A stretch of 64,000 nucleotides of DNA from an uncultured Lachnospiraceae bacterium (GTDB lineage Bacteria > Bacillota > Clostridia > Lachnospirales > Lachnospiraceae), in NCBI GenBank assembly GCA_902761225.1, contig CACWJQ010000001.1, positions 100,239 to 164,238 of the forward strand, written 5' to 3'. Position numbers and translations under genes: made by a program. Within the stretch, counting starts at the first letter, position 1, and each line of letters begins with the position of its first letter. Shown piece after piece: positions 1 to 64,000 of this stretch. The notes under the pieces were generated by a model, which ran no database searches, had not been told where the DNA came from, and saw only the letters and a program-made list of their open reading frames with translations.

Positions 1-576
1 CTGATCACGCTCTACCTCGTGGTGACCACGGCTCTTATCATGAATGCATATCAGGAGGAGAGGGCCAAGAGGGAGAGGCTTCTTGCTGAGCTTGACTATC
101 TCTCCAGAAGGGACGGACTTACCGGTCTTAACAACAGACGTGAAATGAACGGTTTTCTCGAAAAGCTCCGTATATCGGATGAACGTTTCTATATGCTGAT
201 GATCGATATCGACCATTTTAAGCTGCTGAATGATACACACGGTCACAGTTTCGGAGATGTGGTGCTTAAGAGACTTGCGGAGATAATGCAGGAGACCATT
301 GATCCGGGCGATGATGAGATGATCGCAAGATACGGCGGGGAGGAATTCCTGATCGTGATGAAGGCGGATGATATGAACGCTGCTTATGAAAAGGCAGATA
401 CCCTCAGGAAGAATTTTGAAAAGGAAAAGTGGGAGGTTCCGGAGCTTGTTACGACCTTCAGCGGAGGGCTGGTACACTGTTCCGAATATGAGAATTACTA
501 CAAGGCAATCACGGATGCGGACAAGATGCTTTACGAGGCTAAGGATGGCGGCAGAAACAGTATAAGGATGAGATGA
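1..576 (+). CDS. Membrane-anchored diguanylate cyclase (GGDEF), 5'-truncated
   Basis: The window begins inside this gene: the frame is open from base 1 and its first residues are hydrophobic (end of a membrane segment), followed by a short charged linker and one GGDEF domain. Visible motifs are RDGLTGLNNRRE, DIDHFKLLNDTHGH and the signature GGEEF, so the active site looks intact and the protein should make c-di-GMP from two GTP. The RxxD inhibitory site expected just before the signature is not there (GDDEMIAR), so product inhibition may be weak. A GTG at 19 could be taken as a start but is more likely an internal Val codon, since the hydrophobic run extends upstream. The stop overlaps the next start by four bases (ATGA). 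Confidence 0.9.
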   Translation: MITLYLVVTTALIMNAYQEERAKRERLLAELDYLSRRDGLTGLNNRREMNGFLEKLRISDERFYMLMIDIDHFKLLNDTHGHSFGDVVLKRLAEIMQETIDPGDDEMIARYGGEEFLIVMKADDMNAAYEKADTLRKNFEKEKWEVPELVTTFSGGLVHCSEYENYYKAITDADKMLYEAKDGGRNSIRMR

Positions 577-1268
577 GCGGAACTGACAGGGATACAATAG
601 AGGCAATAGCATATTACAGATCAGCCCTTCCGGAAAAGTTCGGTGTTCCCAGGCAGAGCGGTCTTGCACCGAATCTGAAGGGGAGGATAGTCTTTGAGGA
701 AAGGTATTCTGATCCCAATGCCTTTGACGGACTTGAAGGATTTGACCGGATATGGGTCGTCTGGAGATTTGATGTCAAAAAGGATGACACGTTCCGTGCA
801 AAGGTGAGACCTCCAAGGCTCGGGGGCAACACCTATATGGGGGTTTTTGCCACAAGGTCCCCATTCAGACCCAATCACCTGGGACTGACCTGCGCCAGGA
901 TAGAGGGTATCGGGACCGACGAAAACGGCAGATGCTTCATAGATGTCTCCGGGGCGGACATGACAGACGGAACTTCCGTGTATGATATAAAGCCCTACAT
1001 CCCCTATGCCGATTCCTATCCTGATGCAAGAGGAGGCTTTGCACAGGATGAAGCAAACAGGTATCACAAGCTGGACGTGGATATACCTGATGAGATAAAG
1101 CATAAGTTTGGCGAAGATGAACTTTCGGGACTGATCGAAATACTGTCCCTGGATCCGAGACCCTCATACCAGGATGACCCCGACAGGATCTACGGATTAT
1201 CCTATGCCGGATCGAACATAAAGTTTAGGGTTATGGAAGACCGGCTTATGGTGATAAGTGTGGAGTAA
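573..1268 (+). CDS. trmO: TrmO/TsaA family tRNA t6A37 N6-methyltransferase
   Basis: TrmO proteins use S-adenosylmethionine to methylate N6 of threonylcarbamoyladenosine at tRNA position 37. The family core is easy to see in the 231 residues: LEGFDRIWVVWRFD, the signature FATRSPFRPNHLGLT and the segment DGTSVYDIKPYIPYADS. The length matches the two-domain form (beta-barrel core plus C-terminal region DPRPSYQDDPDRIYGL). The start ATG overlaps the preceding GGDEF gene by four bases, so the two are translationally coupled although unrelated in function. An intrinsic terminator follows at 1304-1331. The family call is secure; activity on this organism's tRNA is inferred from the family. Confidence 0.92.
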   Translation: MSGTDRDTIEAIAYYRSALPEKFGVPRQSGLAPNLKGRIVFEERYSDPNAFDGLEGFDRIWVVWRFDVKKDDTFRAKVRPPRLGGNTYMGVFATRSPFRPNHLGLTCARIEGIGTDENGRCFIDVSGADMTDGTSVYDIKPYIPYADSYPDARGGFAQDEANRYHKLDVDIPDEIKHKFGEDELSGLIEILSLDPRPSYQDDPDRIYGLSYAGSNIKFRVMEDRLMVISVE

Positions 1269-1303
1269 GGTGAACGGGAGAACCGCCCCTGTTCACTTCA
1301 CGG

Positions 1304-1331
1304 TAAAAAATGCGGAATAACCGCATTTTTT
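1304..1331 (+). terminator. Intrinsic terminator after trmO
   Basis: AAAAAATGCGG and CCGCATTTTTT form a stem with a very short loop, ending in a T-run. A second inverted repeat (GTGAACGGG with CCTGTTCAC, about 1270-1295) lies directly upstream. Confidence 0.8.
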
Positions 1332-1336
1332 CATGT

Positions 1337-1354
1337 TTAGACAAGCTTGTCTAA
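1337..1354. promoter_or_regulatory. Perfect 18-bp palindrome, candidate operator
   Basis: TTAGACAAGCTTGTCTAA is a perfect palindrome lying between the trmO terminator and the XRE-type regulator at 1439. Its length and symmetry fit a dimeric repressor site. There is no T-run, so it is not a terminator. Autoregulation by the downstream HTH protein is an inference. Confidence 0.5.
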
Positions 1355-1438
1355 GCGATAAAAACGTCATTTCCTGCTTTGTGTCGTGTAACTTTTTCAA
1401 TGATCATTTTATTCTGCAGATGAAAGGAGGTATTCCGA

Positions 1439-2578
1439 ATGGACCAGACTAAGGTCGGACAGTTTTTAAAACAGCTCAGAAAAGAAAAAGGAATTACCCA
1501 GGAAGAATTTGCAGAAAAGATTGGCGTTTCCGGAAGGACCGTATCGAGATGGGAGACAGGCTCCAATATGCCTGATATCTCCCTGCTCGTTGATATTGCG
1601 GACTTCTATGATGTGGACGTCAGAGAGATCATTGAAGGAGCGAAAAAAAGCGAGATGATGAATGATGATATCAGGGATACCGCCGAAAAAATGGCGGATT
1701 ACGCAGGTGCGGAAAAAGGCAGATTACTTAAATTTGCGCAGATCACAGGTATTATAGGGATAATAGTCCTGTCTGCGGCAACCATATTCCAGTGTATTAA
1801 CTATGAACCGTCCCCATGGACTTTTATCGGGGTATTATTATCCTTTGCAGCACTTATTTCCATGATGGTCATGACGCTGTATGTAACGGGAGTGCTTCGA
1901 AAGATAGTGAATAACAGTACCGCTTTTATAACGATACTGGTACTGATAGCCATACTTTTATTCGTTGTGATCAGGTATATCCTGGGAATGATGGTCGTTA
2001 TCGGAATGCTGTATCTGGACTATCGGAAGCCCATGAGCCGGGTGGAAGGCATAGAAAATTATGATAAGGCACACCTGGTGGAGGAATTTTCCGGAGATAT
2101 GACATCACACTTTTTTCTTTTCCCGGATGATGTGAGCATAGCTGAAAAGGCTGATTTCCGTTATGAATACAAGACGGGACTTCTTGATACCGATGGGGCC
2201 TTTTTCCTTGAGGCGGTATACTCTGAGGATGCATTTGAGGATGAAATAGAACGCCTCTCGGAGGTGACCTGTACCATAGAACTTAAGGCCGGGGATCATA
2301 CCCAGGTTGTCATGTATGACGAGGACATGTATAATTATCCTGCCTATATAGCCATGGACGGATATTGCCATGATTACGAATATGCACTTCTGGATGAAGA
2401 GAATAACAGGATAGTGTATGTGCTCCTTGGTTATCCGGATCCGGATGAACTGGAAGAGTACAGTGACTATCTGAAATCGGATCCGTCAGCATACGATCTG
2501 GGTGATGAGAATACCCTTGAAAGATTCTGCATATATGCGGTCAGGTCTGATGAATTTGACGGATACGACGAATACTGA
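1439..2578 (+). CDS. XRE-family HTH regulator with membrane domain
   Basis: Residues 1-60 form a typical Cro/C1 helix-turn-helix (QFLKQLRKEKGITQEEFAEKIGVSGRTVSRWETGSNMPDI in consecutive pieces). A short linker leads to several hydrophobic segments at about residues 98-200, then a roughly 170-residue soluble, acidic C-terminal domain that I do not recognise. The layout suggests a DNA-binding protein tethered to the membrane that senses something through its membrane or C-terminal part. The start follows a strong AAAGGAGG site. The gene ends 63 bases before another small membrane protein, probably co-transcribed. The 18-bp palindrome at 1337 is a plausible target. The substrate or signal is unknown. 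Confidence 0.8.
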   Translation: MDQTKVGQFLKQLRKEKGITQEEFAEKIGVSGRTVSRWETGSNMPDISLLVDIADFYDVDVREIIEGAKKSEMMNDDIRDTAEKMADYAGAEKGRLLKFAQITGIIGIIVLSAATIFQCINYEPSPWTFIGVLLSFAALISMMVMTLYVTGVLRKIVNNSTAFITILVLIAILLFVVIRYILGMMVVIGMLYLDYRKPMSRVEGIENYDKAHLVEEFSGDMTSHFFLFPDDVSIAEKADFRYEYKTGLLDTDGAFFLEAVYSEDAFEDEIERLSEVTCTIELKAGDHTQVVMYDEDMYNYPAYIAMDGYCHDYEYALLDEENNRIVYVLLGYPDPDELEEYSDYLKSDPSAYDLGDENTLERFCIYAVRSDEFDGYDEY

Positions 2579-2641
2579 GACTAGTGATGCAGGAAACCGG
2601 GCCGGTTATGAACGAGGGGAAGGTAATTAATTAGGTGACCT

Positions 2642-3604
2642 ATGAACGAAGGCAATAACAATAAAAAAGTGGTGAAAACGGTACTGATCGTTCTGGTATC
2701 GGTATTTGCCGGTTTTATACTCCTGATAGGAATTGGCATATTATTGCTCGTTGGAGGAGCTAAGTGGTTTATATCATCTATACCTGAGTATGTGGAAGAG
2801 AGGAACGAGGCGGCCTCACAGAAGACATTCTCCACATACTATGATGATTCTGCAGTTGTAAGTGCCAGGTTTTTTGAGCGGGACTGGGCGGGCAGCGGTT
2901 ATGTGTACACGGATGTTCCTGAAGAAGTGTTGGAAGATCTTGTCAAAGACCTTGACTCCCTTCATATCGTCAAGGTTGGCGGAATGCATGACTATTACTA
3001 TGGTTATGTGTCCGGTGTTGAACTGATATATGAGAACGGCCGGCGTATCAGTTTCGACGGGGAAAGAATATCGTATTATCCGGATATGGGCGATGAGGAA
3101 AAAGCGTCCATCTTTATGTATTTTGAAGAGGGCAGAGAAGGTTTCTTTGATATACTCACAAAATACTCCGGCCCTTCGGATCCGTTAATTCGTCCCGTTT
3201 ATGAACATCCGATCAGTGAGTACAGCGCTGGCGAATTAAGCGGTGTAAGCTTTGAAACAGTGTCTGTTTCTCAAACAGGGACAGACCTTAAGATACTGAA
3301 TGGATCCGATAAACGGATCGGTGTCTCGGAATGGTATGTTGTTGAGAAAAAGGAGAACGACACATGGTATAGCCTTACGAGACATGATAGCGGATCTGCA
3401 GATGTGCAAACCGACGATCTTCAGGATGCGGAGCCCGGAAGCGAAGTGTTTATGTCACTCGATTGGAGTGATGATTATGGCAGATTATTCGATGGTGAAT
3501 ACAGAGTTTTGATGATGATATACGAATATTCTGAAGAAGGGCAGATAAGTGAGCCGGTTATAATGTCGGCAGAGTTTGTAATAAATAGGACTAAGAGACG
3601 CTGA
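2642..3604 (+). CDS. Single-pass membrane protein, unknown function
   Basis: I do not recognise a named family. A basic N-terminus precedes one strong membrane segment at about residues 10-40 (VLIVLVSVFAGFILLIGIGI). The rest is acidic and likely outside the cell. Residues from about 190 (YSAGELSGVSFETVS to the end) look like a small immunoglobulin-like beta-sandwich of the kind found in Firmicute surface proteins. It follows the membrane-bound XRE gene and may work with it. The start has an AGGTGA site. Just upstream (2608-2634) is an 8-codon frame, MNEGKVIN, that resembles this gene's own first codons (MNEGNNNK), possibly a small tandem duplication of the start. Confidence 0.65.
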   Translation: MNEGNNNKKVVKTVLIVLVSVFAGFILLIGIGILLLVGGAKWFISSIPEYVEERNEAASQKTFSTYYDDSAVVSARFFERDWAGSGYVYTDVPEEVLEDLVKDLDSLHIVKVGGMHDYYYGYVSGVELIYENGRRISFDGERISYYPDMGDEEKASIFMYFEEGREGFFDILTKYSGPSDPLIRPVYEHPISEYSAGELSGVSFETVSVSQTGTDLKILNGSDKRIGVSEWYVVEKKENDTWYSLTRHDSGSADVQTDDLQDAEPGSEVFMSLDWSDDYGRLFDGEYRVLMMIYEYSEEGQISEPVIMSAEFVINRTKRR

Positions 3605-3611
3605 AATAAAT

Positions 3612-3670
3612 AACGGGGACGGTTTTTGTACTCGCAATTATATGTGAATACAAAAGCTGTCCCTGTTTTT
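3612..3670. terminator. Hairpin terminator between convergent genes
   Basis: AACGGGGAC near 3612 pairs with GTCCCTGTT near 3659, with further A/T pairing inside (TTTTTGTA with TACAAAA), and ends in a T-run. It separates the + strand membrane gene from the - strand phosphatase and could act in both directions. Confidence 0.65.
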
Positions 3671-3705
3671 CTTATATGATCACGGATGCCGGCGACCCGG
3701 GTTCA

Positions 3706-4539
3706 TTAAAGCTTGTGATATTCAGGCAGTCTGTTTTCGTAGACGCAGTAGTACTTGAATCCTGCTTCGAGCATCACATCCGGTACGCGTGCGAACTCGC
3801 TTCCCACGTACTGGGGCTTATGGGCATCGGAGCCTACGGTTACGATCTCGCCGCCGAGCTCACGGTACCTTTTGAGAACAGCCATGCAGGGGTGGAATTC
3901 CTTCATTCCCTTGCTTATGGACTTGGTGTTTATCTCAATTCCTTTTTCATTCTCGATGAGGTGTTTAAGGATCTCGTCAATGATGTCCCCGTATTCCGAA
4001 TAACTGTACTCACGGTTTCCGCTGGGGAAGTATCTTACGATGTAATCCATATGTCCGAGACAGTCGAAGTTATGGAACTTCTTTATATTGGTGAGTGTCT
4101 CGGTCAGATACTGTCTGAAAACCTCTTTTTCATCTTTTCCCTCGTAAAATGATTCATAGTAGGGGTCCTGACCTCCCACAAGATGCTGGGAACCGATGAT
4201 GTAGTCATATTCATGAGCTCTTGCAAAGATCAGGTTATCTTTTACGCAGTTTTCCTGAAGTCCGATCTCCAGACCGAACTCGATGCGGATCTTATCCCTG
4301 TATTTTTCCCTCATGTTTAAAAGCTCGTAGAGATAGGAGTCCGCGTTCAGCATAAAGGAGGTGGGAGTGACTACGTCTTCGGCACCTTCGGGAGAGTTCG
4401 CATAGCAGAAATCCTGGTGCTCGGTAAAAGCGATAGTGTCGAGTCCCGCACCTATGGCGGCCTCTATCATGGATTCCATCGAAGCATCGCTGTCTCCGGA
4501 ATGGTGAGAGTGCATGTGGCAGTCTGCAAGAATGGGCAT
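3706..4539 (-). CDS. PHP-family histidinol-phosphatase-like phosphoesterase
   Basis: This is the only clear - strand gene. The 277 residues carry PHP metal ligands: DCHMHSHHSGD at the N-terminus, FTEHQD near residue 40, an internal GSQHLV and the C-terminal VGSDAHKPQYVG. Size and motif order match the HisJ/HisK histidinol-phosphatase group, which hydrolyses L-histidinol phosphate in histidine biosynthesis. No his genes are nearby, so a related phosphatase role cannot be excluded. On its own strand the start follows a GGAGGAAG site. The opposite strand also reads open through part of it, but that frame lacks a ribosome site and recognisable motifs. Confidence 0.85.
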   Translation of the reverse strand: MPILADCHMHSHHSGDSDASMESMIEAAIGAGLDTIAFTEHQDFCYANSPEGAEDVVTPTSFMLNADSYLYELLNMREKYRDKIRIEFGLEIGLQENCVKDNLIFARAHEYDYIIGSQHLVGGQDPYYESFYEGKDEKEVFRQYLTETLTNIKKFHNFDCLGHMDYIVRYFPSGNREYSYSEYGDIIDEILKHLIENEKGIEINTKSISKGMKEFHPCMAVLKRYRELGGEIVTVGSDAHKPQYVGSEFARVPDVMLEAGFKYYCVYENRLPEYHKL

Positions 4540-4634
4540 TTTTTACTTCCTCCGAAAATATGTTTTATGTAAATATGCTGATATTTTACCATTCATATTC
4601 TACAATTACATTCCTTTTCTAAAATTGCCTTAGA

Positions 4635-4643
4635 TGGTATAAT
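4635..4643 (+). promoter_or_regulatory. Extended -10 promoter for the zinc-ribbon gene
   Basis: TGG immediately before TATAAT gives an extended -10 (TGn-TATAAT). The -35 region is poor. The leader then contains a 6-bp hairpin, GGCAGT with ACTGCC (4659-4679), before the AGGGAGGG ribosome site. Confidence 0.55.
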
Positions 4644-4718
4644 TTGTTTGCTGTCTATGGCAGTGGGGATCATACTGCCCGGACGGTAAGTTTCCAAAAC
4701 TTTATTAGGGAGGGTATT

Positions 4719-5252
4719 ATGGAAGATAACAAGGATCTTGAAAAGACAGTAGAGGAAGAGAGCAAGGAGGTCGAGGCTGCCGAAGCTTCCGAGAATTCTA
4801 AGGCTGATTCTTCTGAATCGGAGGAGAAGGAAGAGAAGGAGCCCGAAACTGTCAACATCAACAAGGAAGAACTTAAGAAACAGCTGACAGAAGCATATAC
4901 CGATCTTGGTGAGAAGTTCTACAAAGAGGTTTGCCAGCCTTTATCAGGAAGACCCAGAGAGCTTCCCAGACCTTCACTTTTTACCGATCAGGTTGCAAAG
5001 ATAAAGTCGATCAAGGAGAAGATCGATACAATAGTTTCTGCAGAGCTTGCTGCCAAGGGACTCAAGGCATGTCCCGATTGTGAGAACGAGGTTGTTCTTG
5101 CAAGTAAGTTCTGTAACATGTGCGGATACAGGTTCCCTGTCAAGAATGACGAGAAGAAGATGAGACCCACACCCATTCCCAGATGTAAGCAGTGCGGTGC
5201 CAATCTCGAGCCCGATTCCGTATTCTGTCCTGATTGCGGAAAGAGACAGTAA
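4719..5252 (+). CDS. Zinc-ribbon protein with acidic N-terminus
   Basis: The 177-residue protein starts at ATG 4719 behind GGGAGGGT; upstream in-frame codons have no ribosome site. Residues 1-50 are very Glu/Ser-rich and likely disordered. Residues 55-115 are helical and charged. The C-terminus has two CxxC...CxxC ribbons: CPDC...CNMCG and CKQCG...CPDCG. Twin ribbons of this type normally bind two zinc ions and serve as protein- or nucleic-acid-contact modules. I do not recognise a named family. The gene stands alone between the - strand phosphatase and gap, with its own promoter. Confidence 0.75.
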   Translation: MEDNKDLEKTVEEESKEVEAAEASENSKADSSESEEKEEKEPETVNINKEELKKQLTEAYTDLGEKFYKEVCQPLSGRPRELPRPSLFTDQVAKIKSIKEKIDTIVSAELAAKGLKACPDCENEVVLASKFCNMCGYRFPVKNDEKKMRPTPIPRCKQCGANLEPDSVFCPDCGKRQ

Positions 5253-5324
5253 AGAGAGTTTTTCGGTTATGTAAACCGATAACAAACGTTATTGAGAAAC
5301 GCCGTATTTTTAAGAGTTTTTCAC

Positions 5325-5353
5325 TTGAATTATACCTGTGAAACTTGTAAAAT
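5325..5353 (+). promoter_or_regulatory. Candidate sigma-A promoter of gap
   Basis: TTGAAT and TAAAAT are separated by exactly 17 bases. The transcript would carry an ~80-base leader containing the inverted repeat GACAAA-GTTT-TTTGTC (5377-5392), a possible operator. A second TTGACA at 5375 has no -10 at proper distance. Confidence 0.5.
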
Positions 5354-5436
5354 AAGTTCGTTGCTGATAAAAATTTGACAAAGTTTTTTGTCGGATTTTC
5401 AGTTTAAAACCAAATAATTTCTAGGAGGAATTAAAA

Positions 5437-6456
5437 ATGGCAGTAAAAGTTGCTATCAATGGTTTTGGCCGTATTGGTCGTCTTGCTTTCAGACAGATGT
5501 TTGGTGCTGAGGGATTCGAGATCGTAGCTATCAACGATCTTACTTCTCCCGAGATGCTTGCTCATCTTCTTAAGTATGACTCAACACAGGGAAAGTACGC
5601 ATTAGCAGATAAGGTTTCTTTCGATGAGAACAGCATCACTGTAGATGGAAAGAAGATCACCATCTATGCTGAAGCTAAGGCTGCTGATCTTCCTTGGGGA
5701 CAGCTCGGAGTAGACGTTGTACTTGAGTGCACCGGTTTCTACACCAGCAAGGATAAGGCACAGGCTCACATCGATGCCGGCGCTAAGCACGTTATCATCT
5801 CTGCTCCTGCAGGAAACGATCTTCCTACTATCGTATACAACGTTAACCATCAGTCACTTACCGCTGATGACAAGATCATCTCTGCTGCATCCTGCACCAC
5901 CAACTGCCTTGCACCTATGGCTAAGGCTCTTAACGATCTTGCTACCATCAAGTCCGGTATCATGTGCACCATCCACGCTTACACCGGCGATCAGATGACC
6001 CTTGACGGACCTCAGAGAAAGGGCGACAAGAGACGTTCACGTGCTGCTGCATGCAACATCGTTCCCAACTCCACCGGCGCTGCAAAGGCTATCGGCCTTG
6101 TTATCCCTGAGCTCAACGGAAAGCTCATCGGCGCTGCTCAGCGTGTTCCTACCCCTACCGGATCAACAACCATCCTTACCGCTGTTGTTGAAGGCAATGT
6201 AACCAAGGAGCAGATCAACGACGCTATGAAGGCTGCTTCAAACGAGAGCTTCGGATACAACACCGATGAGATCGTTTCCAGCGATATCGTAGGAATGACC
6301 TACGGATCACTCTTCGATGCAACCCAGACCATGGTTCTTCCTCTTGATAACGGAACTACCCAGGTTCAGGTTGTTTCATGGTATGACAATGAGAACTCAT
6401 ACACCAGCCAGATGGTTCGTACCATCAAGCACTTCGGAAGCCTTCTTAACAAATAA
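5437..6456 (+). CDS. gap: Glyceraldehyde-3-phosphate dehydrogenase, type I
   Basis: Catalyses the NAD-dependent oxidation and phosphorylation of glyceraldehyde 3-phosphate in glycolysis. The N-terminal Rossmann motif is INGFGRIGR, the active-site sequence is [12 protein letters not shown] with the catalytic Cys at residue 153, and the C-terminal [13 protein letters not shown] is typical. At 339 residues it is full length. The start has an AGGAGG site. It heads a gap-pgk-tpiA cluster. Codon use is more biased than in neighbouring genes (many GCT, GGA, ATC, AAG), as expected for high expression. Confidence 0.98.
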
Positions 6457-6483
6457 TAGAAAGCAAACGAGAATATGAAGTCA

Positions 6484-6517
6484 GGGCCCGGTCCGGCAAG
6501 GGCCGGGTCCTTTTTTA
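6484..6517 (+). terminator. Hairpin and T-run between gap and pgk
   Basis: GGGCCCGGTCC and GGGCCGGGTCC pair (two G-U pairs) around a GGCAA loop, followed by six T. It lies in the short gap-pgk spacer, so it probably gives partial termination and raises gap mRNA over pgk; no separate pgk promoter is obvious. Confidence 0.8.
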
Positions 6518-6543
6518 TCAAAAAAACAGTAAGGAGAAAAATC

Positions 6544-7779
6544 ATGGCATTAAACAAGAAATCAGTTGACGACTTTAATGCAAAGGGCAGAAGAGTCCTC
6601 GTAAGATGTGATTTCAATGTACCCCTCAAGTCAGGAGAGATCACCGATGAGACCCGTATCGTAGCTGCACTTCCCACCATCAAGAAGCTTGTAAGCGACG
6701 GCGGAAAGGTTATCCTTTGCTCCCACCTTGGAAAGGTTAAGGAAGGCCCCAATGAGAAGGAGTCCCTTGCTCCCGTAGCAGCAAGTCTTTCCGCAAAGCT
6801 TGGCAAGGAAGTTAAGTTCATCGCTGATTATTCTGTTACCGGCGAGGCTGCTACCGCAGCTGTTAACGCTATGAACGAAGGCGATGTTATCCTTCTTCAG
6901 AATACCCGTTTCCGTATGGAAGAGGAGACCAAGCCTGAGAAGGCCGGCGAGGCTTTCGCTAAGGAACTTGCAGATCTCTGCGATGACTATGTATGCGATG
7001 CATTCGGATCATCCCACAGAGCACATGCTTCAGTTTCCGTAGTTACCAAGTATGTCCGTGAGAAGGGCGGCAACTGTGCAGTAGGATACCTTATGCAGAA
7101 GGAAATCGACTTCCTCGGAAATGCAGTTGAGAATCCTGTTCGTCCCTTCGTTGCAATCCTTGGCGGCGCTAAGGTTGCTGACAAGCTCAACGTTATCAAT
7201 AACCTCCTTGAGAAGTGCGATACCCTCATCATCGGCGGCGGTATGGCTTATACCTTCCTTAAGGCTAAGGGATACGAAGTTGGTAAGTCACTTCTTGACG
7301 AGACCAAGATCGATTACTGCAAGGAAATGATCGCTAAGGCTGAGGCTAACGGCAAGAAGCTTCTTCTTCCCGTTGATACCGTTCTTATCGAGTCATTCCC
7401 CGATCCCATCGACAATCCTGACATCAAGACCGAGGTTGTTAAGGCTGATGCCATTCCTGCAGACAAGGAAGGCGCTGATATCGGACCTGAGACCCAGGCT
7501 CTTTATGCTGAGGCAGTTAAGACCGCTAAGACCGTTGTATGGAACGGACCTATGGGCGTATTCGAGAATCCCGTTCTTGCAACCGGAACCAAGGCTGTAG
7601 CTCAGGCTCTTGCTGATACCGATGCTACCACCATCATCGGCGGCGGAGATTCTGCAGCAGCTGTTAACCAGCTTGGATTTGCAGACAAGATGAGCCACAT
7701 CTCCACCGGCGGCGGTGCTTCCCTTGAGTTCCTTGAGGGCAAGGTTCTTCCCGGAGTTGATGCAGCTGACGACAAGTAA
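6544..7779 (+). CDS. pgk: Phosphoglycerate kinase
   Basis: Transfers phosphate from 1,3-bisphosphoglycerate to ADP, the first ATP-forming step of lower glycolysis. Recognisable segments are [14 protein letters not shown] at the N-terminus, [23 protein letters not shown], and the C-terminal nucleotide-site sequences [10 protein letters not shown] and [14 protein letters not shown], with [11 protein letters not shown] near the end. At 411 residues it has normal length. I chose ATG 6544, which sits behind AAGGAGA; the frame is open upstream but runs through the terminator. It lies downstream of gap and is separated from tpiA by an unusual structured element. Confidence 0.97.
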
Positions 7780-7802
7780 TCTGTATTGATTTATTGATAA
7801 CA

Positions 7803-8039
7803 GGGTTCTGGCGAGTATATTTTATTTGTGCTGCCCGCCTGAGCCGGTGCATTGGCGTTCGAAAAGACACGAACGCTGTCCGAGCATAAATCGGTTCCCG
7901 AGGCCACTGTTTGAGCAGCTCGCGCCTCTTAGCGCGAGCGTCGCGAGTTGGCCGAGGGCGATTTAGGTTATGCGAGGACTGACGGAGCACCGAAAAGCGA
8001 AGGCATAGGCAAGCAATTAAAATATACTCGTCAGAACCC
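7803..8039. repeat. 237-bp element bounded by 25-bp inverted repeats
   Basis: The arms 7803-7827 and 8015-8039 are inverted repeats matching at 23 of 25 positions. Inside are further hairpins: GCGTTCG with CGAACGC (7855-7876), CTCGCGC with GCGCGAG (7919-7938), GCATAA with TTATGC (7884-7889/7968-7973), AATCG with CGATT, and GCCTGAGCC with GGCATAGGC. The whole piece can fold into one long branched hairpin. The interior has runs such as CGCG and contains no convincing gene. It occupies nearly the whole pgk-tpiA spacer and ends 22 bases before tpiA. It may be a MITE-like repeat, a structured non-coding RNA or a processing element. No target-site duplication is evident. Confidence 0.75.
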
Positions 8040-8061
8040 GTTTAGTATAAGGAGAAATAAT

Positions 8062-8808
8062 ATGGCACGTAGAAGAATCATTGCCGGAAACTGGAAGATG
8101 AACAAGACTCCTTCAGAAGCCGTAGCACTCTGTGCAGAGCTTAAGGACCTTGTTGTAAACGATGCTGTAGATGTTGTTTACTGCGTACCTGCCATCGATA
8201 TCGTTCCTGTTGCTGAGGCAGTTAAGGGAACTAATGTACACGTAGGTGCAGAGAACTTCTACATCGAGGACAAGGGTGCATTCACCGGCGAGATCTCAGC
8301 TCCCATGCTCAAGGAAGCAGGTGTTGAGTACGTTATCATCGGACACTCCGAGAGAAGAGATATCTTCGGAGAGAATGATATCCTCATCAATGCCAAGGTT
8401 AAGAAGGCATTCGCATCCGGACTTACTCCCATCCTCTGCTGCGGCGAGTCACTTGCACTCCGCAAGGCAGGAACCTACAAGGAGTGGATCAAGAGACAGA
8501 TCGAGTGGGATCTTACAGATGTTACCGCTGATCAGGTTAAGACTCTCGTTATCGCTTACGAGCCTATCTGGGCTATCGGAACCGGCGAGACCGCAACTGC
8601 AGATCAGGCTCAGGAAGTCTGCAAGATGATCCGTGAGACCATCGCCGAGATGTATGATGCAGCTACCGCTGAGGCAGTTCGTATCCAGTACGGCGGATCA
8701 ATGAATGCAGGTAATGCAGCTGAGCTTCTTGCCAAGGAAGACATTGACGGAGGACTTATCGGAGGCGCATCCCTTAAGCCCGACTTCGGCAAGATCGTTA
8801 ATGCATAA
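8062..8808 (+). CDS. tpiA: Triosephosphate isomerase
   Basis: Interconverts dihydroxyacetone phosphate and glyceraldehyde 3-phosphate. The 248 residues carry the N-terminal Lys motif GNWKMNK, the catalytic His in IIGHSERR, the catalytic Glu in [11 protein letters not shown] and the phosphate-binding [11 protein letters not shown] and GLIGGASL. The start ATG 8062 follows ATAAGGAGA. The frame stays open further upstream, but that extension lies inside the inverted-repeat element and is not protein-like. Third gene of the glycolytic cluster, with a strong terminator after it. Confidence 0.98.
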
Positions 8809-8828
8809 TTATGTATTGAAATGACAGG

Positions 8829-8858
8829 GCTGCTGCCGGTAAGGCAGCAGCTTTTTTT
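8829..8858 (+). terminator. Intrinsic terminator after tpiA
   Basis: GCTGCTGCC and GGCAGCAGC form a perfect 9-bp stem around GGTAA, followed by seven T. It closes the glycolytic cluster. Confidence 0.93.
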
Positions 8859-8861
8859 ATT

Positions 8862-8891
8862 TTGGCACAAGTGCCCGATTAATGGTAATAT
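8862..8891 (+). promoter_or_regulatory. Candidate promoter for the LRR lipoprotein gene
   Basis: TTGGCA and TAATAT are separated by 18 bases, immediately after the tpiA terminator and 27 bases before the start codon. Confidence 0.5.
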
Positions 8892-8918
8892 GTTCGAATA
8901 AGCTTATTTGATCGAGAT

Positions 8919-9971
8919 ATGAAAAAAACTGATCTGAAAAATAAAATACTGCGCCTTGGGATGACACTGCTCCTGGCTCTTATCATGGGCTGTTCACAGG
9001 GGGCGGGGGATGCGGACAATACGCTTCAGACAGACAGCTCCGAAAGTCAGGCACCGGATGAAGGACAGGCCGAAACCTCAGCTTCTCCGGATGATGAAAC
9101 CGCGGGATCCGAGGTCATAGAGCCGGAAATCCCGCAGCCGTCACCCGAAGATGTGGCTGATGCATGGATAAAAGAGCACGCCATATACAGGGAAGCAACA
9201 TATGTTGATATATCCCACACGGATGTAAACGGCGTTGATATAGATACCGTCATAGAAAGGCTCCCTAATCTTGAACGTCTTGTGATGATAGACTGCGGCC
9301 TTGATAATGACGGATATGCATCGCTGCAGGACAGACATCCCGATATCAAGATAGTATGGGAGATAGTACTGTCACACTGGACTATCAGGACCGATTCTGT
9401 TGCCTTCAGTACGTTCAAGACAACAGCCGATGATTTCTTCATGGAAAACGACGAGGCCTATTACCTGAAGTACTGCAATGAACTGGTGGCCCTTGATCTG
9501 GGACATAACTGGGTTTCGGATCTTTCTTTCCTTGAGTATATGCCGGAGCTCAAGATACTTATCCTGGTTGATAATGTAAAATACAAAGAGGGTGACAATT
9601 ACAGACACCTGACAGATCTGTCAGAATTACAGTATGTGCCGAAGCTCAGGTATCTGGAGATATTCGCAAATAATGTCTCTGATTTTTCATTCATGCAGTA
9701 TCTTCCGGAACTGGAGGATCTTAACATAAGCTATAATTCGGTTTCGAGCATACAGTATCTCACCGGTTTTTCCAACCTGAAAAGACTGTGGATGGAGGAG
9801 ACATACATATCATATAATAACTATGTCTATCTGACCCAGCTGTATCCGAATGCCCAGATTGTGTATTTTGGCGAAAGCTCGATAGATCAGGGCTGGCGCT
9901 CCGGTCCCAGATATTATGCGATGCGGAGAATGTTCAGGGAAAATATCATAGACGATCTGTACAGGGACTGA
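8919..9971 (+). CDS. Lipoprotein with leucine-rich repeats
   Basis: A basic, hydrophobic signal peptide ends in a lipobox-like ALIMGC at residues 21-26, so the protein is probably lipid-anchored outside the membrane. Residues 27-85 are acidic, Ser/Pro/Glu-rich and likely a flexible stalk. From about residue 95 there are leucine-rich repeat units (LERLVMIDCGL, LVALDLGHNWVSDLSFL, LRYLEIFANNVSDFSFM, LEDLNISYNSVSSIQYL), a fold used for protein binding. The 350 residues show no catalytic motif. The ribosome site is weak. A secreted adhesin or sensor role is possible, but no specific partner can be named. Confidence 0.8.
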   Translation: MKKTDLKNKILRLGMTLLLALIMGCSQGAGDADNTLQTDSSESQAPDEGQAETSASPDDETAGSEVIEPEIPQPSPEDVADAWIKEHAIYREATYVDISHTDVNGVDIDTVIERLPNLERLVMIDCGLDNDGYASLQDRHPDIKIVWEIVLSHWTIRTDSVAFSTFKTTADDFFMENDEAYYLKYCNELVALDLGHNWVSDLSFLEYMPELKILILVDNVKYKEGDNYRHLTDLSELQYVPKLRYLEIFANNVSDFSFMQYLPELEDLNISYNSVSSIQYLTGFSNLKRLWMEETYISYNNYVYLTQLYPNAQIVYFGESSIDQGWRSGPRYYAMRRMFRENIIDDLYRD

Positions 9972-10018
9972 CATCTGTCAGGCTGTGCGGACCATAAGAT
10001 AAACACGGAGGTAATATA

Positions 10019-10804
10019 ATGGCAGAACTGTGCGTTAAGTTTTTTTCCAATTGTCTTAAGAGAAATACAGAGTTTAAAATGCTGCTTCCCAACGATCCCA
10101 GACAGGATATCCCATGGGAGGAAGAAAAACACAGACCTGAGGATATGAAGACCATACTGCTTCTTCACGGATATACGGGAGATGCGGATATATGGGTGAA
10201 CAGGGAACAGGCTGCAGGCCTCAATATCGCCATTGTTGCTCCAAACGGTGAAAACGGCTTCTGGCTTGACGGAGAGGCCACAGGAAGAAAGTATGCATCC
10301 TTCGTGGGTGAAGAACTTATAGAGTATATAAGAAAGACCTTCGGTCTTGCACTTACTCCGGATAAGACAGGTGTGATGGGCCTTTCAATGGGCGGATTCG
10401 GAGCGCTTCATACCGCGCTTGCATATCCCGAAACCTTCGGATGCGCAGCAGCTCTTTCATCCGCGCTGATACATAATGAAGTGGCAAAGATGAAGGAAGG
10501 ACAGGGGAATTCCGTCGCCAATTATGAGTATTACAAGGAGTGTTTCGGTGATCCTTCAAAGCTGCAGGAAAGTGATAATAATCCCGAGTATCTTGTAAAG
10601 AAGCTCAAAGCAGAGGGAAGGAAGCTTCCTGATATCTTTATGGCGTGCGGAACAGAGGATTTTCTTCTTGAGCCCAACCGCGCGTTCCATAAGTTCCTGA
10701 CGGATGAAGGCGTGGATCATGTATATGAAGAAGCGGAGGGTATACATGACATGAACTTCTGGAGCAGATATGCAGCAATCTTTATGCCCAGGATGTTCGG
10801 CTGA
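10019..10804 (+). CDS. Esterase-D/tributyrin-esterase family hydrolase
   Basis: An alpha/beta-hydrolase of the esterase D type (tributyrin esterase EstA, S-formylglutathione hydrolase relatives). The nucleophile elbow is GLSMGG with Ser123. Near the C-terminus are an Asp in GTEDFLLEPNRAF and a His in GIHDMNFW, in the right order for the catalytic triad. The N-terminal segment LLLHGYTGDADIW carries the oxyanion-hole HG. At 261 residues it has normal family length, and there is no signal peptide, so it is cytoplasmic. The substrate is probably a short-chain or feruloyl-type ester, but the sequence does not say which. The start has GGAGGT. Confidence 0.87.
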   Translation: MAELCVKFFSNCLKRNTEFKMLLPNDPRQDIPWEEEKHRPEDMKTILLLHGYTGDADIWVNREQAAGLNIAIVAPNGENGFWLDGEATGRKYASFVGEELIEYIRKTFGLALTPDKTGVMGLSMGGFGALHTALAYPETFGCAAALSSALIHNEVAKMKEGQGNSVANYEYYKECFGDPSKLQESDNNPEYLVKKLKAEGRKLPDIFMACGTEDFLLEPNRAFHKFLTDEGVDHVYEEAEGIHDMNFWSRYAAIFMPRMFG

Positions 10805-10850
10805 AGAAATCCGTGAGGGCATGTACACAGGTGAGTGAAACCGATTTTTC

Positions 10851-10879
10851 TTGACACGGAAACTGAATATATATATAAT
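10851..10879 (+). promoter_or_regulatory. Consensus promoter upstream of the riboswitch
   Basis: TTGACA and TATAAT, both perfect, are separated by exactly 17 bases. Transcription would start about 8-10 bases before the riboswitch P1 stem. The spacer 10805-11138 is the longest gene-free stretch in the window (334 bases): it holds this promoter, the riboswitch and its terminator. The last ~90 bases hold only the flotillin ribosome site. Confidence 0.92.
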
Positions 10880-10886
10880 CTTCTCA

Positions 10887-11009
10887 AGTGAAAGGGAGTA
10901 GCCAAACGGTGGAAACTTTCCCCCGGGCTTGAGATCGTCACCCGGCACTGCGCGGAGGATTCAGCGAAACGCAGTAGCCCGTATCAAGTTAGAAGGCAAG
11001 ACTTTTACT
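10887..11009 (+). ncRNA. yybP-ykoY-type manganese riboswitch aptamer
   Basis: The leader shows conserved yybP-ykoY features in order: GAAAGGGAGTAGC at the 5' side, ATCGTCACCCGGC in the middle, and GGCAAGACTTTTAC at the 3' side. P1 would pair AGTGAAAG (10887-10894) with CTTTTACT (11002-11009). The same 3' strand is also the left arm of the terminator at 10999-11044, so aptamer and terminator exclude each other. The family senses Mn2+ and, when bound, usually turns expression on. Here it sits in front of a flotillin gene instead of the usual manganese exporter. Confidence 0.87.
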
Positions 11010-11044
11010 GTAACTTTAAAGGTTGCGGTAAAGGTCTTTTTTTT
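10999..11044 (+). terminator. Riboswitch expression-platform terminator
   Basis: AGACTTTTACTGTAAC and GTTGCGGTAAAGGTCT form a 16-bp stem (three G-U pairs) followed by eight T. Its left arm overlaps the P1 3' strand of the riboswitch. Confidence 0.9.
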
Positions 11045-11138
11045 AGCAAAAGATACGAACCGCATCCCAAATGATCAAGGGACCGGAAAGCCAGACCGGA
11101 ACCTGTTGCCGGATGATCCGGCGGAAAGAGAGGAGAAA

Positions 11139-12647
11139 ATGGACGATTATATTGGCGCAATCATTGTCGGAGGAATAATCCTGATCCTGTTGATCATCAT
11201 ATTCATTACCGGCTACGTGAAGGCTTCAACCGATGAGGCATTCATCATCACAGGTCTTCACAAGGAACCCAGGTATCTGATCGGACGTGCCGGGATCAAG
11301 ATCCCTTTCTTCGAAAAGAAAGACGTTCTTAAACTCCAGCTGATCCCTATCGATGTCAAGACCAGTTCCGCAGTTCCCACCGCAGACTACATCAACATCA
11401 TGGTTGATGCTACGGTAAACGTTCAGATCGGTCATACCCCTGACCTGATCAAGAAGGCATCCAAGAACTTCCTGAACAAGAAGCCCGAGTATATCGCAGC
11501 TGTGGCAAGAGAAGTACTTGAAGGTAATGTCCGTGAGATCGTAGGTAAGATGCATCTTGAGGAGATGGTCTCAGACCGTCAGAAGTTCGCAACTCTTGTA
11601 AAGGAAAATGCCGATCCCGATCTTGAGGCTATGGGACTTGTTATCACCAGCTTCAATGTTCAGAATTTCGTTGATGACAATCATGTGATCGAGAACCTCG
11701 GTGTTGATAACGTTGTACGTATCCAGAAGGCAGCAGCCATCTCCAGAGCAGAGTCCGAAAGAGATATAAAGATCGCTCAGGCACAGGCTGACAAGGCTGC
11801 TAATGATGAGCAGGTAAAGGCACAGACCGAGATTGCTACCAAGCAGAACGAACTGGCTATCAAGCAGTCAGAACTGAAGCAGGAAGCTGATACCAAGCAG
11901 GCTGTTGCGGATGCAGCTTATGAGATCCAGCAGCAGGAACAGAGAAAGACCATCGAGGTCACAAGAGCAAATGCAGACATTGCACGTCAGGAAAGAGAGA
12001 CAGAGCTTAAGCAGCGTGAAGCTGATGTTCGTGAGCAGGTCCTCAATGCTGAAGTCAGAAAGAAAGCAGATGCAGAGAAGTATCGTCGTTCACAGGAAGC
12101 AGATGCTGCACTGATCGAGAGACAGCGTGAAGCAGATGCACGTAAGTATGAGCAGGAGAAGGCTGCAGAAGCTGTCAAGGCTCAGGCAGATGCAAGCATT
12201 TATGCCAAGGAGAAGGAAGCAGCCGGTATCGCGGCAGTAGGACGCGCAGAGGCTGAAGCTATCCAGGCAAAGGGTCTTGCAGAGGCTGAGGCAATGGAGA
12301 AGAAGGCAGAAGCATACGCTAAGTACAACAATGCCGCTATCACCGAGATGATCATCAAGCAGCTGCCTGCTATCGCCAAGGAAGTTGCAGCTCCCATCGC
12401 AGCCATCGAGAAGGTTACCGTTATCGATTCCGGCAGCGGAGATTCAGGCGTTGCAAGTGTCGGCGGATATACTCCTGCAGTTATGGCCAAGGTCATTGAG
12501 GCTGTTAAGGAGACCACAGGCTTCGATCTTATGGATGTCATGAAGGCTCAGACATATGATGCCAAGGTCAACAAGAACATCAATGTCACAGGTCTTGATA
12601 CCCAGATCGTCAGGGAAGCTGCCAACACAGTTAAAGACGATGAGTGA
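11139..12647 (+). CDS. Flotillin-like SPFH membrane scaffold protein
   Basis: The 502-residue protein starts at ATG 11139 behind AGAGGAGA. One N-terminal hydrophobic segment (GAIIVGGIILILLIIIFITG) anchors it. An SPFH/band-7 domain follows (about residues 30-200; VKASTDEAFIITG, VMVDATVNVQI-type strands, LEAMGLVITSFNVQNF). Then comes a long Ala/Glu/Lys/Gln-rich coiled coil (about 215-395) with repeated EA/KAEA units, and a C-terminal oligomerisation region. This is the layout of flotillins (FloT/YqiK), which organise membrane microdomains. Control by a Mn2+ riboswitch is unusual for the family and suggests a role in metal or envelope stress. The usual small NfeD partner is not adjacent. Confidence 0.93.
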   Translation: MDDYIGAIIVGGIILILLIIIFITGYVKASTDEAFIITGLHKEPRYLIGRAGIKIPFFEKKDVLKLQLIPIDVKTSSAVPTADYINIMVDATVNVQIGHTPDLIKKASKNFLNKKPEYIAAVAREVLEGNVREIVGKMHLEEMVSDRQKFATLVKENADPDLEAMGLVITSFNVQNFVDDNHVIENLGVDNVVRIQKAAAISRAESERDIKIAQAQADKAANDEQVKAQTEIATKQNELAIKQSELKQEADTKQAVADAAYEIQQQEQRKTIEVTRANADIARQERETELKQREADVREQVLNAEVRKKADAEKYRRSQEADAALIERQREADARKYEQEKAAEAVKAQADASIYAKEKEAAGIAAVGRAEAEAIQAKGLAEAEAMEKKAEAYAKYNNAAITEMIIKQLPAIAKEVAAPIAAIEKVTVIDSGSGDSGVASVGGYTPAVMAKVIEAVKETTGFDLMDVMKAQTYDAKVNKNINVTGLDTQIVREAANTVKDDE

Positions 12648-12695
12648 CCGGATTTAAGATCTTAATTTTCTTTTTGGGCGGGTAGGATAACTTTT

Positions 12696-12728
12696 ACACC
12701 GGACAGGGCAATCCTGTCCGGTGTTTTT
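12696..12728 (+). terminator. Intrinsic terminator after the flotillin gene
   Basis: ACACCGGACAGG and CCTGTCCGGTGT form a perfect 12-bp stem around GCAAT, followed by a T-run. Confidence 0.95.
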
Positions 12729-12846
12729 CATATAGTGTTAAAAAAGCATCTTTTCTTGCTGATATCACATGGCAAAGGGTATGTGTAAAGTCATTTTGTG
12801 CTAATATATCCGGTGTATCAACTCAGAAGGAATACCGGTCATATCC

Positions 12847-14256
12847 ATGAATAAGCTTTATAAGAACGATCCAGCATTTTATAGAAAAGTATTTGCCATT
12901 ACTCTGCCCATCGCTCTTCAGAGTCTGATCACCATCGGTGTCAATATGCTTGATACCATCATGGTGGGAAGCCTTGGAGACGATGCTCTTTCAGCTACAT
13001 CTCTGGCGAATTCCTTTATCACCGTTTATCACATTTTCTGTATGGGGCTCGGTATGGGAGCTTCGGTTCTTGTGTCCAGATACTGGGGTATGAAGAAGGC
13101 AGCAGAAGAATGCGGAGATGTAAGCGGCGGTGAAAAAGCGGTACATGCCCTTAAACAGACCGTGGCGCTTATGCTCAGGATCACTCTGGGACTTGCAGCA
13201 TGTTTTGCCATGGCAACCCTGCTTGCACCGGGCTTCATAATGAAGATGTATACAGAAGAAAGCGCAATACTGGATCTTGGCGTTACATATCTTACTTTTT
13301 CCGTGATCACTTACTTTTTCCTTGGCTCATCCCTTGTCTGTACGATCGTGCTGAGAAGTGTCGGACAGGTAAGGCTTCCGCTCTACGTATCCATAGGAGC
13401 ATTCTTCGTAAATCTGTCTGCCAATTATATACTCATATTCGGGAAACTGGGTGCGCCCGCACTCGGTGTTGCCGGTGCCGCTCTTGGAACTCTTGCCGCC
13501 AGAGCCTTCGAAGCACTTGTCATCTGCGGCTATTTTCTTGTAACCGATAAGAGGATCGGATTCAGGGTAAGGGATCTTGCCATGAATACCCGCAGGATAA
13601 TCGCCGAGTATTTCAGGGTGAGCATACCCGTTCTTATCAGTGACGGGATCCTTGCCATAGGAAGCAATACCGTTGCCATGGTCATAGGGCACCTTGGAGG
13701 CGCTTTTGCATCCGCCAATGCCATAACCGCGGTAACCCAGCAGCTGAGTTCCGTTGTGATCACAGGAGCCAGTCAGGCCGGAGCCATCGTAACCGGTCAG
13801 ACCCTGGGAGAGGGCGACAGGGCAAAGACCATGGAACAGGGATATATGTTCTTCGGACTTGGGCTGTTTCTCGGCGCGATATCGGCGGCTTTCATCATGC
13901 TGTCCAGTGATCTTATAATCTCAACTTACAAAAATGTCAGCGATGAGGCTGTAAATATAGCCCATGATCTCATGCTTGCCATAAGTATCATAATCATTTT
14001 CCAGGGTACCAACAGTATCATGACCAAAGGTGTGCTGCGCGGAGGCGGTGATACCAGGATGCTGATGCTTACGGATAACATCTTTTTGTGGGTGCTTGCC
14101 ATCCCCTTGGGACTGCTTGGGGGATTTGTGCTTAAAATGTCCCCTTTCTGGATCTATATCTTTCTTAAATCCGACCAGATAGTTAAGACTGTATGGGCTT
14201 ACCTCAGGCTTCGCAGCGGTAAGTGGATCAAGAAGATATCTACCGGAAGAAATTGA
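12847..14256 (+). CDS. MATE-family multidrug/cation efflux transporter
   Basis: MATE proteins export drugs or organic cations using a Na+ or H+ gradient. The 469 residues are strongly hydrophobic with about 12 predicted membrane helices. Two MatE halves are visible: an N-terminal half with LPIALQSLITIGVNMLDTIMVG and SLANSFITVYHIFCMGLGMG, and a C-terminal half beginning near IPVLISDGILAIGSNTVAMVIG. Length and the internal duplication fit the family. It lies downstream of the flotillin terminator and is probably a separate unit; no clear promoter was found. The gene ends 33 bases before the HD-GYP gene. The substrate cannot be told. Confidence 0.92.
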   Translation: MNKLYKNDPAFYRKVFAITLPIALQSLITIGVNMLDTIMVGSLGDDALSATSLANSFITVYHIFCMGLGMGASVLVSRYWGMKKAAEECGDVSGGEKAVHALKQTVALMLRITLGLAACFAMATLLAPGFIMKMYTEESAILDLGVTYLTFSVITYFFLGSSLVCTIVLRSVGQVRLPLYVSIGAFFVNLSANYILIFGKLGAPALGVAGAALGTLAARAFEALVICGYFLVTDKRIGFRVRDLAMNTRRIIAEYFRVSIPVLISDGILAIGSNTVAMVIGHLGGAFASANAITAVTQQLSSVVITGASQAGAIVTGQTLGEGDRAKTMEQGYMFFGLGLFLGAISAAFIMLSSDLIISTYKNVSDEAVNIAHDLMLAISIIIIFQGTNSIMTKGVLRGGGDTRMLMLTDNIFLWVLAIPLGLLGGFVLKMSPFWIYIFLKSDQIVKTVWAYLRLRSGKWIKKISTGRN

Positions 14257-14289
14257 TATATTTTCCCGTATCGTATACAATAACTATGT

Positions 14290-17200
14290 ATGGGAAAATC
14301 TGATATAACAAAACAGATAATGAGGCCGGTAACGACGATGCTCATTGTTTTTTTCTGCATCCTCGTTAACTTTCTCGGGAAGCATTTTGCTGTTAAGAAT
14401 GAGCTTCCTTTGTGGCTTGATTCCTTTGGAACGGTATTTGCTGCGTATGTACTTGGTCCCATAAGCGGTGCCATAGTAGGGTGTGCCGGCAATATCATCT
14501 ATTATTTCTGGGATGCTTCGTCCCTTGCATATGCTTTTACCAGTATCTTTATAGGTCTGTTCCTGGGCATCTTTGCCAGGAGGAAATACTTCGAGACATT
14601 CTTTGGAGCTACATCCGTTGCGGGATGGGTAACCATCGGCTCTGTTACGATCTCAACCTTCATTAACCTGATACTGTATGATGGATATACCGGCAATGTA
14701 TGGGGTGACGGTATAATAGACTATTTTGTCTTAAAGGGTGCACCGCATCTGCTGGCTATAGTGTGCGGAGAAATGTATCTTGATTTCCTTGATAAGCTGG
14801 TGACGGTCCTTGCCATGTTTTTCCTTGTCAAGCTTGTCAGAAGCATCAGGAAGGATGTCAAGGAAAATACCGATGAGGATTGTGTTGACCCCAGGATCGT
14901 ATTCCTGCTCATTGCCACGCTGGGAGCCGGTCTTCTTGCACCGATGGCACCGGTAAAGGCTGCAGGCAATGAGGTCACATATATCCAGCGTATTTATGAT
15001 GCAGACAACGGATTATTATGCGGACATGCCAATGATATCGTACAGACTCATGACGGTATCCTGTGGGTTGGAAGTTATTCCGGTCTCTACCGCTACAACG
15101 GAACCACCTTCCGTTTTATGGATGAATTTCCCGGTGTCAAGAACGTCAACTGTCTTTATGTCGATGAAGAGGGAAGACTCTGGATCGGCACCAATGACAG
15201 CGGCATTTTTATCGTTATAGGCAATAAGATCGTCAATGTGCTGGATTCTTCCAACGGCCTTCCTTCCGATTCCGTAAGGAACATAACCCAGAGTTCCGAT
15301 GGTGATTACTATATAGGAACTTCGGATCACATGGCCATTGTCCGGCTCAAAAACGGTATAAGCGTGGCATCCGAGCTCCCTGAGGTGGGATATACACAGA
15401 GCATCTCCGCCGACAGAAAAGGAAATGTCGCGGTGGTAAGTGCTGACGGCAGATTATTCATACTGAAGGATGGCGCCATAGTATCCGTCTCAACATCACC
15501 CGAGAGCGGAACTGCCTATTCTTCGTGTACTTTTTCATCTGACGGAAAGTTGTATGTGGGAACTACCGACGGAAGGATTTTCATCTATTTCATTCAGAAC
15601 GGCGAACCTAAGAAGGATAAATCCATAATCTGTTACGGGATCTCTGAGATCAATCAGATTTATTTTAATGATGACAGTATCTGGGTTCTTGCAGATAACG
15701 GACTGGGAGAGATCAGAGGATATTCCTTCACGAAGATCTCCACTGGGGATTTCAATTCTTCCATCGAAAGAATGTGCATCGATTACCAGGGCAATCTCTG
15801 GTTCGCTTCGACAAGACACGGTCTGCTCCAGCTGACCCCTTCTTCTTTTTCCGATGTTTTTATCAGGCACGGTCTCGATCCTGTTGTTGTCAACACTACA
15901 TGTGTGTGGAACAGGCTTCTTTACATCGGAACAGACAGCGGTATCAGGGTCATAAGACTTTCCGACGGAGCGGTATTGGAGGATGATCTGACGGAACTTA
16001 CTGACGGAGTCCGTATCAGGTGTATTACTGATGATTCGAAGGGCAATCTCTGGGTATGCAGTTACGGAAAAGGTCTCATCAGGGTGACTTCTTCCGGTGA
16101 TATAAAATGCTACGATACAGAGACTTACGGAATAGGCAACAGATCCAGAGTCTGTCTGGAAATGTCGGACGGAACCATCGCTGTCAGTGCGGATACCGGA
16201 CTTTCACTGATCTCAGGTGATGATACGGTGAGGACCATTCCCTACGGAGAAGAACTGGGATCCTCCCAGATACTCTCAATGTGCGAGTATTCGGATGGAA
16301 AGCTGTACCTTGGAACTGACGGTAACGGGATAGTGATCCTTGAAAATGGGAAGATATCCGGTCACATTACCAAAACGGATGGTCTCGGATCCGGAGTTAT
16401 CCTCAGGATGGTATATGACGAAGAGACGGATTCTGTCTTTATCGTTACCAGCAACAGTCTCTGCCTGATGGATCATGATGGTCCTCATACGATCACCAAT
16501 TTCCCTTATTCCAATAACTATGACCTTGTGATAGATGATGACGGCGAGGTATTCGTGCTGGGAAGCGCCGGAATCTATGTGTGTGATAAGAGTGAACTTA
16601 TCTCGAACATTGTCAATATGGACTGTTATCTGCTCAATTCCAGAATGGGACTGAGGGGATCCCTTACGGCCAACTCATGGAATGAACTGACTGCAAAGGG
16701 TGATCTGTATCTGTCCACTGACAGAGGAGTGATTGAGTTCAACATCGATGATTACAGACCTGAGAAATGCACTTACAGGATCATGGTAAGCGAGGTAAGG
16801 CTTGACGGTGTTCCCATAACTATTGAAAGAGGCAATAATCTTGTGGTGAGCACCGATGTTACCACCATCGAATTTGTTGCGGAGATAGTCAATTATACTC
16901 TCGATAATCCCAAGGTTTCATATTATCTTGAGGGAGTGGACAACGAGTATAAGACAGTATACCAGAGTGACCTGGGCAGCGCGGTTTATACCAACCTTCC
17001 TGCGGGGGAATACAGGTTCCACCTTGCGATACTTGATGAGGATACAGATGCTGTTCTGGAAGAGAGCACATATGGTTTTGTCAAGGAAAAGGCCATTTAT
17101 GACAATGACTGGTTCTTATTCTATGTGCTTTTTGTGGGAGGACTATTCATCGGATGGTTCACCTGGTTCCTTACAAGGCTGGCACTTCAGAAGAATATCA

Positions 17201-17850
17201 ATTCACAGCAGGAAAAGCTTGCCATGGCCCTCAAACAGGTGCAGATGGGAAATGAGACCATTATGGCTATCGCACGTACCGTTGACGCGAAGGATTCCAT
17301 GACAAGTGAGCATTCTGAGAGGGTTTCGGAGTATTCAGTCCTTATCGCCGAGAATTACGGCTTTACCAAAGAGGAGACTGAGAATCTCAGAAAAGCCGCT
17401 CTTTTGCATGACATAGGCAAGATAGGTATTCCCGATAAGATACTGAACAAGCCGGAAAGGCTTACTGACAAGGAATATGAGATCATGAAGAGCCATGTCA
17501 CCATGGGGGCCGAGATACTCAAGGGCTTTACTCTCGTGGAAAATGCGGATCTTGGTGCCAAGTACCATCATGAGAAATATGACGGTACAGGATATCCCGA
17601 CGGCCTTAAGGGAATAGACATTCCTCTGTACGGAAGGATAATCGCCATAGCAGACGCTTTTGATGCCATGACTGCAAACCGTGTGTACAGAAAGCGTATG
17701 CCGTTTTCACAGGTCATGAGTGAACTTAAGAATAACAGAGGCAAGCAGTTCGATCCGGAGCTTCTTGATGTATTTATCAATCTCATTGATGAAGGAAAAA
17801 TAGATATTGATGCCCTCTATGCGGATGCAAAAGGAGGTGACGGACAGTGA
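14290..17850 (+). CDS. ECF-S-like / beta-propeller / HD-GYP membrane signalling protein
   Basis: A 1186-residue fusion. Residues 1-195 are about six membrane segments resembling an ECF-transporter S component (LDSFGTVFAAYVLGPISGAIVGCAGN). Residues about 226-840 are two-component-regulator propeller blades (ILWVGSYSGLYRYNG, RLWIGTNDSGIF, NLWVCSYGKGLI, KLYLGTDGNGIVI), likely outside. Residues about 860-935 look like a Y_Y_Y domain, then one membrane segment (about 941-966). The cytoplasmic end is an HD-GYP domain (about 990-1160) with HDIGK (His1040-Asp1041), HHE (1093-1095) and DGTGYP, so it is probably an active c-di-GMP phosphodiesterase. It overlaps the BMP-type gene by four bases (GTGA), implying a joint sensor. 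The ligand is unknown. Confidence 0.88.
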   Translation: MGKSDITKQIMRPVTTMLIVFFCILVNFLGKHFAVKNELPLWLDSFGTVFAAYVLGPISGAIVGCAGNIIYYFWDASSLAYAFTSIFIGLFLGIFARRKYFETFFGATSVAGWVTIGSVTISTFINLILYDGYTGNVWGDGIIDYFVLKGAPHLLAIVCGEMYLDFLDKLVTVLAMFFLVKLVRSIRKDVKENTDEDCVDPRIVFLLIATLGAGLLAPMAPVKAAGNEVTYIQRIYDADNGLLCGHANDIVQTHDGILWVGSYSGLYRYNGTTFRFMDEFPGVKNVNCLYVDEEGRLWIGTNDSGIFIVIGNKIVNVLDSSNGLPSDSVRNITQSSDGDYYIGTSDHMAIVRLKNGISVASELPEVGYTQSISADRKGNVAVVSADGRLFILKDGAIVSVSTSPESGTAYSSCTFSSDGKLYVGTTDGRIFIYFIQNGEPKKDKSIICYGISEINQIYFNDDSIWVLADNGLGEIRGYSFTKISTGDFNSSIERMCIDYQGNLWFASTRHGLLQLTPSSFSDVFIRHGLDPVVVNTTCVWNRLLYIGTDSGIRVIRLSDGAVLEDDLTELTDGVRIRCITDDSKGNLWVCSYGKGLIRVTSSGDIKCYDTETYGIGNRSRVCLEMSDGTIAVSADTGLSLISGDDTVRTIPYGEELGSSQILSMCEYSDGKLYLGTDGNGIVILENGKISGHITKTDGLGSGVILRMVYDEETDSVFIVTSNSLCLMDHDGPHTITNFPYSNNYDLVIDDDGEVFVLGSAGIYVCDKSELISNIVNMDCYLLNSRMGLRGSLTANSWNELTAKGDLYLSTDRGVIEFNIDDYRPEKCTYRIMVSEVRLDGVPITIERGNNLVVSTDVTTIEFVAEIVNYTLDNPKVSYYLEGVDNEYKTVYQSDLGSAVYTNLPAGEYRFHLAILDEDTDAVLEESTYGFVKEKAIYDNDWFLFYVLFVGGLFIGWFTWFLTRLALQKNINSQQEKLAMALKQVQMGNETIMAIARTVDAKDSMTSEHSERVSEYSVLIAENYGFTKEETENLRKAALLHDIGKIGIPDKILNKPERLTDKEYEIMKSHVTMGAEILKGFTLVENADLGAKYHHEKYDGTGYPDGLKGIDIPLYGRIIAIADAFDAMTANRVYRKRMPFSQVMSELKNNRGKQFDPELLDVFINLIDEGKIDIDALYADAKGGDGQ

Positions 17851-19055
17851 AGGGAGAAAGAAAACTGATCGTCTGGGTCCTGATCGCCGCTATGATCAGT
17901 ATCTATGCGCTGTATATGTACCGGTATATGGATGCCTGGGTTGGCACAACCGGCAAGGTTATCACCGTGGGTATCGTGCTTGACGGTGATGAGAGCACTC
18001 CCTACAGCGGCAATTTCATCAGAGCCATGGAATCACTGAAAGTGGAGTACGGCGATTCCGTAAGGATAATACAGCGCAGTAATGTTCCCTATGAAGAGGT
18101 GGACGCTGTGCTGAGGGACCTTATAAACAGAGGCTGTGACATTATCTTTACCAACAGCTACGGATACAGTTTTACCGTCAAGGATATTGCTGCGGAGTTC
18201 CCGTCCGTGCAGTTCTGTCAGGCTACCGGAGACAATGCTGATGACGATCCCGTGCTTGGCAATTACCACACTTTCATGGGCTCCATATATCAGGGAAGAT
18301 ATATAGCCGGACTTGTGGCGGGACTCAAGATGCAGGAGCTCATCAATTCCGGTATCATAGCTCCGGATGAAGCAATCATCGGATATGTGGGAGCTTATCC
18401 CTATCCCGAGGTTATCTCCGGATACACCGCGTTCTTCCTGGGTGCGAGACAGAATTGTCCAACTGCTGTCATGAGAGTCAGATATTCCTATACATGGACC
18501 AGTTATATGAAGGAAAAGGAACTTGCAGAACAGCTGATCGATGAGGGGTGCGTGGTGATATCACAGCATTCCGATACCATTGGTCCTGCGGTAAGCTGTG
18601 AGAATGCAAGGACTGATCATCCTGTTTTCCATGTGGGATATAATCAGGATATGATCGATGTTGCTCCCACCACATCACTCATAGGAACCAGGATCAACTG
18701 GACACCATATATCGTTCAGGCTGTCAAGGCTGTTATGAACGATCAGAAGATAGAGAATGTGGTAATGGGCAATGTCCATGTGATGGATGTGGGCGCCGGC
18801 TTCGACAGGGGCTGGGTCGAGATGCTTGAACTCAATCCTGCCATAGCTCCAAACGGAGCCCAGGAAGTGATCGACAGGACCATAGAAGATATGGCCAGGG
18901 GTAACTGCCATGTATTCCACGGCAATTATATCGGAGTCAATCCGGATGACCCTTCGGATACATGGAACCTTAATGTGGAGTATATCGAGAACAGTTCTTC
19001 ATCTGCTCCCACTTTTTATTATATCCTTCAGGATGTGATCACTATCGAGGAATGA
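17847..19055 (+). CDS. Membrane-anchored BMP/PnrA-type substrate-binding protein
   Basis: The basic-membrane-protein fold of nucleoside-binding lipoproteins is visible: VITVGIVLDGDE, RGCDIIFTNSYGYS, the EFPSVQFCQATGD strand, GSIYQGRYIAGLVAG and GYVGAYPYPEVISGY. The N-terminus (VWVLIAAMISIYALYMY) is a membrane anchor without a lipobox Cys, unlike transporter-linked relatives. The start is GTG at 17847, four bases inside the HD-GYP gene and behind AAAGGAGGTGA, so the two are tightly coupled. No ABC permease or ATPase genes are near, which favours a sensory over a transport role. The ligand is possibly a nucleoside or similar; this is inference. Confidence 0.85.
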   Translation: MKGERKLIVWVLIAAMISIYALYMYRYMDAWVGTTGKVITVGIVLDGDESTPYSGNFIRAMESLKVEYGDSVRIIQRSNVPYEEVDAVLRDLINRGCDIIFTNSYGYSFTVKDIAAEFPSVQFCQATGDNADDDPVLGNYHTFMGSIYQGRYIAGLVAGLKMQELINSGIIAPDEAIIGYVGAYPYPEVISGYTAFFLGARQNCPTAVMRVRYSYTWTSYMKEKELAEQLIDEGCVVISQHSDTIGPAVSCENARTDHPVFHVGYNQDMIDVAPTTSLIGTRINWTPYIVQAVKAVMNDQKIENVVMGNVHVMDVGAGFDRGWVEMLELNPAIAPNGAQEVIDRTIEDMARGNCHVFHGNYIGVNPDDPSDTWNLNVEYIENSSSSAPTFYYILQDVITIEE

Positions 19056-19112
19056 TGTATGTAAATGACATGTGCAGAACACATGTTAATATATTTCAAA
19101 TGGAGGGACGTT

Positions 19113-20375
19113 ATGATCTACAAGTGTAAAAACTGCGGCGGTGATATGGAATTTGATCCTTCGATCGGAAAGATGAAATGTCCGTTCTGCGATTCAACCG
19201 AATCCGAAGAGGTAAGCACCGGTTCGGAGATAAAGGATGGGGATGTGGCTACCGAGGAGACAGCCCAGGAACTCGGATATTCCGCTGCCGGCAATCTTCT
19301 CTGTCCCAACTGCGGATGTGAGATAGAACTTGGAAAGTTCACCTCAGCACTCAGATGTCCTGCATGTGATTCCAATATCATAGTCGATTCAAGAATGAAG
19401 GGTGAATACAGACCCGAGTTCATGACTCCTTTTAAGATCGATGAGAAGAAAGCGAAGGAAATGATAAAGCAGAAATTTGCTACATTTAAGTTCGCACCCA
19501 GAGATCTTGTCAGTGAAGCAAGACTGAAGAAGATCCAGGGATGGTACATGCCTACCTGGTTCTATGACATGGATACGACCCTCGATTACAGGGCAGTCGG
19601 AATAAAGGAGACCAGACATACCGAAGGTAACACCGAGGTTACGGATATAGATTCCTATGACGTGAACCGTGTCATAGATGCGAGATTTGGCAGACTTCCT
19701 GTTGATGCGGCCAATGATCTTCCGGATGAGATGATGGATCTGCTCGCTCCCTTTGATACAAGGGAATCAGTTCCTTATGATTCCAGATACATGTCGGGAT
19801 TCTATTCGGAGCAGTATAACCAGACCTCTGCAGAGCTTCTCCCCAGAGCCGAGAAGCAGGTTGAGACCTTCGGAAGGAGCATGTGTCAGGATTCTGCCAA
19901 GAAGGGACCCCAGGGAACCTATGACCGTCATTCCAATGAGCAGATGAATGTGCAGTATCATTCCGTGATACCTCATTACGGACTTATGCCCGTCTGGAAA
20001 TATGACTATACATACAAGGATCAGCCCTATCCCTTCTACATAAACGGACAGACCGGAAAACTGGTTGGAACCGCTCCCGTGGATTCAAAGAGAGTCTGGA
20101 GCTTTGCAGCGATAGTCGGCGCAGTTGCAATGGCTGTTGCGATAGGACTTTCCTTCCTGATCGATTATCCGTGGATCGTGGGTGCTGTCATAGGTATCAT
20201 CATCGGTCTGATCACAGGATTTGCAAATCTGCATCCTGCAGCAGGCAAGGTTACGGTTAATGCCGCAACATACGTGGCTCAGGAAAACCGTAATCTCAGG
20301 ATTGCCACCGATGGTTATATGGGCAGAGAGACAAAGACAAGACAGCTTAACAATAATAATGTTAACAAGAAATAA
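19113..20375 (+). CDS. Zinc-ribbon protein with C-terminal membrane hairpin
   Basis: The 420-residue protein begins at ATG 19113 behind TGGAGGG. Two N-terminal ribbons are visible: YKCKNCGGDMEF...CPFCDS (residues 3-27) and LLCPNCGCEIEL...CPACDS (about 68-92). A central ~220-residue domain contains MTPFKIDEKKAKEMIKQKF and IQGWYMPTWFYDM. Two membrane segments lie near residues 328-366 (WSFAAIVGAVAMAVAIGLSF, IVGAVIGIIIGLITGF), with a short basic tail. This layout occurs in uncharacterised Firmicute proteins; I know no function. It follows the BMP gene by 57 bases and may be co-transcribed. Confidence 0.75.
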   Translation: MIYKCKNCGGDMEFDPSIGKMKCPFCDSTESEEVSTGSEIKDGDVATEETAQELGYSAAGNLLCPNCGCEIELGKFTSALRCPACDSNIIVDSRMKGEYRPEFMTPFKIDEKKAKEMIKQKFATFKFAPRDLVSEARLKKIQGWYMPTWFYDMDTTLDYRAVGIKETRHTEGNTEVTDIDSYDVNRVIDARFGRLPVDAANDLPDEMMDLLAPFDTRESVPYDSRYMSGFYSEQYNQTSAELLPRAEKQVETFGRSMCQDSAKKGPQGTYDRHSNEQMNVQYHSVIPHYGLMPVWKYDYTYKDQPYPFYINGQTGKLVGTAPVDSKRVWSFAAIVGAVAMAVAIGLSFLIDYPWIVGAVIGIIIGLITGFANLHPAAGKVTVNAATYVAQENRNLRIATDGYMGRETKTRQLNNNNVNKK

Positions 20376-20398
20376 CCGGATTATAAGGAGACTATGCA

Positions 20399-21835
20399 AT
20401 GCAGCTTGAGAAAGCGTTAAAAAAGATCGGAGATCACAATCCCTGTATGACCTGGAGATTCGGAGCAGATCCCTGGGCGCTTGTATATGACGGACGTGTA
20501 TATCTGTACATGACTGCCGATTCCATCGAAAAAGACGATGAAGGTAATGTGCTTACCAATACATATTCCAAGATAAACAGGCTCAATGTCATCTCTTCCG
20601 CAGACCTTGTAAACTGGACTGACCATGGATACATCAAGGCGGCAGGAAGCGATGGAGAAGCTAAGTGGGGAGGCAATTCATGGGCTCCCGCAGCGGCTTA
20701 CAAAAAGATAGACGGTAAGGATAAGTTCTTCCTGTACTTTGCAAACAGCGGAAACGGGATTGCGGTTCTTGAAGCCGATTCTCCCACAGGTCCGTTCAGG
20801 GATCCCATCGGAAAGGCACTGATCTCCAGAGACACACCTAACTGTGATTCCGTGACATGGCTCTTTGATCCCGCGGTACTTACCGATGATGACGGCAATT
20901 CGTATCTGTATGTCGGAGGAGGTGTGCCTTCTCCCGATAAGGCATCCGATCCCGGTACTGCGAGAATGGTCAAGCTCGGTGACGACATGATCAGTCTTGA
21001 CGGAGATCCCATGCCCATAGAAGGAGTAAGATTCCTGTTCGAGGATTCCGGCATCAACCGTATCGGAGATAAATATTATTATTCATATTGCTCCAATTTC
21101 AGCATGACTGAGGATGATGTTAAGGAGCAGGGATTCGAAAACGGTGAGATCATCACCATGGAATCCGATAAGCCTCTCGGGCCCTTTAAGTTCAGAAAGG
21201 GAGTTCTCAAGAATCCCGGAGCATTCTTCGGACAGGGCGGCAATAACCACCACTGCATGTTCGAATTCAAGGGAAAATTCTATGTTGCATATCATGCGAG
21301 GATACTCGAAGAGGCAATGGGGATTGACGGAGGATACCGCAGCACCAATATAGATTTCATGGGAATAGACTCTGACGGCGGCCCCGCAGTTGCAAAGGGT
21401 ACAAGAGGAGGCGCAGAGCAGGTTGGAAGACTTGATCCCTATTCCAGGGTAAGTGCCGTAACCATGGGAAATGCTGCAGGAATAGAGACGATAAGCCTTG
21501 CAGACAAGGATGGAAATGCACCTGATGTAACCTCCGGAGAGATGATCCTGACCGGTATCCATTCGGGAAGCTGGACAGGGGTTGTGGGAGCTGATTTCGG
21601 AGACAGGTCACCCTCCGAGATAGTATACGAAGCCTGCGGAAACGGCAGGATGAGCGTATCTGTAAGGTGCGGCAGTCCTGAAGGAGAGGAAATCGCCAGA
21701 CTGGACATCGAGTCATCCGGAAGCGATATCAGAGAGTTCGCCGCTCCGGTAACTGCCGGGATCTTAGGTGTTAAGGATATCTATTTTATTTTTGACGGCG
21801 AAGGTGTAAGCGCTGTTTCCTGGATGTTCAGATAA
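20399..21835 (+). CDS. Glycoside hydrolase family 43 (arabinosidase/xylosidase type)
   Basis: GH43 enzymes remove arabinose or xylose from hemicellulose. The N-terminal five-bladed propeller is recognisable: NPCMTWRFGADPWALVYDGRVY holds the catalytic-base Asp region, TWLFDPAVLTDDDG the middle acidic site, and FEDSGINRIGDKYYYSYC the catalytic Glu strand. HHCMFEFKGKFYVAYHARIL follows. The last ~110 residues (SGEMILTGIHSGSWTGVVGADFG onward) resemble a CBM6-type sugar-binding module. There is no signal peptide, so it probably acts on imported oligosaccharides. The start at 20399 has AAGGAG seven bases upstream; the ATG at 20394 is out of frame. Its presence fits a plant-fibre-degrading gut organism. 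Confidence 0.9.
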   Translation: MQLEKALKKIGDHNPCMTWRFGADPWALVYDGRVYLYMTADSIEKDDEGNVLTNTYSKINRLNVISSADLVNWTDHGYIKAAGSDGEAKWGGNSWAPAAAYKKIDGKDKFFLYFANSGNGIAVLEADSPTGPFRDPIGKALISRDTPNCDSVTWLFDPAVLTDDDGNSYLYVGGGVPSPDKASDPGTARMVKLGDDMISLDGDPMPIEGVRFLFEDSGINRIGDKYYYSYCSNFSMTEDDVKEQGFENGEIITMESDKPLGPFKFRKGVLKNPGAFFGQGGNNHHCMFEFKGKFYVAYHARILEEAMGIDGGYRSTNIDFMGIDSDGGPAVAKGTRGGAEQVGRLDPYSRVSAVTMGNAAGIETISLADKDGNAPDVTSGEMILTGIHSGSWTGVVGADFGDRSPSEIVYEACGNGRMSVSVRCGSPEGEEIARLDIESSGSDIREFAAPVTAGILGVKDIYFIFDGEGVSAVSWMFR

Positions 21836-21860
21836 GTTCTGTGGATTATATAAAAATTCA

Positions 21861-21889
21861 TTGACAAACAGGGATAAAATAGTTATATT
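21861..21889 (+). promoter_or_regulatory. Promoter of rpsT
   Basis: TTGACA and TATATT are separated by 17 bases, giving a transcript with a ~110-base structured leader. Confidence 0.85.
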
Positions 21890-21906
21890 AGCAAAGTGTG
21901 TGATGT

Positions 21907-21957
21907 TTTAGCGTGCGTGTCTCGCATAAATGCATCCCGTCAATGCATCCGGCTAAA
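21907..21957 (+). promoter_or_regulatory. Structured rpsT leader, candidate S20 autoregulatory site
   Basis: An outer stem pairs TTTAGC (21907-21912) with GCTAAA (21952-21957). Inside, ATGCAT repeats on both sides of CCCGTCA form a second hairpin. There is no T-run. Position and shape fit a ribosomal-protein leader that could bind S20. Confidence 0.5.
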
Positions 21958-22006
21958 GTCACCAGTACGTTAATTTCTATTGTTTATAATATTTGGAGGT
22001 GTTACT

Positions 22007-22270
22007 TTGGCTAACATTAAGTCTGCAAAGAAGAGAGTACTTGTTGATCGCAGGAATGAAGAGAGAAACAAGGCTATCCGTTCTTCCGCAAAGACAGCTA
22101 TTAAGAAGGTTTATACCGCTGTTGAGAACGGTGATAAGAACGCTGCTGAAGCTGAGCTTAAGAATGCTAGCAAGACTCTTGAGATGGCTGCTTCCAAGGG
22201 AGTTTATCACAAGAATAACGTTGCTAACAAGACTTCTAAGATGGCTAAGGCTGTTAACAAGATGGCATAA
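22007..22270 (+). CDS. rpsT: 30S ribosomal protein S20
   Basis: Binds 16S rRNA early in 30S assembly. After the initiator the sequence is ANIKSAKKRVLVDRRNEERN, the classic S20 N-terminus, and it ends KTSKMAKAVNKMA; at 87 residues it is full length. The start is a TTG at 22007 behind GGAGGTGTTAC. TTG or other weak starts are known for rpsT in other bacteria and fit autogenous control. It is a single-gene unit with its own promoter, leader and terminator. Confidence 0.97.
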   Translation: MANIKSAKKRVLVDRRNEERNKAIRSSAKTAIKKVYTAVENGDKNAAEAELKNASKTLEMAASKGVYHKNNVANKTSKMAKAVNKMA

Positions 22271-22288
22271 TGGCAAGATGATCAATGA

Positions 22289-22319
22289 GAAACCCCGGGA
22301 TTTTTTCCGGGGTTTTTTT
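22289..22319 (+). terminator. Intrinsic terminator after rpsT
   Basis: AAACCCCGG and CCGGGGTTT form a perfect stem, followed by a T-run. Confidence 0.93.
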
Positions 22320-22385
22320 ATTTTAACTTTAATGTTAGAATCTTGAAGGTATTTATTTTGTAAACAGGATTAATCAGAGGATCAC

Positions 22386-24194
22386 ATGGATAAGAGTCTC
22401 ATCAGGAATTTTTGCATAGTTGCGCATATCGACCACGGCAAGTCCACCCTGGCTGACAGGATCATTGAAAAAACAGGACTGCTCACCGCCAGGGAAATGC
22501 AGGAACAGGTCCTTGACAATATGGACCTTGAGCGTGAGAGGGGCATTACGATAAAGTCACAGGCTGTACGTACGGTATATAAGGCTAATGACGGTAAGGA
22601 ATATATCTTTAACCTGATCGATACCCCGGGACATGTCGACTTTAATTATGAGGTTTCCAGAAGCCTTGCAGCATGCGACGGCGCCATACTTGTGGTTGAT
22701 GCGGCGCAGGGTGTGGAGGCTCAGACCCTTGCCAATGTATATCTGGCACTTGATCACAATCTGGATGTTTTCCCTGTGATCAATAAGATCGATCTTCCAA
22801 GCGCAGAGCCTCAGAGGGTGAAGGATGAGATAGAGGATGTCATAGGCATAGAGGCACAGGATGCACCGCTTATCTCGGCCAAGGACGGGATAGGTATTGA
22901 TGAAGTGCTTGAAGCCGTGGTAAACAGGATCCCGGCTCCTTCAGGCGATGAGAATGCTCCTCTTTCAGCGCTCATATTCGATTCCCTCTATGATTCCTAT
23001 AAGGGTGTCATTGTATTTGTCCGCGTTATGAACGGTACGGTCAAAAAGGGTACAAGGATCAGGATGATGGCCACCGGTGCTTCGGAGGAAGTGGTGGAGG
23101 TAGGGTATTTTGGTGCGGGAAGGTTCATCCCGTGTGATGAGCTGAGTGCCGGAATGGTTGGATATATCACCGCCTCCATAAAGACGCTTTCCGAGACGGA
23201 GGTCGGCGATACCGTAACCGATGCGGACAATCCCTGCAGCGAACCGTTGCCCGGATATAAGAAGGTACAGCCTGTTGTCTATTGCGGTGTGTATCCTGCG
23301 GACAGTGCAAAATATGAAGACCTTAAGGAGGCACTTGAAAAGCTCCAGCTCAATGATGCATCGCTTTTCTATGAGCCGGAAACATCACTTGCCCTGGGCT
23401 TCGGTTTCAGATGCGGATTCCTGGGACTTCTTCATCTGGATATAATCCAGGAGAGACTGGAGAGGGAATACGATCTTGATCTTGTGACCACTGCGCCTTC
23501 GGTTGTCTATAAGGTCTACAAGACTGACGGTACGGTAATAGATCTTACCAATCCTTCAAACCTTCCCGATCCCAGCGAGATAGAGTATATGGAAGAGCCC
23601 ATAGTCAACGCCGAGATCATGGTCACGAAGGATTTTGTGGGCTCCATAATGGAGCTGTGCCAGCAGCGCCGCGGACGTTATATCAGCATGGAATATATCG
23701 AGGCAGGAAGGGCTCTCATAAAGTATGAGCTTCCCCTCAATGAGATAATCTACGATTTCTTCGATGCTCTCAAGTCCAGATCAAGAGGATACGCGTCCTT
23801 TGATTATGACCTTAAGGGATATGAGAAGAGTTCTCTTGTTAAGCTCGATATCCTTATCAATAAGGAGCAGGTCGATGCGCTGAGCTTTATCGTCCATTCC
23901 GATTCTGCCTATGAAAGAGGCAGGAGAATGTGCGAGAAGCTTAAGGATGAGATCCCGAGACATCTGTTTGAGATACCTATCCAGGCATGTGTGGGGGGCA
24001 GGGTAATAGCCCGTGAAACGGTAAAGGCTATGAGGAAGGATGTCCTTGCGAAGTGTTACGGCGGTGATATTACCCGTAAGAAGAAGCTTCTTGAGAAACA
24101 GAAAGAGGGAAAGAAGCGCATGAGGCAGGTGGGAAGTGTTGAGATCCCTCAGTCCGCATTCATGAGCGTTCTCAAGCTCGATGATGATAACTGA
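22386..24194 (+). CDS. lepA: Elongation factor 4 (LepA) back-translocating GTPase
   Basis: A ribosome-associated GTPase of the EF-G class. G1 is [14 protein letters not shown]2/G3 include [13 protein letters not shown] and [16 protein letters not shown], and G4 is NKIDLPSA. The LepA-specific C-terminus is present ([16 protein letters not shown]). At 602 residues it is full length and lacks EF-G domain IV. The common Firmicute order rpsT-(gpr)-lepA-hemW is kept here without gpr. The spacer to hemW is short, so they are likely one operon. Confidence 0.98.
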
Positions 24195-24265
24195 AGCTGT
24201 ATTGGGTACAGGACCTTAAGTATCACCCCGGATCTTAAGGATATTATGTGATCAGGAGCCGGAAT

Positions 24266-25402
24266 ATGAGCGGTAAGGGTTTCGAATTATATATACATAT
24301 TCCTTTTTGCGTAAGAAAGTGTCTTTATTGCGATTTCCTTTCTTTTCCGGCAGATGATGCCGTTAAGGAAAAATATGTTGAAGCTCTGTGTGAAGAGATA
24401 TTGTGTGCAGGAGAAGAGAGGCATGGTGCCTCTCTTTCTTCCGTTTTCATAGGTGGGGGTACTCCGTCCATACTTCCGGGCAAAGCCATAAGGAGGATCA
24501 TGGAGTGCGTGAAGGAAGCATTTGATGTGGAGGAAGATGCTGAGATAACCATTGAATGCAATCCGGGTACCGTGTGTGAAGAGAACCTGAGGATCTACGC
24601 AGAGTGCGGGATCAACCGCATCAGTCTGGGGCTTCAGTCCGCAGATGACATTGAGCTTAAACGGCTCGGAAGGATCCACACATTTGATGACTTTGTAAAG
24701 AGCTATGAGATGGCAGTATCCGCAGGCATATCCAATATCAATGTGGATCTTATGAGTGATATTCCGGGTCAGACACTTTCTTCCTGGGAAAACACCCTGC
24801 GAAAGGTGTGCAGCCTTGAACCTGCTCCCGCCCATATATCCGCCTACAGCCTCATTGTTGAAGAGGGAACGCCTTTCTGGGATATGCAGGAGGAGGGGAA
24901 GCTTGATATCCCGGAAGAAGATACCGACAGGGAGATGTACCACATGACATCCCGGATACTTTCCGAATACGGCTACGCAAGATATGAGATATCCAATTAC
25001 GCACAGCCCGGATATGAATGCAGGCATAACGTGGGATACTGGACCGGGATCCCTTACTACGGAGCAGGACTTGATGCAGCCTCTTATTACGATCATGCCA
25101 GATATGTCAATACGGACGATATGGACAGTTATCTGAGGGATCCCGCGGCGTGCCATTTCCTCACCGAAAGACTCTGTACGGATGACCTTATGAGCGAATT
25201 CATGATACTTGGCCTGAGGATGACAAAGGGTGTGAGTTTTGCAGAGTTTCAGAGCAGATTCGGTATTTCCCTGAAGGAAAAATACGGACATCAGGCGGAA
25301 GGCTTTATAAAAGACGGACTGCTCGAAGAAAAAGGCGATTTTCTGCGGCTTACCGACAGGGGACTGGATCTTGCAAATGTGGTCATGAGAAGCTTTATCT
25401 GA
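24266..25402 (+). CDS. hemW: Heme chaperone HemW (radical SAM)
   Basis: A radical-SAM protein related to oxygen-independent coproporphyrinogen III oxidase but acting as a heme chaperone. The cluster motif is HIPFCVRKCLYCDF, with Cys15, 19 and 22. It is CxxxCxxC followed directly by Asp, as in HemW; the extra upstream Cys of HemN is absent. FIGGGTPSILP, ISLGLQSADD and CRHNVGYWTGIPYYGAGLDAAS (as adjacent segments) are typical. I place the start at ATG 24266, behind CAGGAG; a GTG at 24248 is in frame but lacks a ribosome site. Length 378 residues is normal. Lies after lepA, a widely kept arrangement. Confidence 0.93.
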   Translation: MSGKGFELYIHIPFCVRKCLYCDFLSFPADDAVKEKYVEALCEEILCAGEERHGASLSSVFIGGGTPSILPGKAIRRIMECVKEAFDVEEDAEITIECNPGTVCEENLRIYAECGINRISLGLQSADDIELKRLGRIHTFDDFVKSYEMAVSAGISNINVDLMSDIPGQTLSSWENTLRKVCSLEPAPAHISAYSLIVEEGTPFWDMQEEGKLDIPEEDTDREMYHMTSRILSEYGYARYEISNYAQPGYECRHNVGYWTGIPYYGAGLDAASYYDHARYVNTDDMDSYLRDPAACHFLTERLCTDDLMSEFMILGLRMTKGVSFAEFQSRFGISLKEKYGHQAEGFIKDGLLEEKGDFLRLTDRGLDLANVVMRSFI

Positions 25403-25493
25403 TATGACTTACTTGTTATTTTTTCATCCCTATAGTAATATAGATTAGTACTTTTGTTTTCTTATGCAAGATGTTCAGCTATGGGGGAGTAGC

Positions 25494-26612
25494 GTGAAAT
25501 TCGTAAGATGGGAAGACCTTAAATGCGGTATGAGACTTGCCCGCCCGATCTATTCCAGGAGCGGGGTTCTTCTTCATGACCGCGATGCAAAGCTTACCGA
25601 AGGAAGTATCAGATCGGTAAGGAATTTCGGTCTTCTGGGTATATATATTCTTGAGCCTGCAGAACCCCTTCCTCCGATGTCGGAAGAGGATCTGGCTTTT
25701 GAGAAATTCGAGATCACAACGGTTGCTGCCCTTCAGGAAGAGATAGCCAGGCTGATCAAGTTCAAAAAGCAGAACAAGCTGCAGGTTATTGTCAGTCAGA
25801 TAATACGCCAATACGGACACCTGGAAGGGAAGCTCCATTTCTATCAGAATCTGAGAAGCAAGGACGATTACGTTTTCAGGCATATGTTCAATACCGCAAT
25901 ACTCTGTACCATGATGGGCAGGCGTATGAACCTTACGGTAGAGGACAGACAGCTTCTGGTAACGGCGGCGCTCCTTCATGATATAGGCAAGGTTGGCACC
26001 AAGAATACTGCGGTATTCGGCGGTGAGAACGATAAGGGCAAGATCGCGGATCTGTATGAAGATGCGATATTTGGATGCGAACTGATAGAACAGTGCTTCA
26101 ATGCCGATGGTGTAAAGCTTAAGAGGATCTGTCAGCAGGCTCTTAAGGCACAGATGGCAGCGGATCTCGGACAGGAGTCCGAGGTCAGGAAGATGGTTAA
26201 GGAAGCGAAGATCCTGCAGGTTGCCAATAAATTCGATGAGATCACCGGAATGAGTCTTACCGGCGAGAGCCTGTCCGAAGTAAAGGCGGTCACCGAGTTT
26301 ATGGATAATCCCGGTATATACGATCCCGAAGCGGTAAGAGCTCTTATAGACAGCATATATATTCTTTTCCCCGGAGTGAGCGTCGAGCTCAATACCGGCG
26401 AGAAGGCACTTGTCATCAATGAGAATCCTGATAACATCCTTAAGCCGACGGTCATTTCCTTCCGCAGGAATACGATCATGATGCTCTCTGACAGGGATTA
26501 TCATGACATCAGAGTCACGGATATAATGAAGACTCTCGATAACCGGTACGTGATGGATAAGAACGCCATGCAGAGTGCAGGCATCAGTAATTCCGATATC
26601 AATGTTCCCTGA
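25494..26612 (+). CDS. HD-domain protein, degenerate HD-GYP
   Basis: Starting at GTG 25494, behind GGGGGAG, the N-terminus reads KFVRWEDLKCGMRLARPIYS, a segment common to c-di-GMP HD-GYP proteins. The HD domain (about residues 120-270) has FRHMFNTAILCTMMGRR and LLHDIGKVGTKN, but the HHE and GYP motifs are missing; AAVFGGENDKGK-type sequence and a helical region replace them. It may bind but not cleave c-di-GMP, or hydrolyse something else. An ATG at 25464 is in frame but has no ribosome site. Only 32 bases separate it from pilT, so it may control pilus retraction. This link is inferred from position. Confidence 0.75.
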   Translation: MKFVRWEDLKCGMRLARPIYSRSGVLLHDRDAKLTEGSIRSVRNFGLLGIYILEPAEPLPPMSEEDLAFEKFEITTVAALQEEIARLIKFKKQNKLQVIVSQIIRQYGHLEGKLHFYQNLRSKDDYVFRHMFNTAILCTMMGRRMNLTVEDRQLLVTAALLHDIGKVGTKNTAVFGGENDKGKIADLYEDAIFGCELIEQCFNADGVKLKRICQQALKAQMAADLGQESEVRKMVKEAKILQVANKFDEITGMSLTGESLSEVKAVTEFMDNPGIYDPEAVRALIDSIYILFPGVSVELNTGEKALVINENPDNILKPTVISFRRNTIMMLSDRDYHDIRVTDIMKTLDNRYVMDKNAMQSAGISNSDINVP

Positions 26613-26644
26613 GGGAGCGATATAAAATAAAGGGGTGAAACAAG

Positions 26645-27700
26645 ATGATTGATATTTATGACATCATGCAGAAAGCAAAAAATGCGGGAGCCAGTGACGT
26701 TCATATCACTGTAGGTGTGCCTCCCAAGATGAGAGTCAACGGAAGCCTTCTTACCGTTGAGGGGTACGACAGACTTATGCCTCAGGATACTCTGGACGTT
26801 GTCATGTCCATAGCAAACGAAGAGCAGAAGCGTAAGTTCGATGAGATCGGCGAGTACGATATGTCCTTCTCAATCCCCGCACTTGGCCGTTACCGTGTTA
26901 ATATATTCAAGCAGAGAGGTTCTGCAGGTCTTGCACTCAGACTTGTCGGTACCGAGATCCCTAATCCTGAGAAGCTCGGTGTTCCCAAGGCTGTTATCGA
27001 TCTCTATGAGAGAAAGAGAGGACTTATCCTCGTAACAGGACCTACCGGATCCGGTAAGTCAACCACTCTTGCATCCATCATTGACAGGATCAATGAGAAC
27101 CGTGATGCACATATCATCACTCTTGAAGACCCTATCGAGTATCTGCACATGCATAAGAGATCCGTTGTCAACCAGCGTGAGATCGGAATGGACTCCAATT
27201 CATATGCAAACGCTCTCCGTGCAGCACTCCGTGAAGATCCCGATGTCATTCTCGTCGGTGAGATGAGAGACCTGGAGACCATTTCAACAGCTATCACCGC
27301 TGCAGAGACAGGTCACCTGGTCCTTTCAACACTGCATACCATCGGTGCTGCATCCACCGTCGACCGTGTTATCGACGTATTCCCTCCTCACCAGCAGCAG
27401 CAGATAAGAATACAGCTTGCGGGCGTTCTCGAAGCTATCATTTCCCAGCAGCTCATTCCTACATACGACGGCAAGGGCCGTGTCGCTGCATTCGAGGTTC
27501 TTCTTGCAAATCATGCTATCAGAAACCTCATCCGTGAAGGTAAGTCACACCAGATCATGGGTGTAATGCAGACCAACAAGGCTATGGGTATGATCACCAT
27601 GGACGAAGCAATCTGCAACTTCTTCTACGAAGGCAAGATCGACAGAGATCAGGCGATCCACTTTGCACAGGATCCCGATGCGATGGAGATCAAGATCTGA
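26645..27700 (+). CDS. pilT: PilT-type retraction ATPase
   Basis: A type IV pilus secretion-type hexameric ATPase. It has the N-terminal PAS-like region (ASDVHITVGVPPKMRVNG), Walker A GPTGSGKSTT, an Asp box (IITLEDPIEYLH), the Walker B region DPDVILVGEMRD and the His box GHLVLSTLHT. The PilT-specific AIRNLIREGKSHQI is present. At 351 residues it matches PilT in size, not PilB. No pilus assembly genes (pilB, pilC, pilin) are next to it, so PilB and the rest must lie elsewhere if it functions. It is followed by a terminator and then by dprA and yifB/comM, both linked to DNA uptake. Confidence 0.93.
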   Translation: MIDIYDIMQKAKNAGASDVHITVGVPPKMRVNGSLLTVEGYDRLMPQDTLDVVMSIANEEQKRKFDEIGEYDMSFSIPALGRYRVNIFKQRGSAGLALRLVGTEIPNPEKLGVPKAVIDLYERKRGLILVTGPTGSGKSTTLASIIDRINENRDAHIITLEDPIEYLHMHKRSVVNQREIGMDSNSYANALRAALREDPDVILVGEMRDLETISTAITAAETGHLVLSTLHTIGAASTVDRVIDVFPPHQQQQIRIQLAGVLEAIISQQLIPTYDGKGRVAAFEVLLANHAIRNLIREGKSHQIMGVMQTNKAMGMITMDEAICNFFYEGKIDRDQAIHFAQDPDAMEIKI

Positions 27701-27723
27701 TAAACGCGATGATTTATATCCTG

Positions 27724-27759
27724 ACGTCTCCGGCTTTTTGCGGCCGGAGACGTTTTTTT
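27724..27759 (+). terminator. Intrinsic terminator after pilT
   Basis: ACGTCTCCGGC and GCCGGAGACGT form a perfect 11-bp stem, followed by seven T. Confidence 0.95.
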
Positions 27760-27760
27760 C

Positions 27761-27789
27761 TTGACCCGCACGCTTTTGTGTTCTATTAT
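27761..27789 (+). promoter_or_regulatory. Promoter of dprA
   Basis: TTGACC and TATTAT are separated by 17 bases, directly after the pilT terminator. The start codon is 69 bases downstream. Confidence 0.8.
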
Positions 27790-27858
27790 GTCCATACGTC
27801 AGATCAAAGGGCGTTCGCCCGTCTTTTTCCATGTATATATACAGCAGAAAGGAATTCA

Positions 27859-29082
27859 TTGGATAGGGATGAACTTCTGTCATTTAGTGTGCCTGAACGC
27901 GACAGACCGTATGCGTTCTGGCTTGTTTCGGTTCCCTGGATAGGCCAGGGGCCATTGCCGAAGCTGCTGAGTACCTTCGGTTCTCCGAGGGATATCTATA
28001 AATGCAGCGACCGGGAACTCCTTGCGGGAGTCGGAAACCGCACAAAGATAGATCAGCTTCTTGCATACAGGAAAAAATACGATATCTTCGGAAAATACGA
28101 TGATCTCATGCGATCGGGCATGAAGCTCAGCTTTGTGTGGGATGATGATTATCCTCTAAGGCTTAAGTATATACCGGATCCTCCCATTGCTCTGTTTTAT
28201 TACGGCAGACTTCCGGAGAACGATAAGCTGTCTGTTGCGGTGATCGGAGCAAGACAGTGTTCCGGGTATGGTGCCCACCTGGCTTCGGAACTTGGAGAGG
28301 CTCTCGGCAAAAATGACATCAATGTCATAAGCGGAATGGCTGTCGGGATCGACGGTATAAGTCAGGCATCAGCCATAGGGTCAGGAGGAGCATCTTATGC
28401 AGTGCTTGGAAGCGGCGTTGATGTGTGTTATCCGGAATCCAACAGGATCTTATACGAGAAGCTTAAGGAAAGCGGCGGGGTCATATCCGCGTATCCTCCG
28501 AAAACTGCGGCAGAAGCCAGATTCTTTCCTCCAAGGAACCGTATCGTCAGCGGACTTGCGGATGCTGTCGTTGTGCTGGAAGCAAGGACCAGAAGCGGAA
28601 CGCTCATCACGGTAGATATGGCTCTTGACCAGGGAAGGGATATATATGCGGCGCCCGGCAGGCTTGGAGATGAGCTGTCAGCCGGATGCAACGGACTGAT
28701 AGGACATGGTGCGAGAGTTTATCTGTCCCCCGGGATATTCATGAAGGATATCTTCGAGGATCACCATGAGACAGTGATATCTTCTTTTGCGGGAACAGGT
28801 CTGTCTGACCTTGCCGGGAAGAAGAGAAAGGCCTCAGCCTCCGATATAAGGCACAGGAATTACAGCGCAGATGATGAAGAGGAACCGGATCTTGAAGAGG
28901 ACTCGATGATCATATACAGAAAGCTTACCTATCATCCACAGAGCGCGGAGGACATAGATGATGCCCTCAGACGGTCAGGAAACGTTTCTCCGGGTGATAT
29001 AGGGATAAGCCTGATACTGATAGAACTGTGCATTAAGGAGCTTGCCATCCAGGTAAGCCCCGGATACTATTGCAGGAAATAA
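27859..29082 (+). CDS. dprA: DNA processing protein DprA
   Basis: DprA loads RecA on incoming single-stranded DNA during transformation. The Rossmann-like core is clear: VAVIGARQCSGYG, VISGMAVGIDGISQ, YAVLGSGVDVCYP, PPRNRIVSGLADAVVVLEA and SGTLITVDMALDQGR. An N-terminal helical domain (residues 1-100) and a small C-terminal winged-helix-like region (about 345-407) complete it. The start is TTG 27859 behind AAAGGA. The frame is open further upstream, but that part contains the pilT terminator and this gene's promoter. Length 407 is slightly long. It is 19 bases before yifB/comM. Confidence 0.95.
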   Translation: MDRDELLSFSVPERDRPYAFWLVSVPWIGQGPLPKLLSTFGSPRDIYKCSDRELLAGVGNRTKIDQLLAYRKKYDIFGKYDDLMRSGMKLSFVWDDDYPLRLKYIPDPPIALFYYGRLPENDKLSVAVIGARQCSGYGAHLASELGEALGKNDINVISGMAVGIDGISQASAIGSGGASYAVLGSGVDVCYPESNRILYEKLKESGGVISAYPPKTAAEARFFPPRNRIVSGLADAVVVLEARTRSGTLITVDMALDQGRDIYAAPGRLGDELSAGCNGLIGHGARVYLSPGIFMKDIFEDHHETVISSFAGTGLSDLAGKKRKASASDIRHRNYSADDEEEPDLEEDSMIIYRKLTYHPQSAEDIDDALRRSGNVSPGDIGISLILIELCIKELAIQVSPGYYCRK

Positions 29083-29101
29083 ACAGCGTTTAGGAGAGAA
29101 T

Positions 29102-30634
29102 ATGTTCACAGATATATTATCGGCAACATTGCAGGGGATCAATGCCCTTATTGTCCATGTGGAGACTGATATAGCATCGGGTATGCCCGTCTTTAATATC
29201 GTGGGGTCGCCTGGACAGGAGATACGTGAATCCAGGGACAGGATAAGGGCTGCTCTTAAGAATAACGGCATATCCATTCCGCCATCCAGGGTGACCATAA
29301 ATCTGTCACCCGGAGACCTGAAAAAAGACGGAACACACTATGACCTTCCCATAACCATCGGGATGCTGATATCAATGCAGTATCTTCCGGAAGGCTGTGC
29401 CGAGGGGATCCTTTTTATGGGAGAGATGGGACTAAACGGAGAGATAAGAGCCGTAAAGGGGGTTCTTCCGGTCGTACAGGCTGCGGCAAAGGCAGGTATA
29501 TGTGAATGCATAGTTCCTGCGGATAATGCTGCGGAGGGCTCGATCGTTCCGGGGATAAAGGTAAGGGGAGCGTCCGATCTTGCATCAGTCATCATGTATC
29601 TTATGGGCAAGGATGAGGATATGCTTCCCGCTGTTTCTGCAGATCCGGCATCGGTTTATGATGAAAATAAGAGTTTCATACCGGATTTTGACCAGGTCAG
29701 GGGGCAGGAAAGGGCAAAGCGTGCAGCTCTTATAAGTGCATCGGGATTCCATTCCCTTCTTATGACCGGACCTCCGGGTGCCGGAAAGTCAATGATAGCA
29801 AGAAGGATCCCTGGGATACTTCCGCCTCTTACTTTTTCCGAGAGTCTTGAACTGACCTCCATTTACAGTGTTGCGGGGTGTATGCCGAAGGGTAAGGCTT
29901 TGATCAGCACCAGAACCTTTCAGGCTCCCCATCATTCCGTTACAAGGCAGGCACTGGTGGGAGGCGGACTTTATCCCATGCCCGGGATGATCTCTCTTGC
30001 ACACAGATCGGTTCTGTTTTTAGATGAGCTGCCTGAGTTTGGAAGGGATGTCATAGAAAGTCTCAGGCAGCCCCTTGAGGATAAGAGCATACAGATATCC
30101 AGGGTGAGATATTCGGTGGAGTATCCTGCGGATTTTCTTCTTGTATGTGCGATGAACCCATGCCCCTGCGGATATTTTCCGGACAGGGGCAGATGTAAAT
30201 GCACGGAAAATGAGATAAGGAGATATCTGGGTAAGATATCCGGTCCGCTTCTTGACAGGATAGATCTGTGCACGGAGCTTAAGAACGTGGATATAACCGA
30301 TATCCGCTCAGGCGGCACTGGCATGTCATCAGGGGAGATGTCCGAAATGGTCGGGAGGGCAAGAGAAGCCCAGAGCCGCAGGTTCAGGGGGACTTCCTAC
30401 AGATTCAATGCAGATCTTAAAGCGGAGGATATAGACAGGGTATGCAGTCTTGGTAAGGATGAGGCTGAGCTTATGGAAAAGCTCTATAAGCAGCTGTCTC
30501 TTTCTGCACGTTCGTATCACAGGATCCTGCGGGTTTCAAGGACCATTGCGGACATGGAAGGATCCGAAGTGATCACCCGAAAGCATCTTCTTGAAGCTGT
30601 CTCTTACCGCCCGGACCTGGACTATTTCAGATGA
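29102..30634 (+). CDS. comM: YifB/ComM-family AAA+ helicase (Mg-chelatase-like)
   Basis: The 510 residues have the N-terminal ChlI/Lon-like domain (IVHVETDIASGMPVFNIVG, TINLSPGDLKKDGTHYDLPI in consecutive parts) and an AAA+ module with Walker A GPPGAGKSMIARR, Walker B SVLFLDELPEF and the arginine-finger region. A Cys cluster (NPCPCGYFPDRGRCKC) is typical. ComM promotes branch migration of DNA during natural transformation. It sits directly after dprA in one operon, which supports a DNA-uptake or recombination role. Start follows AGGAGAG. Confidence 0.94.
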   Translation: MFTDILSATLQGINALIVHVETDIASGMPVFNIVGSPGQEIRESRDRIRAALKNNGISIPPSRVTINLSPGDLKKDGTHYDLPITIGMLISMQYLPEGCAEGILFMGEMGLNGEIRAVKGVLPVVQAAAKAGICECIVPADNAAEGSIVPGIKVRGASDLASVIMYLMGKDEDMLPAVSADPASVYDENKSFIPDFDQVRGQERAKRAALISASGFHSLLMTGPPGAGKSMIARRIPGILPPLTFSESLELTSIYSVAGCMPKGKALISTRTFQAPHHSVTRQALVGGGLYPMPGMISLAHRSVLFLDELPEFGRDVIESLRQPLEDKSIQISRVRYSVEYPADFLLVCAMNPCPCGYFPDRGRCKCTENEIRRYLGKISGPLLDRIDLCTELKNVDITDIRSGGTGMSSGEMSEMVGRAREAQSRRFRGTSYRFNADLKAEDIDRVCSLGKDEAELMEKLYKQLSLSARSYHRILRVSRTIADMEGSEVITRKHLLEAVSYRPDLDYFR

Positions 30635-30757
30635 TGGCAAAAGTGATTAAAATTGTTTCTTAAAACAGGTGTTCAGATGATGTAAAATAGGGAATGGTTT
30701 TAGAGGATGAAGGCAGTATGCTGCTTAAGGTTCTGCCGGTAATTAATGGAGAATGCT

Positions 30758-31816
30758 ATGTCATACAGAGAAGAGACGAAAGAGATAAGGATCGGAAATG
30801 TCAGGATAGGCCACGGCAACCCTGTAGCCATCCAGTCAATGACAAATACCCCCACTGCGGATGTGAGTGCCACCGTGGCGCAGATACATGCCCTTGAGAA
30901 GGCCGGATGTGAGATCATAAGATGTACGGTTCCCGATGAAGATTCTGCAAAGGCTCTTTCTGAGATAAAAAAGCAGATAAGCATACCTCTTGTTGCGGAT
31001 ATCCATTTTGACTACAAAATGGCGATAATGGCTATGGAAAACGGTGCCGACAAGATCCGTATCAACCCGGGCAACATAGGCTCTGCCGATAAGGTCAGGG
31101 CTGTGGTGGACTGTGCAAGGGAGCGGGATATTCCCATAAGGGTCGGTGTCAACTCCGGATCTCTTGAGAAGGCTCTCTTTGAAAAATACGGCGGAGTCAC
31201 TGCCGAAGGTATCGTGGAGAGCGCGCTTGATAAGGTCAGGCTCATCGAGGATATGGGATATGACAATCTTGTTATCAGTATCAAATCATCAGATGTGATG
31301 ATGTGTGTAAAAGCCCATGAGCTTATCGCAGGAAAAACACCTTATCCCCTTCATGTTGGCATCACCGAATCGGGAACCGTAAGGAGCGGAAGCATCAAAT
31401 CCTCGGTGGGACTGGGGCTGATACTCGGTCAGGGGATAGGAGATACCATAAGAGTCTCCCTTACCGGAGATCCCTGCGAAGAGATAACCGCAGCAAGGCT
31501 TATACTTAAGACCCTTGGCCTGAGAAAGGGCGGTATTGATGTGGTATCCTGTCCCACATGCGGAAGAACAAAGATAGATCTTATATCCCTTGCAGGAGAG
31601 GTGGAGAAGATCGCTGAGAATTATCCTTACGACATAAAGCTTGCGGTAATGGGCTGTGCCGTAAACGGCCCGGGAGAAGCTAAGGAAGCGGATCTGGGTA
31701 TCGCCGGAGGCCTTCATGAGGGACTGGTGATCAGACGCGGCGAGATAATCCGAAAGGTTCCGGAGGACCGGCTTCTCGAAGCTTTGAAAAATGAACTGGA
31801 TAATTGGGATAAATAG
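30758..31816 (+). CDS. ispG: 4-hydroxy-3-methylbut-2-en-1-yl diphosphate synthase
   Basis: An iron-sulfur enzyme of the MEP isoprenoid pathway, converting MEcPP to HMBPP. The N-terminal TIM-barrel motif IGHGNPVAIQSMTNTPT and KIRINPGNIG are clear. The C-terminal cluster Cys residues are in VVSCPTCGRTKIDL and MGCAVNGPGEA. At 352 residues it matches the bacterial form without the plant insertion. I chose ATG 30758, behind GGAGA; an ATG at 30746 is in frame but its ribosome site is poor. In many Firmicutes dxr and rseP precede ispG and polC follows; only ispG-polC remain here. Confidence 0.95.
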   Translation: MSYREETKEIRIGNVRIGHGNPVAIQSMTNTPTADVSATVAQIHALEKAGCEIIRCTVPDEDSAKALSEIKKQISIPLVADIHFDYKMAIMAMENGADKIRINPGNIGSADKVRAVVDCARERDIPIRVGVNSGSLEKALFEKYGGVTAEGIVESALDKVRLIEDMGYDNLVISIKSSDVMMCVKAHELIAGKTPYPLHVGITESGTVRSGSIKSSVGLGLILGQGIGDTIRVSLTGDPCEEITAARLILKTLGLRKGGIDVVSCPTCGRTKIDLISLAGEVEKIAENYPYDIKLAVMGCAVNGPGEAKEADLGIAGGLHEGLVIRRGEIIRKVPEDRLLEALKNELDNWDK

Positions 31817-31903
31817 TTTTATTATTTTTACGTAACATGTTACAGCACCTGATCGGGTAGGCGAGAGCGCCACGACAGGGCTTTCAGGAGAAAGGAATGG
31901 AAT

Positions 31904-34900
31904 ATGCAGTTTTTATTTACTGAGGCCTTTCAGACCCTTAAGCTGAAAGGAAGGGCGGCAGTTCTTCTTGAGGATACGGTTGTTACAAGGGTAACAACTC
32001 CCAAAAGTCACGATTATCTCAATGTCTATCTTCAGAGCGACCACATAATCCCCAAGGATATAATACGTGAAGCGGAACGTGAGATCAGAAAGCAGGTCAT
32101 CAACAATCCGCGTACACAGGTGCGTATTTACGAATCTTTCAAGCTGTCAAGACAGCTTGATCTTAAGTCGGTATATGATGAATATGCCGATTCGGCTCTT
32201 ATCGAGATCGAAGAAAACAGCATAATGTTTTTCAATATGATGAGGACCGCCAGGGTCACCTTTGAGACGGATGATGTCATGTCCGTCTCGGTGGCGGATA
32301 TTCCCGTCTACAGATATAAGGAAAAAGAGTTCTCTGCTCTTCTGGAAGATATTTTTATCAACAGATTCGGCAGCAGAGGCTCTATTGAGATCACCTATCA
32401 CGAAGTGACCATCCAGGACAATGAAGACAGTGAGTTTCTTGCTGAGATCAGAACGGCTACTGAAAATGCCATGAAGTCAGAGGAAAAATTCCTCGGCGCC
32501 GTGCCTTCTGATGATAAGCAGACCAATTCGGATGGTGGGGAAAAGAAGAAGCCTGAAAATAATGCGAAAGATAAAGCATCAGGCGCTGCTCAGGGCGGAA
32601 AGACCGGTGAATACAAGGGAGCATCACGGGGCGGAGATCATCAGTATTCCGGATACAGATCCGGAGGCTTTGGCAGGAAGACACCGAAGCTTATGGACGA
32701 TCCAAACGCGATCTTCGGATCGGTATTTCCCGATGAAAAGACGGTGCCTCTCAGTGACCTGAACGAGGGAATGGGAACAGTCTCCGTAAAGGGAATGGTG
32801 TTTTCGGTAAAGGCGACGGATCTGAGGGATTCGGACAGATCCATCATAGCGTTCAATATCGCCGATTTCACTGATGCCATAAGCTGCAAGATATATGTTG
32901 ATAAGTCGGAATCCGCTGTTATGGCGGAAAAGCTTGAGCCCGGAACATTCATAAGACTCACAGGATTCGTCAATGTCAGTAACGGCAAGTTCGACAGAGG
33001 AGATCTTATTCTCGGCAATGTTAAGGGGATCGTTAAGATCGATGATTTCCGCACACCCAGAAAAGACAATGCGGGCAAAAAGAGAGTGGAACTCAGGATC
33101 CATACCAAGATGAGCGATATGGACGGAGTTTCGGAGACCAAGAAGATCGTAAAGAGAGCCTTCTCCTGGGGACACAGGGCAGTAGCGCTTACCGATAACG
33201 GAGTTGTTCAGGGCTACACGGATGCGTTCCATCTGTGGGATGAAGATCTCTGGGGCGGAAAAAAGGGAGAAAAGGCAAAGCGTAAGGAGGCAGGAGATCC
33301 TGATCCAGACAGACAGGATTTCTTCAAGATACTTTACGGACTTGATGCTTATCTGGTAGACGACCTTCACAAGATAGTAACAGGAGATGCGGATCTGCCC
33401 CTGATAGATACAGACTATGTAGTCTATGATATAGAGACAACGGGTCTTTCTCCTGTCAAAAACAAGATCATAGAGATCGGTGCGGTCAAGGTTTCCGGCG
33501 GCAGGATAGTAGGCAGGTATTCAACCTTTGTAAATCCTGAGGAACCCATACCCTACGAGATCACAAAGCTCACATCGATCACTGATGATGATGTAAGGGA
33601 TGCAGACCCCATTGCTCTTGTGATGCCAAGATTCCTGGACTTTTGCGAGGGCTGTGTTTGGGTTGCGCACAATGCGGAATTCGACGTCAATTTCGTAAAA
33701 GCAAAATGCAAGGAACTGGGGATACCTCAGGATCCCGTGTATGTGGATACATTCCCTCTTGCCAGAGTCCAGATGACCGGTCATGCAAGGTTCAGGCTCG
33801 ATGATGTTGCAAAATACTATAAGGTCGAACTGGGTCACCACCACAGAGCTGTGGATGATGCGGAGTGTACTGCGCTCTTTTTTGTAAAGATGCTGGAAGA
33901 ACTTGCGGGTGAGGGAATGAAGACCCTTGAGGATGTAAATAAAAAGGGTTCATCCAGCAAGGAAGCGATATCCAAGATGAGACCTTCAAGGTGCACCATC
34001 TTCGCCAAGAATGAACTTGGAAGGATACATCTCTATACCCTTGTCTCCGAATCCCATATCAATTACTTTAACAGATTCCCCAAGATTCCCAAGTCACTTG
34101 TTGAGAAATACAGGGAGGGTCTTATCCTGGGAAGCGGTAATCAGGACGGTGAACTCATGGATGCGCTGATGGAAGGCCATACACCGGAACAGATAGCGGG
34201 TGTCGTGAGATTCTATGACTATCTCGAGGTTCAGCCGCCCTCCGCATATGAATACATGATAGAGGACGACAGGCACTATCCGGGCATTACATCAAGAGAT
34301 GATATCGAGGATATCGTAAGGCAGGTGGTTGAACTGGGCAAGCAGTTCTCCAAGCCTGTATGTGCTACCGGAGATGCATTTTTCCTGGATCCCGAAGAGT
34401 CACTGTACAGGGATGTTATATACGATTCAAAGAGTGAGAACAGGGATAAGATACTTCCTCCCTCACCTCCTCTTTACTTCAGGACGACGGAAGAGATGCT
34501 TGAGGAATTCGCATTCCTCGGCTCACAGAAGTCGGAAGAGATAGTCATAACCAATACCAATATGATCGCCGACATGTGCGAATCCATTGCTCCTGTAAGA
34601 CCTGACAAGTGTCCTCCCGTCATCCCTGATTCGGATAACATGCTCAGGAGGATATGTGAGACAAGGGCACATGAGATATACGGTCCGGAGCTTCCTCCCA
34701 TTGTTACCGAAAGGCTGGAGAGGGAACTGAATTCCATCATAACAAACGGATTTGCGGTCATGTATATAATCGCACAGAAGCTGGTGTGGAAGTCGGTGGA
34801 AGACGGATATCTTGTTGGATCGAGAGGTTCCGTCGGCAGCTCCTTTGTTGCCACCATGGCGGGAATAACGGAGGTCAATCCTCTTGTTCCGCACTATTAC

Positions 34901-36580
34901 TGTTCCGAATGCCACTTCTATGATTTTGACTCCGAGGAAGTGCTTCAGTTCAGGGGAAAAGCAGGAGTCGATATGCCCGACCGCGTATGTCCGGTATGCG
35001 GCGCTCAGCTCCGCAAGGAGGGCTTTGATATACCCTTTGAGACTTTCCTCGGATTTAAGGGAAACAAGGAGCCTGATATCGATCTTAACTTCTCGGGAGA
35101 GTATCAGGCCAAGGCACATAAATATACCGAGGTCATCTTCGGAACGGGCCAGACCTTCAGAGCGGGAACCGTAGGAACCGTTGCCGAGAAGACAGCCTTC
35201 GGATTCCTCAAGAAATATTATGAGAAGAGAGGGATCAGAAGGAGAAATGCCGAGATTGAATTCCTTCAGAAGGGCTGCGAGGGAGTAAAGCGTTCCACCG
35301 GTCAGCATCCCGGAGGAATAGTTGTCCTTCCGAACGGTGAGGACATCAATACCTTTACGCCGGTACAGCGTCCTGCCAACGATATGACCACGGATACGAT
35401 AACCACACACTTTGATTATCACTCCATCGATCATAATCTGCTGAAGCTGGATATACTCGGACACGATGATCCTACCATGATCAGAATGCTTCAGGATCTC
35501 ATCGGCTTTGATCCCATCAAGGATATCCCTCTTGATGACAAAAAGGTAATGACACTGTTCCAAAATACCGATGCCCTTGGCATCACTCCTGATGATATAG
35601 GCGGATGCAAGCTGGGATGTCTGGGTATCCCGGAGTTTGGCACCGACTTTGCGATCAATCTGGTTCTGCAGGCCAAGCCCAGGATGTTCTCTGACCTTGT
35701 CAGGATATCCGGACTTTCACACGGAACCAATGTATGGCAGAACAATGCGGAAGTGATCATATCGGAAGGCAAGGCTGACATTTCCACGGCAATCTGTACG
35801 CGTGATGATATCATGACCTACCTGATAGGCAAGGGAATAGAATCCGAGAAGTCCTTCAACATAATGGAAGCCATAAGAAAGGGCAAGGTTGCCAAGAGCA
35901 GAAATGCCCAGGGAGAGATAACCTTCAAGGACTGGCCCGAATGGATAGCTGACATGAAGGCACATGATGTACCTGACTGGTATATATGGTCCGCTGAGAG
36001 GATAGAGTACATGTTCCCCCGTGCACATGCTGCGGCATATGTCATGATGGCCTGGAGGATCGCATACTGTAAGATATATTATCCTCTGCAGTATTATGCG
36101 GCATATTACAGTATCAGGGCCAAGGCCTTCAACTATGAGAAGATGTGCCTGGGCAGGGCAGCTCTTGAGGATAATCTTGCTGCGCTGAAAAAGAAAAAGG
36201 AGATATCCGATAAGGACAGGAATGCGGAGAAGCTTTCCAATACGGAAGTCGACCAGATGTCCGATATGAGGATAATCCAGGAAATGTATGCAAGGGGATA
36301 CGAGTTCATGCCCATAGACCTTTCAAAGGTTCATGCCACACTGTGTCAGGTCATGGACGGCAGGATCATGCCTCCCCTTACCAGCATAGAAGGTCTCGGA
36401 GCATCTGTTGCCGAAGCGATAGCATTTGAAGGCAGGAAAGGGCAGTTCATAAGCTGTCAGGATTTCAGGGACAGGACAAGAGCCTCCCAGACCATCACGG
36501 ACAAGCTGAAGGAACTGGGGATTCTCGGGGATATTCCGGAGTCGAACCAGATGAGTATATTCGATATGTTCGGCACCTGA
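31904..36580 (+). CDS. polC: DNA polymerase III PolC-type alpha subunit
   Basis: The main Gram-positive replicase, 1558 residues. In order: N-terminal domains, an unstructured Gly/Lys/Ser-rich insert (about 205-255), an OB-fold, a split PHP domain, a DEDD 3'-5' exonuclease inside it (YDIETTG, Asp509 and Glu511; HNAEFDVNF), and the polymerase core with PDIDLNFSG (Asp1058, Asp1060), the Cys-rich zinc site (CSECHFYDF, CPVCGAQL) and the HhH tail (IEGLGASVAEAI). The PHP metal ligands are altered: Arg398 where His is usual (ELRIHT), TDN (Asn432) for TDH, and GDAFFLDP (Phe826) for GD.H. So proofreading must rely on the exonuclease. Longer than the ~1440-residue B. subtilis PolC. Confidence 0.97.
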   Translation: MQFLFTEAFQTLKLKGRAAVLLEDTVVTRVTTPKSHDYLNVYLQSDHIIPKDIIREAEREIRKQVINNPRTQVRIYESFKLSRQLDLKSVYDEYADSALIEIEENSIMFFNMMRTARVTFETDDVMSVSVADIPVYRYKEKEFSALLEDIFINRFGSRGSIEITYHEVTIQDNEDSEFLAEIRTATENAMKSEEKFLGAVPSDDKQTNSDGGEKKKPENNAKDKASGAAQGGKTGEYKGASRGGDHQYSGYRSGGFGRKTPKLMDDPNAIFGSVFPDEKTVPLSDLNEGMGTVSVKGMVFSVKATDLRDSDRSIIAFNIADFTDAISCKIYVDKSESAVMAEKLEPGTFIRLTGFVNVSNGKFDRGDLILGNVKGIVKIDDFRTPRKDNAGKKRVELRIHTKMSDMDGVSETKKIVKRAFSWGHRAVALTDNGVVQGYTDAFHLWDEDLWGGKKGEKAKRKEAGDPDPDRQDFFKILYGLDAYLVDDLHKIVTGDADLPLIDTDYVVYDIETTGLSPVKNKIIEIGAVKVSGGRIVGRYSTFVNPEEPIPYEITKLTSITDDDVRDADPIALVMPRFLDFCEGCVWVAHNAEFDVNFVKAKCKELGIPQDPVYVDTFPLARVQMTGHARFRLDDVAKYYKVELGHHHRAVDDAECTALFFVKMLEELAGEGMKTLEDVNKKGSSSKEAISKMRPSRCTIFAKNELGRIHLYTLVSESHINYFNRFPKIPKSLVEKYREGLILGSGNQDGELMDALMEGHTPEQIAGVVRFYDYLEVQPPSAYEYMIEDDRHYPGITSRDDIEDIVRQVVELGKQFSKPVCATGDAFFLDPEESLYRDVIYDSKSENRDKILPPSPPLYFRTTEEMLEEFAFLGSQKSEEIVITNTNMIADMCESIAPVRPDKCPPVIPDSDNMLRRICETRAHEIYGPELPPIVTERLERELNSIITNGFAVMYIIAQKLVWKSVEDGYLVGSRGSVGSSFVATMAGITEVNPLVPHYYCSECHFYDFDSEEVLQFRGKAGVDMPDRVCPVCGAQLRKEGFDIPFETFLGFKGNKEPDIDLNFSGEYQAKAHKYTEVIFGTGQTFRAGTVGTVAEKTAFGFLKKYYEKRGIRRRNAEIEFLQKGCEGVKRSTGQHPGGIVVLPNGEDINTFTPVQRPANDMTTDTITTHFDYHSIDHNLLKLDILGHDDPTMIRMLQDLIGFDPIKDIPLDDKKVMTLFQNTDALGITPDDIGGCKLGCLGIPEFGTDFAINLVLQAKPRMFSDLVRISGLSHGTNVWQNNAEVIISEGKADISTAICTRDDIMTYLIGKGIESEKSFNIMEAIRKGKVAKSRNAQGEITFKDWPEWIADMKAHDVPDWYIWSAERIEYMFPRAHAAAYVMMAWRIAYCKIYYPLQYYAAYYSIRAKAFNYEKMCLGRAALEDNLAALKKKKEISDKDRNAEKLSNTEVDQMSDMRIIQEMYARGYEFMPIDLSKVHATLCQVMDGRIMPPLTSIEGLGASVAEAIAFEGRKGQFISCQDFRDRTRASQTITDKLKELGILGDIPESNQMSIFDMFGT

Positions 36581-36600
36581 AAAAACTCTAAAAAAATATC

Positions 36601-36629
36601 TTGCATTTTGTACTTATGTATTGTAATAT
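36601..36629 (+). promoter_or_regulatory. Promoter of tRNA-Glu
   Basis: TTGCAT and TAATAT are separated by 17 bases, ending 32 bases before the mature tRNA 5' end. Confidence 0.7.
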
Positions 36630-36632
36630 AAG

Positions 36633-36656
36633 CAAGTCGCATTTAGGTGCGACTTG
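36633..36656 (+). other. Perfect hairpin in the tRNA-Glu 5' leader
   Basis: CAAGTCGCA and TGCGACTTG form a perfect 9-bp stem with loop TTTAGG, ending five bases before the mature tRNA. It would be in the precursor and might aid folding or RNase P access. There is no T-run. Confidence 0.6.
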
Positions 36657-36661
36657 AAAAT

Positions 36662-36733
36662 GGCTGGTTGGTCAAGCGGTTAAGACGCCGCCCTCTCACG
36701 GCGGAAACAGGGGTTCGATTCCCCTACCAGCTG
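36662..36733 (+). tRNA. tRNA-Glu (anticodon CTC)
   Basis: A complete cloverleaf: acceptor GGCTGGT with ACCAGCT (first pair G-U), D arm GTC/GAC with loop AAGCGGTTAA, anticodon stem CCGCC/GGCGG with loop CTCTCAC, and T arm AGGGG-TTCGATT-CCCCT. The anticodon CTC (36695-36697) reads GAG, i.e. glutamate. The discriminator base is G and CCA is not encoded. Confidence 0.95.
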
Positions 36734-36739
36734 CACATG

Positions 36740-36772
36740 ATCCGCATACATTTTTGTATGCGGATTTTTTTT
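36740..36772 (+). terminator. Intrinsic terminator after tRNA-Glu
   Basis: ATCCGCATAC and GTATGCGGAT form a perfect 10-bp stem with an A/T loop, followed by a T-run. The tRNA is thus a single-gene unit. Confidence 0.95.
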
Positions 36773-36868
36773 GTGAACCTGTTTCTTCTAATTTATGTAT
36801 TTGCTTTTTTTATTTTTTTGTTGTATATATCTTAACGTTTGGTTTTTTAACAGCGCTTGGAGGACAGC

Positions 36869-38941
36869 ATGGCAAAAAATCTTGTTATAGTTGAGTCGCC
36901 TGCAAAGGTTAAGACAATTAAGAAATTCTTAGGTTCAGGATATGAAGTTACCGCATCCCAGGGACATGTCAGGGATCTTCCCAAGAGCTCCATGGGTATT
37001 GATATCGATAAGGATTTTGAGCCTAAATATATAACCATAAGAGGAAAGGGAGAGATCCTTTCTGCATTAAGAAAAGAAGTAAAGAAAGCTGATAATATCT
37101 ATCTTGCAACCGACCCTGACCGTGAGGGAGAGGCTATAAGCTGGCATCTGTATGCGGCACTTTCACTTGAAAATAAGAAGTGCTACAGGATCACTTTCAA
37201 TGAGATCACCAAGAACGCAGTCAAGGAATCTCTCAAGCATCCCAGAGAGATAGATATGAACCTGGTGGATGCCCAGCAGGCAAGAAGAGTAATAGACCGA
37301 ATAGTTGGATACAGTATATCCCCTGTTATGTGGGCAAAGGTCAAGAGAGGACTTTCTGCCGGACGCGTGCAGTCAGCTGCACTTCACATGGTATGTGACA
37401 GGGAGAGTGAGATAGACGCGTTCATCCCGGAGGAGTACTGGACTCTCGATGCGATACTTAACATCAAGGGAGAGAAGAAACCCCTTACCGCCAAGTACTA
37501 CGGCGTGGGCAATGATAAGGCAAAGCTTGTTTCCAAGGCGGATGCCGACAAGGTGATGGAAGAGGTTAAGAACGAGAAGTTTGTCGTTACCGATGTGAAC
37601 ACCGGTACAAGGCAGAAGAAGCCGCCCCTTCCCTTTACCACCTCCACTCTGCAGCAGGAGGCAGGCAAGATCCTCAATTTCTCCACCTCAAAGACCATGA
37701 GCGTTGCACAGCAGCTTTACGAAGGCGTTGAGATAAAGGGTGAGGGAACAGTGGGTATCATAACCTACTTAAGAACTGACTCCACCAGAGTATCGGATGA
37801 GGCACAGGCACAGGCCGAGAAGTATCTTGCGGAGAATTTTGCACCGGAGTATTCCGCCGGAAAAACCGAGAGCAGGGATACCGGCAAGAGGATCCAGGAC
37901 GCTCATGAAGCCATAAGACCCACACTTCTTGCGAGAAACCCCGAATCCATCAAGGGGCAGCTCTCAAGAGACCAGTACAAGCTGTACAGGCTCATATGGC
38001 AGAGATTCCTTGCAAGCTGCATGACTCCTGCCGTGTATGAGACTCTTTCCATAAAGATCGCTGCAGGAAAGCATATCTTCACCGTATCGTCCAGCAGACT
38101 TACTTTTGACGGATACAGAAAGGTATATATCCAGTCGGATGATACCGATGATGAGAAGAGCCTTGATTCTACCGTGAGCGAAAAGTCCGTATTAAAGCTC
38201 AGCGAACTTGATCCGAAGCAGCATTTCACACAGCCTCCTGCACACTACACAGAGAGCTCTCTCGTACGTGCGCTTGAGGAGCAGGGAATAGGCCGTCCTT
38301 CAACCTATGCCCCCACCATAACCACTCTTATCAAGAGACGTTATATCACCAAGGAACAGAAGAACCTTTATGTCACCGATATAGGCTATGCCGTTGATGA
38401 CCTGATGGGCCAGGCATTCCCTTCGATCGTTGATGCCAAGTTCACTGCCAATATCGAAAGCCTTCTCGACGGCGTGGAAGAGGGCGATGTCAAGTGGAAG
38501 ACCATAATAAGGAATTTCTATCCCGACCTTAAGGAATCTGTCGACAAGGCCAATGAAGAGCTTGAGAAGGTGGAGATCAGGGACGAGGAATCCGATGAGA
38601 TATGCGAAAAGTGCGGACGCAGGATGGTGATCAAGTACGGTCCCAGCGGCAAGTTCCTTGCATGTCCCGGATATCCCGACTGCAAGAACACCAAGCCCTA
38701 TTATGAGAAGACCGGTATCGCATGTCCCGTCTGCGGAAGCGAGGTTGTCGTTAAGATCACACGCAAGGGCAGAAAGTATTACGGCTGCATGGGATATCCC
38801 GAGTGCGAGTTCATGAGCTGGGATAAGCCTGCCGGAAAGACATGTTCAAAATGCGGCAAATATATGGTGATCAAGGGTAAAAAAGCCGTATGCTCCGATA
38901 AGGAGTGCGGTCACTCCGAGAACCTGGAAAATGCTGAATGA
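36869..38941 (+). CDS. topA: DNA topoisomerase I (type IA)
   Basis: Relaxes negative supercoils. The TOPRIM domain starts with LVIVESPAKVKTIKKFLG and includes TDPDREGEAISWHL. The catalytic Tyr300 is in ITYLRTDSTRVS. The core ends near residue 570 and is followed by three Cys4 zinc ribbons (CEKCGRR...CPGYPDC, CPVCGSE...CMGYPEC, CSKCGKY...CSDKECG). Total 690 residues, normal for the family. The start ATG 36869 follows GGAGGA; an upstream in-frame codon at 36857 would overlap the ribosome site. It precedes codY and the fla operon, as in B. subtilis, though trmFO, xerC/codV, clpQ and clpY are missing. Confidence 0.97.
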   Translation: MAKNLVIVESPAKVKTIKKFLGSGYEVTASQGHVRDLPKSSMGIDIDKDFEPKYITIRGKGEILSALRKEVKKADNIYLATDPDREGEAISWHLYAALSLENKKCYRITFNEITKNAVKESLKHPREIDMNLVDAQQARRVIDRIVGYSISPVMWAKVKRGLSAGRVQSAALHMVCDRESEIDAFIPEEYWTLDAILNIKGEKKPLTAKYYGVGNDKAKLVSKADADKVMEEVKNEKFVVTDVNTGTRQKKPPLPFTTSTLQQEAGKILNFSTSKTMSVAQQLYEGVEIKGEGTVGIITYLRTDSTRVSDEAQAQAEKYLAENFAPEYSAGKTESRDTGKRIQDAHEAIRPTLLARNPESIKGQLSRDQYKLYRLIWQRFLASCMTPAVYETLSIKIAAGKHIFTVSSSRLTFDGYRKVYIQSDDTDDEKSLDSTVSEKSVLKLSELDPKQHFTQPPAHYTESSLVRALEEQGIGRPSTYAPTITTLIKRRYITKEQKNLYVTDIGYAVDDLMGQAFPSIVDAKFTANIESLLDGVEEGDVKWKTIIRNFYPDLKESVDKANEELEKVEIRDEESDEICEKCGRRMVIKYGPSGKFLACPGYPDCKNTKPYYEKTGIACPVCGSEVVVKITRKGRKYYGCMGYPECEFMSWDKPAGKTCSKCGKYMVIKGKKAVCSDKECGHSENLENAE

Positions 38942-38986
38942 TTGAAAATTCAATTAATTTTTTAGCAAATTAACTTACAGTTTTTA

Positions 38987-39001
38987 AAATATCTGAAAAT
39001 T
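38987..39001. promoter_or_regulatory. CodY-box-like site upstream of codY
   Basis: AAATATCTGAAAATT matches the CodY consensus AATTTTCWGAAAATT at 13 of 15 positions. It ends four bases before the -35 of the codY promoter, consistent with autoregulation. Confidence 0.7.
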
Positions 39002-39005
39002 TAAA

Positions 39006-39034
39006 TTGAACTGGTAATTTTTATCTGATATAAT
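39006..39034 (+). promoter_or_regulatory. Promoter of codY
   Basis: TTGAAC and TATAAT are separated by 17 bases. The leader (about 39041-39117) has a 6-bp hairpin, GCGCAT with ATGCGC, followed by a short T-run. Confidence 0.87.
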
Positions 39035-39117
39035 CTCTAAGCAGGGTAAATTTACGTTTGTTTGCGCATGCTGTCAGATGCGCCGGCTTTTTATCTCTAC
39101 GGAGGCAGATATCGGAT

Positions 39118-39906
39118 ATGAGTAGCGTACAGCTTCTTGACAAGACCAGGAAAATTGGAAGACTGCTCCACAATAATAACTCAAGCAAGGTTGTTTTTAA
39201 TGATATCTGTTCCGTGATGAGGGATATCCTCGATTCGAGCGTTATCGTTATAAGCAGAAAGGGCAAGCTTCTCGGACAGGGACTCCTTCCGGGAGAGGAA
39301 CCCATTACAGAGCTCATAGGCGGCAATGTGGGAGAGTTCATCGATAAGATGCTCAATGAGCGTCTTCTGTCGGTACTTTCCACCAAAGAGAATGTCAATC
39401 TGGATACTCTCGGTTTTGAGAAGACGGACACAAGGGTGTACAGAGCAATCGTTACTCCCATAGAGATAGCGGGGGAACGCCTTGGAACTCTTTTTGTCTA
39501 CCGTATGAACAGGGAATATGACATAGACGATATCATCCTCCTTGAGTACGGGACAACTGTTGTAGGACTCGAGATGCTCAGATCCGTGAGCGAGGAAAGC
39601 GCGGAGGAGACCAGGAAGATCGCGGTGGTCAAATCGGCAATGAGCACATTGTCATTTTCGGAGATGGAGGCCATAGTGCATATCTTCGACGAGCTCCAGG
39701 GCAATGAAGGCATCCTGGTAGCCAGCAAGATAGCGGACAGAGTCGGTATTACGAGATCCGTGATAGTCAATGCGCTCAGAAAGTTTGAAAGTGCCGGGAT
39801 CATAGAATCCAGATCTTCGGGAATGAAGGGAACCTACATCAAGGTACTCAACGATTATGTATTTGATGAGATAGATGTGATGAGGGTGTCCCAGGGTATA
39901 AAGTAA
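39118..39906 (+). CDS. codY: GTP/branched-chain amino acid-sensing regulator CodY
   Basis: CodY binds branched-chain amino acids and GTP and represses starvation genes in Firmicutes. The N-terminal GAF domain begins SSVQLLDKTRKIGRLL; the C-terminal winged helix reads ASKIADRVGITRSVIVNALRKFESAG with GTYIKV after. At 262 residues it is full length. I take ATG 39118; the GGAGG site is 12 bases upstream, a little far, but the N-terminus matches the family exactly here. An upstream in-frame extension is not family-like. Just downstream is the fla operon; CodY represses fla genes in B. subtilis. Confidence 0.96.
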   Translation: MSSVQLLDKTRKIGRLLHNNNSSKVVFNDICSVMRDILDSSVIVISRKGKLLGQGLLPGEEPITELIGGNVGEFIDKMLNERLLSVLSTKENVNLDTLGFEKTDTRVYRAIVTPIEIAGERLGTLFVYRMNREYDIDDIILLEYGTTVVGLEMLRSVSEESAEETRKIAVVKSAMSTLSFSEMEAIVHIFDELQGNEGILVASKIADRVGITRSVIVNALRKFESAGIIESRSSGMKGTYIKVLNDYVFDEIDVMRVSQGIK

Positions 39907-39926
39907 AAAGGTTATCCGTCCGATAT
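39899..39926 (+). promoter_or_regulatory. Possible sigma-28 promoter after codY
   Basis: TAAA, 16 bases, then TCCGATAT resembles the SigD consensus (TAAA-N14-16-GCCGATAT). A transcript from here would meet the terminator at 39973, so its use for fla genes is doubtful unless termination is partial. Confidence 0.35.
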
Positions 39927-39972
39927 CACTATTGATATATCAAAAGAGAATATAACGGATTGAGAGATTTTT

Positions 39973-40004
39973 AAAAGGATTTACTTTCGGGTAAGTCCTT
40001 TTTT
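39973..40004 (+). terminator. Intrinsic terminator after codY
   Basis: AAAAGGATTTAC and GTAAGTCCTTTT form a 12-bp stem (one G-U pair), ending in six T. It separates codY from the fla operon. Confidence 0.9.
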
Positions 40005-40023
40005 GTTTACCGGAGACCCAAAT

Positions 40024-40084
40024 AATACACAAGATATAGTTCCGGGCTATGACGTCTGAAAATGAACACAAAATCTTGTATATT
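40024..40084. repeat. Inverted repeat upstream of the fla promoter
   Basis: AATACACAAGAT (40024-40035) and ATCTTGTATATT (40073-40084) are inverted repeats with one mismatch in 12. They end 23 bases before the -35 of flgB. Possibly two half-sites for a regulator with DNA looping, or a long hairpin. The rest of spacer 39907-40191 shows nothing else. Confidence 0.45.
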
Positions 40085-40107
40085 CGCTGTATTATCTTAA
40101 AAATATA

Positions 40108-40135
40108 TTGTGTTTTTGCACATTTTCAGTATAAT
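40108..40135 (+). promoter_or_regulatory. Sigma-A-type promoter of the fla operon
   Basis: TTGTGT, 16 bases, TATAAT. The -10 overlaps CATTTTCAGTATAAT, which matches the CodY consensus at 11 of 15, a weak but suggestively placed site. Transcription start would be about 50 bases before flgB. Confidence 0.6.
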
Positions 40136-40191
40136 AAATAGTTGGTAAGGTGTAAAAGGTGGCTTTTTATGCCTTTCGTAAAGGAGAGCGT

Positions 40192-40581
40192 ATGGTAGGA
40201 ACAAGTGCATTTGATTATATCAATGTCCTGGAAAAGGCTGCGGATGCCGCATGGCTTAGGGATCAGTGCATTGCCAATAACATAGCTAACGGAGATACGC
40301 CCGGATACAAGAGACAGGACGTGGATTTTGAGTCTGTTCTCGAGAAGGAACTGGGATACAGAAGATTCGAGTCCATGGATGAGAAGGTGGGTAATGTTGT
40401 GCTCTCCAGACTTAAAGTGGGCTCATACACAGATGCCGCCGCATATTCATACAGAACTGACGGCAATAATGTCGACCCCGAGAACGAGCAGGTGCTGCTG
40501 GCCCAGAACCAGCTCAAATATCAGGGACTTATGAGAGGCATCAATTCGGAGTTTGAGAACCTTCAGAAGGTTATGAAGTAG
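40192..40581 (+). CDS. flgB: Flagellar basal-body rod protein FlgB
   Basis: A proximal rod subunit, exported by the flagellar type III system. The N-terminal rod motif is visible: RDQCIANNIANGDTPGYKRQDVDFE, matching the family consensus ANNIAN.DTPGYK. The C-terminal coiled segment (NQLKYQGLMRGINSEFENLQKVMK) is also typical. 129 residues, normal. The start ATG 40192 follows AAAGGAGAG; the frame is open upstream but without a ribosome site. First gene of the operon. Confidence 0.95.
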   Translation: MVGTSAFDYINVLEKAADAAWLRDQCIANNIANGDTPGYKRQDVDFESVLEKELGYRRFESMDEKVGNVVLSRLKVGSYTDAAAYSYRTDGNNVDPENEQVLLAQNQLKYQGLMRGINSEFENLQKVMK

Positions 40582-40596
40582 TGAAAGGAGTACGCC

Positions 40597-41049
40597 ATGG
40601 GAATGTTTACGGCTTTTGATATATCTGCATCCGGACTTACGGCACAGCGTTACAGGATGGATATCATATCCGAGAATGTAGCCAATGCCAACACCACCAG
40701 AACCCAGAATGGCGACCCCTATGTCAGAAAGGTTGTCTATTTCGAGGAAAAGGGTGTAAGAGGAAGCGATACATTTTCGCATGTTCTCAATTCCGTCAGC
40801 AAGAATTACGCAGGCAAGGGAGTTAAGGTCGGCAAGGTTTTGGAGGACAGAAAGACTCCCCAGAACATGGTCTACGATCCTTCGCATCCCGATGCTGATG
40901 AGAACGGATACGTCATGTATCCCAATGTAAATATCATAACCGAGATGACCAACCTTATCGATGCAAGCCGTTCCTACGAGGCCAATGCCACTGCATTTGA
41001 AGCTGCAAAGGCCATGACACAGCAGGGACTTTCCATCGGTCAGGGCTGA
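40597..41049 (+). CDS. flgC: Flagellar basal-body rod protein FlgC
   Basis: Proximal rod subunit. N-terminal MGMFTAFDISASGLTAQRYRMDIISENVANANT and C-terminal NIITEMTNLIDASRSYEANATAFEAAK (given as separate known motifs) match FlgC. 150 residues, normal. Fifteen bases after flgB, with GAAAGGAG before the start. Confidence 0.96.
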   Translation: MGMFTAFDISASGLTAQRYRMDIISENVANANTTRTQNGDPYVRKVVYFEEKGVRGSDTFSHVLNSVSKNYAGKGVKVGKVLEDRKTPQNMVYDPSHPDADENGYVMYPNVNIITEMTNLIDASRSYEANATAFEAAKAMTQQGLSIGQG

Positions 41050-41072
41050 TGAGCGGATAATGAGGTGACGCC

Positions 41073-41405
41073 ATGAACGCTTCGCTTGTACATGAATTAA
41101 CAGGGGCTGCCGATCTGTATAAGACGTCGGATGCTGCCAGGGGAGTCAGGTCTTTACAGGGTGAGACTTCCGACGGCACGCTCTTTTCGTCTGTGTTTAA
41201 CACGGCAGTGGAGAATATAAAGACTACAAATGCATATCTTTCGGATGCCGAGAACCAGGAGATACTGTTTGCACTGGGACAGTCCGATTCTGCACACGAT
41301 CTTACCATTGCCCTTGAGAAAGCACAGACCGCGCTGCAGTATACGGTAGCTATCAGAGACAGGCTCCTCGAGGCATATAAGGAACTTATGCAGATGCAGG
41401 TTTAA
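41073..41405 (+). CDS. fliE: Flagellar hook-basal body protein FliE
   Basis: Joins the MS ring to the rod. The short 110-residue protein has the conserved second half: HDLTIALEKAQTALQYTVAIRDRLLEAYKELMQMQV, matching the family ending. The first half is less conserved as usual. Follows flgC by 23 bases, with GAGGTGA at the start. Confidence 0.94.
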   Translation: MNASLVHELTGAADLYKTSDAARGVRSLQGETSDGTLFSSVFNTAVENIKTTNAYLSDAENQEILFALGQSDSAHDLTIALEKAQTALQYTVAIRDRLLEAYKELMQMQV

Positions 41406-41462
41406 GGATCATCGTTGATACTTTCCGGAAGGAATCGTGATCGGATTTTGGAGGCGTAGAAA

Positions 41463-43061
41463 ATGCCTGAAAGGCTAAAGCAGCTTTTAGATAAGATAAA
41501 GGAATGGTGGAATAAGTTCACTTCAAGACAGAAAGGCATAATCATCGGCCTTACTGTGTTTACCATTCTCATCTTCGGTATCATTGTGTTCTTCGTATCC
41601 AGACCCAAGTACAAGGTCCTGATCACCGCATCCAGCACGGCGGAGGCTTCACAGATCATCGGTATCCTGGATGAGAATTCCATAACCCATACAGAATCCC
41701 AGGATGCCCTTACCATCAGTGTTGATACTTCACAGTATACCGCTGCCGAGCTTGCACTCGGTTCATCCGGCTATGTTCCTGAGGAGTATACACTCGAAGA
41801 TGCTCTTTCCAATTCCCTTTCCACCACAGCGTCCGATACCGCCAAGAGATACCAGCTGTATCTGGAGAATAAGCTGAAAGCCAACATTCTCAGCATCGAC
41901 GGCGTTAAGGACTGCAAGGTCAACCTCAACATCCCTGAGGACACCGGAACCCTCATCTCCAATGAGGAAGAGGCATCCGCCTATATACAGATCGAACATG
42001 ACGGAAGCTTCACGGCGGCAAAGGCTGCGAATCTCGCCAAGTCGATCCAGACATTCTTAAGAAACAGCAACACTGCAAATATCACGATCCTCGATTCCGA
42101 CGGAACGCTTCTTTTTGCCGGAGGCGATGATTATTCCTCGTCCGGTATAGCCAACTCAATGCAGGAGCTCCGCAATCAGGCCGAATCAATGATAGCGAAC
42201 CAGGTCAAGAAGGTTCTTCTCGGAACTCCCAATTACAACAATATCGAGGTTACTTCACACCTTGATATGGATTACTCCAATTATGAGAGGACTGTAAAGG
42301 AGTACTATGCCAACGAGGGGCGTACCGAGGGCATGCTTTCTCATGAGGAGAATTATGAGTCCACTGCCGAGAACGGAGTGGGAGGAATACCCGGTACGGA
42401 TTCCAACGGCGAGGGTACCACATATGTGACGAGCGATTACGGCAACAGTTCCACATCCACCACCGAGACCGAGAAGGATTATCTTCCCAATGAGTCTTCG
42501 GAGTATAGGATCACTCCTGCAGGAGCCATCAATTACTCGAATTCTTCCATGTCCATTACCGCAATCTCCTACAGGGAGATACGTCAGGAGGATGTGGAGA
42601 TCCAGGGACTTCTCGACGGAACCACATGGGAAGAGTATAAGATAGCCAATTCCGCAGACAGGAAGCTGGAGGTCGATCCGGATCTCTATATGATAGCTGC
42701 CAATGCTACAGGCATACCTGTGGGAAATATCACTATAGTTGCATACGAATCTCCAATATTCTATGACAAGGAAGGCATGCAGATAAGCTGGACTACGGTC
42801 CTGTCAGCATTCCTGATCATCCTTATACTCGGACTTCTTGCATTTGTAATACTCAGAAGCATGAACGGACGTAAGGAAGAAGAGACTCCTCCCGAACTGT
42901 CGGTTGAGGATCTCCTTCAGTCAAGCCCCGAACCTCAGCTTGAGGATATCGACGTTGATGGCAAGTCCGATACAAGGAAGATGATAGAAAAATTCGTTGA
43001 TGAAAATCCTGAAGCGGCAGCTGCACTGTTGCGCAACTGGCTGACCGACGAGTGGAGCTGA
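41463..43061 (+). CDS. fliF: Flagellar MS-ring protein FliF
   Basis: Forms the membrane-embedded MS ring. Two membrane helices flank a large external part: near residues 26-46 (IIIGLTVFTILIFGIIVFF) and near 440-460 (VLSAFLIILILGLLAFVIL). The ring-building region (YKVLITASSTAEASQIIGIL; GVKDCKVNLNIPEDT) is clear. The C-terminus (TRKMIEKFVDENPEAAAALLRNWL) is the FliG-binding tail. 532 residues. Between about 290 and 345 is a Ser/Gly/Thr-rich loop. Start has GGAGGCG. Confidence 0.97.
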   Translation: MPERLKQLLDKIKEWWNKFTSRQKGIIIGLTVFTILIFGIIVFFVSRPKYKVLITASSTAEASQIIGILDENSITHTESQDALTISVDTSQYTAAELALGSSGYVPEEYTLEDALSNSLSTTASDTAKRYQLYLENKLKANILSIDGVKDCKVNLNIPEDTGTLISNEEEASAYIQIEHDGSFTAAKAANLAKSIQTFLRNSNTANITILDSDGTLLFAGGDDYSSSGIANSMQELRNQAESMIANQVKKVLLGTPNYNNIEVTSHLDMDYSNYERTVKEYYANEGRTEGMLSHEENYESTAENGVGGIPGTDSNGEGTTYVTSDYGNSSTSTTETEKDYLPNESSEYRITPAGAINYSNSSMSITAISYREIRQEDVEIQGLLDGTTWEEYKIANSADRKLEVDPDLYMIAANATGIPVGNITIVAYESPIFYDKEGMQISWTTVLSAFLIILILGLLAFVILRSMNGRKEEETPPELSVEDLLQSSPEPQLEDIDVDGKSDTRKMIEKFVDENPEAAAALLRNWLTDEWS

Positions 43062-43080
43062 TCATAAGGAGAAGACCAAG

Positions 43081-44100
43081 ATGGCATATTCGTCATCACA
43101 GAACGAAATATCAGGAATCCAGAAAGCGGCTATCCTGCTTATAACTCTCGGTCCCGAAAGGAGTGCCGGGATTTTTAAGCATCTCAAGGAAGAGGAGATA
43201 GAAGAGCTTACTCTTGAGATTGCCAATACCAGAACGGTTCAGCCCGACGTCAAGGAAGCTGTTCTGGAAGAGTTCTACGGTGTGTGCCTTGCACAGCAGT
43301 ATATTGCAGAAGGCGGTATCGGATACGCCAGAGAGCTGCTAGAAAAGTCCCTCGGTGCCGACAAGGCAATGGATGTCATCGGAAGACTTACCGCTTCACT
43401 GCAGGTTAAGCCCTTCGAGTTTATCAGGAAGACCGATCCTTCACAGCTGATCAACTTCATACAGGATGAGCACCCTCAGACCATAGCTCTCATCCTTTCG
43501 TACATGCCTCCCCAGCAGGCTGCACAGATCATATCCGGTCTTGCACCCGACAGGCAGGCTGACGTCGCCAGAAGGATCGCTGTAATGGACAGGACCAGTC
43601 CCGATGTCATCAAGGAAGTGGAGAGCGTTCTCGAACAGAAGCTGGCATCGCTAGTCAACCAGGACTATACCATCATCGGCGGCGTGGATTCGGTGGTGGA
43701 GATCCTCAATTCCGTGGACCGCGGTACGGAGAAGCACATCATGGAATCTCTGGAGATCGAAGAGCCCGAACTTGCGGACGAGATCAGAAAGAAGATGTTC
43801 GTATTCGAAGATATCCTTCTTCTCGACGACAGGTCCATACAGAGAGTGCTGCGTGACGTTGACAACAATGATCTTGGCATTGCTCTCAAGGCTGCCAACG
43901 AGCAGGTACAGAATGCTATATTCAACAACCTTTCAAAGCGTCTTGCGACCATGATCAAGGAAGATATGGAATTCATGGGACCTGTGCGTATGAAGGATGT
44001 TGAAGAGGCACAGCAGAAGATTGTTAATATTATCCGTAAACTGGAGGATTCCGGCGAGATCGTCATCTCCAGAGGCGGCGGAGATGAGATAGTTGTCTAA
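43081..44100 (+). CDS. fliG: Flagellar motor switch protein FliG
   Basis: C-ring protein that takes torque from the stator. N-domain begins SGIQKAAILLITLGPERSAGIFKHL; the middle has DEHPQTIALILSYMPPQQAA (EHPQ motif); the C-terminal domain holds charged torque residues (LLLDDRSIQRVLRDVDNNDL, ALKAANEQVQNAIFNNLSKR). 339 residues, full length. Overlaps fliH by eight bases. Confidence 0.98.
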   Translation: MAYSSSQNEISGIQKAAILLITLGPERSAGIFKHLKEEEIEELTLEIANTRTVQPDVKEAVLEEFYGVCLAQQYIAEGGIGYARELLEKSLGADKAMDVIGRLTASLQVKPFEFIRKTDPSQLINFIQDEHPQTIALILSYMPPQQAAQIISGLAPDRQADVARRIAVMDRTSPDVIKEVESVLEQKLASLVNQDYTIIGGVDSVVEILNSVDRGTEKHIMESLEIEEPELADEIRKKMFVFEDILLLDDRSIQRVLRDVDNNDLGIALKAANEQVQNAIFNNLSKRLATMIKEDMEFMGPVRMKDVEEAQQKIVNIIRKLEDSGEIVISRGGGDEIVV

Positions 44101-45007
44101 CCTGTATAAAACATCTTATATGAATATGGGCAATGACAGGCGCGTCATAGACATGAATGAGCTTGTCAAAAAGCGTATCGATGCCCTTGGCATCAAGATG
44201 CAGCGCCCCGAAAACTCCGGATTTGTCGATGGTATCAATGCAGACAAAGGCGGTGTTGAGGAGCTTGTTAACGGTGTCACTCTTGATGGAGATTACCCGG
44301 AAGGCGGATTTTCGGAAGGACTCGGAGCATTGGGGATTGCCGGTGAGGGCGACCACATCATCGGGACAGATCCCGCCGCAGAAGCCCAGGCGATCATAGA
44401 TGAAGCCAATGCGGAAGCTGAACGCATCATAAGCGAAGCAAAGCAGAAGGCTGCAAAGATGCAGGAAGAAGCTGAAGCTCTTGCCGGTCATATCAAGGAA
44501 GAAGCCAAGAACAAGGGATATCAGGCGGGATATACCGATGCAAGCAACAGGGTTTCCCAGGAGTATCTTGATAAAAAGGAAGCGCTGGACAAAGAGAAGC
44601 AGGAACTCGAAGAGCTCTATCAGAAGAAGTTCAATGAGATGGAGCCCGAGCTTGTAGAGACCATAACCGATGTATATGAACATGTGCTGAAGACAGACCT
44701 GAAGATGCATAAGTCCATTGCCGGACATCTGGTCGCAAGCGCACTGAGAAATATTGAGGGCGCCAGAAGCTTCCTCATTCATATCAGCAAGGATAATTAC
44801 GATTATGTCAATTCCAGGAAGAATATCCTGGAGGAAGCTGCCAAGGTCCCGGGAAGTGTGATCGAGATCATGGAGGATATCTCCCTTCCGCCTGATTCAT
44901 GCATGATCGAAACGGACGGCGGCATATTTGACTGCAGCCTCGGAACTGAATTATCAGAATTGTCAACAAAACTCAGGCTTTTATCCTATTCCAAGGATGA
45001 AAACTGA
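44093..45007 (+). CDS. fliH: Flagellar export ATPase regulator FliH
   Basis: FliH binds FliI and links it to the export gate. The 304-residue protein has a long Ala/Glu/Lys coiled coil in the middle (about residues 98-195: EAQAIIDEANAEAERIISEA). The C-terminal globular part is typical. I take the TTG start at 44093, eight bases inside fliG, with GGAGATGAG upstream, because the N-terminus SNLYKTSYMN...RRVIDMNELVKKRI fits the family. ATG 44121 is a possible alternative. It is longer than the Escherichia protein, from an acidic insert at about residues 45-95. Confidence 0.87.
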   Translation: MSNLYKTSYMNMGNDRRVIDMNELVKKRIDALGIKMQRPENSGFVDGINADKGGVEELVNGVTLDGDYPEGGFSEGLGALGIAGEGDHIIGTDPAAEAQAIIDEANAEAERIISEAKQKAAKMQEEAEALAGHIKEEAKNKGYQAGYTDASNRVSQEYLDKKEALDKEKQELEELYQKKFNEMEPELVETITDVYEHVLKTDLKMHKSIAGHLVASALRNIEGARSFLIHISKDNYDYVNSRKNILEEAAKVPGSVIEIMEDISLPPDSCMIETDGGIFDCSLGTELSELSTKLRLLSYSKDEN

Positions 45008-45015
45008 TCATTTTT

Positions 45016-45038
45016 AAAGGCCGGCCTTTCCGGCCTTT
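45016..45038 (+). other. GC-rich hairpin between fliH and fliI
   Basis: AAAGGCCGG and CCGGCCTTT form a perfect 9-bp stem around CCTTT, ending nine bases before the fliI start. It is not followed by a T-run, and no ribosome site is visible for fliI. It could be an mRNA-processing or translation-control structure. Confidence 0.65.
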
Positions 45039-45047
45039 GTTCATAAT

Positions 45048-46391
45048 ATGGTAACCGTTAAGGATGTTGATTACAAAAAGTATAATAAGGCTGTACAGTT
45101 TACTTTTTTCAAGAAGATGGGAAAAGTAATAAACGTTGTCGGCCTTACCATAGAGTCTGCGGGACCGGATGCCAAACTCGGAGACATATGCCGTATCATT
45201 CCCAAGGGCGATGATATCAATGAGGAATCAGAGGAGGAGATCCTTGCCGAGGTCGTAGGCTTCAAGGATAAGAAGACTCTTCTGATGCCATACGGAGTGA
45301 CCGACGGAATAGGACTTGGAAGCATAGTCATTAACACAGGTTATCCTCTTATGGTATCTGTTAACAGACAGCTCCTTGGAAAGACCCTTAACGCTCTTGG
45401 GGAGCCTACCGACGGTACAGTCATAGAGGGCGAGAGGTATTCCGTTGAAAATGCCCCTCCGGATCCCATGCACAGAGCCATAATCGATGAGGTACTGCCT
45501 CTTGGGGTAAAGGCTGTCGACGGTATGATAACCCTGGGCAAGGGACAGCGTATCGGTATATTCGCAGGTTCCGGCGTCGGTAAGTCCACCCTTATGGGTA
45601 TGTTCGCAAGAAATACAAAAGCTGACATCAATGTCATTGCACTCATAGGAGAGCGTGGCAGGGAGGTCAGGGAATTCATAGAAAGAGACCTTGGCGAAGA
45701 GGGCATGAAGCGGAGCGTTGTCGTTGTTGCGACATCCGACAGACCCGCACTTGAGAGAAAAAAAGCAGCCCTTACCGCAACTGCCATCGCTGAGTATTTC
45801 AGGGATCAGGGTGAGGATGTGCTGCTGATGATGGACTCCCTTACAAGATTCTCAATGGCCCAGCGTGAGATAGGACTTGCCAGCGGCGAGCCTCCTGTAA
45901 CAAGAGGTTATCCGCCCTCTGTTTATTCGGAAATGCCCAAGCTGCTTGAAAGGGCGGGAAGATCTGACAGGGGTTCCATTACAGGACTGTATACCGTCCT
46001 TGTAGACGGAGACGATTTTAACGAGCCCATAACCGATACGGCAAGAAGTATCCTTGACGGTCATATCATGCTCGACAGAAAGCTCGGTCACAAGAACCAT
46101 TATCCTGCCATTGATGTGCTCATGAGCATATCAAGATGTATGAGCTCAATATGTGACAAGAAGCATAAGGCTGCAGCCAGCAGACTTAAAACCGTGCTTG
46201 CAACATATAATGAGGCTGAGGACCTTATCAATATCGGTGCCTATAAGAGCGGATCCAATCCGAATATCGACTATGCCATAAGCAAGATCGATGCGGTCAA
46301 CGGATTTCTTTGTCAGGACACCGATGCAAAATATACTTTTGATGAAACCGTGGATATGCTTGAGCGGTTATTTGAGGATGGCTCGAAGTGA
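45048..46391 (+). CDS. fliI: Flagellum-specific ATPase FliI
   Basis: Powers or assists protein export through the flagellar channel; related to F1-ATPase beta. Walker A is GIFAGSGVGKSTLMG, Walker B DVLLMMDSLTRFSMAQREI, with the flagellar signature GEPPVTRGYPPSVYSEMPKLLERAGR in adjacent parts. 447 residues. The start ATG 45048 has no visible Shine-Dalgarno sequence; the hairpin at 45016-45038 lies there instead. No better start is in frame. Confidence 0.96.
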   Translation: MVTVKDVDYKKYNKAVQFTFFKKMGKVINVVGLTIESAGPDAKLGDICRIIPKGDDINEESEEEILAEVVGFKDKKTLLMPYGVTDGIGLGSIVINTGYPLMVSVNRQLLGKTLNALGEPTDGTVIEGERYSVENAPPDPMHRAIIDEVLPLGVKAVDGMITLGKGQRIGIFAGSGVGKSTLMGMFARNTKADINVIALIGERGREVREFIERDLGEEGMKRSVVVVATSDRPALERKKAALTATAIAEYFRDQGEDVLLMMDSLTRFSMAQREIGLASGEPPVTRGYPPSVYSEMPKLLERAGRSDRGSITGLYTVLVDGDDFNEPITDTARSILDGHIMLDRKLGHKNHYPAIDVLMSISRCMSSICDKKHKAAASRLKTVLATYNEAEDLINIGAYKSGSNPNIDYAISKIDAVNGFLCQDTDAKYTFDETVDMLERLFEDGSK

Positions 46392-46405
46392 TATCGGAGG
46401 GATAG

Positions 46406-46861
46406 ATGGCCAGATTCCGGTATAAAATGCAGAATATCCTGGATATCAAGGAGAAGATGGAAACCCAGGCCAAGCAGCTGTTCAGCGAGACCAAGAAGGT
46501 CCTTGATGCCGAAACGGAGGCTCTTGATGCGCTCTATGCAAGAAGGGCCGAGATAGAACAGCACGCCGTTGATGTGCTGAAGGGCGAGCTGGATCTGCAT
46601 GAGATAGAGGATTCGCAGATGTCCAGGATCATCTGTGAACAGAAGATAGCCGATCAGAAGCTCAGGGTCGAAAGGGCGCGGGCGGAATTTGAGAAGGCCA
46701 GGGAAGAACTGGAAGAGGCTGTCAAGGAAAGAAAGACCCACGAAAAACTTAAAGAGAGACAGTTCGACGAATTTATCCGCGAGGAAAACAGAGCGGAGAG
46801 CAAATCGATAGATGAACTGACCACTTATACATACGGACAAAAGGTGACGGACAATGGCTAA
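46406..46861 (+). CDS. fliJ: Flagellar export chaperone FliJ
   Basis: A 151-residue all-helical, highly charged coiled coil (RFRYKMQNILDIKEKMETQAK at the start). FliJ is the central stalk of the FliI hexamer and a chaperone escort. The family call rests on N-terminal sequence, size and position after fliI. Ends eight bases inside the next gene. Start has GGAGGGAT. Confidence 0.9.
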   Translation: MARFRYKMQNILDIKEKMETQAKQLFSETKKVLDAETEALDALYARRAEIEQHAVDVLKGELDLHEIEDSQMSRIICEQKIADQKLRVERARAEFEKAREELEEAVKERKTHEKLKERQFDEFIREENRAESKSIDELTTYTYGQKVTDNG

Positions 46862-47735
46862 GGAACTTACACCTGAAGAGAAGGCTGCCCAGGAAGAGAA
46901 GAAGCGCCTTCAGGAAGAAAAGAAAAAATTAAAGAGAGATCAGGCGGCTCAGAGAAAAGAAGCCAAAAAGAGAGCCAAAGAGATTGCAAAGCAGGAAGAA
47001 GAGCTTGAAGGAGACGAAGAAGGAGGCGGGTTTGTGACATTTATCGCAACCCTGTTCATCGTACTCCTCTGGCTTGCCGTGATCGTTGTGGTCATCAAAC
47101 TTGATGTCGGCGGCTTTGGCAGTTCCGTGCTCGCTCCCGTACTGAAGAATGTACCGGTTCTCAACCTTATCCTTCCCGAAAGCACTGCTTCCGAAACTCT
47201 TGATCCCACAATGTACGGAGGATACACCAATCTTCAGGATGCAGTTAACAGGATCTACTCTTTGGAAGCTGAGCTTGAGGCTATAAAGAGTGCAACTCTG
47301 ACCAAGGATGAGAGGATTGCAGCACTTGAAGCAGAGGTTACCAGACTTTCCCAGTTTGAGACCATGCAGGTGGATTTCCAGCGTATCAGGAATGAGTTCT
47401 ATGAAGAGGTCATCTACGCTGAGAACGGGCCCGGTCCCGAGGCATATGTGAAATATTTCGAATCAATGGATCCCACGACAGCGGAATTCCTGTACAAACA
47501 GGTTGTGGAGGATCTTCAGGTATCCAGAGAGATACAGGATTATGTAAGCGCGTATTCCAGCATGAAGCCCAAGGAGGCTGCCGCGCTTTTTGAACAGATG
47601 ACCGATACCGAGGGAATCCAGCTGGCAGCAAGGATACTCGGTGCCATGAATCCGGAAGACAGAGCTGCTATTTTCAACCAGATGGACAAGGAAGTTGCCG
47701 CAAGGATCACCAAGATCCTTGATCCCGAAAGCTGA
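46854..47735 (+). CDS. MotE-like membrane protein (MgtE-N-like domain)
   Basis: A 293-residue protein with a Lys/Glu/Ala-rich cytoplasmic start (residues 1-58), one membrane helix at about 60-82 (FVTFIATLFIVLLWLAVIVVV), a coiled coil (about 125-170) and a C-terminal MgtE-N-like part (VSAYSSMKPKEAAALFEQM, ILGAMNPEDRAAIFNQM). This pattern is that of MotE and YlxF, encoded between fliJ and fliK and thought to help stator or FliK function. The gene overlaps fliJ by eight bases. Confidence 0.85.
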   Translation: MAKELTPEEKAAQEEKKRLQEEKKKLKRDQAAQRKEAKKRAKEIAKQEEELEGDEEGGGFVTFIATLFIVLLWLAVIVVVIKLDVGGFGSSVLAPVLKNVPVLNLILPESTASETLDPTMYGGYTNLQDAVNRIYSLEAELEAIKSATLTKDERIAALEAEVTRLSQFETMQVDFQRIRNEFYEEVIYAENGPGPEAYVKYFESMDPTTAEFLYKQVVEDLQVSREIQDYVSAYSSMKPKEAAALFEQMTDTEGIQLAARILGAMNPEDRAAIFNQMDKEVAARITKILDPES

Positions 47736-47739
47736 CCCT

Positions 47740-47766
47740 TAAGTTTTTTCTTCTTTTATCCGATAT
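47740..47766 (+). promoter_or_regulatory. Sigma-28-like promoter before fliK
   Basis: TAAG, 15 bases, TCCGATAT. This matches the SigD consensus (TAAA-N14-16-GCCGATAT) apart from two bases. It lies in the 89-base spacer before fliK and could give extra late expression of fliK, flgD and flgE. Confidence 0.5.
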
Positions 47767-47824
47767 AAATTCCGGCAGGGTTATACTCTGCAATAAACTG
47801 TTTCGAGAAAGGAAGGAATTGTCT

Positions 47825-49243
47825 ATGGGCATCACACCTATCAAGGATGCCACGGGTATAGCGGATCAGCTGCTTAATACGGTCAATCCCGGAAGACAGC
47901 CCGAGACCGGCGGAAGCGATTTCAGATCTGTCTGGAAGGATCAGGCCGGAGCGGGTAAGACTGCAGAACTTAAGCCGAACGCTTCTGATAAGTCCGGAAA
48001 CGGACCTGATAAGAGCGGTTCGAAGATTTCTGCAAAGGATGCTGCAGACCGTAACAATGTATCGTCAGCCGGAACCCGTGATGCATCAAAGACAGATGTG
48101 AGGGGCAAGGAAAGCCCCCGTAAAGCCGCCGAAGATGTTGATGACAGCACTGAAACAGGCGGTATGCTCAAGGATGAGGAAATAGGATCCGCACAGGAGA
48201 CTCTTGCAGCGATAGCCTCCGGACTTGCTGAAAAGCTTGCGGATATACTTGATATGAGTCTTGAAGAATTCGAAGATCTTCTTCAGGCAGAAGGCTTAAG
48301 CACCATCGATCTTCTTGACAGGGACGCTTTGAGCGGACTGCTCCTTACGGCACTGGGTGCTGATTCGCAACTGTCGCTTCTTACGAATGAGGCAGATTAT
48401 GCGGCTTTCAGCGAGGGACTTGAAGCGCTGGAAGAAGTGCTTTCATCGGGCTCAGGCATTGAAGACATGGATATCAGTGACCTGAAGGCTGCCATGGAGG
48501 AAGCATTAAGAAGCAGGAACGAAGCGGCTGAAGAGAATGAAAACCGCAATATGACCACCAGGTTCGAAAGAAATTCTGACGGTGTGCTTGAACAGGTCGG
48601 TGACGGTACGGATGCATCGGTCAGAGGACAGGAAGGCATTTCGGCAGGCTCAAAAGCCGGATCCGGCAATGATGCCGGAGAAAACGGATCCCAGGAAATG
48701 GGAGCATTCGCACAGACAGAGGCTCCGGTACAGGCTGATGCAGCCGGTGAAGCATCCGGTGAGGCGCCTGTAAGCTTTGTTACCGAAGCGCGCCAGATCG
48801 CCGATCAGATACTTGATCAGATGAAGACCGTGACGGACGGAGACTTTTCTGACGTTGAGATGCAGCTTCATCCCGCTTCCCTCGGCACTCTTCATGTTCG
48901 CGTGACCAATAATGCAGGTGTCATCACAGCTAATTTTGTCACAGAGAATGAGGCCGTAAAGGCAGCTGTTGAGAGCCAGATCATAAGGCTTAATGAGCAG
49001 TTTGAGGCGCAGGGCATAAAGGTTGATGCTGTTGAGGTTACCATAGCATCACACAGCTTTGAGCAGAATCTCGAATCCGGACAAAGTGATACGGGAAGTG
49101 AAAACGGACGTCCCGCAAGGCGGACCAGAAGGATCGACCTTGGCGAGGATGGAGAGATCGATATATCTTCCATGGAGGAAGATGAGAGGATCGCAGCTGA
49201 AATGATGGCTGCAAACGGCAACAAAGTAGATTATATGGCATAA
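47825..49243 (+). CDS. fliK: Flagellar hook-length control protein FliK
   Basis: The molecular ruler that sets hook length and switches export to filament type. The first ~310 residues are low in hydrophobicity, rich in Ser, Gly, Asp and Ala, and mostly unfolded, as in FliK. The C-terminal domain (about 325-420) carries the conserved core DVEMQLHPASLGTLHVRVTNN and IRLNEQFEAQGIKVDAVEV. 472 residues. I chose ATG 47825, eight bases after GGAAGGAA; TTG 47819 would overlap that site's edge. Confidence 0.92.
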   Translation: MGITPIKDATGIADQLLNTVNPGRQPETGGSDFRSVWKDQAGAGKTAELKPNASDKSGNGPDKSGSKISAKDAADRNNVSSAGTRDASKTDVRGKESPRKAAEDVDDSTETGGMLKDEEIGSAQETLAAIASGLAEKLADILDMSLEEFEDLLQAEGLSTIDLLDRDALSGLLLTALGADSQLSLLTNEADYAAFSEGLEALEEVLSSGSGIEDMDISDLKAAMEEALRSRNEAAEENENRNMTTRFERNSDGVLEQVGDGTDASVRGQEGISAGSKAGSGNDAGENGSQEMGAFAQTEAPVQADAAGEASGEAPVSFVTEARQIADQILDQMKTVTDGDFSDVEMQLHPASLGTLHVRVTNNAGVITANFVTENEAVKAAVESQIIRLNEQFEAQGIKVDAVEVTIASHSFEQNLESGQSDTGSENGRPARRTRRIDLGEDGEIDISSMEEDERIAAEMMAANGNKVDYMA

Positions 49244-49259
49244 TGTCGCACGCGCGACA
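49244..49259 (+). other. Small hairpin between fliK and flgD
   Basis: TGTCGC-ACGC-GCGACA is a perfect 6-bp stem-loop right after the fliK stop and before the flgD ribosome site. A related GTCGC/GCGAC hairpin recurs at 50228-50241 after flgD. Confidence 0.5.
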
Positions 49260-49273
49260 GAATAGGAGTATAT

Positions 49274-50104
49274 ATGGCATCTGTATCGGCATCCGTTAAA
49301 AACGGTGAGATCGTAACAAGTGCTTCACAGGAATCTCTTTCATCTGCCCGCAATACCACATCAACCGGTATGGACAAGGATGCTTTTCTCCAGCTTCTTG
49401 TAGCACAGATGAAATACCAGGATCCCATGGAGCCTACTTCCAATACTGAATATATTGCGCAGTATGCACAGTTTTCACAGGTAGAAGCCCTCAATAACAT
49501 GTCCCAGAATATGGAGCTTTCCAGATACAGTTCCTTCGTGGGCAAGGAAGTTGTTATTGCCAGTGAAGGCAGTGACGGCAAGACTTCCGAAGTGAGAGGC
49601 TTTGTCGATTATGTGACATTTGAAGGCGGCAAGGCATATTTTTCAATCGAAGGCAATCTTTATGCAGCTTCGGATATGGTTACCGCTATAAGCAATGAAT
49701 ATTCAAATGCAGAGGATATAGCGAAGGATTTTGCCAAGACCTTAAAGGATCTTCCTTCGGTGGATTCCATCACCATCAAGGATAACGGCAATACCATCAC
49801 GAATCTTCTCAACGCCTACGATTCCCTCAACTCTTACCAGAAGGGTTTCCTTGATGACGGCGATGTTGAGAGCATGAACAGATATGTTGAAAAGCTCAAT
49901 GAGCTTCTGATCGCAGCTGCAAATGAGGCTGCCAGGAAGGCCGCTGCCGAAGCGGAAGGCGCTGAAGAGACCGAAGAAGCTGAAGAAACTGAAGATGCTG
50001 CCCAGGCAGCGGATGCCGCAGCGGAGAATGCGGGCACCACGGCTGAGGAAATGGCGGAAAACGCAGCAGCTGAAGGACTTGTAATACCGGAAGACAGGGA
50101 GTGA
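49274..50104 (+). CDS. flgD: Flagellar hook capping protein FlgD
   Basis: Caps the growing hook during assembly. The conserved N-terminal part is clear: DKDAFLQLLVAQMKYQDPMEPTSNTEYIAQYAQFSQVEALNNM in consecutive motifs. The middle (FVGKEVVIASEGSDGKTSEVRGFVDYVTFEGGKAYF) is the FlgD beta region. After it come a helical segment (about 145-215) and an Ala/Glu-rich acidic tail (about 219-276) not found in ordinary FlgD. 276 residues. Start follows AGGAGT. Confidence 0.93.
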   Translation: MASVSASVKNGEIVTSASQESLSSARNTTSTGMDKDAFLQLLVAQMKYQDPMEPTSNTEYIAQYAQFSQVEALNNMSQNMELSRYSSFVGKEVVIASEGSDGKTSEVRGFVDYVTFEGGKAYFSIEGNLYAASDMVTAISNEYSNAEDIAKDFAKTLKDLPSVDSITIKDNGNTITNLLNAYDSLNSYQKGFLDDGDVESMNRYVEKLNELLIAAANEAARKAAAEAEGAEETEEAEETEDAAQAADAAAENAGTTAEEMAENAAAEGLVIPEDRE

Positions 50105-50119
50105 GCGTTCTTCCCGGCC

Positions 50120-50134
50120 GATTTTCGGAAAATT
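50120..50134. promoter_or_regulatory. CodY-box-like site between flgD and the next gene
   Basis: GATTTTCGGAAAATT matches the CodY consensus at 13 of 15 positions and is nearly palindromic. TTGAAC follows after five bases (50140-50145), as in the codY promoter, but the -10 at 17 bases is poor (TATGAG). GCCGATAT, a sigma-28-like -10, lies at 50168. Confidence 0.5.
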
Positions 50135-50184
50135 AAGTCTTGAACGGTGATGAAAACGGAGGTATGAGCCGATATAAGTAATTG

Positions 50185-50270
50185 AAGGAGGAAAGGTGAA
50201 AGCCCCGCTTTCACGACACTAAATGATGTCGCTCTGGCGACAGGAAATGAGGAAGCACATATGGAAATGA
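50185..50270 (+). promoter_or_regulatory. Leader with two hairpins and two coupled mini-ORFs
   Basis: AAGGAGG (50185-50191) precedes an 8-codon frame, GTG 50196 to TAA 50220 (MKAPLSRH). Directly next is a 15-codon frame, ATG 50223 to TGA 50268 (MMSLWRQEMRKHIWK), which overlaps the start of the next gene by ten bases. Two hairpins fall in the same stretch: GTGAAAG-CCCCG-CTTTCAC (50196-50214) and GTCGC-TCTG-GCGAC (50228-50241). The first hides the mini-ORF start. It may be a translational-control leader; a chance arrangement is possible. Confidence 0.4.
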
Positions 50271-50647
50271 ACGTACAGGCTTTATATGCAGCTAATATTT
50301 CCAAAACCCGTACTTCCGCGCCTTACATTAGCCAAAGTGATAACAGTACAAAGGCTTCATTCGGTAATATCCTTGCCGCAAAGGAACAGGAAGCTTCACA
50401 GGTGAAGTTCTCCAAGCATGCGGCCCTGAGGATGAATGACCGCGGACTGGAAATGTCCGACGAACAGCTCGGAAGACTTAAGAGCGGTACTGATATGGCG
50501 GCGGATAAGGGTATCAATGATTCACTGGTAATGATCGACGATCTTGCATTCATAGTGAATGTGCCGTCGAGAACCGTCATTACGGCGATAGAGGCCGGAA
50601 GTGACACGAATGTATTCACAAATATTAACGGAGCGGTTATAGCTTAA
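50261..50647 (+). CDS. TIGR02530-type flagellar operon protein
   Basis: A 128-residue protein. The C-terminal two-thirds (VKFSKHAALRMNDRGLEMSDEQ, INDSLVMIDDLAFIVNVPSRTVITAI in parts) are the small flagellar-operon family found between flgD and flgE in Firmicutes (TIGR02530). Its function is not established. The first 45 residues are Ser/Thr-rich and less conserved. It is preceded by an unusual leader and followed by a 127-base spacer with small hairpins (GAAGC-GCTC-GCTTC at 50709, TGCGT/ACGCA at 50724-50740). Confidence 0.85.
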   Translation: MEMNVQALYAANISKTRTSAPYISQSDNSTKASFGNILAAKEQEASQVKFSKHAALRMNDRGLEMSDEQLGRLKSGTDMAADKGINDSLVMIDDLAFIVNVPSRTVITAIEAGSDTNVFTNINGAVIA

Positions 50648-50774
50648 GGCCGGACCTGGATGGAGGCCGGGGTACCCGAATGACAGAAGGACCCCTCTTG
50701 TATAACCGGAAGCGCTCGCTTCATGCGTCTTTTTCACGCACATCTCCTGATCACAAAATGGAGGAAACTGCCTT

Positions 50775-52523
50775 ATGATGAGATCTCTCTACTCAGGTGT
50801 TGCCGGTCTGAAGACACACCAGACCAAGATGGACGTTATCGGTAATAATATCGCTAACGTTAACACTACTGCGTTCAAATCAAGCTCCATCACCTTTGCT
50901 GACCTGATGAGCCAGACAACCCAGTCTGCATCGGGTGCAAATGCGACTACCGGCGTCGGCGGCGTCAATGCACGTCAGATCGGTCTCGGTGTTAAGTCCG
51001 GAGCCATCAATGTCAATATAACCGGTCAGGGTTCTGCACAGTCCACCGGTAATCCCTTCGATATCATGATCACCGGCGACAATTTCTTCGTCGTTTCCGA
51101 TGGCCTTTCCAATTACTTCACAAGAGACGGTTCATTCTATGTTGACGGTGTCGGCAATCTCTGCATGACCTCAACCGGATACAATGTAATGGGATGGGGC
51201 GTGGATACCGCCACCATGGACATCAAGAAGGACAATGTACAGCCTCTCAGGATCATGAGCCCCGATAATCTTACATATCCCCCTGAGGCTACAACTCTCG
51301 GAACCGTTTCCGGAATCCTTGATAAGAATGATACCGATGTTAACAGTGAGGATGGAAAGTCCCTGAATCTCAGCATCTATGATTCACTCGGATATGAATA
51401 CACCGCAAGATTCATCCTCAAGTCCACGGATGTAGACGGAGAGTTTTCCGTTGAACTCGATAAGCTCCTTGATGCAAAGGGAAATGAGATCGATATTTCC
51501 GGAGCTGATGAGCTTTTCGGATCTGATACTTCCGTTGCAGATCAGGAAGAGGTTGTGTTCAATTCCAATTCATTCAGCTGGAACGGCACACAGCTTATGA
51601 ACGGTGACGGCACCACGACAATAGTCGATCTTTCTACAGTTAACTTCACTCCTGCGGATGAGACGGAGGAAGCTGCACTTCAGGAAGCACTTGATAAGAT
51701 CGCCACAGCATACGGCTTTGGCGGATCTACCGATGAATTCCTCAACCTTTATATCAACAACGGAGCTACACCTCCCGTAAAGCAGAGGGTTTCCGATCTT
51801 ATTGAGGCCATCAAGAACGGAACCGTTCCCAGCCTTGCAGATCTCGACGGTGACGGAACTCCCGGAGTGGATGACGGAAGCGGCAATCCCAACTTCAGCT
51901 TTACTGCCGACGGAAGATTCTTAAACGGCTCTGTGCTTAAGTTCGACACCGATACCGGTCTTTTTGATTCGATAGCGGGCTCTACCAAGGGCGATACCAA
52001 GATTGCACTTTCCAAGCTCATTGCCAATACAACAGACAATACATCCAACTTTGCCGACATAAACCTTAACTGGTCAGGCGTTTCCATGTTCAATAACAAC
52101 GGAACCTCCACCGTTACCGCTACATACGGCGACAAGGATGGGATCGGAACCGGACGTAAGCTGGGTGATATGATAGGCGTTTCCATCCAGAGAGACGGAC
52201 GCATCTATGCAAGCTATGACAATGGCATGACCAAGCTCCTCGGACAGATCGCAACTGCGAATTTCCCCAATGCCTCCGGTCTTGAGAAGCATGGCGATAA
52301 CCTGTACCAGTCCACAATGAACTCCGGATCCTTCGACGGAATAGGAGTTGATGTAACGGCATCGGGCGGATATATGTCGACCGGCGTTCTCGAGATGAGT
52401 AATGTGGACCTGTCTGCAGAGTTTACCGAGATGATAACCACTCAGCGCGGATTCCAGGCTAACTCCAGGATCATCACAGTTTCCGATACCCTTCTTGAAG
52501 AGCTCACCAATCTCAAGAGATAA
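50775..52523 (+). CDS. flgE: Flagellar hook protein FlgE
   Basis: Forms the hook. N-terminal RSLYSGVAGLKTHQTKMDVIGNNIANVNTTAFK (split motif) and C-terminal NVDLSAEFTEMITTQRGFQANSRIITVSDTLLEEL are the D0 helices of the family. The middle (about 100-500) carries the D1/D2 beta domains with FlgE-type GDNFFVV. 582 residues, longer than in Salmonella (about 400), as common in Firmicutes. GGAGGAA precedes ATG 50775. The gene ends the first fla segment at a strong terminator. Confidence 0.97.
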   Translation: MMRSLYSGVAGLKTHQTKMDVIGNNIANVNTTAFKSSSITFADLMSQTTQSASGANATTGVGGVNARQIGLGVKSGAINVNITGQGSAQSTGNPFDIMITGDNFFVVSDGLSNYFTRDGSFYVDGVGNLCMTSTGYNVMGWGVDTATMDIKKDNVQPLRIMSPDNLTYPPEATTLGTVSGILDKNDTDVNSEDGKSLNLSIYDSLGYEYTARFILKSTDVDGEFSVELDKLLDAKGNEIDISGADELFGSDTSVADQEEVVFNSNSFSWNGTQLMNGDGTTTIVDLSTVNFTPADETEEAALQEALDKIATAYGFGGSTDEFLNLYINNGATPPVKQRVSDLIEAIKNGTVPSLADLDGDGTPGVDDGSGNPNFSFTADGRFLNGSVLKFDTDTGLFDSIAGSTKGDTKIALSKLIANTTDNTSNFADINLNWSGVSMFNNNGTSTVTATYGDKDGIGTGRKLGDMIGVSIQRDGRIYASYDNGMTKLLGQIATANFPNASGLEKHGDNLYQSTMNSGSFDGIGVDVTASGGYMSTGVLEMSNVDLSAEFTEMITTQRGFQANSRIITVSDTLLEELTNLKR

Positions 52524-52533
52524 TGACATTTTG

Positions 52534-52568
52534 AAATCGGGCAGGCTTCATAGTCTGCCCGATTTTTT
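52534..52568 (+). terminator. Intrinsic terminator after flgE
   Basis: AAATCGGGCAG and CTGCCCGATTT form an 11-bp stem, followed by a T-run. It divides the fla cluster into two transcription segments or lowers expression of the second. Confidence 0.93.
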
Positions 52569-52638
52569 CATTTTTTGAAATTTTCCTTCTTATTACCCTT
52601 TTTTAGTCACAAAAGATGACCACAAGATGTTGTGTTTA

Positions 52639-52647
52639 TGATATAAT
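52639..52647 (+). promoter_or_regulatory. Extended -10 promoter before flbD
   Basis: TGA followed by TATAAT (TGn-TATAAT); the -35 region is poor. It lies 41 bases before flbD and could restart transcription after the flgE terminator. Confidence 0.55.
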
Positions 52648-52688
52648 AACAGGGTGTATTTACAATAAGGGAAAAGGGGGTATACAAG

Positions 52689-52877
52689 GTGATAGAAGTC
52701 ACTCGTCTTAACGGTTCAAAATTGCTCATAAATCCGCATCTTCTCGAGATGGTGGAAGAGACTCCCGACACGGTTTTAACCCTCACTACAGGCCACAAGA
52801 TAATAGTAAAAGAAAGTAGACAAGATATCAAAAATCTTGTAAAATCGTATAGAAAAGGTATCATGGCTGACGAATGA
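52689..52877 (+). CDS. flbD: FlbD-family flagellar protein
   Basis: A 62-residue protein matching the small FlbD family of Firmicutes and spirochetes: IEVTRLNGSKLLINPHLLEMVEETPDT with the C-terminal VKESRQDIKNLVKSYRKGI. Its role is not firmly known; it is linked to flagellar assembly or export. The start is GTG 52689 after AAAAGGGGG. Followed 33 bases later by motA. Confidence 0.9.
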   Translation: MIEVTRLNGSKLLINPHLLEMVEETPDTVLTLTTGHKIIVKESRQDIKNLVKSYRKGIMADE

Positions 52878-52910
52878 CGTTAGCCCGATTTTTGTTGAGG
52901 TAATTTTCAG

Positions 52911-53702
52911 GTGGATATAGCGTCACTAATCGGATTCTTAATGTGTCTTGGAATGCTCCTGTTCGGTATTATTTCCGCTGCCGGACTTGCGGGCTTCGGC
53001 AATTACCTTGATCTTGCATCCGCCATAATCACTTTCGGCGGTGCGCTGTTTGCTGTTATGACATCCTACAGCATGGGAGATTTCATTGCCGGACTGAAGA
53101 GCATAACACTTATTTTCAAGGCACCTTCCGTAAATACAACGGATCTGATCAGGAAGATAATCGAGCTTTCCAACGTTGCACGTAAGGAAGGCCTTCTTTC
53201 GCTTGAGGAATCAGCTTCCGACATGGATGAACCTTTCCTGAAAAAGGGGGTTCTTCTTGTTGTTGACGGCACAGATCCCGATCTTGTCAGAGGGATACTT
53301 GAGACTGAAATGGAATGCATCGATACAAGACACAAGTCCCTTGCGGGCTTCTGGGAGACGATGGGTTCCATGGGACCTGCGTGGGGAATGATCGGAACCC
53401 TTGTAGGACTTGTTAACATGCTCAACAACATGTCCGATGCATCGTCCATCGGACCTTCCATGGCTGTCGCACTCATCACAACACTATACGGTTCGCTTCT
53501 CGCAAACTGGATCTGCGCACCCACCGCTGCAAAGCTCAAAGCCGACAATGCGGTTGAGATGATGCAGAAACAGGTAATGATCGAGGGGCTTTTGTCCATA
53601 CAGGCAGGAGAGAATCCCAGAGTCATTGAAGAGAAGCTTAAGTCCTTCCTTGCACCCAAGGATCGTGACAGTGCAGGCTCGGAAGGCGGAGATGCCGAAT
53701 GA
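52911..53702 (+). CDS. motA: Flagellar stator protein MotA
   Basis: The ion-channel stator subunit that pushes on FliG. Four membrane helices are visible, two at the N-terminus (SLIGFLMCLGMLLFGIISAAGL and YLDLASAIITFGGALFAVM) and two after the cytoplasmic loop (GPAWGMIGTLVGLVNMLNNM, AVALITTLYGSLLANWI). The charged cytoplasmic loop is between. 263 residues, normal. The start is GTG 52911, behind GAGGT. Confidence 0.95.
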   Translation: MDIASLIGFLMCLGMLLFGIISAAGLAGFGNYLDLASAIITFGGALFAVMTSYSMGDFIAGLKSITLIFKAPSVNTTDLIRKIIELSNVARKEGLLSLEESASDMDEPFLKKGVLLVVDGTDPDLVRGILETEMECIDTRHKSLAGFWETMGSMGPAWGMIGTLVGLVNMLNNMSDASSIGPSMAVALITTLYGSLLANWICAPTAAKLKADNAVEMMQKQVMIEGLLSIQAGENPRVIEEKLKSFLAPKDRDSAGSEGGDAE

Positions 53703-53748
53703 TATTACTTGCCTGACCGCCTGATAGCGGTCGGAAGAAGGTTCAGAT

Positions 53749-54621
53749 ATGGGTAAGAAAAAAGAAGACGCCCCACCACCGGGGTCCCCGGCATGGATGG
53801 CTACTTTCTCGGATCTGATGAACCTGCTGCTGTGTTTCTTTGTGCTTCTGTTTTCGATGTCCACCATCGACGAAGCCAAGCTGAATGAGATCATTGCTTC
53901 ACTTAACAGCTCTTTCAGCGTTTTCAGCGGAGGCGCCACATCCATCGGAGAAGGCATACTGATAAGCAACGGGGTAAGCCAGCTCAACGAGCTGTCCAAC
54001 TACATAAGCAGTACCGGAAGAGCTGCGGATTCCGAGACACAGGACACCCAGATCCAGGTTTACAATACCGATTCGGGCGGAAAGGAAAATACAGAAAGCT
54101 CCGAGGATAATACCGGCGCAATGAACATAGAGCAGGCCGCTGAAGCTGTGGAAGCTGCCAACCTGAGCTCCAATGAGGAACTTGCGGAGCTGATAGGTGA
54201 AGCGATAGCAGACAGCAGGCTTTCGGACCAGATCGATGTAAGCTTCACATCACAGTATGTCATGCTTACCATGAAGGGCTCCATCCTGTTTGCTCCGGGC
54301 TCTGCGACGCTTAACGAAGACTGTAAGCCTGTTCTCGACAGGGTATCGTCCATACTTGAGAGATACGCAAGAGGCGAGATCGAGATAAACGGACATACGG
54401 ACAACGTTCCCATGAACAGTGCAAAGTATCCTTCCAACGAGGAGCTTTCAAGCGCGAGAGCGCTGTCAGTTTTTTACTACATAGTCGAGACCAGCAGTCT
54501 TGATCCCACGCTGATCAAGCATTCCGGATTCGGAGAGAGAATGCCCATAGCCGACAACTCCACTGAAGCGGGAAGAGCCCGGAACAGAAGAGTTGAGATC
54601 AGGATCTATAACAATAACTGA
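53749..54621 (+). CDS. motB: Flagellar stator protein MotB
   Basis: Partner of MotA that anchors the stator to peptidoglycan. One N-terminal membrane helix carries the ion-binding Asp22 (TFSDLMNLLLCFFVLLFSM). The C-terminal OmpA-like domain (about 170-288) has the peptidoglycan-binding segment EINGHTDNVPMNSAKYPSNEELSSARA in parts and ends with GRARNRRVEIRI. A Ser/Glu-rich linker lies between. 290 residues, 46 bases after motA. Confidence 0.96.
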   Translation: MGKKKEDAPPPGSPAWMATFSDLMNLLLCFFVLLFSMSTIDEAKLNEIIASLNSSFSVFSGGATSIGEGILISNGVSQLNELSNYISSTGRAADSETQDTQIQVYNTDSGGKENTESSEDNTGAMNIEQAAEAVEAANLSSNEELAELIGEAIADSRLSDQIDVSFTSQYVMLTMKGSILFAPGSATLNEDCKPVLDRVSSILERYARGEIEINGHTDNVPMNSAKYPSNEELSSARALSVFYYIVETSSLDPTLIKHSGFGERMPIADNSTEAGRARNRRVEIRIYNNN

Positions 54622-54641
54622 GGGAAAAGGATTTACACCTG

Positions 54642-55163
54642 ATGAAGAAGAATCTACTTACGATCCTCATACTTGCACTTGTGATCGTCAATCTGACCCT
54701 TACCGTCATCACGATGATAAGCGTGACAGGAACCAACAAGAAGACAGCTGCACTGGTGGATACCATTGCAACAGTATTAAACCTCGAGCTTGTCAGCGAT
54801 GAAGAGGATGAAGGACCGGATATCAGTCTTGCAGATACCGAGATCTATACCATCGCAGAGGCTATGACCATTCCTCTTAAGGTAACAGAGGGCGGCAAGC
54901 AGGAATACATGGTATGTAAGATAGCTCTTTCCATCAACACCAAGGACGATGATTATAAGACCTACAGTTCCGAGACCATCAGCAGTTACGAGCCTTATAT
55001 CAAGCAGTCCATCGAAGGTGTCATCTCATCATATGACTCGGCATACCTTAGCAATCCCGAGAACCGTGAAGAGGTGAAGAAGGAAGTTCTTAAGGCTATT
55101 CAGAAATGGATGGATTCAAAGGTTGTTTATGACATATCCATCAGCGATGTCAAGTTCGGCTGA
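54642..55163 (+). CDS. fliL: Flagellar basal body-associated protein FliL
   Basis: A single-pass protein around the stator: a membrane helix at residues 5-27 (LLTILILALVIVNLTLTVITM), then a small extracellular domain (residues 60-173) with the expected C-terminal NREEVKKEVLKAIQKWM. 173 residues. FliL sequences are divergent; position between motB and fliM supports the call. Confidence 0.9.
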   Translation: MKKNLLTILILALVIVNLTLTVITMISVTGTNKKTAALVDTIATVLNLELVSDEEDEGPDISLADTEIYTIAEAMTIPLKVTEGGKQEYMVCKIALSINTKDDDYKTYSSETISSYEPYIKQSIEGVISSYDSAYLSNPENREEVKKEVLKAIQKWMDSKVVYDISISDVKFG

Positions 55164-55184
55164 TGAGATCAGGAGGCCCTGGCG

Positions 55185-56165
55185 GTGGGTGATATCCTTT
55201 CGCAAAACGAAATAGATGCCCTGCTCAATCAGCTTTCCTCCGGGGAACTCGATGTTGAGGCGATCACCAATGTCGAGGAGAAGCCCGTCAGGGATTATGA
55301 TTTCAGCAGACCTACCAAGTTCTCAAAAGAGCATCTGCGCACTCTTGAGATAATATTCGAGCATTACGGAAGGCTTATATCCACAAATCTTCCGGTGCTC
55401 CTCAGGAAGAATGCACAGGTGACCGTAGCCAGTTCGGAGACCGTTACATTCAGCGAGTTTACTAATGCACTGTCCAACCCGAGCATACTGGGGATCGTGG
55501 CTTTTGAGCCTCTTGGCGGAAGCATAATAATAGATCTTGCGACCAATATCGCTTTTGCGATGATCGACAGGATGCTCGGAGGTGAGGGAGAGCCCATCAA
55601 TTTCTCAAGGGACTTTTCCGATATCGAGCTCTCGATCATACAGAAGATAATGATCATGTTCACACAGCTTCTCCGTGACCCCTGGAGAAATGTTCTGGAT
55701 ATATCACCGGTACTCAGCAGACTTGAGACGAATCCCCAGTTCGCCCAGATAATAGCTCCCGGTGAGATGATAGCAGTCGTGACACTTAACATCAGGATCG
55801 GTGAAGTTGAAGGTTTCATGAATCTGTGCCTTCCTTTTATGACCCTCGAGGATGTCATGGACAGACTTAATACCAAGTACTGGTTCTCTACAATGCAGGA
55901 GAACAAGGATGAAGATGCCAAGGAGAATATCGAGGCAATGCTCAAGAGAGTGGATATTCCCGTTAAGGCAGTCCTTGGAACCAGTCAGATAACCGTTAAC
56001 GATTTTATGAATCTTCAGGTCGGTGACTGTATAAGACTTGATGCAAGAGTCGATTCCGACATGAACATTTATGTCGGCAATATCAAGAAATTCACCGCTC
56101 TTCCCGGCGCCAGCGATGACTGTTATGCGGTAAGGGTGACTTCGGTGATCAGAGAGGAGGAGTAA
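55185..56165 (+). CDS. fliM: Flagellar motor switch protein FliM
   Basis: C-ring protein that binds phosphorylated CheY. The N-terminal LSQNEIDALLNQL motif is the CheY-binding segment. The middle CheC-like domain (YDFSRPTKFSKEHLRTLEIIFEHYGR, GGEGEPINFSRDFSDIE) and the C-terminal SpoA domain (about 250-326) follow. 326 residues. Start is GTG 55185, eight bases after AGGAGG. Confidence 0.97.
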   Translation: MGDILSQNEIDALLNQLSSGELDVEAITNVEEKPVRDYDFSRPTKFSKEHLRTLEIIFEHYGRLISTNLPVLLRKNAQVTVASSETVTFSEFTNALSNPSILGIVAFEPLGGSIIIDLATNIAFAMIDRMLGGEGEPINFSRDFSDIELSIIQKIMIMFTQLLRDPWRNVLDISPVLSRLETNPQFAQIIAPGEMIAVVTLNIRIGEVEGFMNLCLPFMTLEDVMDRLNTKYWFSTMQENKDEDAKENIEAMLKRVDIPVKAVLGTSQITVNDFMNLQVGDCIRLDARVDSDMNIYVGNIKKFTALPGASDDCYAVRVTSVIREEE

Positions 56166-56168
56166 CAG

Positions 56169-57464
56169 ATGGATGGGATGCTGTCACAGGATGAGATAAA
56201 CGCTCTCCTTAGCGGTATGGATCTGTCTGGGGACGAAACTCCGGATATGGGCGGTGCAGGAACGACTGACACAAGCGAGGTTCAGCCGATCAATCCTTAC
56301 CTGGTGGATGCGCAGCCGGTCTCCGGTGGAGATGAGCTTCTGAACGATGTTGAGAGAGATGCGATCGGTGAGGTTGCCAACATCAGCATGGGCTCGTCGG
56401 CGACGACGCTTTATTCCCTGGTAAACAGAAAAGTCAACATCACCACACCTGTTGTGACCCTTTGCACATGGGACGAACTCATCGCAGATTTCGGAAAGCC
56501 CTGTGTTTTTATCAGGATTAAATACACCAGAGGTCTGGACGGTACCGACATTCTGGTGCTCAAGGAAAATGATGTCAAGATCATAACAGATCTTATGATG
56601 GGCGGAGACGGGACCAATACAGACGGCGAACTCGGTGAACTCCATCTTTCCGCCATATCCGAAGCAATGAACCAGATGATGGGATCTTCAGCCACGTCTC
56701 TTTCCACAATGCTCGGTACGCTGATAGATATCTCTCCGCCGGAGAGTTCGCTCGTAGATCTTGAAGCTTTTGATAACGGTTCGGATGTGGCACCGTTTTT
56801 GGGAGGTACATTCTGCAGGATCCAGTTCAAGATGCAGATAGGAGACGGTCTTGTTGATTCGACCATCATGCAGCTGTATCCGATAGATTTTGCCAAGAAG
56901 ATCGTAGAGACCTTCATGGGACCGCAGCAGGAACAGACAGTAAATCCTGCACCGGACCCGATACCGGTACCTACGCCTGCCCCCGAGCCTGCTCCTCAGC
57001 AGATGGGACAGCAGATGCCGAATCCGGGGATGCAGATGGGATTTGGAGGACCGACACAGGGAATGCCACAGATGCAGATGGGTTATGGAGGACCGATGCA
57101 GGGAATGCCACAGATGCAGGGTTATGGATCACAAATGCCTCAGATGGGTTACGGCCAGCCGGTACAGCCCATGAATATACAGCCAGCCACATTTCAGAAT
57201 TTCAGCGGAGATCTGAGCGGAATTCAGGGTGGCGAAAATATCGGACTCATCATGGATGTCCCTCTTGAGGTTACCGTTGAACTCGGAAGGACGACCAAGT
57301 CGATATCCGATATACTCAGTTTTGCTCCGGGCACCATTATCGAGCTTGACAGAATAGCCGGTGAGCCCATTGATGTACTGGTCAACGGCAAGTTTGTTGC
57401 CAGGGGAGAAGTGGTGGTCATCGAAGAGAACTTCGGTATCAGAGTAACTGAGATAATCAAGTAA
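56169..57464 (+). CDS. fliY: Flagellar motor switch phosphatase FliY
   Basis: FliY combines a CheY-P phosphatase and a FliN-type C-ring domain. The N-terminal LSQDEINALLSGMDLS is the CheY-binding motif. The CheC domain (about 60-245) has two phosphatase centres (ERDAIGEVANISMGSSATTL and HLSAISEAMNQMMGSSATSL). A low-complexity linker (about 258-340) rich in Pro, Met, Gln and Gly carries repeats of GMPQMQMGYGGP type. The C-terminal SpoA/FliN domain (about 350-431) ends FVARGEVVVIEENFGIRVTEII. 431 residues, larger than B. subtilis FliY because of the linker. Confidence 0.96.
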   Translation: MDGMLSQDEINALLSGMDLSGDETPDMGGAGTTDTSEVQPINPYLVDAQPVSGGDELLNDVERDAIGEVANISMGSSATTLYSLVNRKVNITTPVVTLCTWDELIADFGKPCVFIRIKYTRGLDGTDILVLKENDVKIITDLMMGGDGTNTDGELGELHLSAISEAMNQMMGSSATSLSTMLGTLIDISPPESSLVDLEAFDNGSDVAPFLGGTFCRIQFKMQIGDGLVDSTIMQLYPIDFAKKIVETFMGPQQEQTVNPAPDPIPVPTPAPEPAPQQMGQQMPNPGMQMGFGGPTQGMPQMQMGYGGPMQGMPQMQGYGSQMPQMGYGQPVQPMNIQPATFQNFSGDLSGIQGGENIGLIMDVPLEVTVELGRTTKSISDILSFAPGTIIELDRIAGEPIDVLVNGKFVARGEVVVIEENFGIRVTEIIK

Positions 57465-57506
57465 TAGGCCGGTTTTGGCAGAAAATAAATTCGGAGGTTT
57501 TGAATT

Positions 57507-57869
57507 ATGGCAAAGAGTATCCTTATCTGTGATGATGCAGCATTCATGAGAATGATGATCAAGGACATCCTCAGCAAGAATGGCTATAACATTGCGGGTG
57601 AAGCAGAGAACGGAGTCAAGGCTATAGAGAAGTACAAGGAGGTAAATCCCGATCTTGTACTTATGGATATCACCATGCCCGAGATGGACGGAATACAGGC
57701 GCTCAAGGCTATCAAAGCAGCTGATTCCGGCGCCAAGGTCATCATGTGCTCTGCAATGGGACAGCAGGCTATGGTGATCGAGTCCATTCAGGCCGGAGCC
57801 AAGGATTTCATTGTTAAGCCTTTCCAGGCTGACAGAGTCATTGAAGCTGTCAAGAAGGTTATAGGCTGA
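57507..57869 (+). CDS. cheY: Chemotaxis response regulator CheY
   Basis: A single receiver domain of 120 residues. Phospho-acceptor Asp54 (LVLMDITMPEMDG), acidic pair Asp9-Asp10 (ILICDDAAF), Ser82 (MCSAMGQQ) and Lys104 (VKPFQADR) are all present. CheY-P binds FliM and FliY to change rotation. Its location between fliY and fliO is the usual Firmicute one. Other che genes are not in the window. Start follows CGGAGG. Confidence 0.97.
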   Translation: MAKSILICDDAAFMRMMIKDILSKNGYNIAGEAENGVKAIEKYKEVNPDLVLMDITMPEMDGIQALKAIKAADSGAKVIMCSAMGQQAMVIESIQAGAKDFIVKPFQADRVIEAVKKVIG

Positions 57870-57873
57870 TGCC

Positions 57874-58245
57874 ATGATCCTTCTAACGAAGTCCACATTA
57901 TCCGATATTGCACAGCTTTTTACGGTACTGATAATCTTTATCGCCGTACTTGTGATCTCGATGCTGTGTACAAAGTGGATAGGTAATTACCAGAAGCTGC
58001 AGGCCTCTTCGGGCAGTGCCGAGGTTATCGAGACTGTCAGGATAGCACCGGGCAAATGGATCCAGATAGTACGTATCGGCAGTAAATATAAGGTCATCGC
58101 CATTTGCAAGGATACCGTCACATATCTCGGGGATGTGGATGAGAGTGATATAAAGTCAGGAGATTCTTCAGAGAAAAAGACCTTTTCCGAGGTGCTTTCC
58201 AAAACCTTTACAAAGGGAGCGAATGATTCCGGGGGGGAAGGCTAA
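57874..58245 (+). CDS. fliO: Flagellar biosynthesis protein FliO
   Basis: A 123-residue protein with one membrane helix at about 12-34 (LFTVLIIFIAVLVISMLCTKWIG) and a short cytoplasmic tail with VIETVRIAPGKWIQIVRIGSKYKVIAI, the FliO pattern. FliO helps assemble FliP into the export gate. Low sequence conservation; position before fliP secures the call. Confidence 0.9.
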   Translation: MILLTKSTLSDIAQLFTVLIIFIAVLVISMLCTKWIGNYQKLQASSGSAEVIETVRIAPGKWIQIVRIGSKYKVIAICKDTVTYLGDVDESDIKSGDSSEKKTFSEVLSKTFTKGANDSGGEG

Positions 58246-58256
58246 GGTTTACGCTG

Positions 58257-59120
58257 ATGGGGGCATTTGTATCTTCCGGAAAAAATCTCATAAGGATATC
58301 GGTTTTTGCCGGATTGATCGCAGTTTTCTGCCTTGTGCTCGGCATCAGGGTTTCGGCGGCAGGCAACATACAGACCGGTGAGACCGATGTTAGCACGGTG
58401 ATCAATCGTCCGGGTACATATGACAACCCGCAGGATCTGAACACTCTTAACACTGTCAACAGACTTACCATTACATACAATGATGATAACGGGTCTCTCA
58501 ATTCTTCCTTAAGGATTCTGATCACCCTTACACTCATTGCCATTGCACCGCTTTTGATCATGGTGATGACATCCTTTACCAGGATCATCATCGTTCTTCA
58601 TTTTACAAGAGCGGCGCTCAATACACAGACTGCACCGCCTAACCAGGTGCTTGTAGCGCTGTCGCTCATTCTAACCTTTTTCATAATGCAGCCCACTATT
58701 GAGGAGATCAATGTCAATGCAGTCATTCCCTTTGAGGCGGGAACGATCAGCCAGGATGAATTCCTGGAGAATGCAATGACTCCTCTCAGGAACTTTATGG
58801 AGCCGCAGACTCAGGTTAAGGATGTGCGGCTTTTTTATGATATCGCAGGGATGGAATGGGACGGAACGATCGAATCGATCCCCAATTCGATACTCATCCC
58901 GGCCTTTATGATATCGGAGCTGAGAATAGCGTTCTGGATAGGATTCATGATATATATACCTTTCATCGTCATCGACATGGTCGTTGCATCGGTGCTGATG
59001 AGTATGGGTATGATGATGCTGCCTCCGACCACGATATCGATGCCTTTCAAGATACTTTTATTCATCCTTGCGGACGGATGGTCACTTATCATCGGACAGC
59101 TTGTACGAACGTTCTATTAG
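58257..59120 (+). CDS. fliP: Flagellar export gate protein FliP
   Basis: Core export-gate subunit. A signal-peptide-like N-terminus (residues 10-38, ending VSAAG) is followed by LNSSLRILITLTLIAIAPLLIMVMTSFTRIIIVLHFTR in parts, the family signature. Later helices include FWIGFMIYIPFIVIDMVVASVLMSMGMMMLPP. 287 residues, normal for FliP with a signal sequence. Confidence 0.97.
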   Translation: MGAFVSSGKNLIRISVFAGLIAVFCLVLGIRVSAAGNIQTGETDVSTVINRPGTYDNPQDLNTLNTVNRLTITYNDDNGSLNSSLRILITLTLIAIAPLLIMVMTSFTRIIIVLHFTRAALNTQTAPPNQVLVALSLILTFFIMQPTIEEINVNAVIPFEAGTISQDEFLENAMTPLRNFMEPQTQVKDVRLFYDIAGMEWDGTIESIPNSILIPAFMISELRIAFWIGFMIYIPFIVIDMVVASVLMSMGMMMLPPTTISMPFKILLFILADGWSLIIGQLVRTFY

Positions 59121-59147
59121 CAATCTAAGTAAAAGGGAGGCGGAGCT

Positions 59148-59420
59148 ATGACACCTGAAGCTGCATCGGAGATGATCAGGGGCGCACTTTACATGATAAT
59201 CAAGTGTGCGTTGCCGGTCCTGCTTGTTTCAATGGCCATAGGTCTTGTCATAAGTATATTTCAGACAGTCACCTCCATACAGGAGCAGACACTTACCTTC
59301 GTCCCCAAGGTTTTAGGGATCTTTCTGACTCTCATGATCCTCGGAAACTGGATCATGAACAATATAGTCGGTTTCACTACGGATCTCTGGAGCAATTTTG
59401 TTTATTACGTTCACAAGTAG
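59148..59420 (+). CDS. fliQ: Flagellar export gate protein FliQ
   Basis: A 90-residue protein with two membrane helices (LPVLLVSMAIGLVISIFQTVTSIQEQTL signature; LGIFLTLMILGNWIMNNIVGF). Forms the export gate with FliP and FliR. Start has GGGAGGCGG. Confidence 0.97.
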   Translation: MTPEAASEMIRGALYMIIKCALPVLLVSMAIGLVISIFQTVTSIQEQTLTFVPKVLGIFLTLMILGNWIMNNIVGFTTDLWSNFVYYVHK

Positions 59421-59429
59421 CGGAGACGG

Positions 59430-60212
59430 ATGATAAATTATTCATTTTCAATCTATGATCTGGAGTATTTTCTCCTGATACTTGTAAGGGTTTCATGCTT
59501 TGTATATATATGTCCCTTCTTCAGCATGAGAAATACTCCGAGACGTATACGCGTGGCACTCAGTGTTTTCATCGCAATGCTTCTGTATAATGCCGTGACG
59601 CCTGCAGAGGCCGTTGTGACAAGGACTGTCACAGGATATGCCATCGTGGTGATGAAGGAAGCCATAGCGGGGCTATTGATAGGACTGTCGGTCAATATCT
59701 GCAGCTCGATCTTTACATTTGCCGGAGCTGTTGCGGATATGGAAACCGGTCTGTCCATGGTCACTCTTATGGATCCTGCTTCAAGGGAACAGATAAGTAT
59801 CACCGGCGGACTTTACAATTACGCTTATTCACTGATACTTATAGCCAGCGGTATGTACAGATATCTGCTGGGGGCTTTAGCGGATACATTTGAACTGATA
59901 CCGGTTGGACATGTGAACTTCAACATGGAAGGTCTTATGGTGACGGTCATCACATTCCTGACGGATTACATACTCATCGGATTCAGGATAATCCTTCCCA
60001 TATTTGCAACGATGATGATGCTGAATGCGATACTCGGTGTAATGGCCAAGGTATCACCTCAGATGAACATGTTCGCGATAGGTATACAGCTGAAGGTTCT
60101 GACAGGTCTTACGGTCCTGTTCCTTACCGTGGGAATGATGCCGGCTGCCAGCGATATGATCTTTGCCGAGATGAAGAAGATGATGGTTTCGTTTGTATCG
60201 AACCTTATGTGA
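59430..60212 (+). CDS. fliR: Flagellar export gate protein FliR
   Basis: A 260-residue membrane protein with about six helices. Family segments include LILVRVSCFVYICPFFSMRNTPRRIRVALS and FRIILPIFATMMMLNAILGVMAKVSPQMNMF. Completes the FliPQR gate. It is ten bases after fliQ. The 71-base gap to flhB holds no further gene. Confidence 0.96.
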   Translation: MINYSFSIYDLEYFLLILVRVSCFVYICPFFSMRNTPRRIRVALSVFIAMLLYNAVTPAEAVVTRTVTGYAIVVMKEAIAGLLIGLSVNICSSIFTFAGAVADMETGLSMVTLMDPASREQISITGGLYNYAYSLILIASGMYRYLLGALADTFELIPVGHVNFNMEGLMVTVITFLTDYILIGFRIILPIFATMMMLNAILGVMAKVSPQMNMFAIGIQLKVLTGLTVLFLTVGMMPAASDMIFAEMKKMMVSFVSNLM

Positions 60213-60283
60213 AGATGTTGTTTTCATCTGCGTCCGGTGTATGCGGCGTGCGGATGACTGGAGCAAAAGCGGAGGAATTGTGA

Positions 60284-61384
60284 ATGCTTGAATACAATCT
60301 GCAATTCTTCGCTGACAATGGCGACAAGACAGAAGAGCCTACTTCCAAAAAGCTTGATGATGCCAGAAGTGAGGGCCAGGTTGCCAAGAGCAGGGAGATA
60401 GGAAACTGTCTCGGGCTTTTTGTTTTTTTCCTTGTACTCAGGTTCATGGCCGGCAGTATAGGGGGGAAGTTCCTGAATGTCTTTGAGGTGATGTACAGTG
60501 CGATACCCAGGGTGACCGTATATCCCAGGGGCGAAATGCCTGCAAGGGAGATGAACATCCTCTTCAGGAGCGGGATATACAATATCGTGATGATCGTTCT
60601 TCCCATTATGATCATCGGATATGTGGTTGCTTTTGTGGGAGACCTTGTGCAGGTTAAGTGGAAGCCCACCGCCAAGCCTCTGAAGCCCAAGTTTTCCAAG
60701 ATAGATCCCACAAAAGGCTTCAAGAGGATATTCTCGCCCAACTCGATAGTGGAGCTGCTTAAGTCTCTGCTCAAGATAGGATTGATAGCGATCATATGCT
60801 ACGGGTATATCAGGGATAAGGTCTTTCTGATATTCAATCTGTACGATCTTCCGCTTATGCAGTCCGTGTCACTTATAGGTAATACGATAATAGATCTGGG
60901 GATCAGGATCTCGGCTGTTTATATAGTCCTTGCTGCAGCGGATTTCGGATATCAGAAGTGGAAATTCCACAAGGATATGATGATGAGCAAGCAGGAGGTC
61001 AAGGATGAGTACAAGAACTCCGAAGGAGATCCGCAGGTCAAGGGTCAGATAAAAGCCAAAATGAGGGAAGCTTCGCGCAGAAGGATGATGCAGCAGCTTC
61101 CGCAGGCAGATGTAGTAATAACAAACCCTACTCATTACGCCGTAGCTATCAAGTATGAACCTTCCAAGAAGGATGCACCGTATGTTCTGGCAAAGGGTGA
61201 GGGGTATCTTGCACAGAAGATCAAGGAGGTTGCTAAGGAGAGCGGCATTGAGATTGTGGAGAACAAACCTGTTGCGAGGATGCTCTATCACAATGTGGAG
61301 ATAGGTGAGGCGGTTCCGCCTGAACTGTATCAGGCTGTAGCGGAGATACTTGCCTTTGTATACCATCTTCAGGGAAAGATCTGA
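60284..61384 (+). CDS. flhB: Flagellar export switch protein FlhB
   Basis: Controls substrate-specificity switching from rod/hook to filament export. The N-terminal region (NGDKTEEPTSKKLDDARSEGQVAKSREI) and four membrane helices are followed by a cytoplasmic domain with the self-cleavage motif NPTH (Asn281-His284) in VVITNPTHYAVAIKY. 366 residues. Start ATG 60284 follows GGAGGAATT. Confidence 0.97.
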   Translation: MLEYNLQFFADNGDKTEEPTSKKLDDARSEGQVAKSREIGNCLGLFVFFLVLRFMAGSIGGKFLNVFEVMYSAIPRVTVYPRGEMPAREMNILFRSGIYNIVMIVLPIMIIGYVVAFVGDLVQVKWKPTAKPLKPKFSKIDPTKGFKRIFSPNSIVELLKSLLKIGLIAIICYGYIRDKVFLIFNLYDLPLMQSVSLIGNTIIDLGIRISAVYIVLAAADFGYQKWKFHKDMMMSKQEVKDEYKNSEGDPQVKGQIKAKMREASRRRMMQQLPQADVVITNPTHYAVAIKYEPSKKDAPYVLAKGEGYLAQKIKEVAKESGIEIVENKPVARMLYHNVEIGEAVPPELYQAVAEILAFVYHLQGKI

Positions 61385-61407
61385 AATACACTTAAAAGGA
61401 GGAAGCT

Positions 61408-63453
61408 ATGTTCAAAGCCATCAGCAAATTTGATGTATTTGTAGCGCTTTATCTCGCCGTAGCCATAATCCTCTTTATCATTCCGATCCCTTCGGCAATT
61501 CTGGATATATTGCTTGCCTTCAATATATCCCTTGCAATGACCATAATGTTCGGAGCTCTCTTTTGCAAGGAAGTTCTGGATATGAGCTTTTTCCCGACAC
61601 TGCTCCTTTTTACTACGGTGTTCAGGATCGCAATGAACACGTCCTCAACCAGACTCATCCTGCGTGACGGATATGCCGGCAACGTCGTTGCCACATTCGG
61701 TAACTTCGTGGGAGGCGGTGATCTTATCATAGGAGCGATCATTTTCCTGATCCTGCTGATAATCCAGTTCATGGTCATCAACAAGGGTTCGGAACGTGTG
61801 TCGGAAGTAACGGCAAGATTCACCCTTGATGCAATGCCCGGTAAACAGATGGCTATCGATGCGGATCTTAATACCGGGGCAATAGATGATGCAGAGGCTA
61901 AGAGAAGAAGAGAGAAGATCCAGAAGGAATCGGCATTCTACGGTTCCATGGACGGTGCCGTCAAGTATGTAAAGGGAGATGCCACAGCCGGACTTCTCAT
62001 CACCGGTGTCAACCTTATCGGAGGTATTGCCCTTGCGGTCCTAAGGAGAGGAATGAGTATAGGTGATGCGCTCAACTCCTTCGCCATACTTACCATAGGT
62101 GACGGTCTTGTATCACAGATACCTTCGCTTATGATATCTCTTTCAACCGGTATCCTTGTCACAAAGGGATCCGAGGATAAGGATCTGGGTGAGACCATAA
62201 TCAAGCAGCTCTTCGGACTTCCCAAGGTGCTGATGATAGTTGGCAGCATGATGACTGTCCTGGGTCTATTTACGGGACTGAACACCATATTGTTCGTGGG
62301 TATAGGTGTAACCTTCATCATATCAGGAACAAGAGTGAGCAGGAGTCTGCAGACAGCAAGCATCGAGCAGGATGTGAGCAGTGAGGAAGCTGAGGCAGAG
62401 GAGATAAGACAGCCTGAGAATGTTAATTCCCTCCTTCAGGTGGACCCTATAGAGCTGGAATTCGGATATGGGATCATACCCCTTGCCGATGTCAATCAGG
62501 GCGGCGACCTTCTTGACCGTGTGGTCATGATCAGACGTCAGATTGCTCTGGAGCTCGGTACAGTGGTGCCCATAATAAGACTCAGGGATAACATACAGCT
62601 TAATCCCAACCAGTACATAATCAAGATCAAGGGAATACAGATCAGTGAAGGCGAGATACTTTTCGACCACTACATGGCCATGAACCCCGGCTATGTACAG
62701 GAGGAGATAACCGGTATCCCCACCTTTGAGCCTTCATTCCATCTCCCGGCCATATGGATAACGGAAGGACAGAGAGAGAAGGCAGAGACCCTGGGATATA
62801 CTGTTGTCGATCCGCCTTCGATAATCGCAACCCACCTGACTGAGATAATCAGACAGCATATAGATGAACTGCTGACAAGGCAGGATGTCCAGAACCTTAT
62901 CAATAACATCAAAGAGGGCAATCCGAATCTTGTCGATGAACTTGTTCCGAAGCTGCTCGGACTGGGGGATATCCAGAAGGTTCTGCAGAATCTGCTGCGT
63001 GAGGGAGTATCCATCAGAGACCTTCTGACCATACTGGAGACTCTTGCGGACTATGCACCTACAACGAGGGATACGGATATACTTACGGAATATGTGAGAC
63101 AGGCACTGAAGCGTGCCATTTCGGCAAGATACTTTATGACCAATGACACCAATTCCGTAGTGACGCTCGATCCTAAGATCGAACAGGAGATAATGTCCTG
63201 TGTCAAGCAGACTGAGAACGGATCCTTCATCAATATGGATCCCGCCAGAACCCACCAGATACTCGAATCCGTTAAGAAGGAAATACAGAAGCTTGAGAAT
63301 CTGGGCAAGACGCCCATAATAGTAACATCGCCCATAGTAAGGATCTATTTCAGAAAACTGACGGAGGATTACTATAAAGACCTGATAGTCGTCTCCTATA
63401 ATGAGGTTGATTCGGGAGTTAACCTGACATCGGTCGGAATGGTTACCGCATAA
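61408..63453 (+). CDS. flhA: Flagellar export platform protein FlhA
   Basis: The export gate that docks chaperone-substrate complexes and uses the proton motive force. About eight membrane helices fill residues 15-310, including [25 protein letters not shown] and the FHIPEP loop ([21 protein letters not shown]). The C-terminal cytoplasmic domain (about 345-681) has [30 protein letters not shown]. 681 residues, full length. flhF starts one base after the stop. Confidence 0.98.
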
Positions 63454-63454
63454 A

Positions 63455-64000
63455 ATGATAATAAAAAAGTTTATCGGTAAAAATGAAGAAGAAGCAACAG
63501 CGCTTGCCAAGAAGGATCTGGGTGACAACCTGGTCATAATGAACGTGCGCAAGGTAAAGGCAAAGCCGCCCTTTGCGTTTCTTAAGGGCAAGAAGGTAGA
63601 GGTCACTGCCGCTGTGGAGGAAGAAGATCCCGGGATGGAGCAGATCAGAAGGATCGCAAGAGCCCAGGTCAGTGCACAGGAAAAGGCAAAGGCTGAGGGT
63701 TCACCCCAGAGTAATGATGCGGGAAGACCTGCAGCACAACCTGCGCCTGTAGTAAGATCGCTTACCTCTGTTGATAAGAGCAGCAGCATTGAAGCCAAGC
63801 TTGACAATCTTCAGAATATCCTTGAATTCCACCTGGCGCTCCAGGGCCGCTACAACAGTGTGCTGTCGCTGTATCACGACCAGGGACATATCGCCACCAA
63901 GACGCTGGACTTTGAAAGGACGATCGCCATTACCAACGGCATGCCGATCCTGCGCACTTCCGTGGATCACGGAACAGCGATGGACATTGCCGGAAAGGGG
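63455..64000 (+). CDS. flhF: flhF 5' part, running in frame into pdxA-like sequence, 3'-truncated
   Basis: The frame runs from ATG 63455 to the window end without a stop (182 codons). Residues 1-124 are FlhF-like: [22 protein letters not shown] and [26 protein letters not shown] (in parts), then a variable linker and [10 protein letters not shown]. FlhF is the SRP-type GTPase guiding flagellar placement; its GTPase domain should follow. Instead, from about residue 125-128 (about 63827) the sequence is that of a PdxA dehydrogenase. True FlhF cannot continue this way. Position after flhA (TAA then ATG) supports flhF. Best read as an flhF fragment joined to foreign sequence. Confidence 0.75.
63830..64000 (+). 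other. PdxA-type dehydrogenase C-terminal fragment (likely chimeric)
   Basis: The residues [31 protein letters not shown] and [15 protein letters not shown] match the C-terminal metal- and substrate-binding region of 4-hydroxythreonine-4-phosphate dehydrogenase (PdxA and PdxA2 relatives). No start, N-terminus or ribosome site is present. By hand count 63831-64000 is about 59% G+C and uses codons such as CGC, ATC and ACG freely. It has no functional link with flhF. The frame match with flhF may be chance. Confidence 0.8.

Follow-up and report, generated by a model that had tools for sequence, protein, structure and literature searches.

The locus comprises two genes on the forward strand of the window, by which we mean the whole analysed stretch of 64,000 nucleotides from an uncultured Lachnospiraceae bacterium (Table 1). 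The upstream gene encodes a multidomain membrane receptor, while the downstream gene encodes a membrane-anchored binding protein. A preliminary description had placed both open reading frames here and both were recovered at the same coordinates, including the four-base overlap GTGA (17847-17850), which is shared by the stop of gene 1 and the start of gene 2, and the ribosome-binding site AAAGGAGGTG. Its statement that no ABC transporter lies nearby agrees with the finding that no reading frame between positions 10001 and 24000 of the window carries both Walker A and LSGG motifs. RNA control of the pair was considered and rejected, as an Rfam search of the window yielded one tRNA only, located far away. 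In addition, the same genome harbors a second copy of the pair on contig C17, the BMP gene of which falls into two pieces lying in different reading frames.

Table 1. Features of the two-gene locus (positions within the window; aa, residues of the encoded protein).
Feature	Position	Strand	Basis
Promoter-like site (10/12)	14253..14281	+	Weak evidence; number of such sites same as in shuffles (chance level)
Gene 1, receptor, 1186 aa: S-component-like membrane domain, propeller, Y_Y_Y, TM helix, HD-GYP	14290..17850	+	Open reading frame, domain searches, model
S-component-like membrane domain, about aa 15-190	14332..14859	+	NF045596, below cut-off; identity to L120-L122
Further TM helix leading outside, about aa 201-225	14890..14964	+	Sequence; model helix 201-215, low confidence there
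Extracellular propeller and Y_Y_Y region, about aa 226-930	14965..17079	+	Reg_prop, Y_Y_Y; Foldseek to sensor regions of BT3049, BT4673, BT4663
TM helix, about aa 937-965	17098..17184	+	Sequence; model helix 940-985, low confidence there
HD-GYP phosphodiesterase domain, about aa 985-1175	17242..17814	+	HD_5 (1e-39); motif residues; alignment with 5z7c and 4mcw
Ribosome-binding site of gene 2, within gene 1	17830..17839	+	Sequence
Gene 2, membrane-anchored BMP/PnrA-type binding protein, 402 aa	17847..19055	+	GTG start; open reading frame, Pfam, N-terminal helix
BMP domain for ligand binding (about aa 38-360), including predicted pocket	17958..18926	+	Pfam; comparison with AtzT/3s99
Terminator-like stem directly 3' of gene 2	19066..19088	+	Weak evidence; 6 terminator-like sites versus 3.6

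The domain reading proposed earlier for the two proteins was borne out by domain searches. Apart from HD_5, Pfam matches to gene 1 comprised Reg_prop (2.6e-25) and Y_Y_Y (3.7e-8), and a histidine kinase domain was absent from this Pfam search. The structure model of the receptor is of low confidence (pLDDT 68.7) and served for fold hints only. For the membrane part, Pfam yielded weak matches below cut-off (5TM-5TMR_LYT, 0.0012; ECF_trnsprt, 0.019), and the NCBIfam model NF045596 of the CD3073 ECF S component matched at 9.5e-17 with 61.2 bits, short of its cut-off of 180, which is likewise not reached by the stand-alone relatives L120-L122 (86-96 bits). Unexpectedly, the membrane domain is 41-43% identical to these free-standing ECF S components. 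The 'ECF-S-like' label of the preliminary description thus turned out to be stronger than worded, since stand-alone relatives reside in ECF operons and five of the nine relatives examined adjoin nucleoside phosphorylase genes, with nucleoside hydrolases also present next to two of the five; at the other four loci, one of which lies on a short contig, no nucleoside gene was seen. The S signature N27, G30, P40, D44, G47, T48, P57, N68, D168 and K169 is kept in 25-26 of 26 receptors. TM1 of S components contacts EcfT, and the TM1 residues P21 and G25, which occur in 9/9 and 8/9 S components, respectively, are found in none of the 26 receptors. Moreover, no ECF module was found beside the receptor. 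The first membrane domain of the receptor seems to descend from a nucleoside-type ECF S component whose coupling to an ECF motor was lost, and it may recognize ligands of the same class as the BMP protein does.

At the opposite end of the receptor, the HD-GYP domain had been described as apparently active. In support of this, the positions that solved HD-GYP enzymes have in common (HD, Lys, His, HH, Asp) are all present, and so are the HD and HHExxDGxGYP motifs, with H1008, H1040, D1041, K1044, H1069, H1093, H1094 and D1122 invariant in all 30 aligned proteins. On the other hand, the Glu of 4mcw preceding the first metal His, which we take to be a metal ligand, is replaced by Met1004, so that this feature of the trinuclear type is missing. 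The best matches among solved HD-GYP structures are nearly tied between 5z7c, a 3'3'-cGAMP enzyme, and 4mcw; c-di-GMP is the presumed substrate. The window's genome contains 36 GGDEF matches, 35 of which exceed the cut-off.

The product of gene 2 matches Pfam Bmp at 7.2e-26 with 91.3 bits, well above the cut-off of 24.1. The presence of a recognizable ligand pocket, on which the preliminary description had made its reading depend, was confirmed: purine-pocket residues of AtzT/3s99 are found in the window's protein as S104, E188, W217, H241 and D243, while Tyr45 probably corresponds to Y53. Among the 27 paired BMP proteins, E188 and W217 are conserved throughout, H241 and D243 in 26 each and S104 in 21, while in the other six the pocket serine falls in a gap of two residues. 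The closest solved pockets contain purine bases and not nucleosides, namely guanine in AtzT and a modelled adenine in 3s99.

Instead of a lipobox, the window's protein features an N-terminal helix. A strict lipobox pattern was matched by 3/27 paired as opposed to 19/22 other BMP proteins, the latter including four (L004, L076, L079, L080) devoid of an adjoining ABC ATPase-like gene and omitting L059 and L066; a first, looser pattern had given 9/27 and 17/22. As the three paired matches represent a single stretch inside the folded domain, the paired proteins are counted as lipobox-free. The genomic surroundings also differ in that none of the 24 paired loci scanned, as compared to 19 of 23 loci of other BMP proteins, has a downstream gene of ABC ATPase size that carries Walker A, where the test at paired loci covered the ATPase only and permeases at comparison loci were judged by size. 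More distant BMP proteins thus mostly adjoin ABC ATPase-like genes. An ordinary ABC transporter fragment is therefore an unlikely description of the locus, given the scan without an ATPase and the missing lipobox. Locus L045 contains a 187-aa ABC-like fragment at the distal end of its stretch, and the sequence of L041 stops after the BMP gene.

Whether the pair recurs was a question raised by the preliminary description, and the answer is affirmative for gut and rumen Lachnospiraceae. At each of the 35 distinct close BMP loci whose upstream sequence is available, the BMP gene is immediately preceded by the C-terminal end of a receptor, and gene order as well as overlap-like spacing are conserved, one of these loci (L131) displaying just the end of the HD-GYP domain. 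These 35 remain from 38 loci after removal of L012, which lies on the contig of L009, L008, which is 99.9% identical to L007, and L025, which ends at a contig border upstream of the BMP gene. A one-off pairing is hence ruled out by recurrence in other genomes. Seen from the receptor side, 19 of 22 close receptors have an adjoining BMP gene, in one case (G112) it lies at the end of another contig and two are without; this count omits the receptor fragment G151/L130 on a contig of 3160 bases, and 20 stretches, a subset of the receptor matches, were retrieved. Occurrence of the pair beyond the order was considered and rejected: across the phylum, just two of 348 genomes reach the level of the paired proteins, both belonging to the same family (three matches at 38-40% identity, L165-L167, stand outside this count). 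In a plasmid collection of 381 records, the best match, from Selenomonas, is 35% identical and has no annotated receptor nearby.

On the receptor tree, the BMP label requires two changes, compared to 8.8 in shuffles, none of 500 being as low, and these two changes can be interpreted as a single acquisition and a single loss of the partner. The distances of BMP proteins and receptors correlate across 23 pairs (r 0.81-0.83), which fits joint inheritance only and does not speak to contact. Shared synteny of a larger region was rejected, because the other neighbors are mostly unrelated and the largest related group among 94 genes from 22 loci spans just 3 of these loci.

A membrane receptor that appears to degrade c-di-GMP, combined with a tethered protein carrying a purine-type pocket, suggests that the pair may sense rather than import its ligand, and two separate lines, the BMP pocket and the genes neighboring S-domain relatives, point to purines or nucleosides. 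With slightly better than even confidence, we regard the two genes as one signaling receptor for extracellular purines or nucleosides, which are perceived via the BMP protein and read out by HD-GYP, and not as a transporter. According to this model, the BMP protein, tethered at the outer face of the membrane, would close around a purine base or nucleoside from outside the cell, and the loaded protein would dock on the receptor, most likely on the propeller. The resulting change could pass through Y_Y_Y and the following TM helix to HD-GYP, which would become more active and lower c-di-GMP, the direction being a guess. A more elaborate version, possible yet doubtful, envisages an S component turned sensor: two purine or nucleoside sites would act in series, the BMP protein handing the molecule along the propeller to a non-transporting S domain, whose occupancy would be reported to HD-GYP. 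To our knowledge, ECF transporters do not use a binding protein; if true, this version would represent an S component that works with one, together with a c-di-GMP readout of extracellular purines.

Alternatively, the S-like domain and propeller may suffice for the receptor to function by itself, with the BMP protein as an accessory, for instance a modulator acting by competition for the ligand or by its enrichment. This is suggested by the two close receptors without a BMP gene, G009 and G248, whose genomes contain no BMP match at E 0.001, and accords with distant receptors of the same S-like domain and propeller, which have no binding protein among the neighbors scanned. We consider it unlikely, however, as gene order and spacing are kept at every locus checked and the two BMP-less receptors fall inside the BMP clade, best read as one loss.

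A slightly weaker case can be made for the same architecture serving another ligand, be it a sugar, a vitamin or some other small compound. The BMP fold includes the riboflavin binder 4iil and a thymidine binder (PMC13325309), nearly all Bmp members in the model bacteria of one review are predicted sugar binders according to its authors (PMC9602780), and six paired proteins carry the pocket gap. Nevertheless, the agreement of the pocket residues with AtzT and 3s99 and the nucleoside enzymes beside S-domain relatives render this reading improbable. Continued service of the BMP protein to an importer, whether an ABC transporter with genes at another site or, via the S-like domain, an ECF motor, with the pairing coupling uptake to signaling, is very improbable: three pair-bearing genomes (G083, G150, G233) also hold a BMP gene in an ABC operon (L072, L066, L075) and PMC9602780 reports on binding proteins that serve both purposes, but ATPase genes are missing next to the BMP gene at the 24 paired loci scanned and a lipobox from the paired proteins, the window's genome has no BMP matches beyond gene 2 and the two fragments of the C17 copy, and TM1 lacks the residues of transport members.

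The preferred reading, a signaling receptor with a binding-protein partner, would make the pair an analog of NspS-MbaA built from unrelated parts. In that system, described for Vibrio cholerae and also Sinorhizobium meliloti, a binding protein without transport role informs a membrane-bound enzyme of c-di-GMP metabolism about a small molecule outside the cell; the ligand is a polyamine and the output of MbaA is GGDEF-EAL. While the binding-protein gene adjoins the receptor gene here too, the locus differs in that its binding protein belongs to the BMP family and its receptor carries a propeller, an S-component-like domain and HD-GYP in place of GGDEF-EAL. In line with the earlier remark that no described system has exactly this pair, a literature search, whose scope excluded preprints and most subscription papers, returned no paper on it. 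Of 27 families in the periplasmic-binding-protein clan, only SBP_bac_3 had been studied in c-di-GMP networks according to a review on c-di-GMP sensing, in which the terms nucleoside, purine and propeller are absent (PMC8846402). The pair would extend these networks by BMP proteins, by a cue in the form of extracellular purines or nucleosides and by a sensor domain of ECF S origin, and it affords a sharp prediction, namely a purine acting via the named pocket.

The individual parts have relatives of their own. The Med / ComK activator (2hqb) is a BMP-fold protein named as a regulator and not as a transporter, and it is distant (phmmer, 1.5e-4); we know of no receptor partner of this kind for it. 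The BMP/PnrA-type binders AtzT, 3s99, BmpD and PnrA share fold and purine pocket but employ a lipid anchor and an ABC transporter, where a TM helix and a receptor partner are found here. Likewise, the CD3073-family S components share the signature residues, whereas the domain at this locus is part of a receptor. The Bacteroides hybrid two-component sensors BT3049, BT4673 and BT4663 feature the same Reg_prop propeller and Y_Y_Y sensor region with a kinase output, in contrast to the HD-GYP output, S-like N-terminal domain and binding-protein partner described above. A histidine kinase output also occurs in the more distant relative L114. The S-domain and propeller chassis is combined with kinase, GGDEF or HD-GYP-receiver outputs at loci where no BMP neighbor was seen, which allows comparison of what the partner adds.

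The receptor and the BMP-type protein, which are encoded side by side in the window (see table), constitute a real, conserved two-gene receptor. Their genes overlap by GTGA, and a strong ribosome site serves gene 2. Together with the Pfam matches, this bears out the preliminary description of gene 1 as a protein with propeller, Y_Y_Y and HD-GYP domains and of gene 2 as an overlapping BMP protein.

Coordinates of the two genes and of further loci
Feature	Sequence	Position	Strand	Remarks
Gene 1, receptor	Window	14290-17850	+	Open frame, 1186 aa; Pfam Reg_prop, Y_Y_Y and HD_5 above cut-off
Gene 2, BMP protein	Window	17847-19055	+	Open frame, 402 aa; Pfam Bmp above cut-off
Flotillin/Band 7 protein	Window	10929-12647
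Second copy of the pair	L005 (contig C17, same genome)	3621-8495
Cluster of three genes	L128 (contig C51, same genome)	1132-9001		737-aa HD-GYP protein, 1421-aa propeller protein, another HD-GYP protein
Synthase-AraC fusion	L111	8001-10064		Isopropylmalate synthase-like (HMGL-like, LeuA_dimer), fused to AraC-type DNA-binding domain
BMP protein	L004 (Selenomonas plasmid pSRC2)	8001-9185		35% identical

The proposed search for the adjacent pair in other genomes confirmed its recurrence: the C-terminal end of a receptor lies directly upstream of the BMP gene, on the same strand, in 35/35 distinct checkable loci, including L131, where only the end of the HD-GYP domain is visible. This count derives from 38 examined loci, three of which were left out (L012, on the same contig as L009; L008, 99.9% identical to L007; L025, starting at a contig end). 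The paired BMPs are at least 46% identical to the window protein, and full-length receptors are available from the window, L005, L006, L009, L011, L041-L052, L054-L057 and L145-L147. Within the family, BMP proteins occur at E 1e-20 or better in 98 of 250 genomes and the close kind (E 1e-118 or better) in 19 of them; in a set of 397 family genomes, the close kind was found in 30, spread over 27 of 334 genera. Matches at E 1e-80 occur in 6/295 genomes of the order, one (G513) from another family, and paired-level BMPs in 2/348 genomes of the phylum, while six loci from a genome collection are labelled Lachnospiraceae (three), Clostridia (two) and Agathobacter (one). Viewed from the receptor side, the BMP gene adjoins 19 of the 22 close receptors (at least 39% identity; fragment G151 not counted). 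In genome G112, both genes are located at two contig ends, and the genomes searched contain no BMP gene for the close receptors of G009 and G248. One of the 19 BMP genes is split, namely that of the second copy on C17, where the receptor gene is intact and the BMP gene is broken across two reading frames, which may reflect decay, an assembly error or a programmed frameshift.

Receptor and BMP genes form a unit: among 94 neighbouring genes of 22 paired loci, the largest group of related neighbours comprises three loci. In L006 and L009, the pair is immediately preceded by the gene for a close relative of the flotillin/Band 7 protein that is encoded near the window pair; synteny of this kind is therefore confined to near kin. 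On a tree of 34 receptors, obtained by a quick search with SH-aLRT support only and with L055 on a long branch, presence of the BMP gene requires 2 changes vs 8.8 in shuffles, none of 500 being as low. The probable reading is that the BMP gene was acquired when the clade arose and was later lost by the common ancestor of L111 and L112 (grouped with support 86). In L111, the gene of the synthase-AraC fusion adjoins the receptor that has no BMP gene. Moreover, receptor and BMP distances correlate over 23 pairs (r 0.81-0.83, 0/2000 permutations as high), which is consistent with joint inheritance and is not proof of contact.

The reported lack of a nearby ABC transporter is supported as well, since a scan of 24 paired loci revealed no adjacent ABC ATPase-like ORF. 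The 237-aa neighbour in L011 contains Walker A without LSGG, the stretch of L045 includes an ABC-like fragment at its distal limit, and the stretch of L041 stops after the BMP gene. Among the more distant BMPs (L058-L080), 19 of 23 loci have directly downstream a 507-552-aa ORF that combines Walker A with a signature motif, and L063 has a truncated version with Walker A; none was found downstream of L076, L079, L080 or the plasmid-borne L004. Near the latter, neither an ABC transporter nor a receptor is annotated, and its protein shows no lipobox match. A lipobox is present in 19/22 of the other BMPs, while the motif scan of 27 paired proteins revealed none at their N-termini, which carry a plain helix instead.

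The paired BMPs have a predicted pocket of the purine-base type. The closest solved sequences are 3s99 and the guanine-binding AtzT (6pi5), and Foldseek ranked, for the model (mean pLDDT 80.6), AtzT first, followed by 3s99, 4p98, guanosine-bound Lbp, BmpD, the ComK activator 2hqb, riboflavin-bound RfuA and PnrA. Residue alignment yielded a recognisable ligand pocket. According to the AtzT paper, guanine is contacted by Tyr45, Ser97, the Phe98 backbone, Glu165, Trp194, Asn218 and Asn220, and adenine was modelled in 3s99. In sequence alignments, S104 takes the place of Ser97, E188 that of Glu165 and W217 that of Trp194, whereas Asn218 and Asn220 face H241 and D243, the same residues as in 3s99; Tyr45 probably matches Y53. 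E188 and W217 are kept in 27/27 paired BMPs, H241 and D243 each in 26/27, and Y53 in 26/27 (one protein is truncated), while all six residues occur in 22/22 other BMPs, so the pocket is common to the ABC-linked relatives. S104 is present in 21/27; the remaining six (subclade L052, L054, L056, L057, L146, L147) show a two-residue gap exactly there, hence a change of specificity is possible in this subclade. According to PMC9602780, sugar binding was predicted for almost every Bmp protein in the model bacteria of that review, which speaks against the purine-base reading.

A second pointer to this ligand class is suggested by the membrane domain of gene 1. Pfam names it weakly, and the NCBIfam CD3073 ECF S component model matches at 9.5e-17, under its cut-off. 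Free-standing proteins of ~200 aa are 41% identical to it (41-43% in local comparison) and the receptors retain the motif around LPLWLDSxGT plus N68, D168 and K169, which corroborates the designation "ECF-S-like". Nine free-standing loci were compared, L120-L122 (at least 78% identical and thus partly non-independent) and L148-L153, all six further relatives in 299 phylum genomes; a tenth, in genome G236, contains stops. ECF ATPase genes adjoin the S gene in 9/9, a PNP_UDP_1 gene in five (L120, L121, L148, L152, L153), of which L152 and L153 also carry a gene for a nucleoside hydrolase; neither enzyme was present among the genes looked at in L122, L149, L150 (short contig) and L151. These enzyme neighbours suggest nucleoside uptake, making the CD3073-like proteins a candidate ECF nucleoside transporter family. 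The ligand class predicted for the receptor pair is well supported. TM1 of S components contacts EcfT; its P21 (9/9) and G25 (8/9) in the transport members are both absent from 26 of 26 receptors.

The sequence of gene 1, together with its predicted structure (limited confidence, pLDDT 68.7), likely places an extra helix after the S-like domain leading outward, the propeller outside and, after a helix back, the HD-GYP domain inside; BT3049, BT4673 and BT4663 have sensor regions similar to this propeller region. H1008, H1040, D1041, K1044, H1069, H1093, H1094 and D1122 are invariant in 30/30 aligned receptors, and the HD-GYP residues match 4mcw and 5z7c, save a Met where 4mcw has Glu before the first His. 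Since the 3'3'-cGAMP phosphodiesterase and 4mcw nearly tie as top solved matches, c-di-GMP is the likely, not certain, predicted substrate. The window's genome contains 36 GGDEF matches, 35 over the cut-off, two apparently being pieces of one broken gene. The three genes on C51 form a further HD-GYP and propeller cluster in this genome.

Activation of receptors, c-di-GMP phosphodiesterases included, by binding proteins is an accepted principle according to PMC9602780. NspS-MbaA is the nearest known case. The text of a c-di-GMP sensing review contains none of the terms nucleoside, purine, propeller or NspS, and full-text searches, partly aimed elsewhere and thin on preprints and subscription papers, gave no description of the pair among the matches listed. 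As far as these searches reach, the preliminary statement that no description of exactly this pair was known stands, and the two-gene receptor is apparently undescribed so far. With its predicted mechanism, it would add a new form to binding-protein-assisted c-di-GMP sensing, which the S-component origin of the membrane domain makes more interesting. No BMP match was found in the stretches around distant relatives of the receptor, nor any binding protein among ten Pfam-scanned neighbours; these relatives combine S-like domain and propeller with other outputs, namely histidine kinase-receiver-Hpt (L114), HD-GYP-receiver (L116) and GGDEF (L117).
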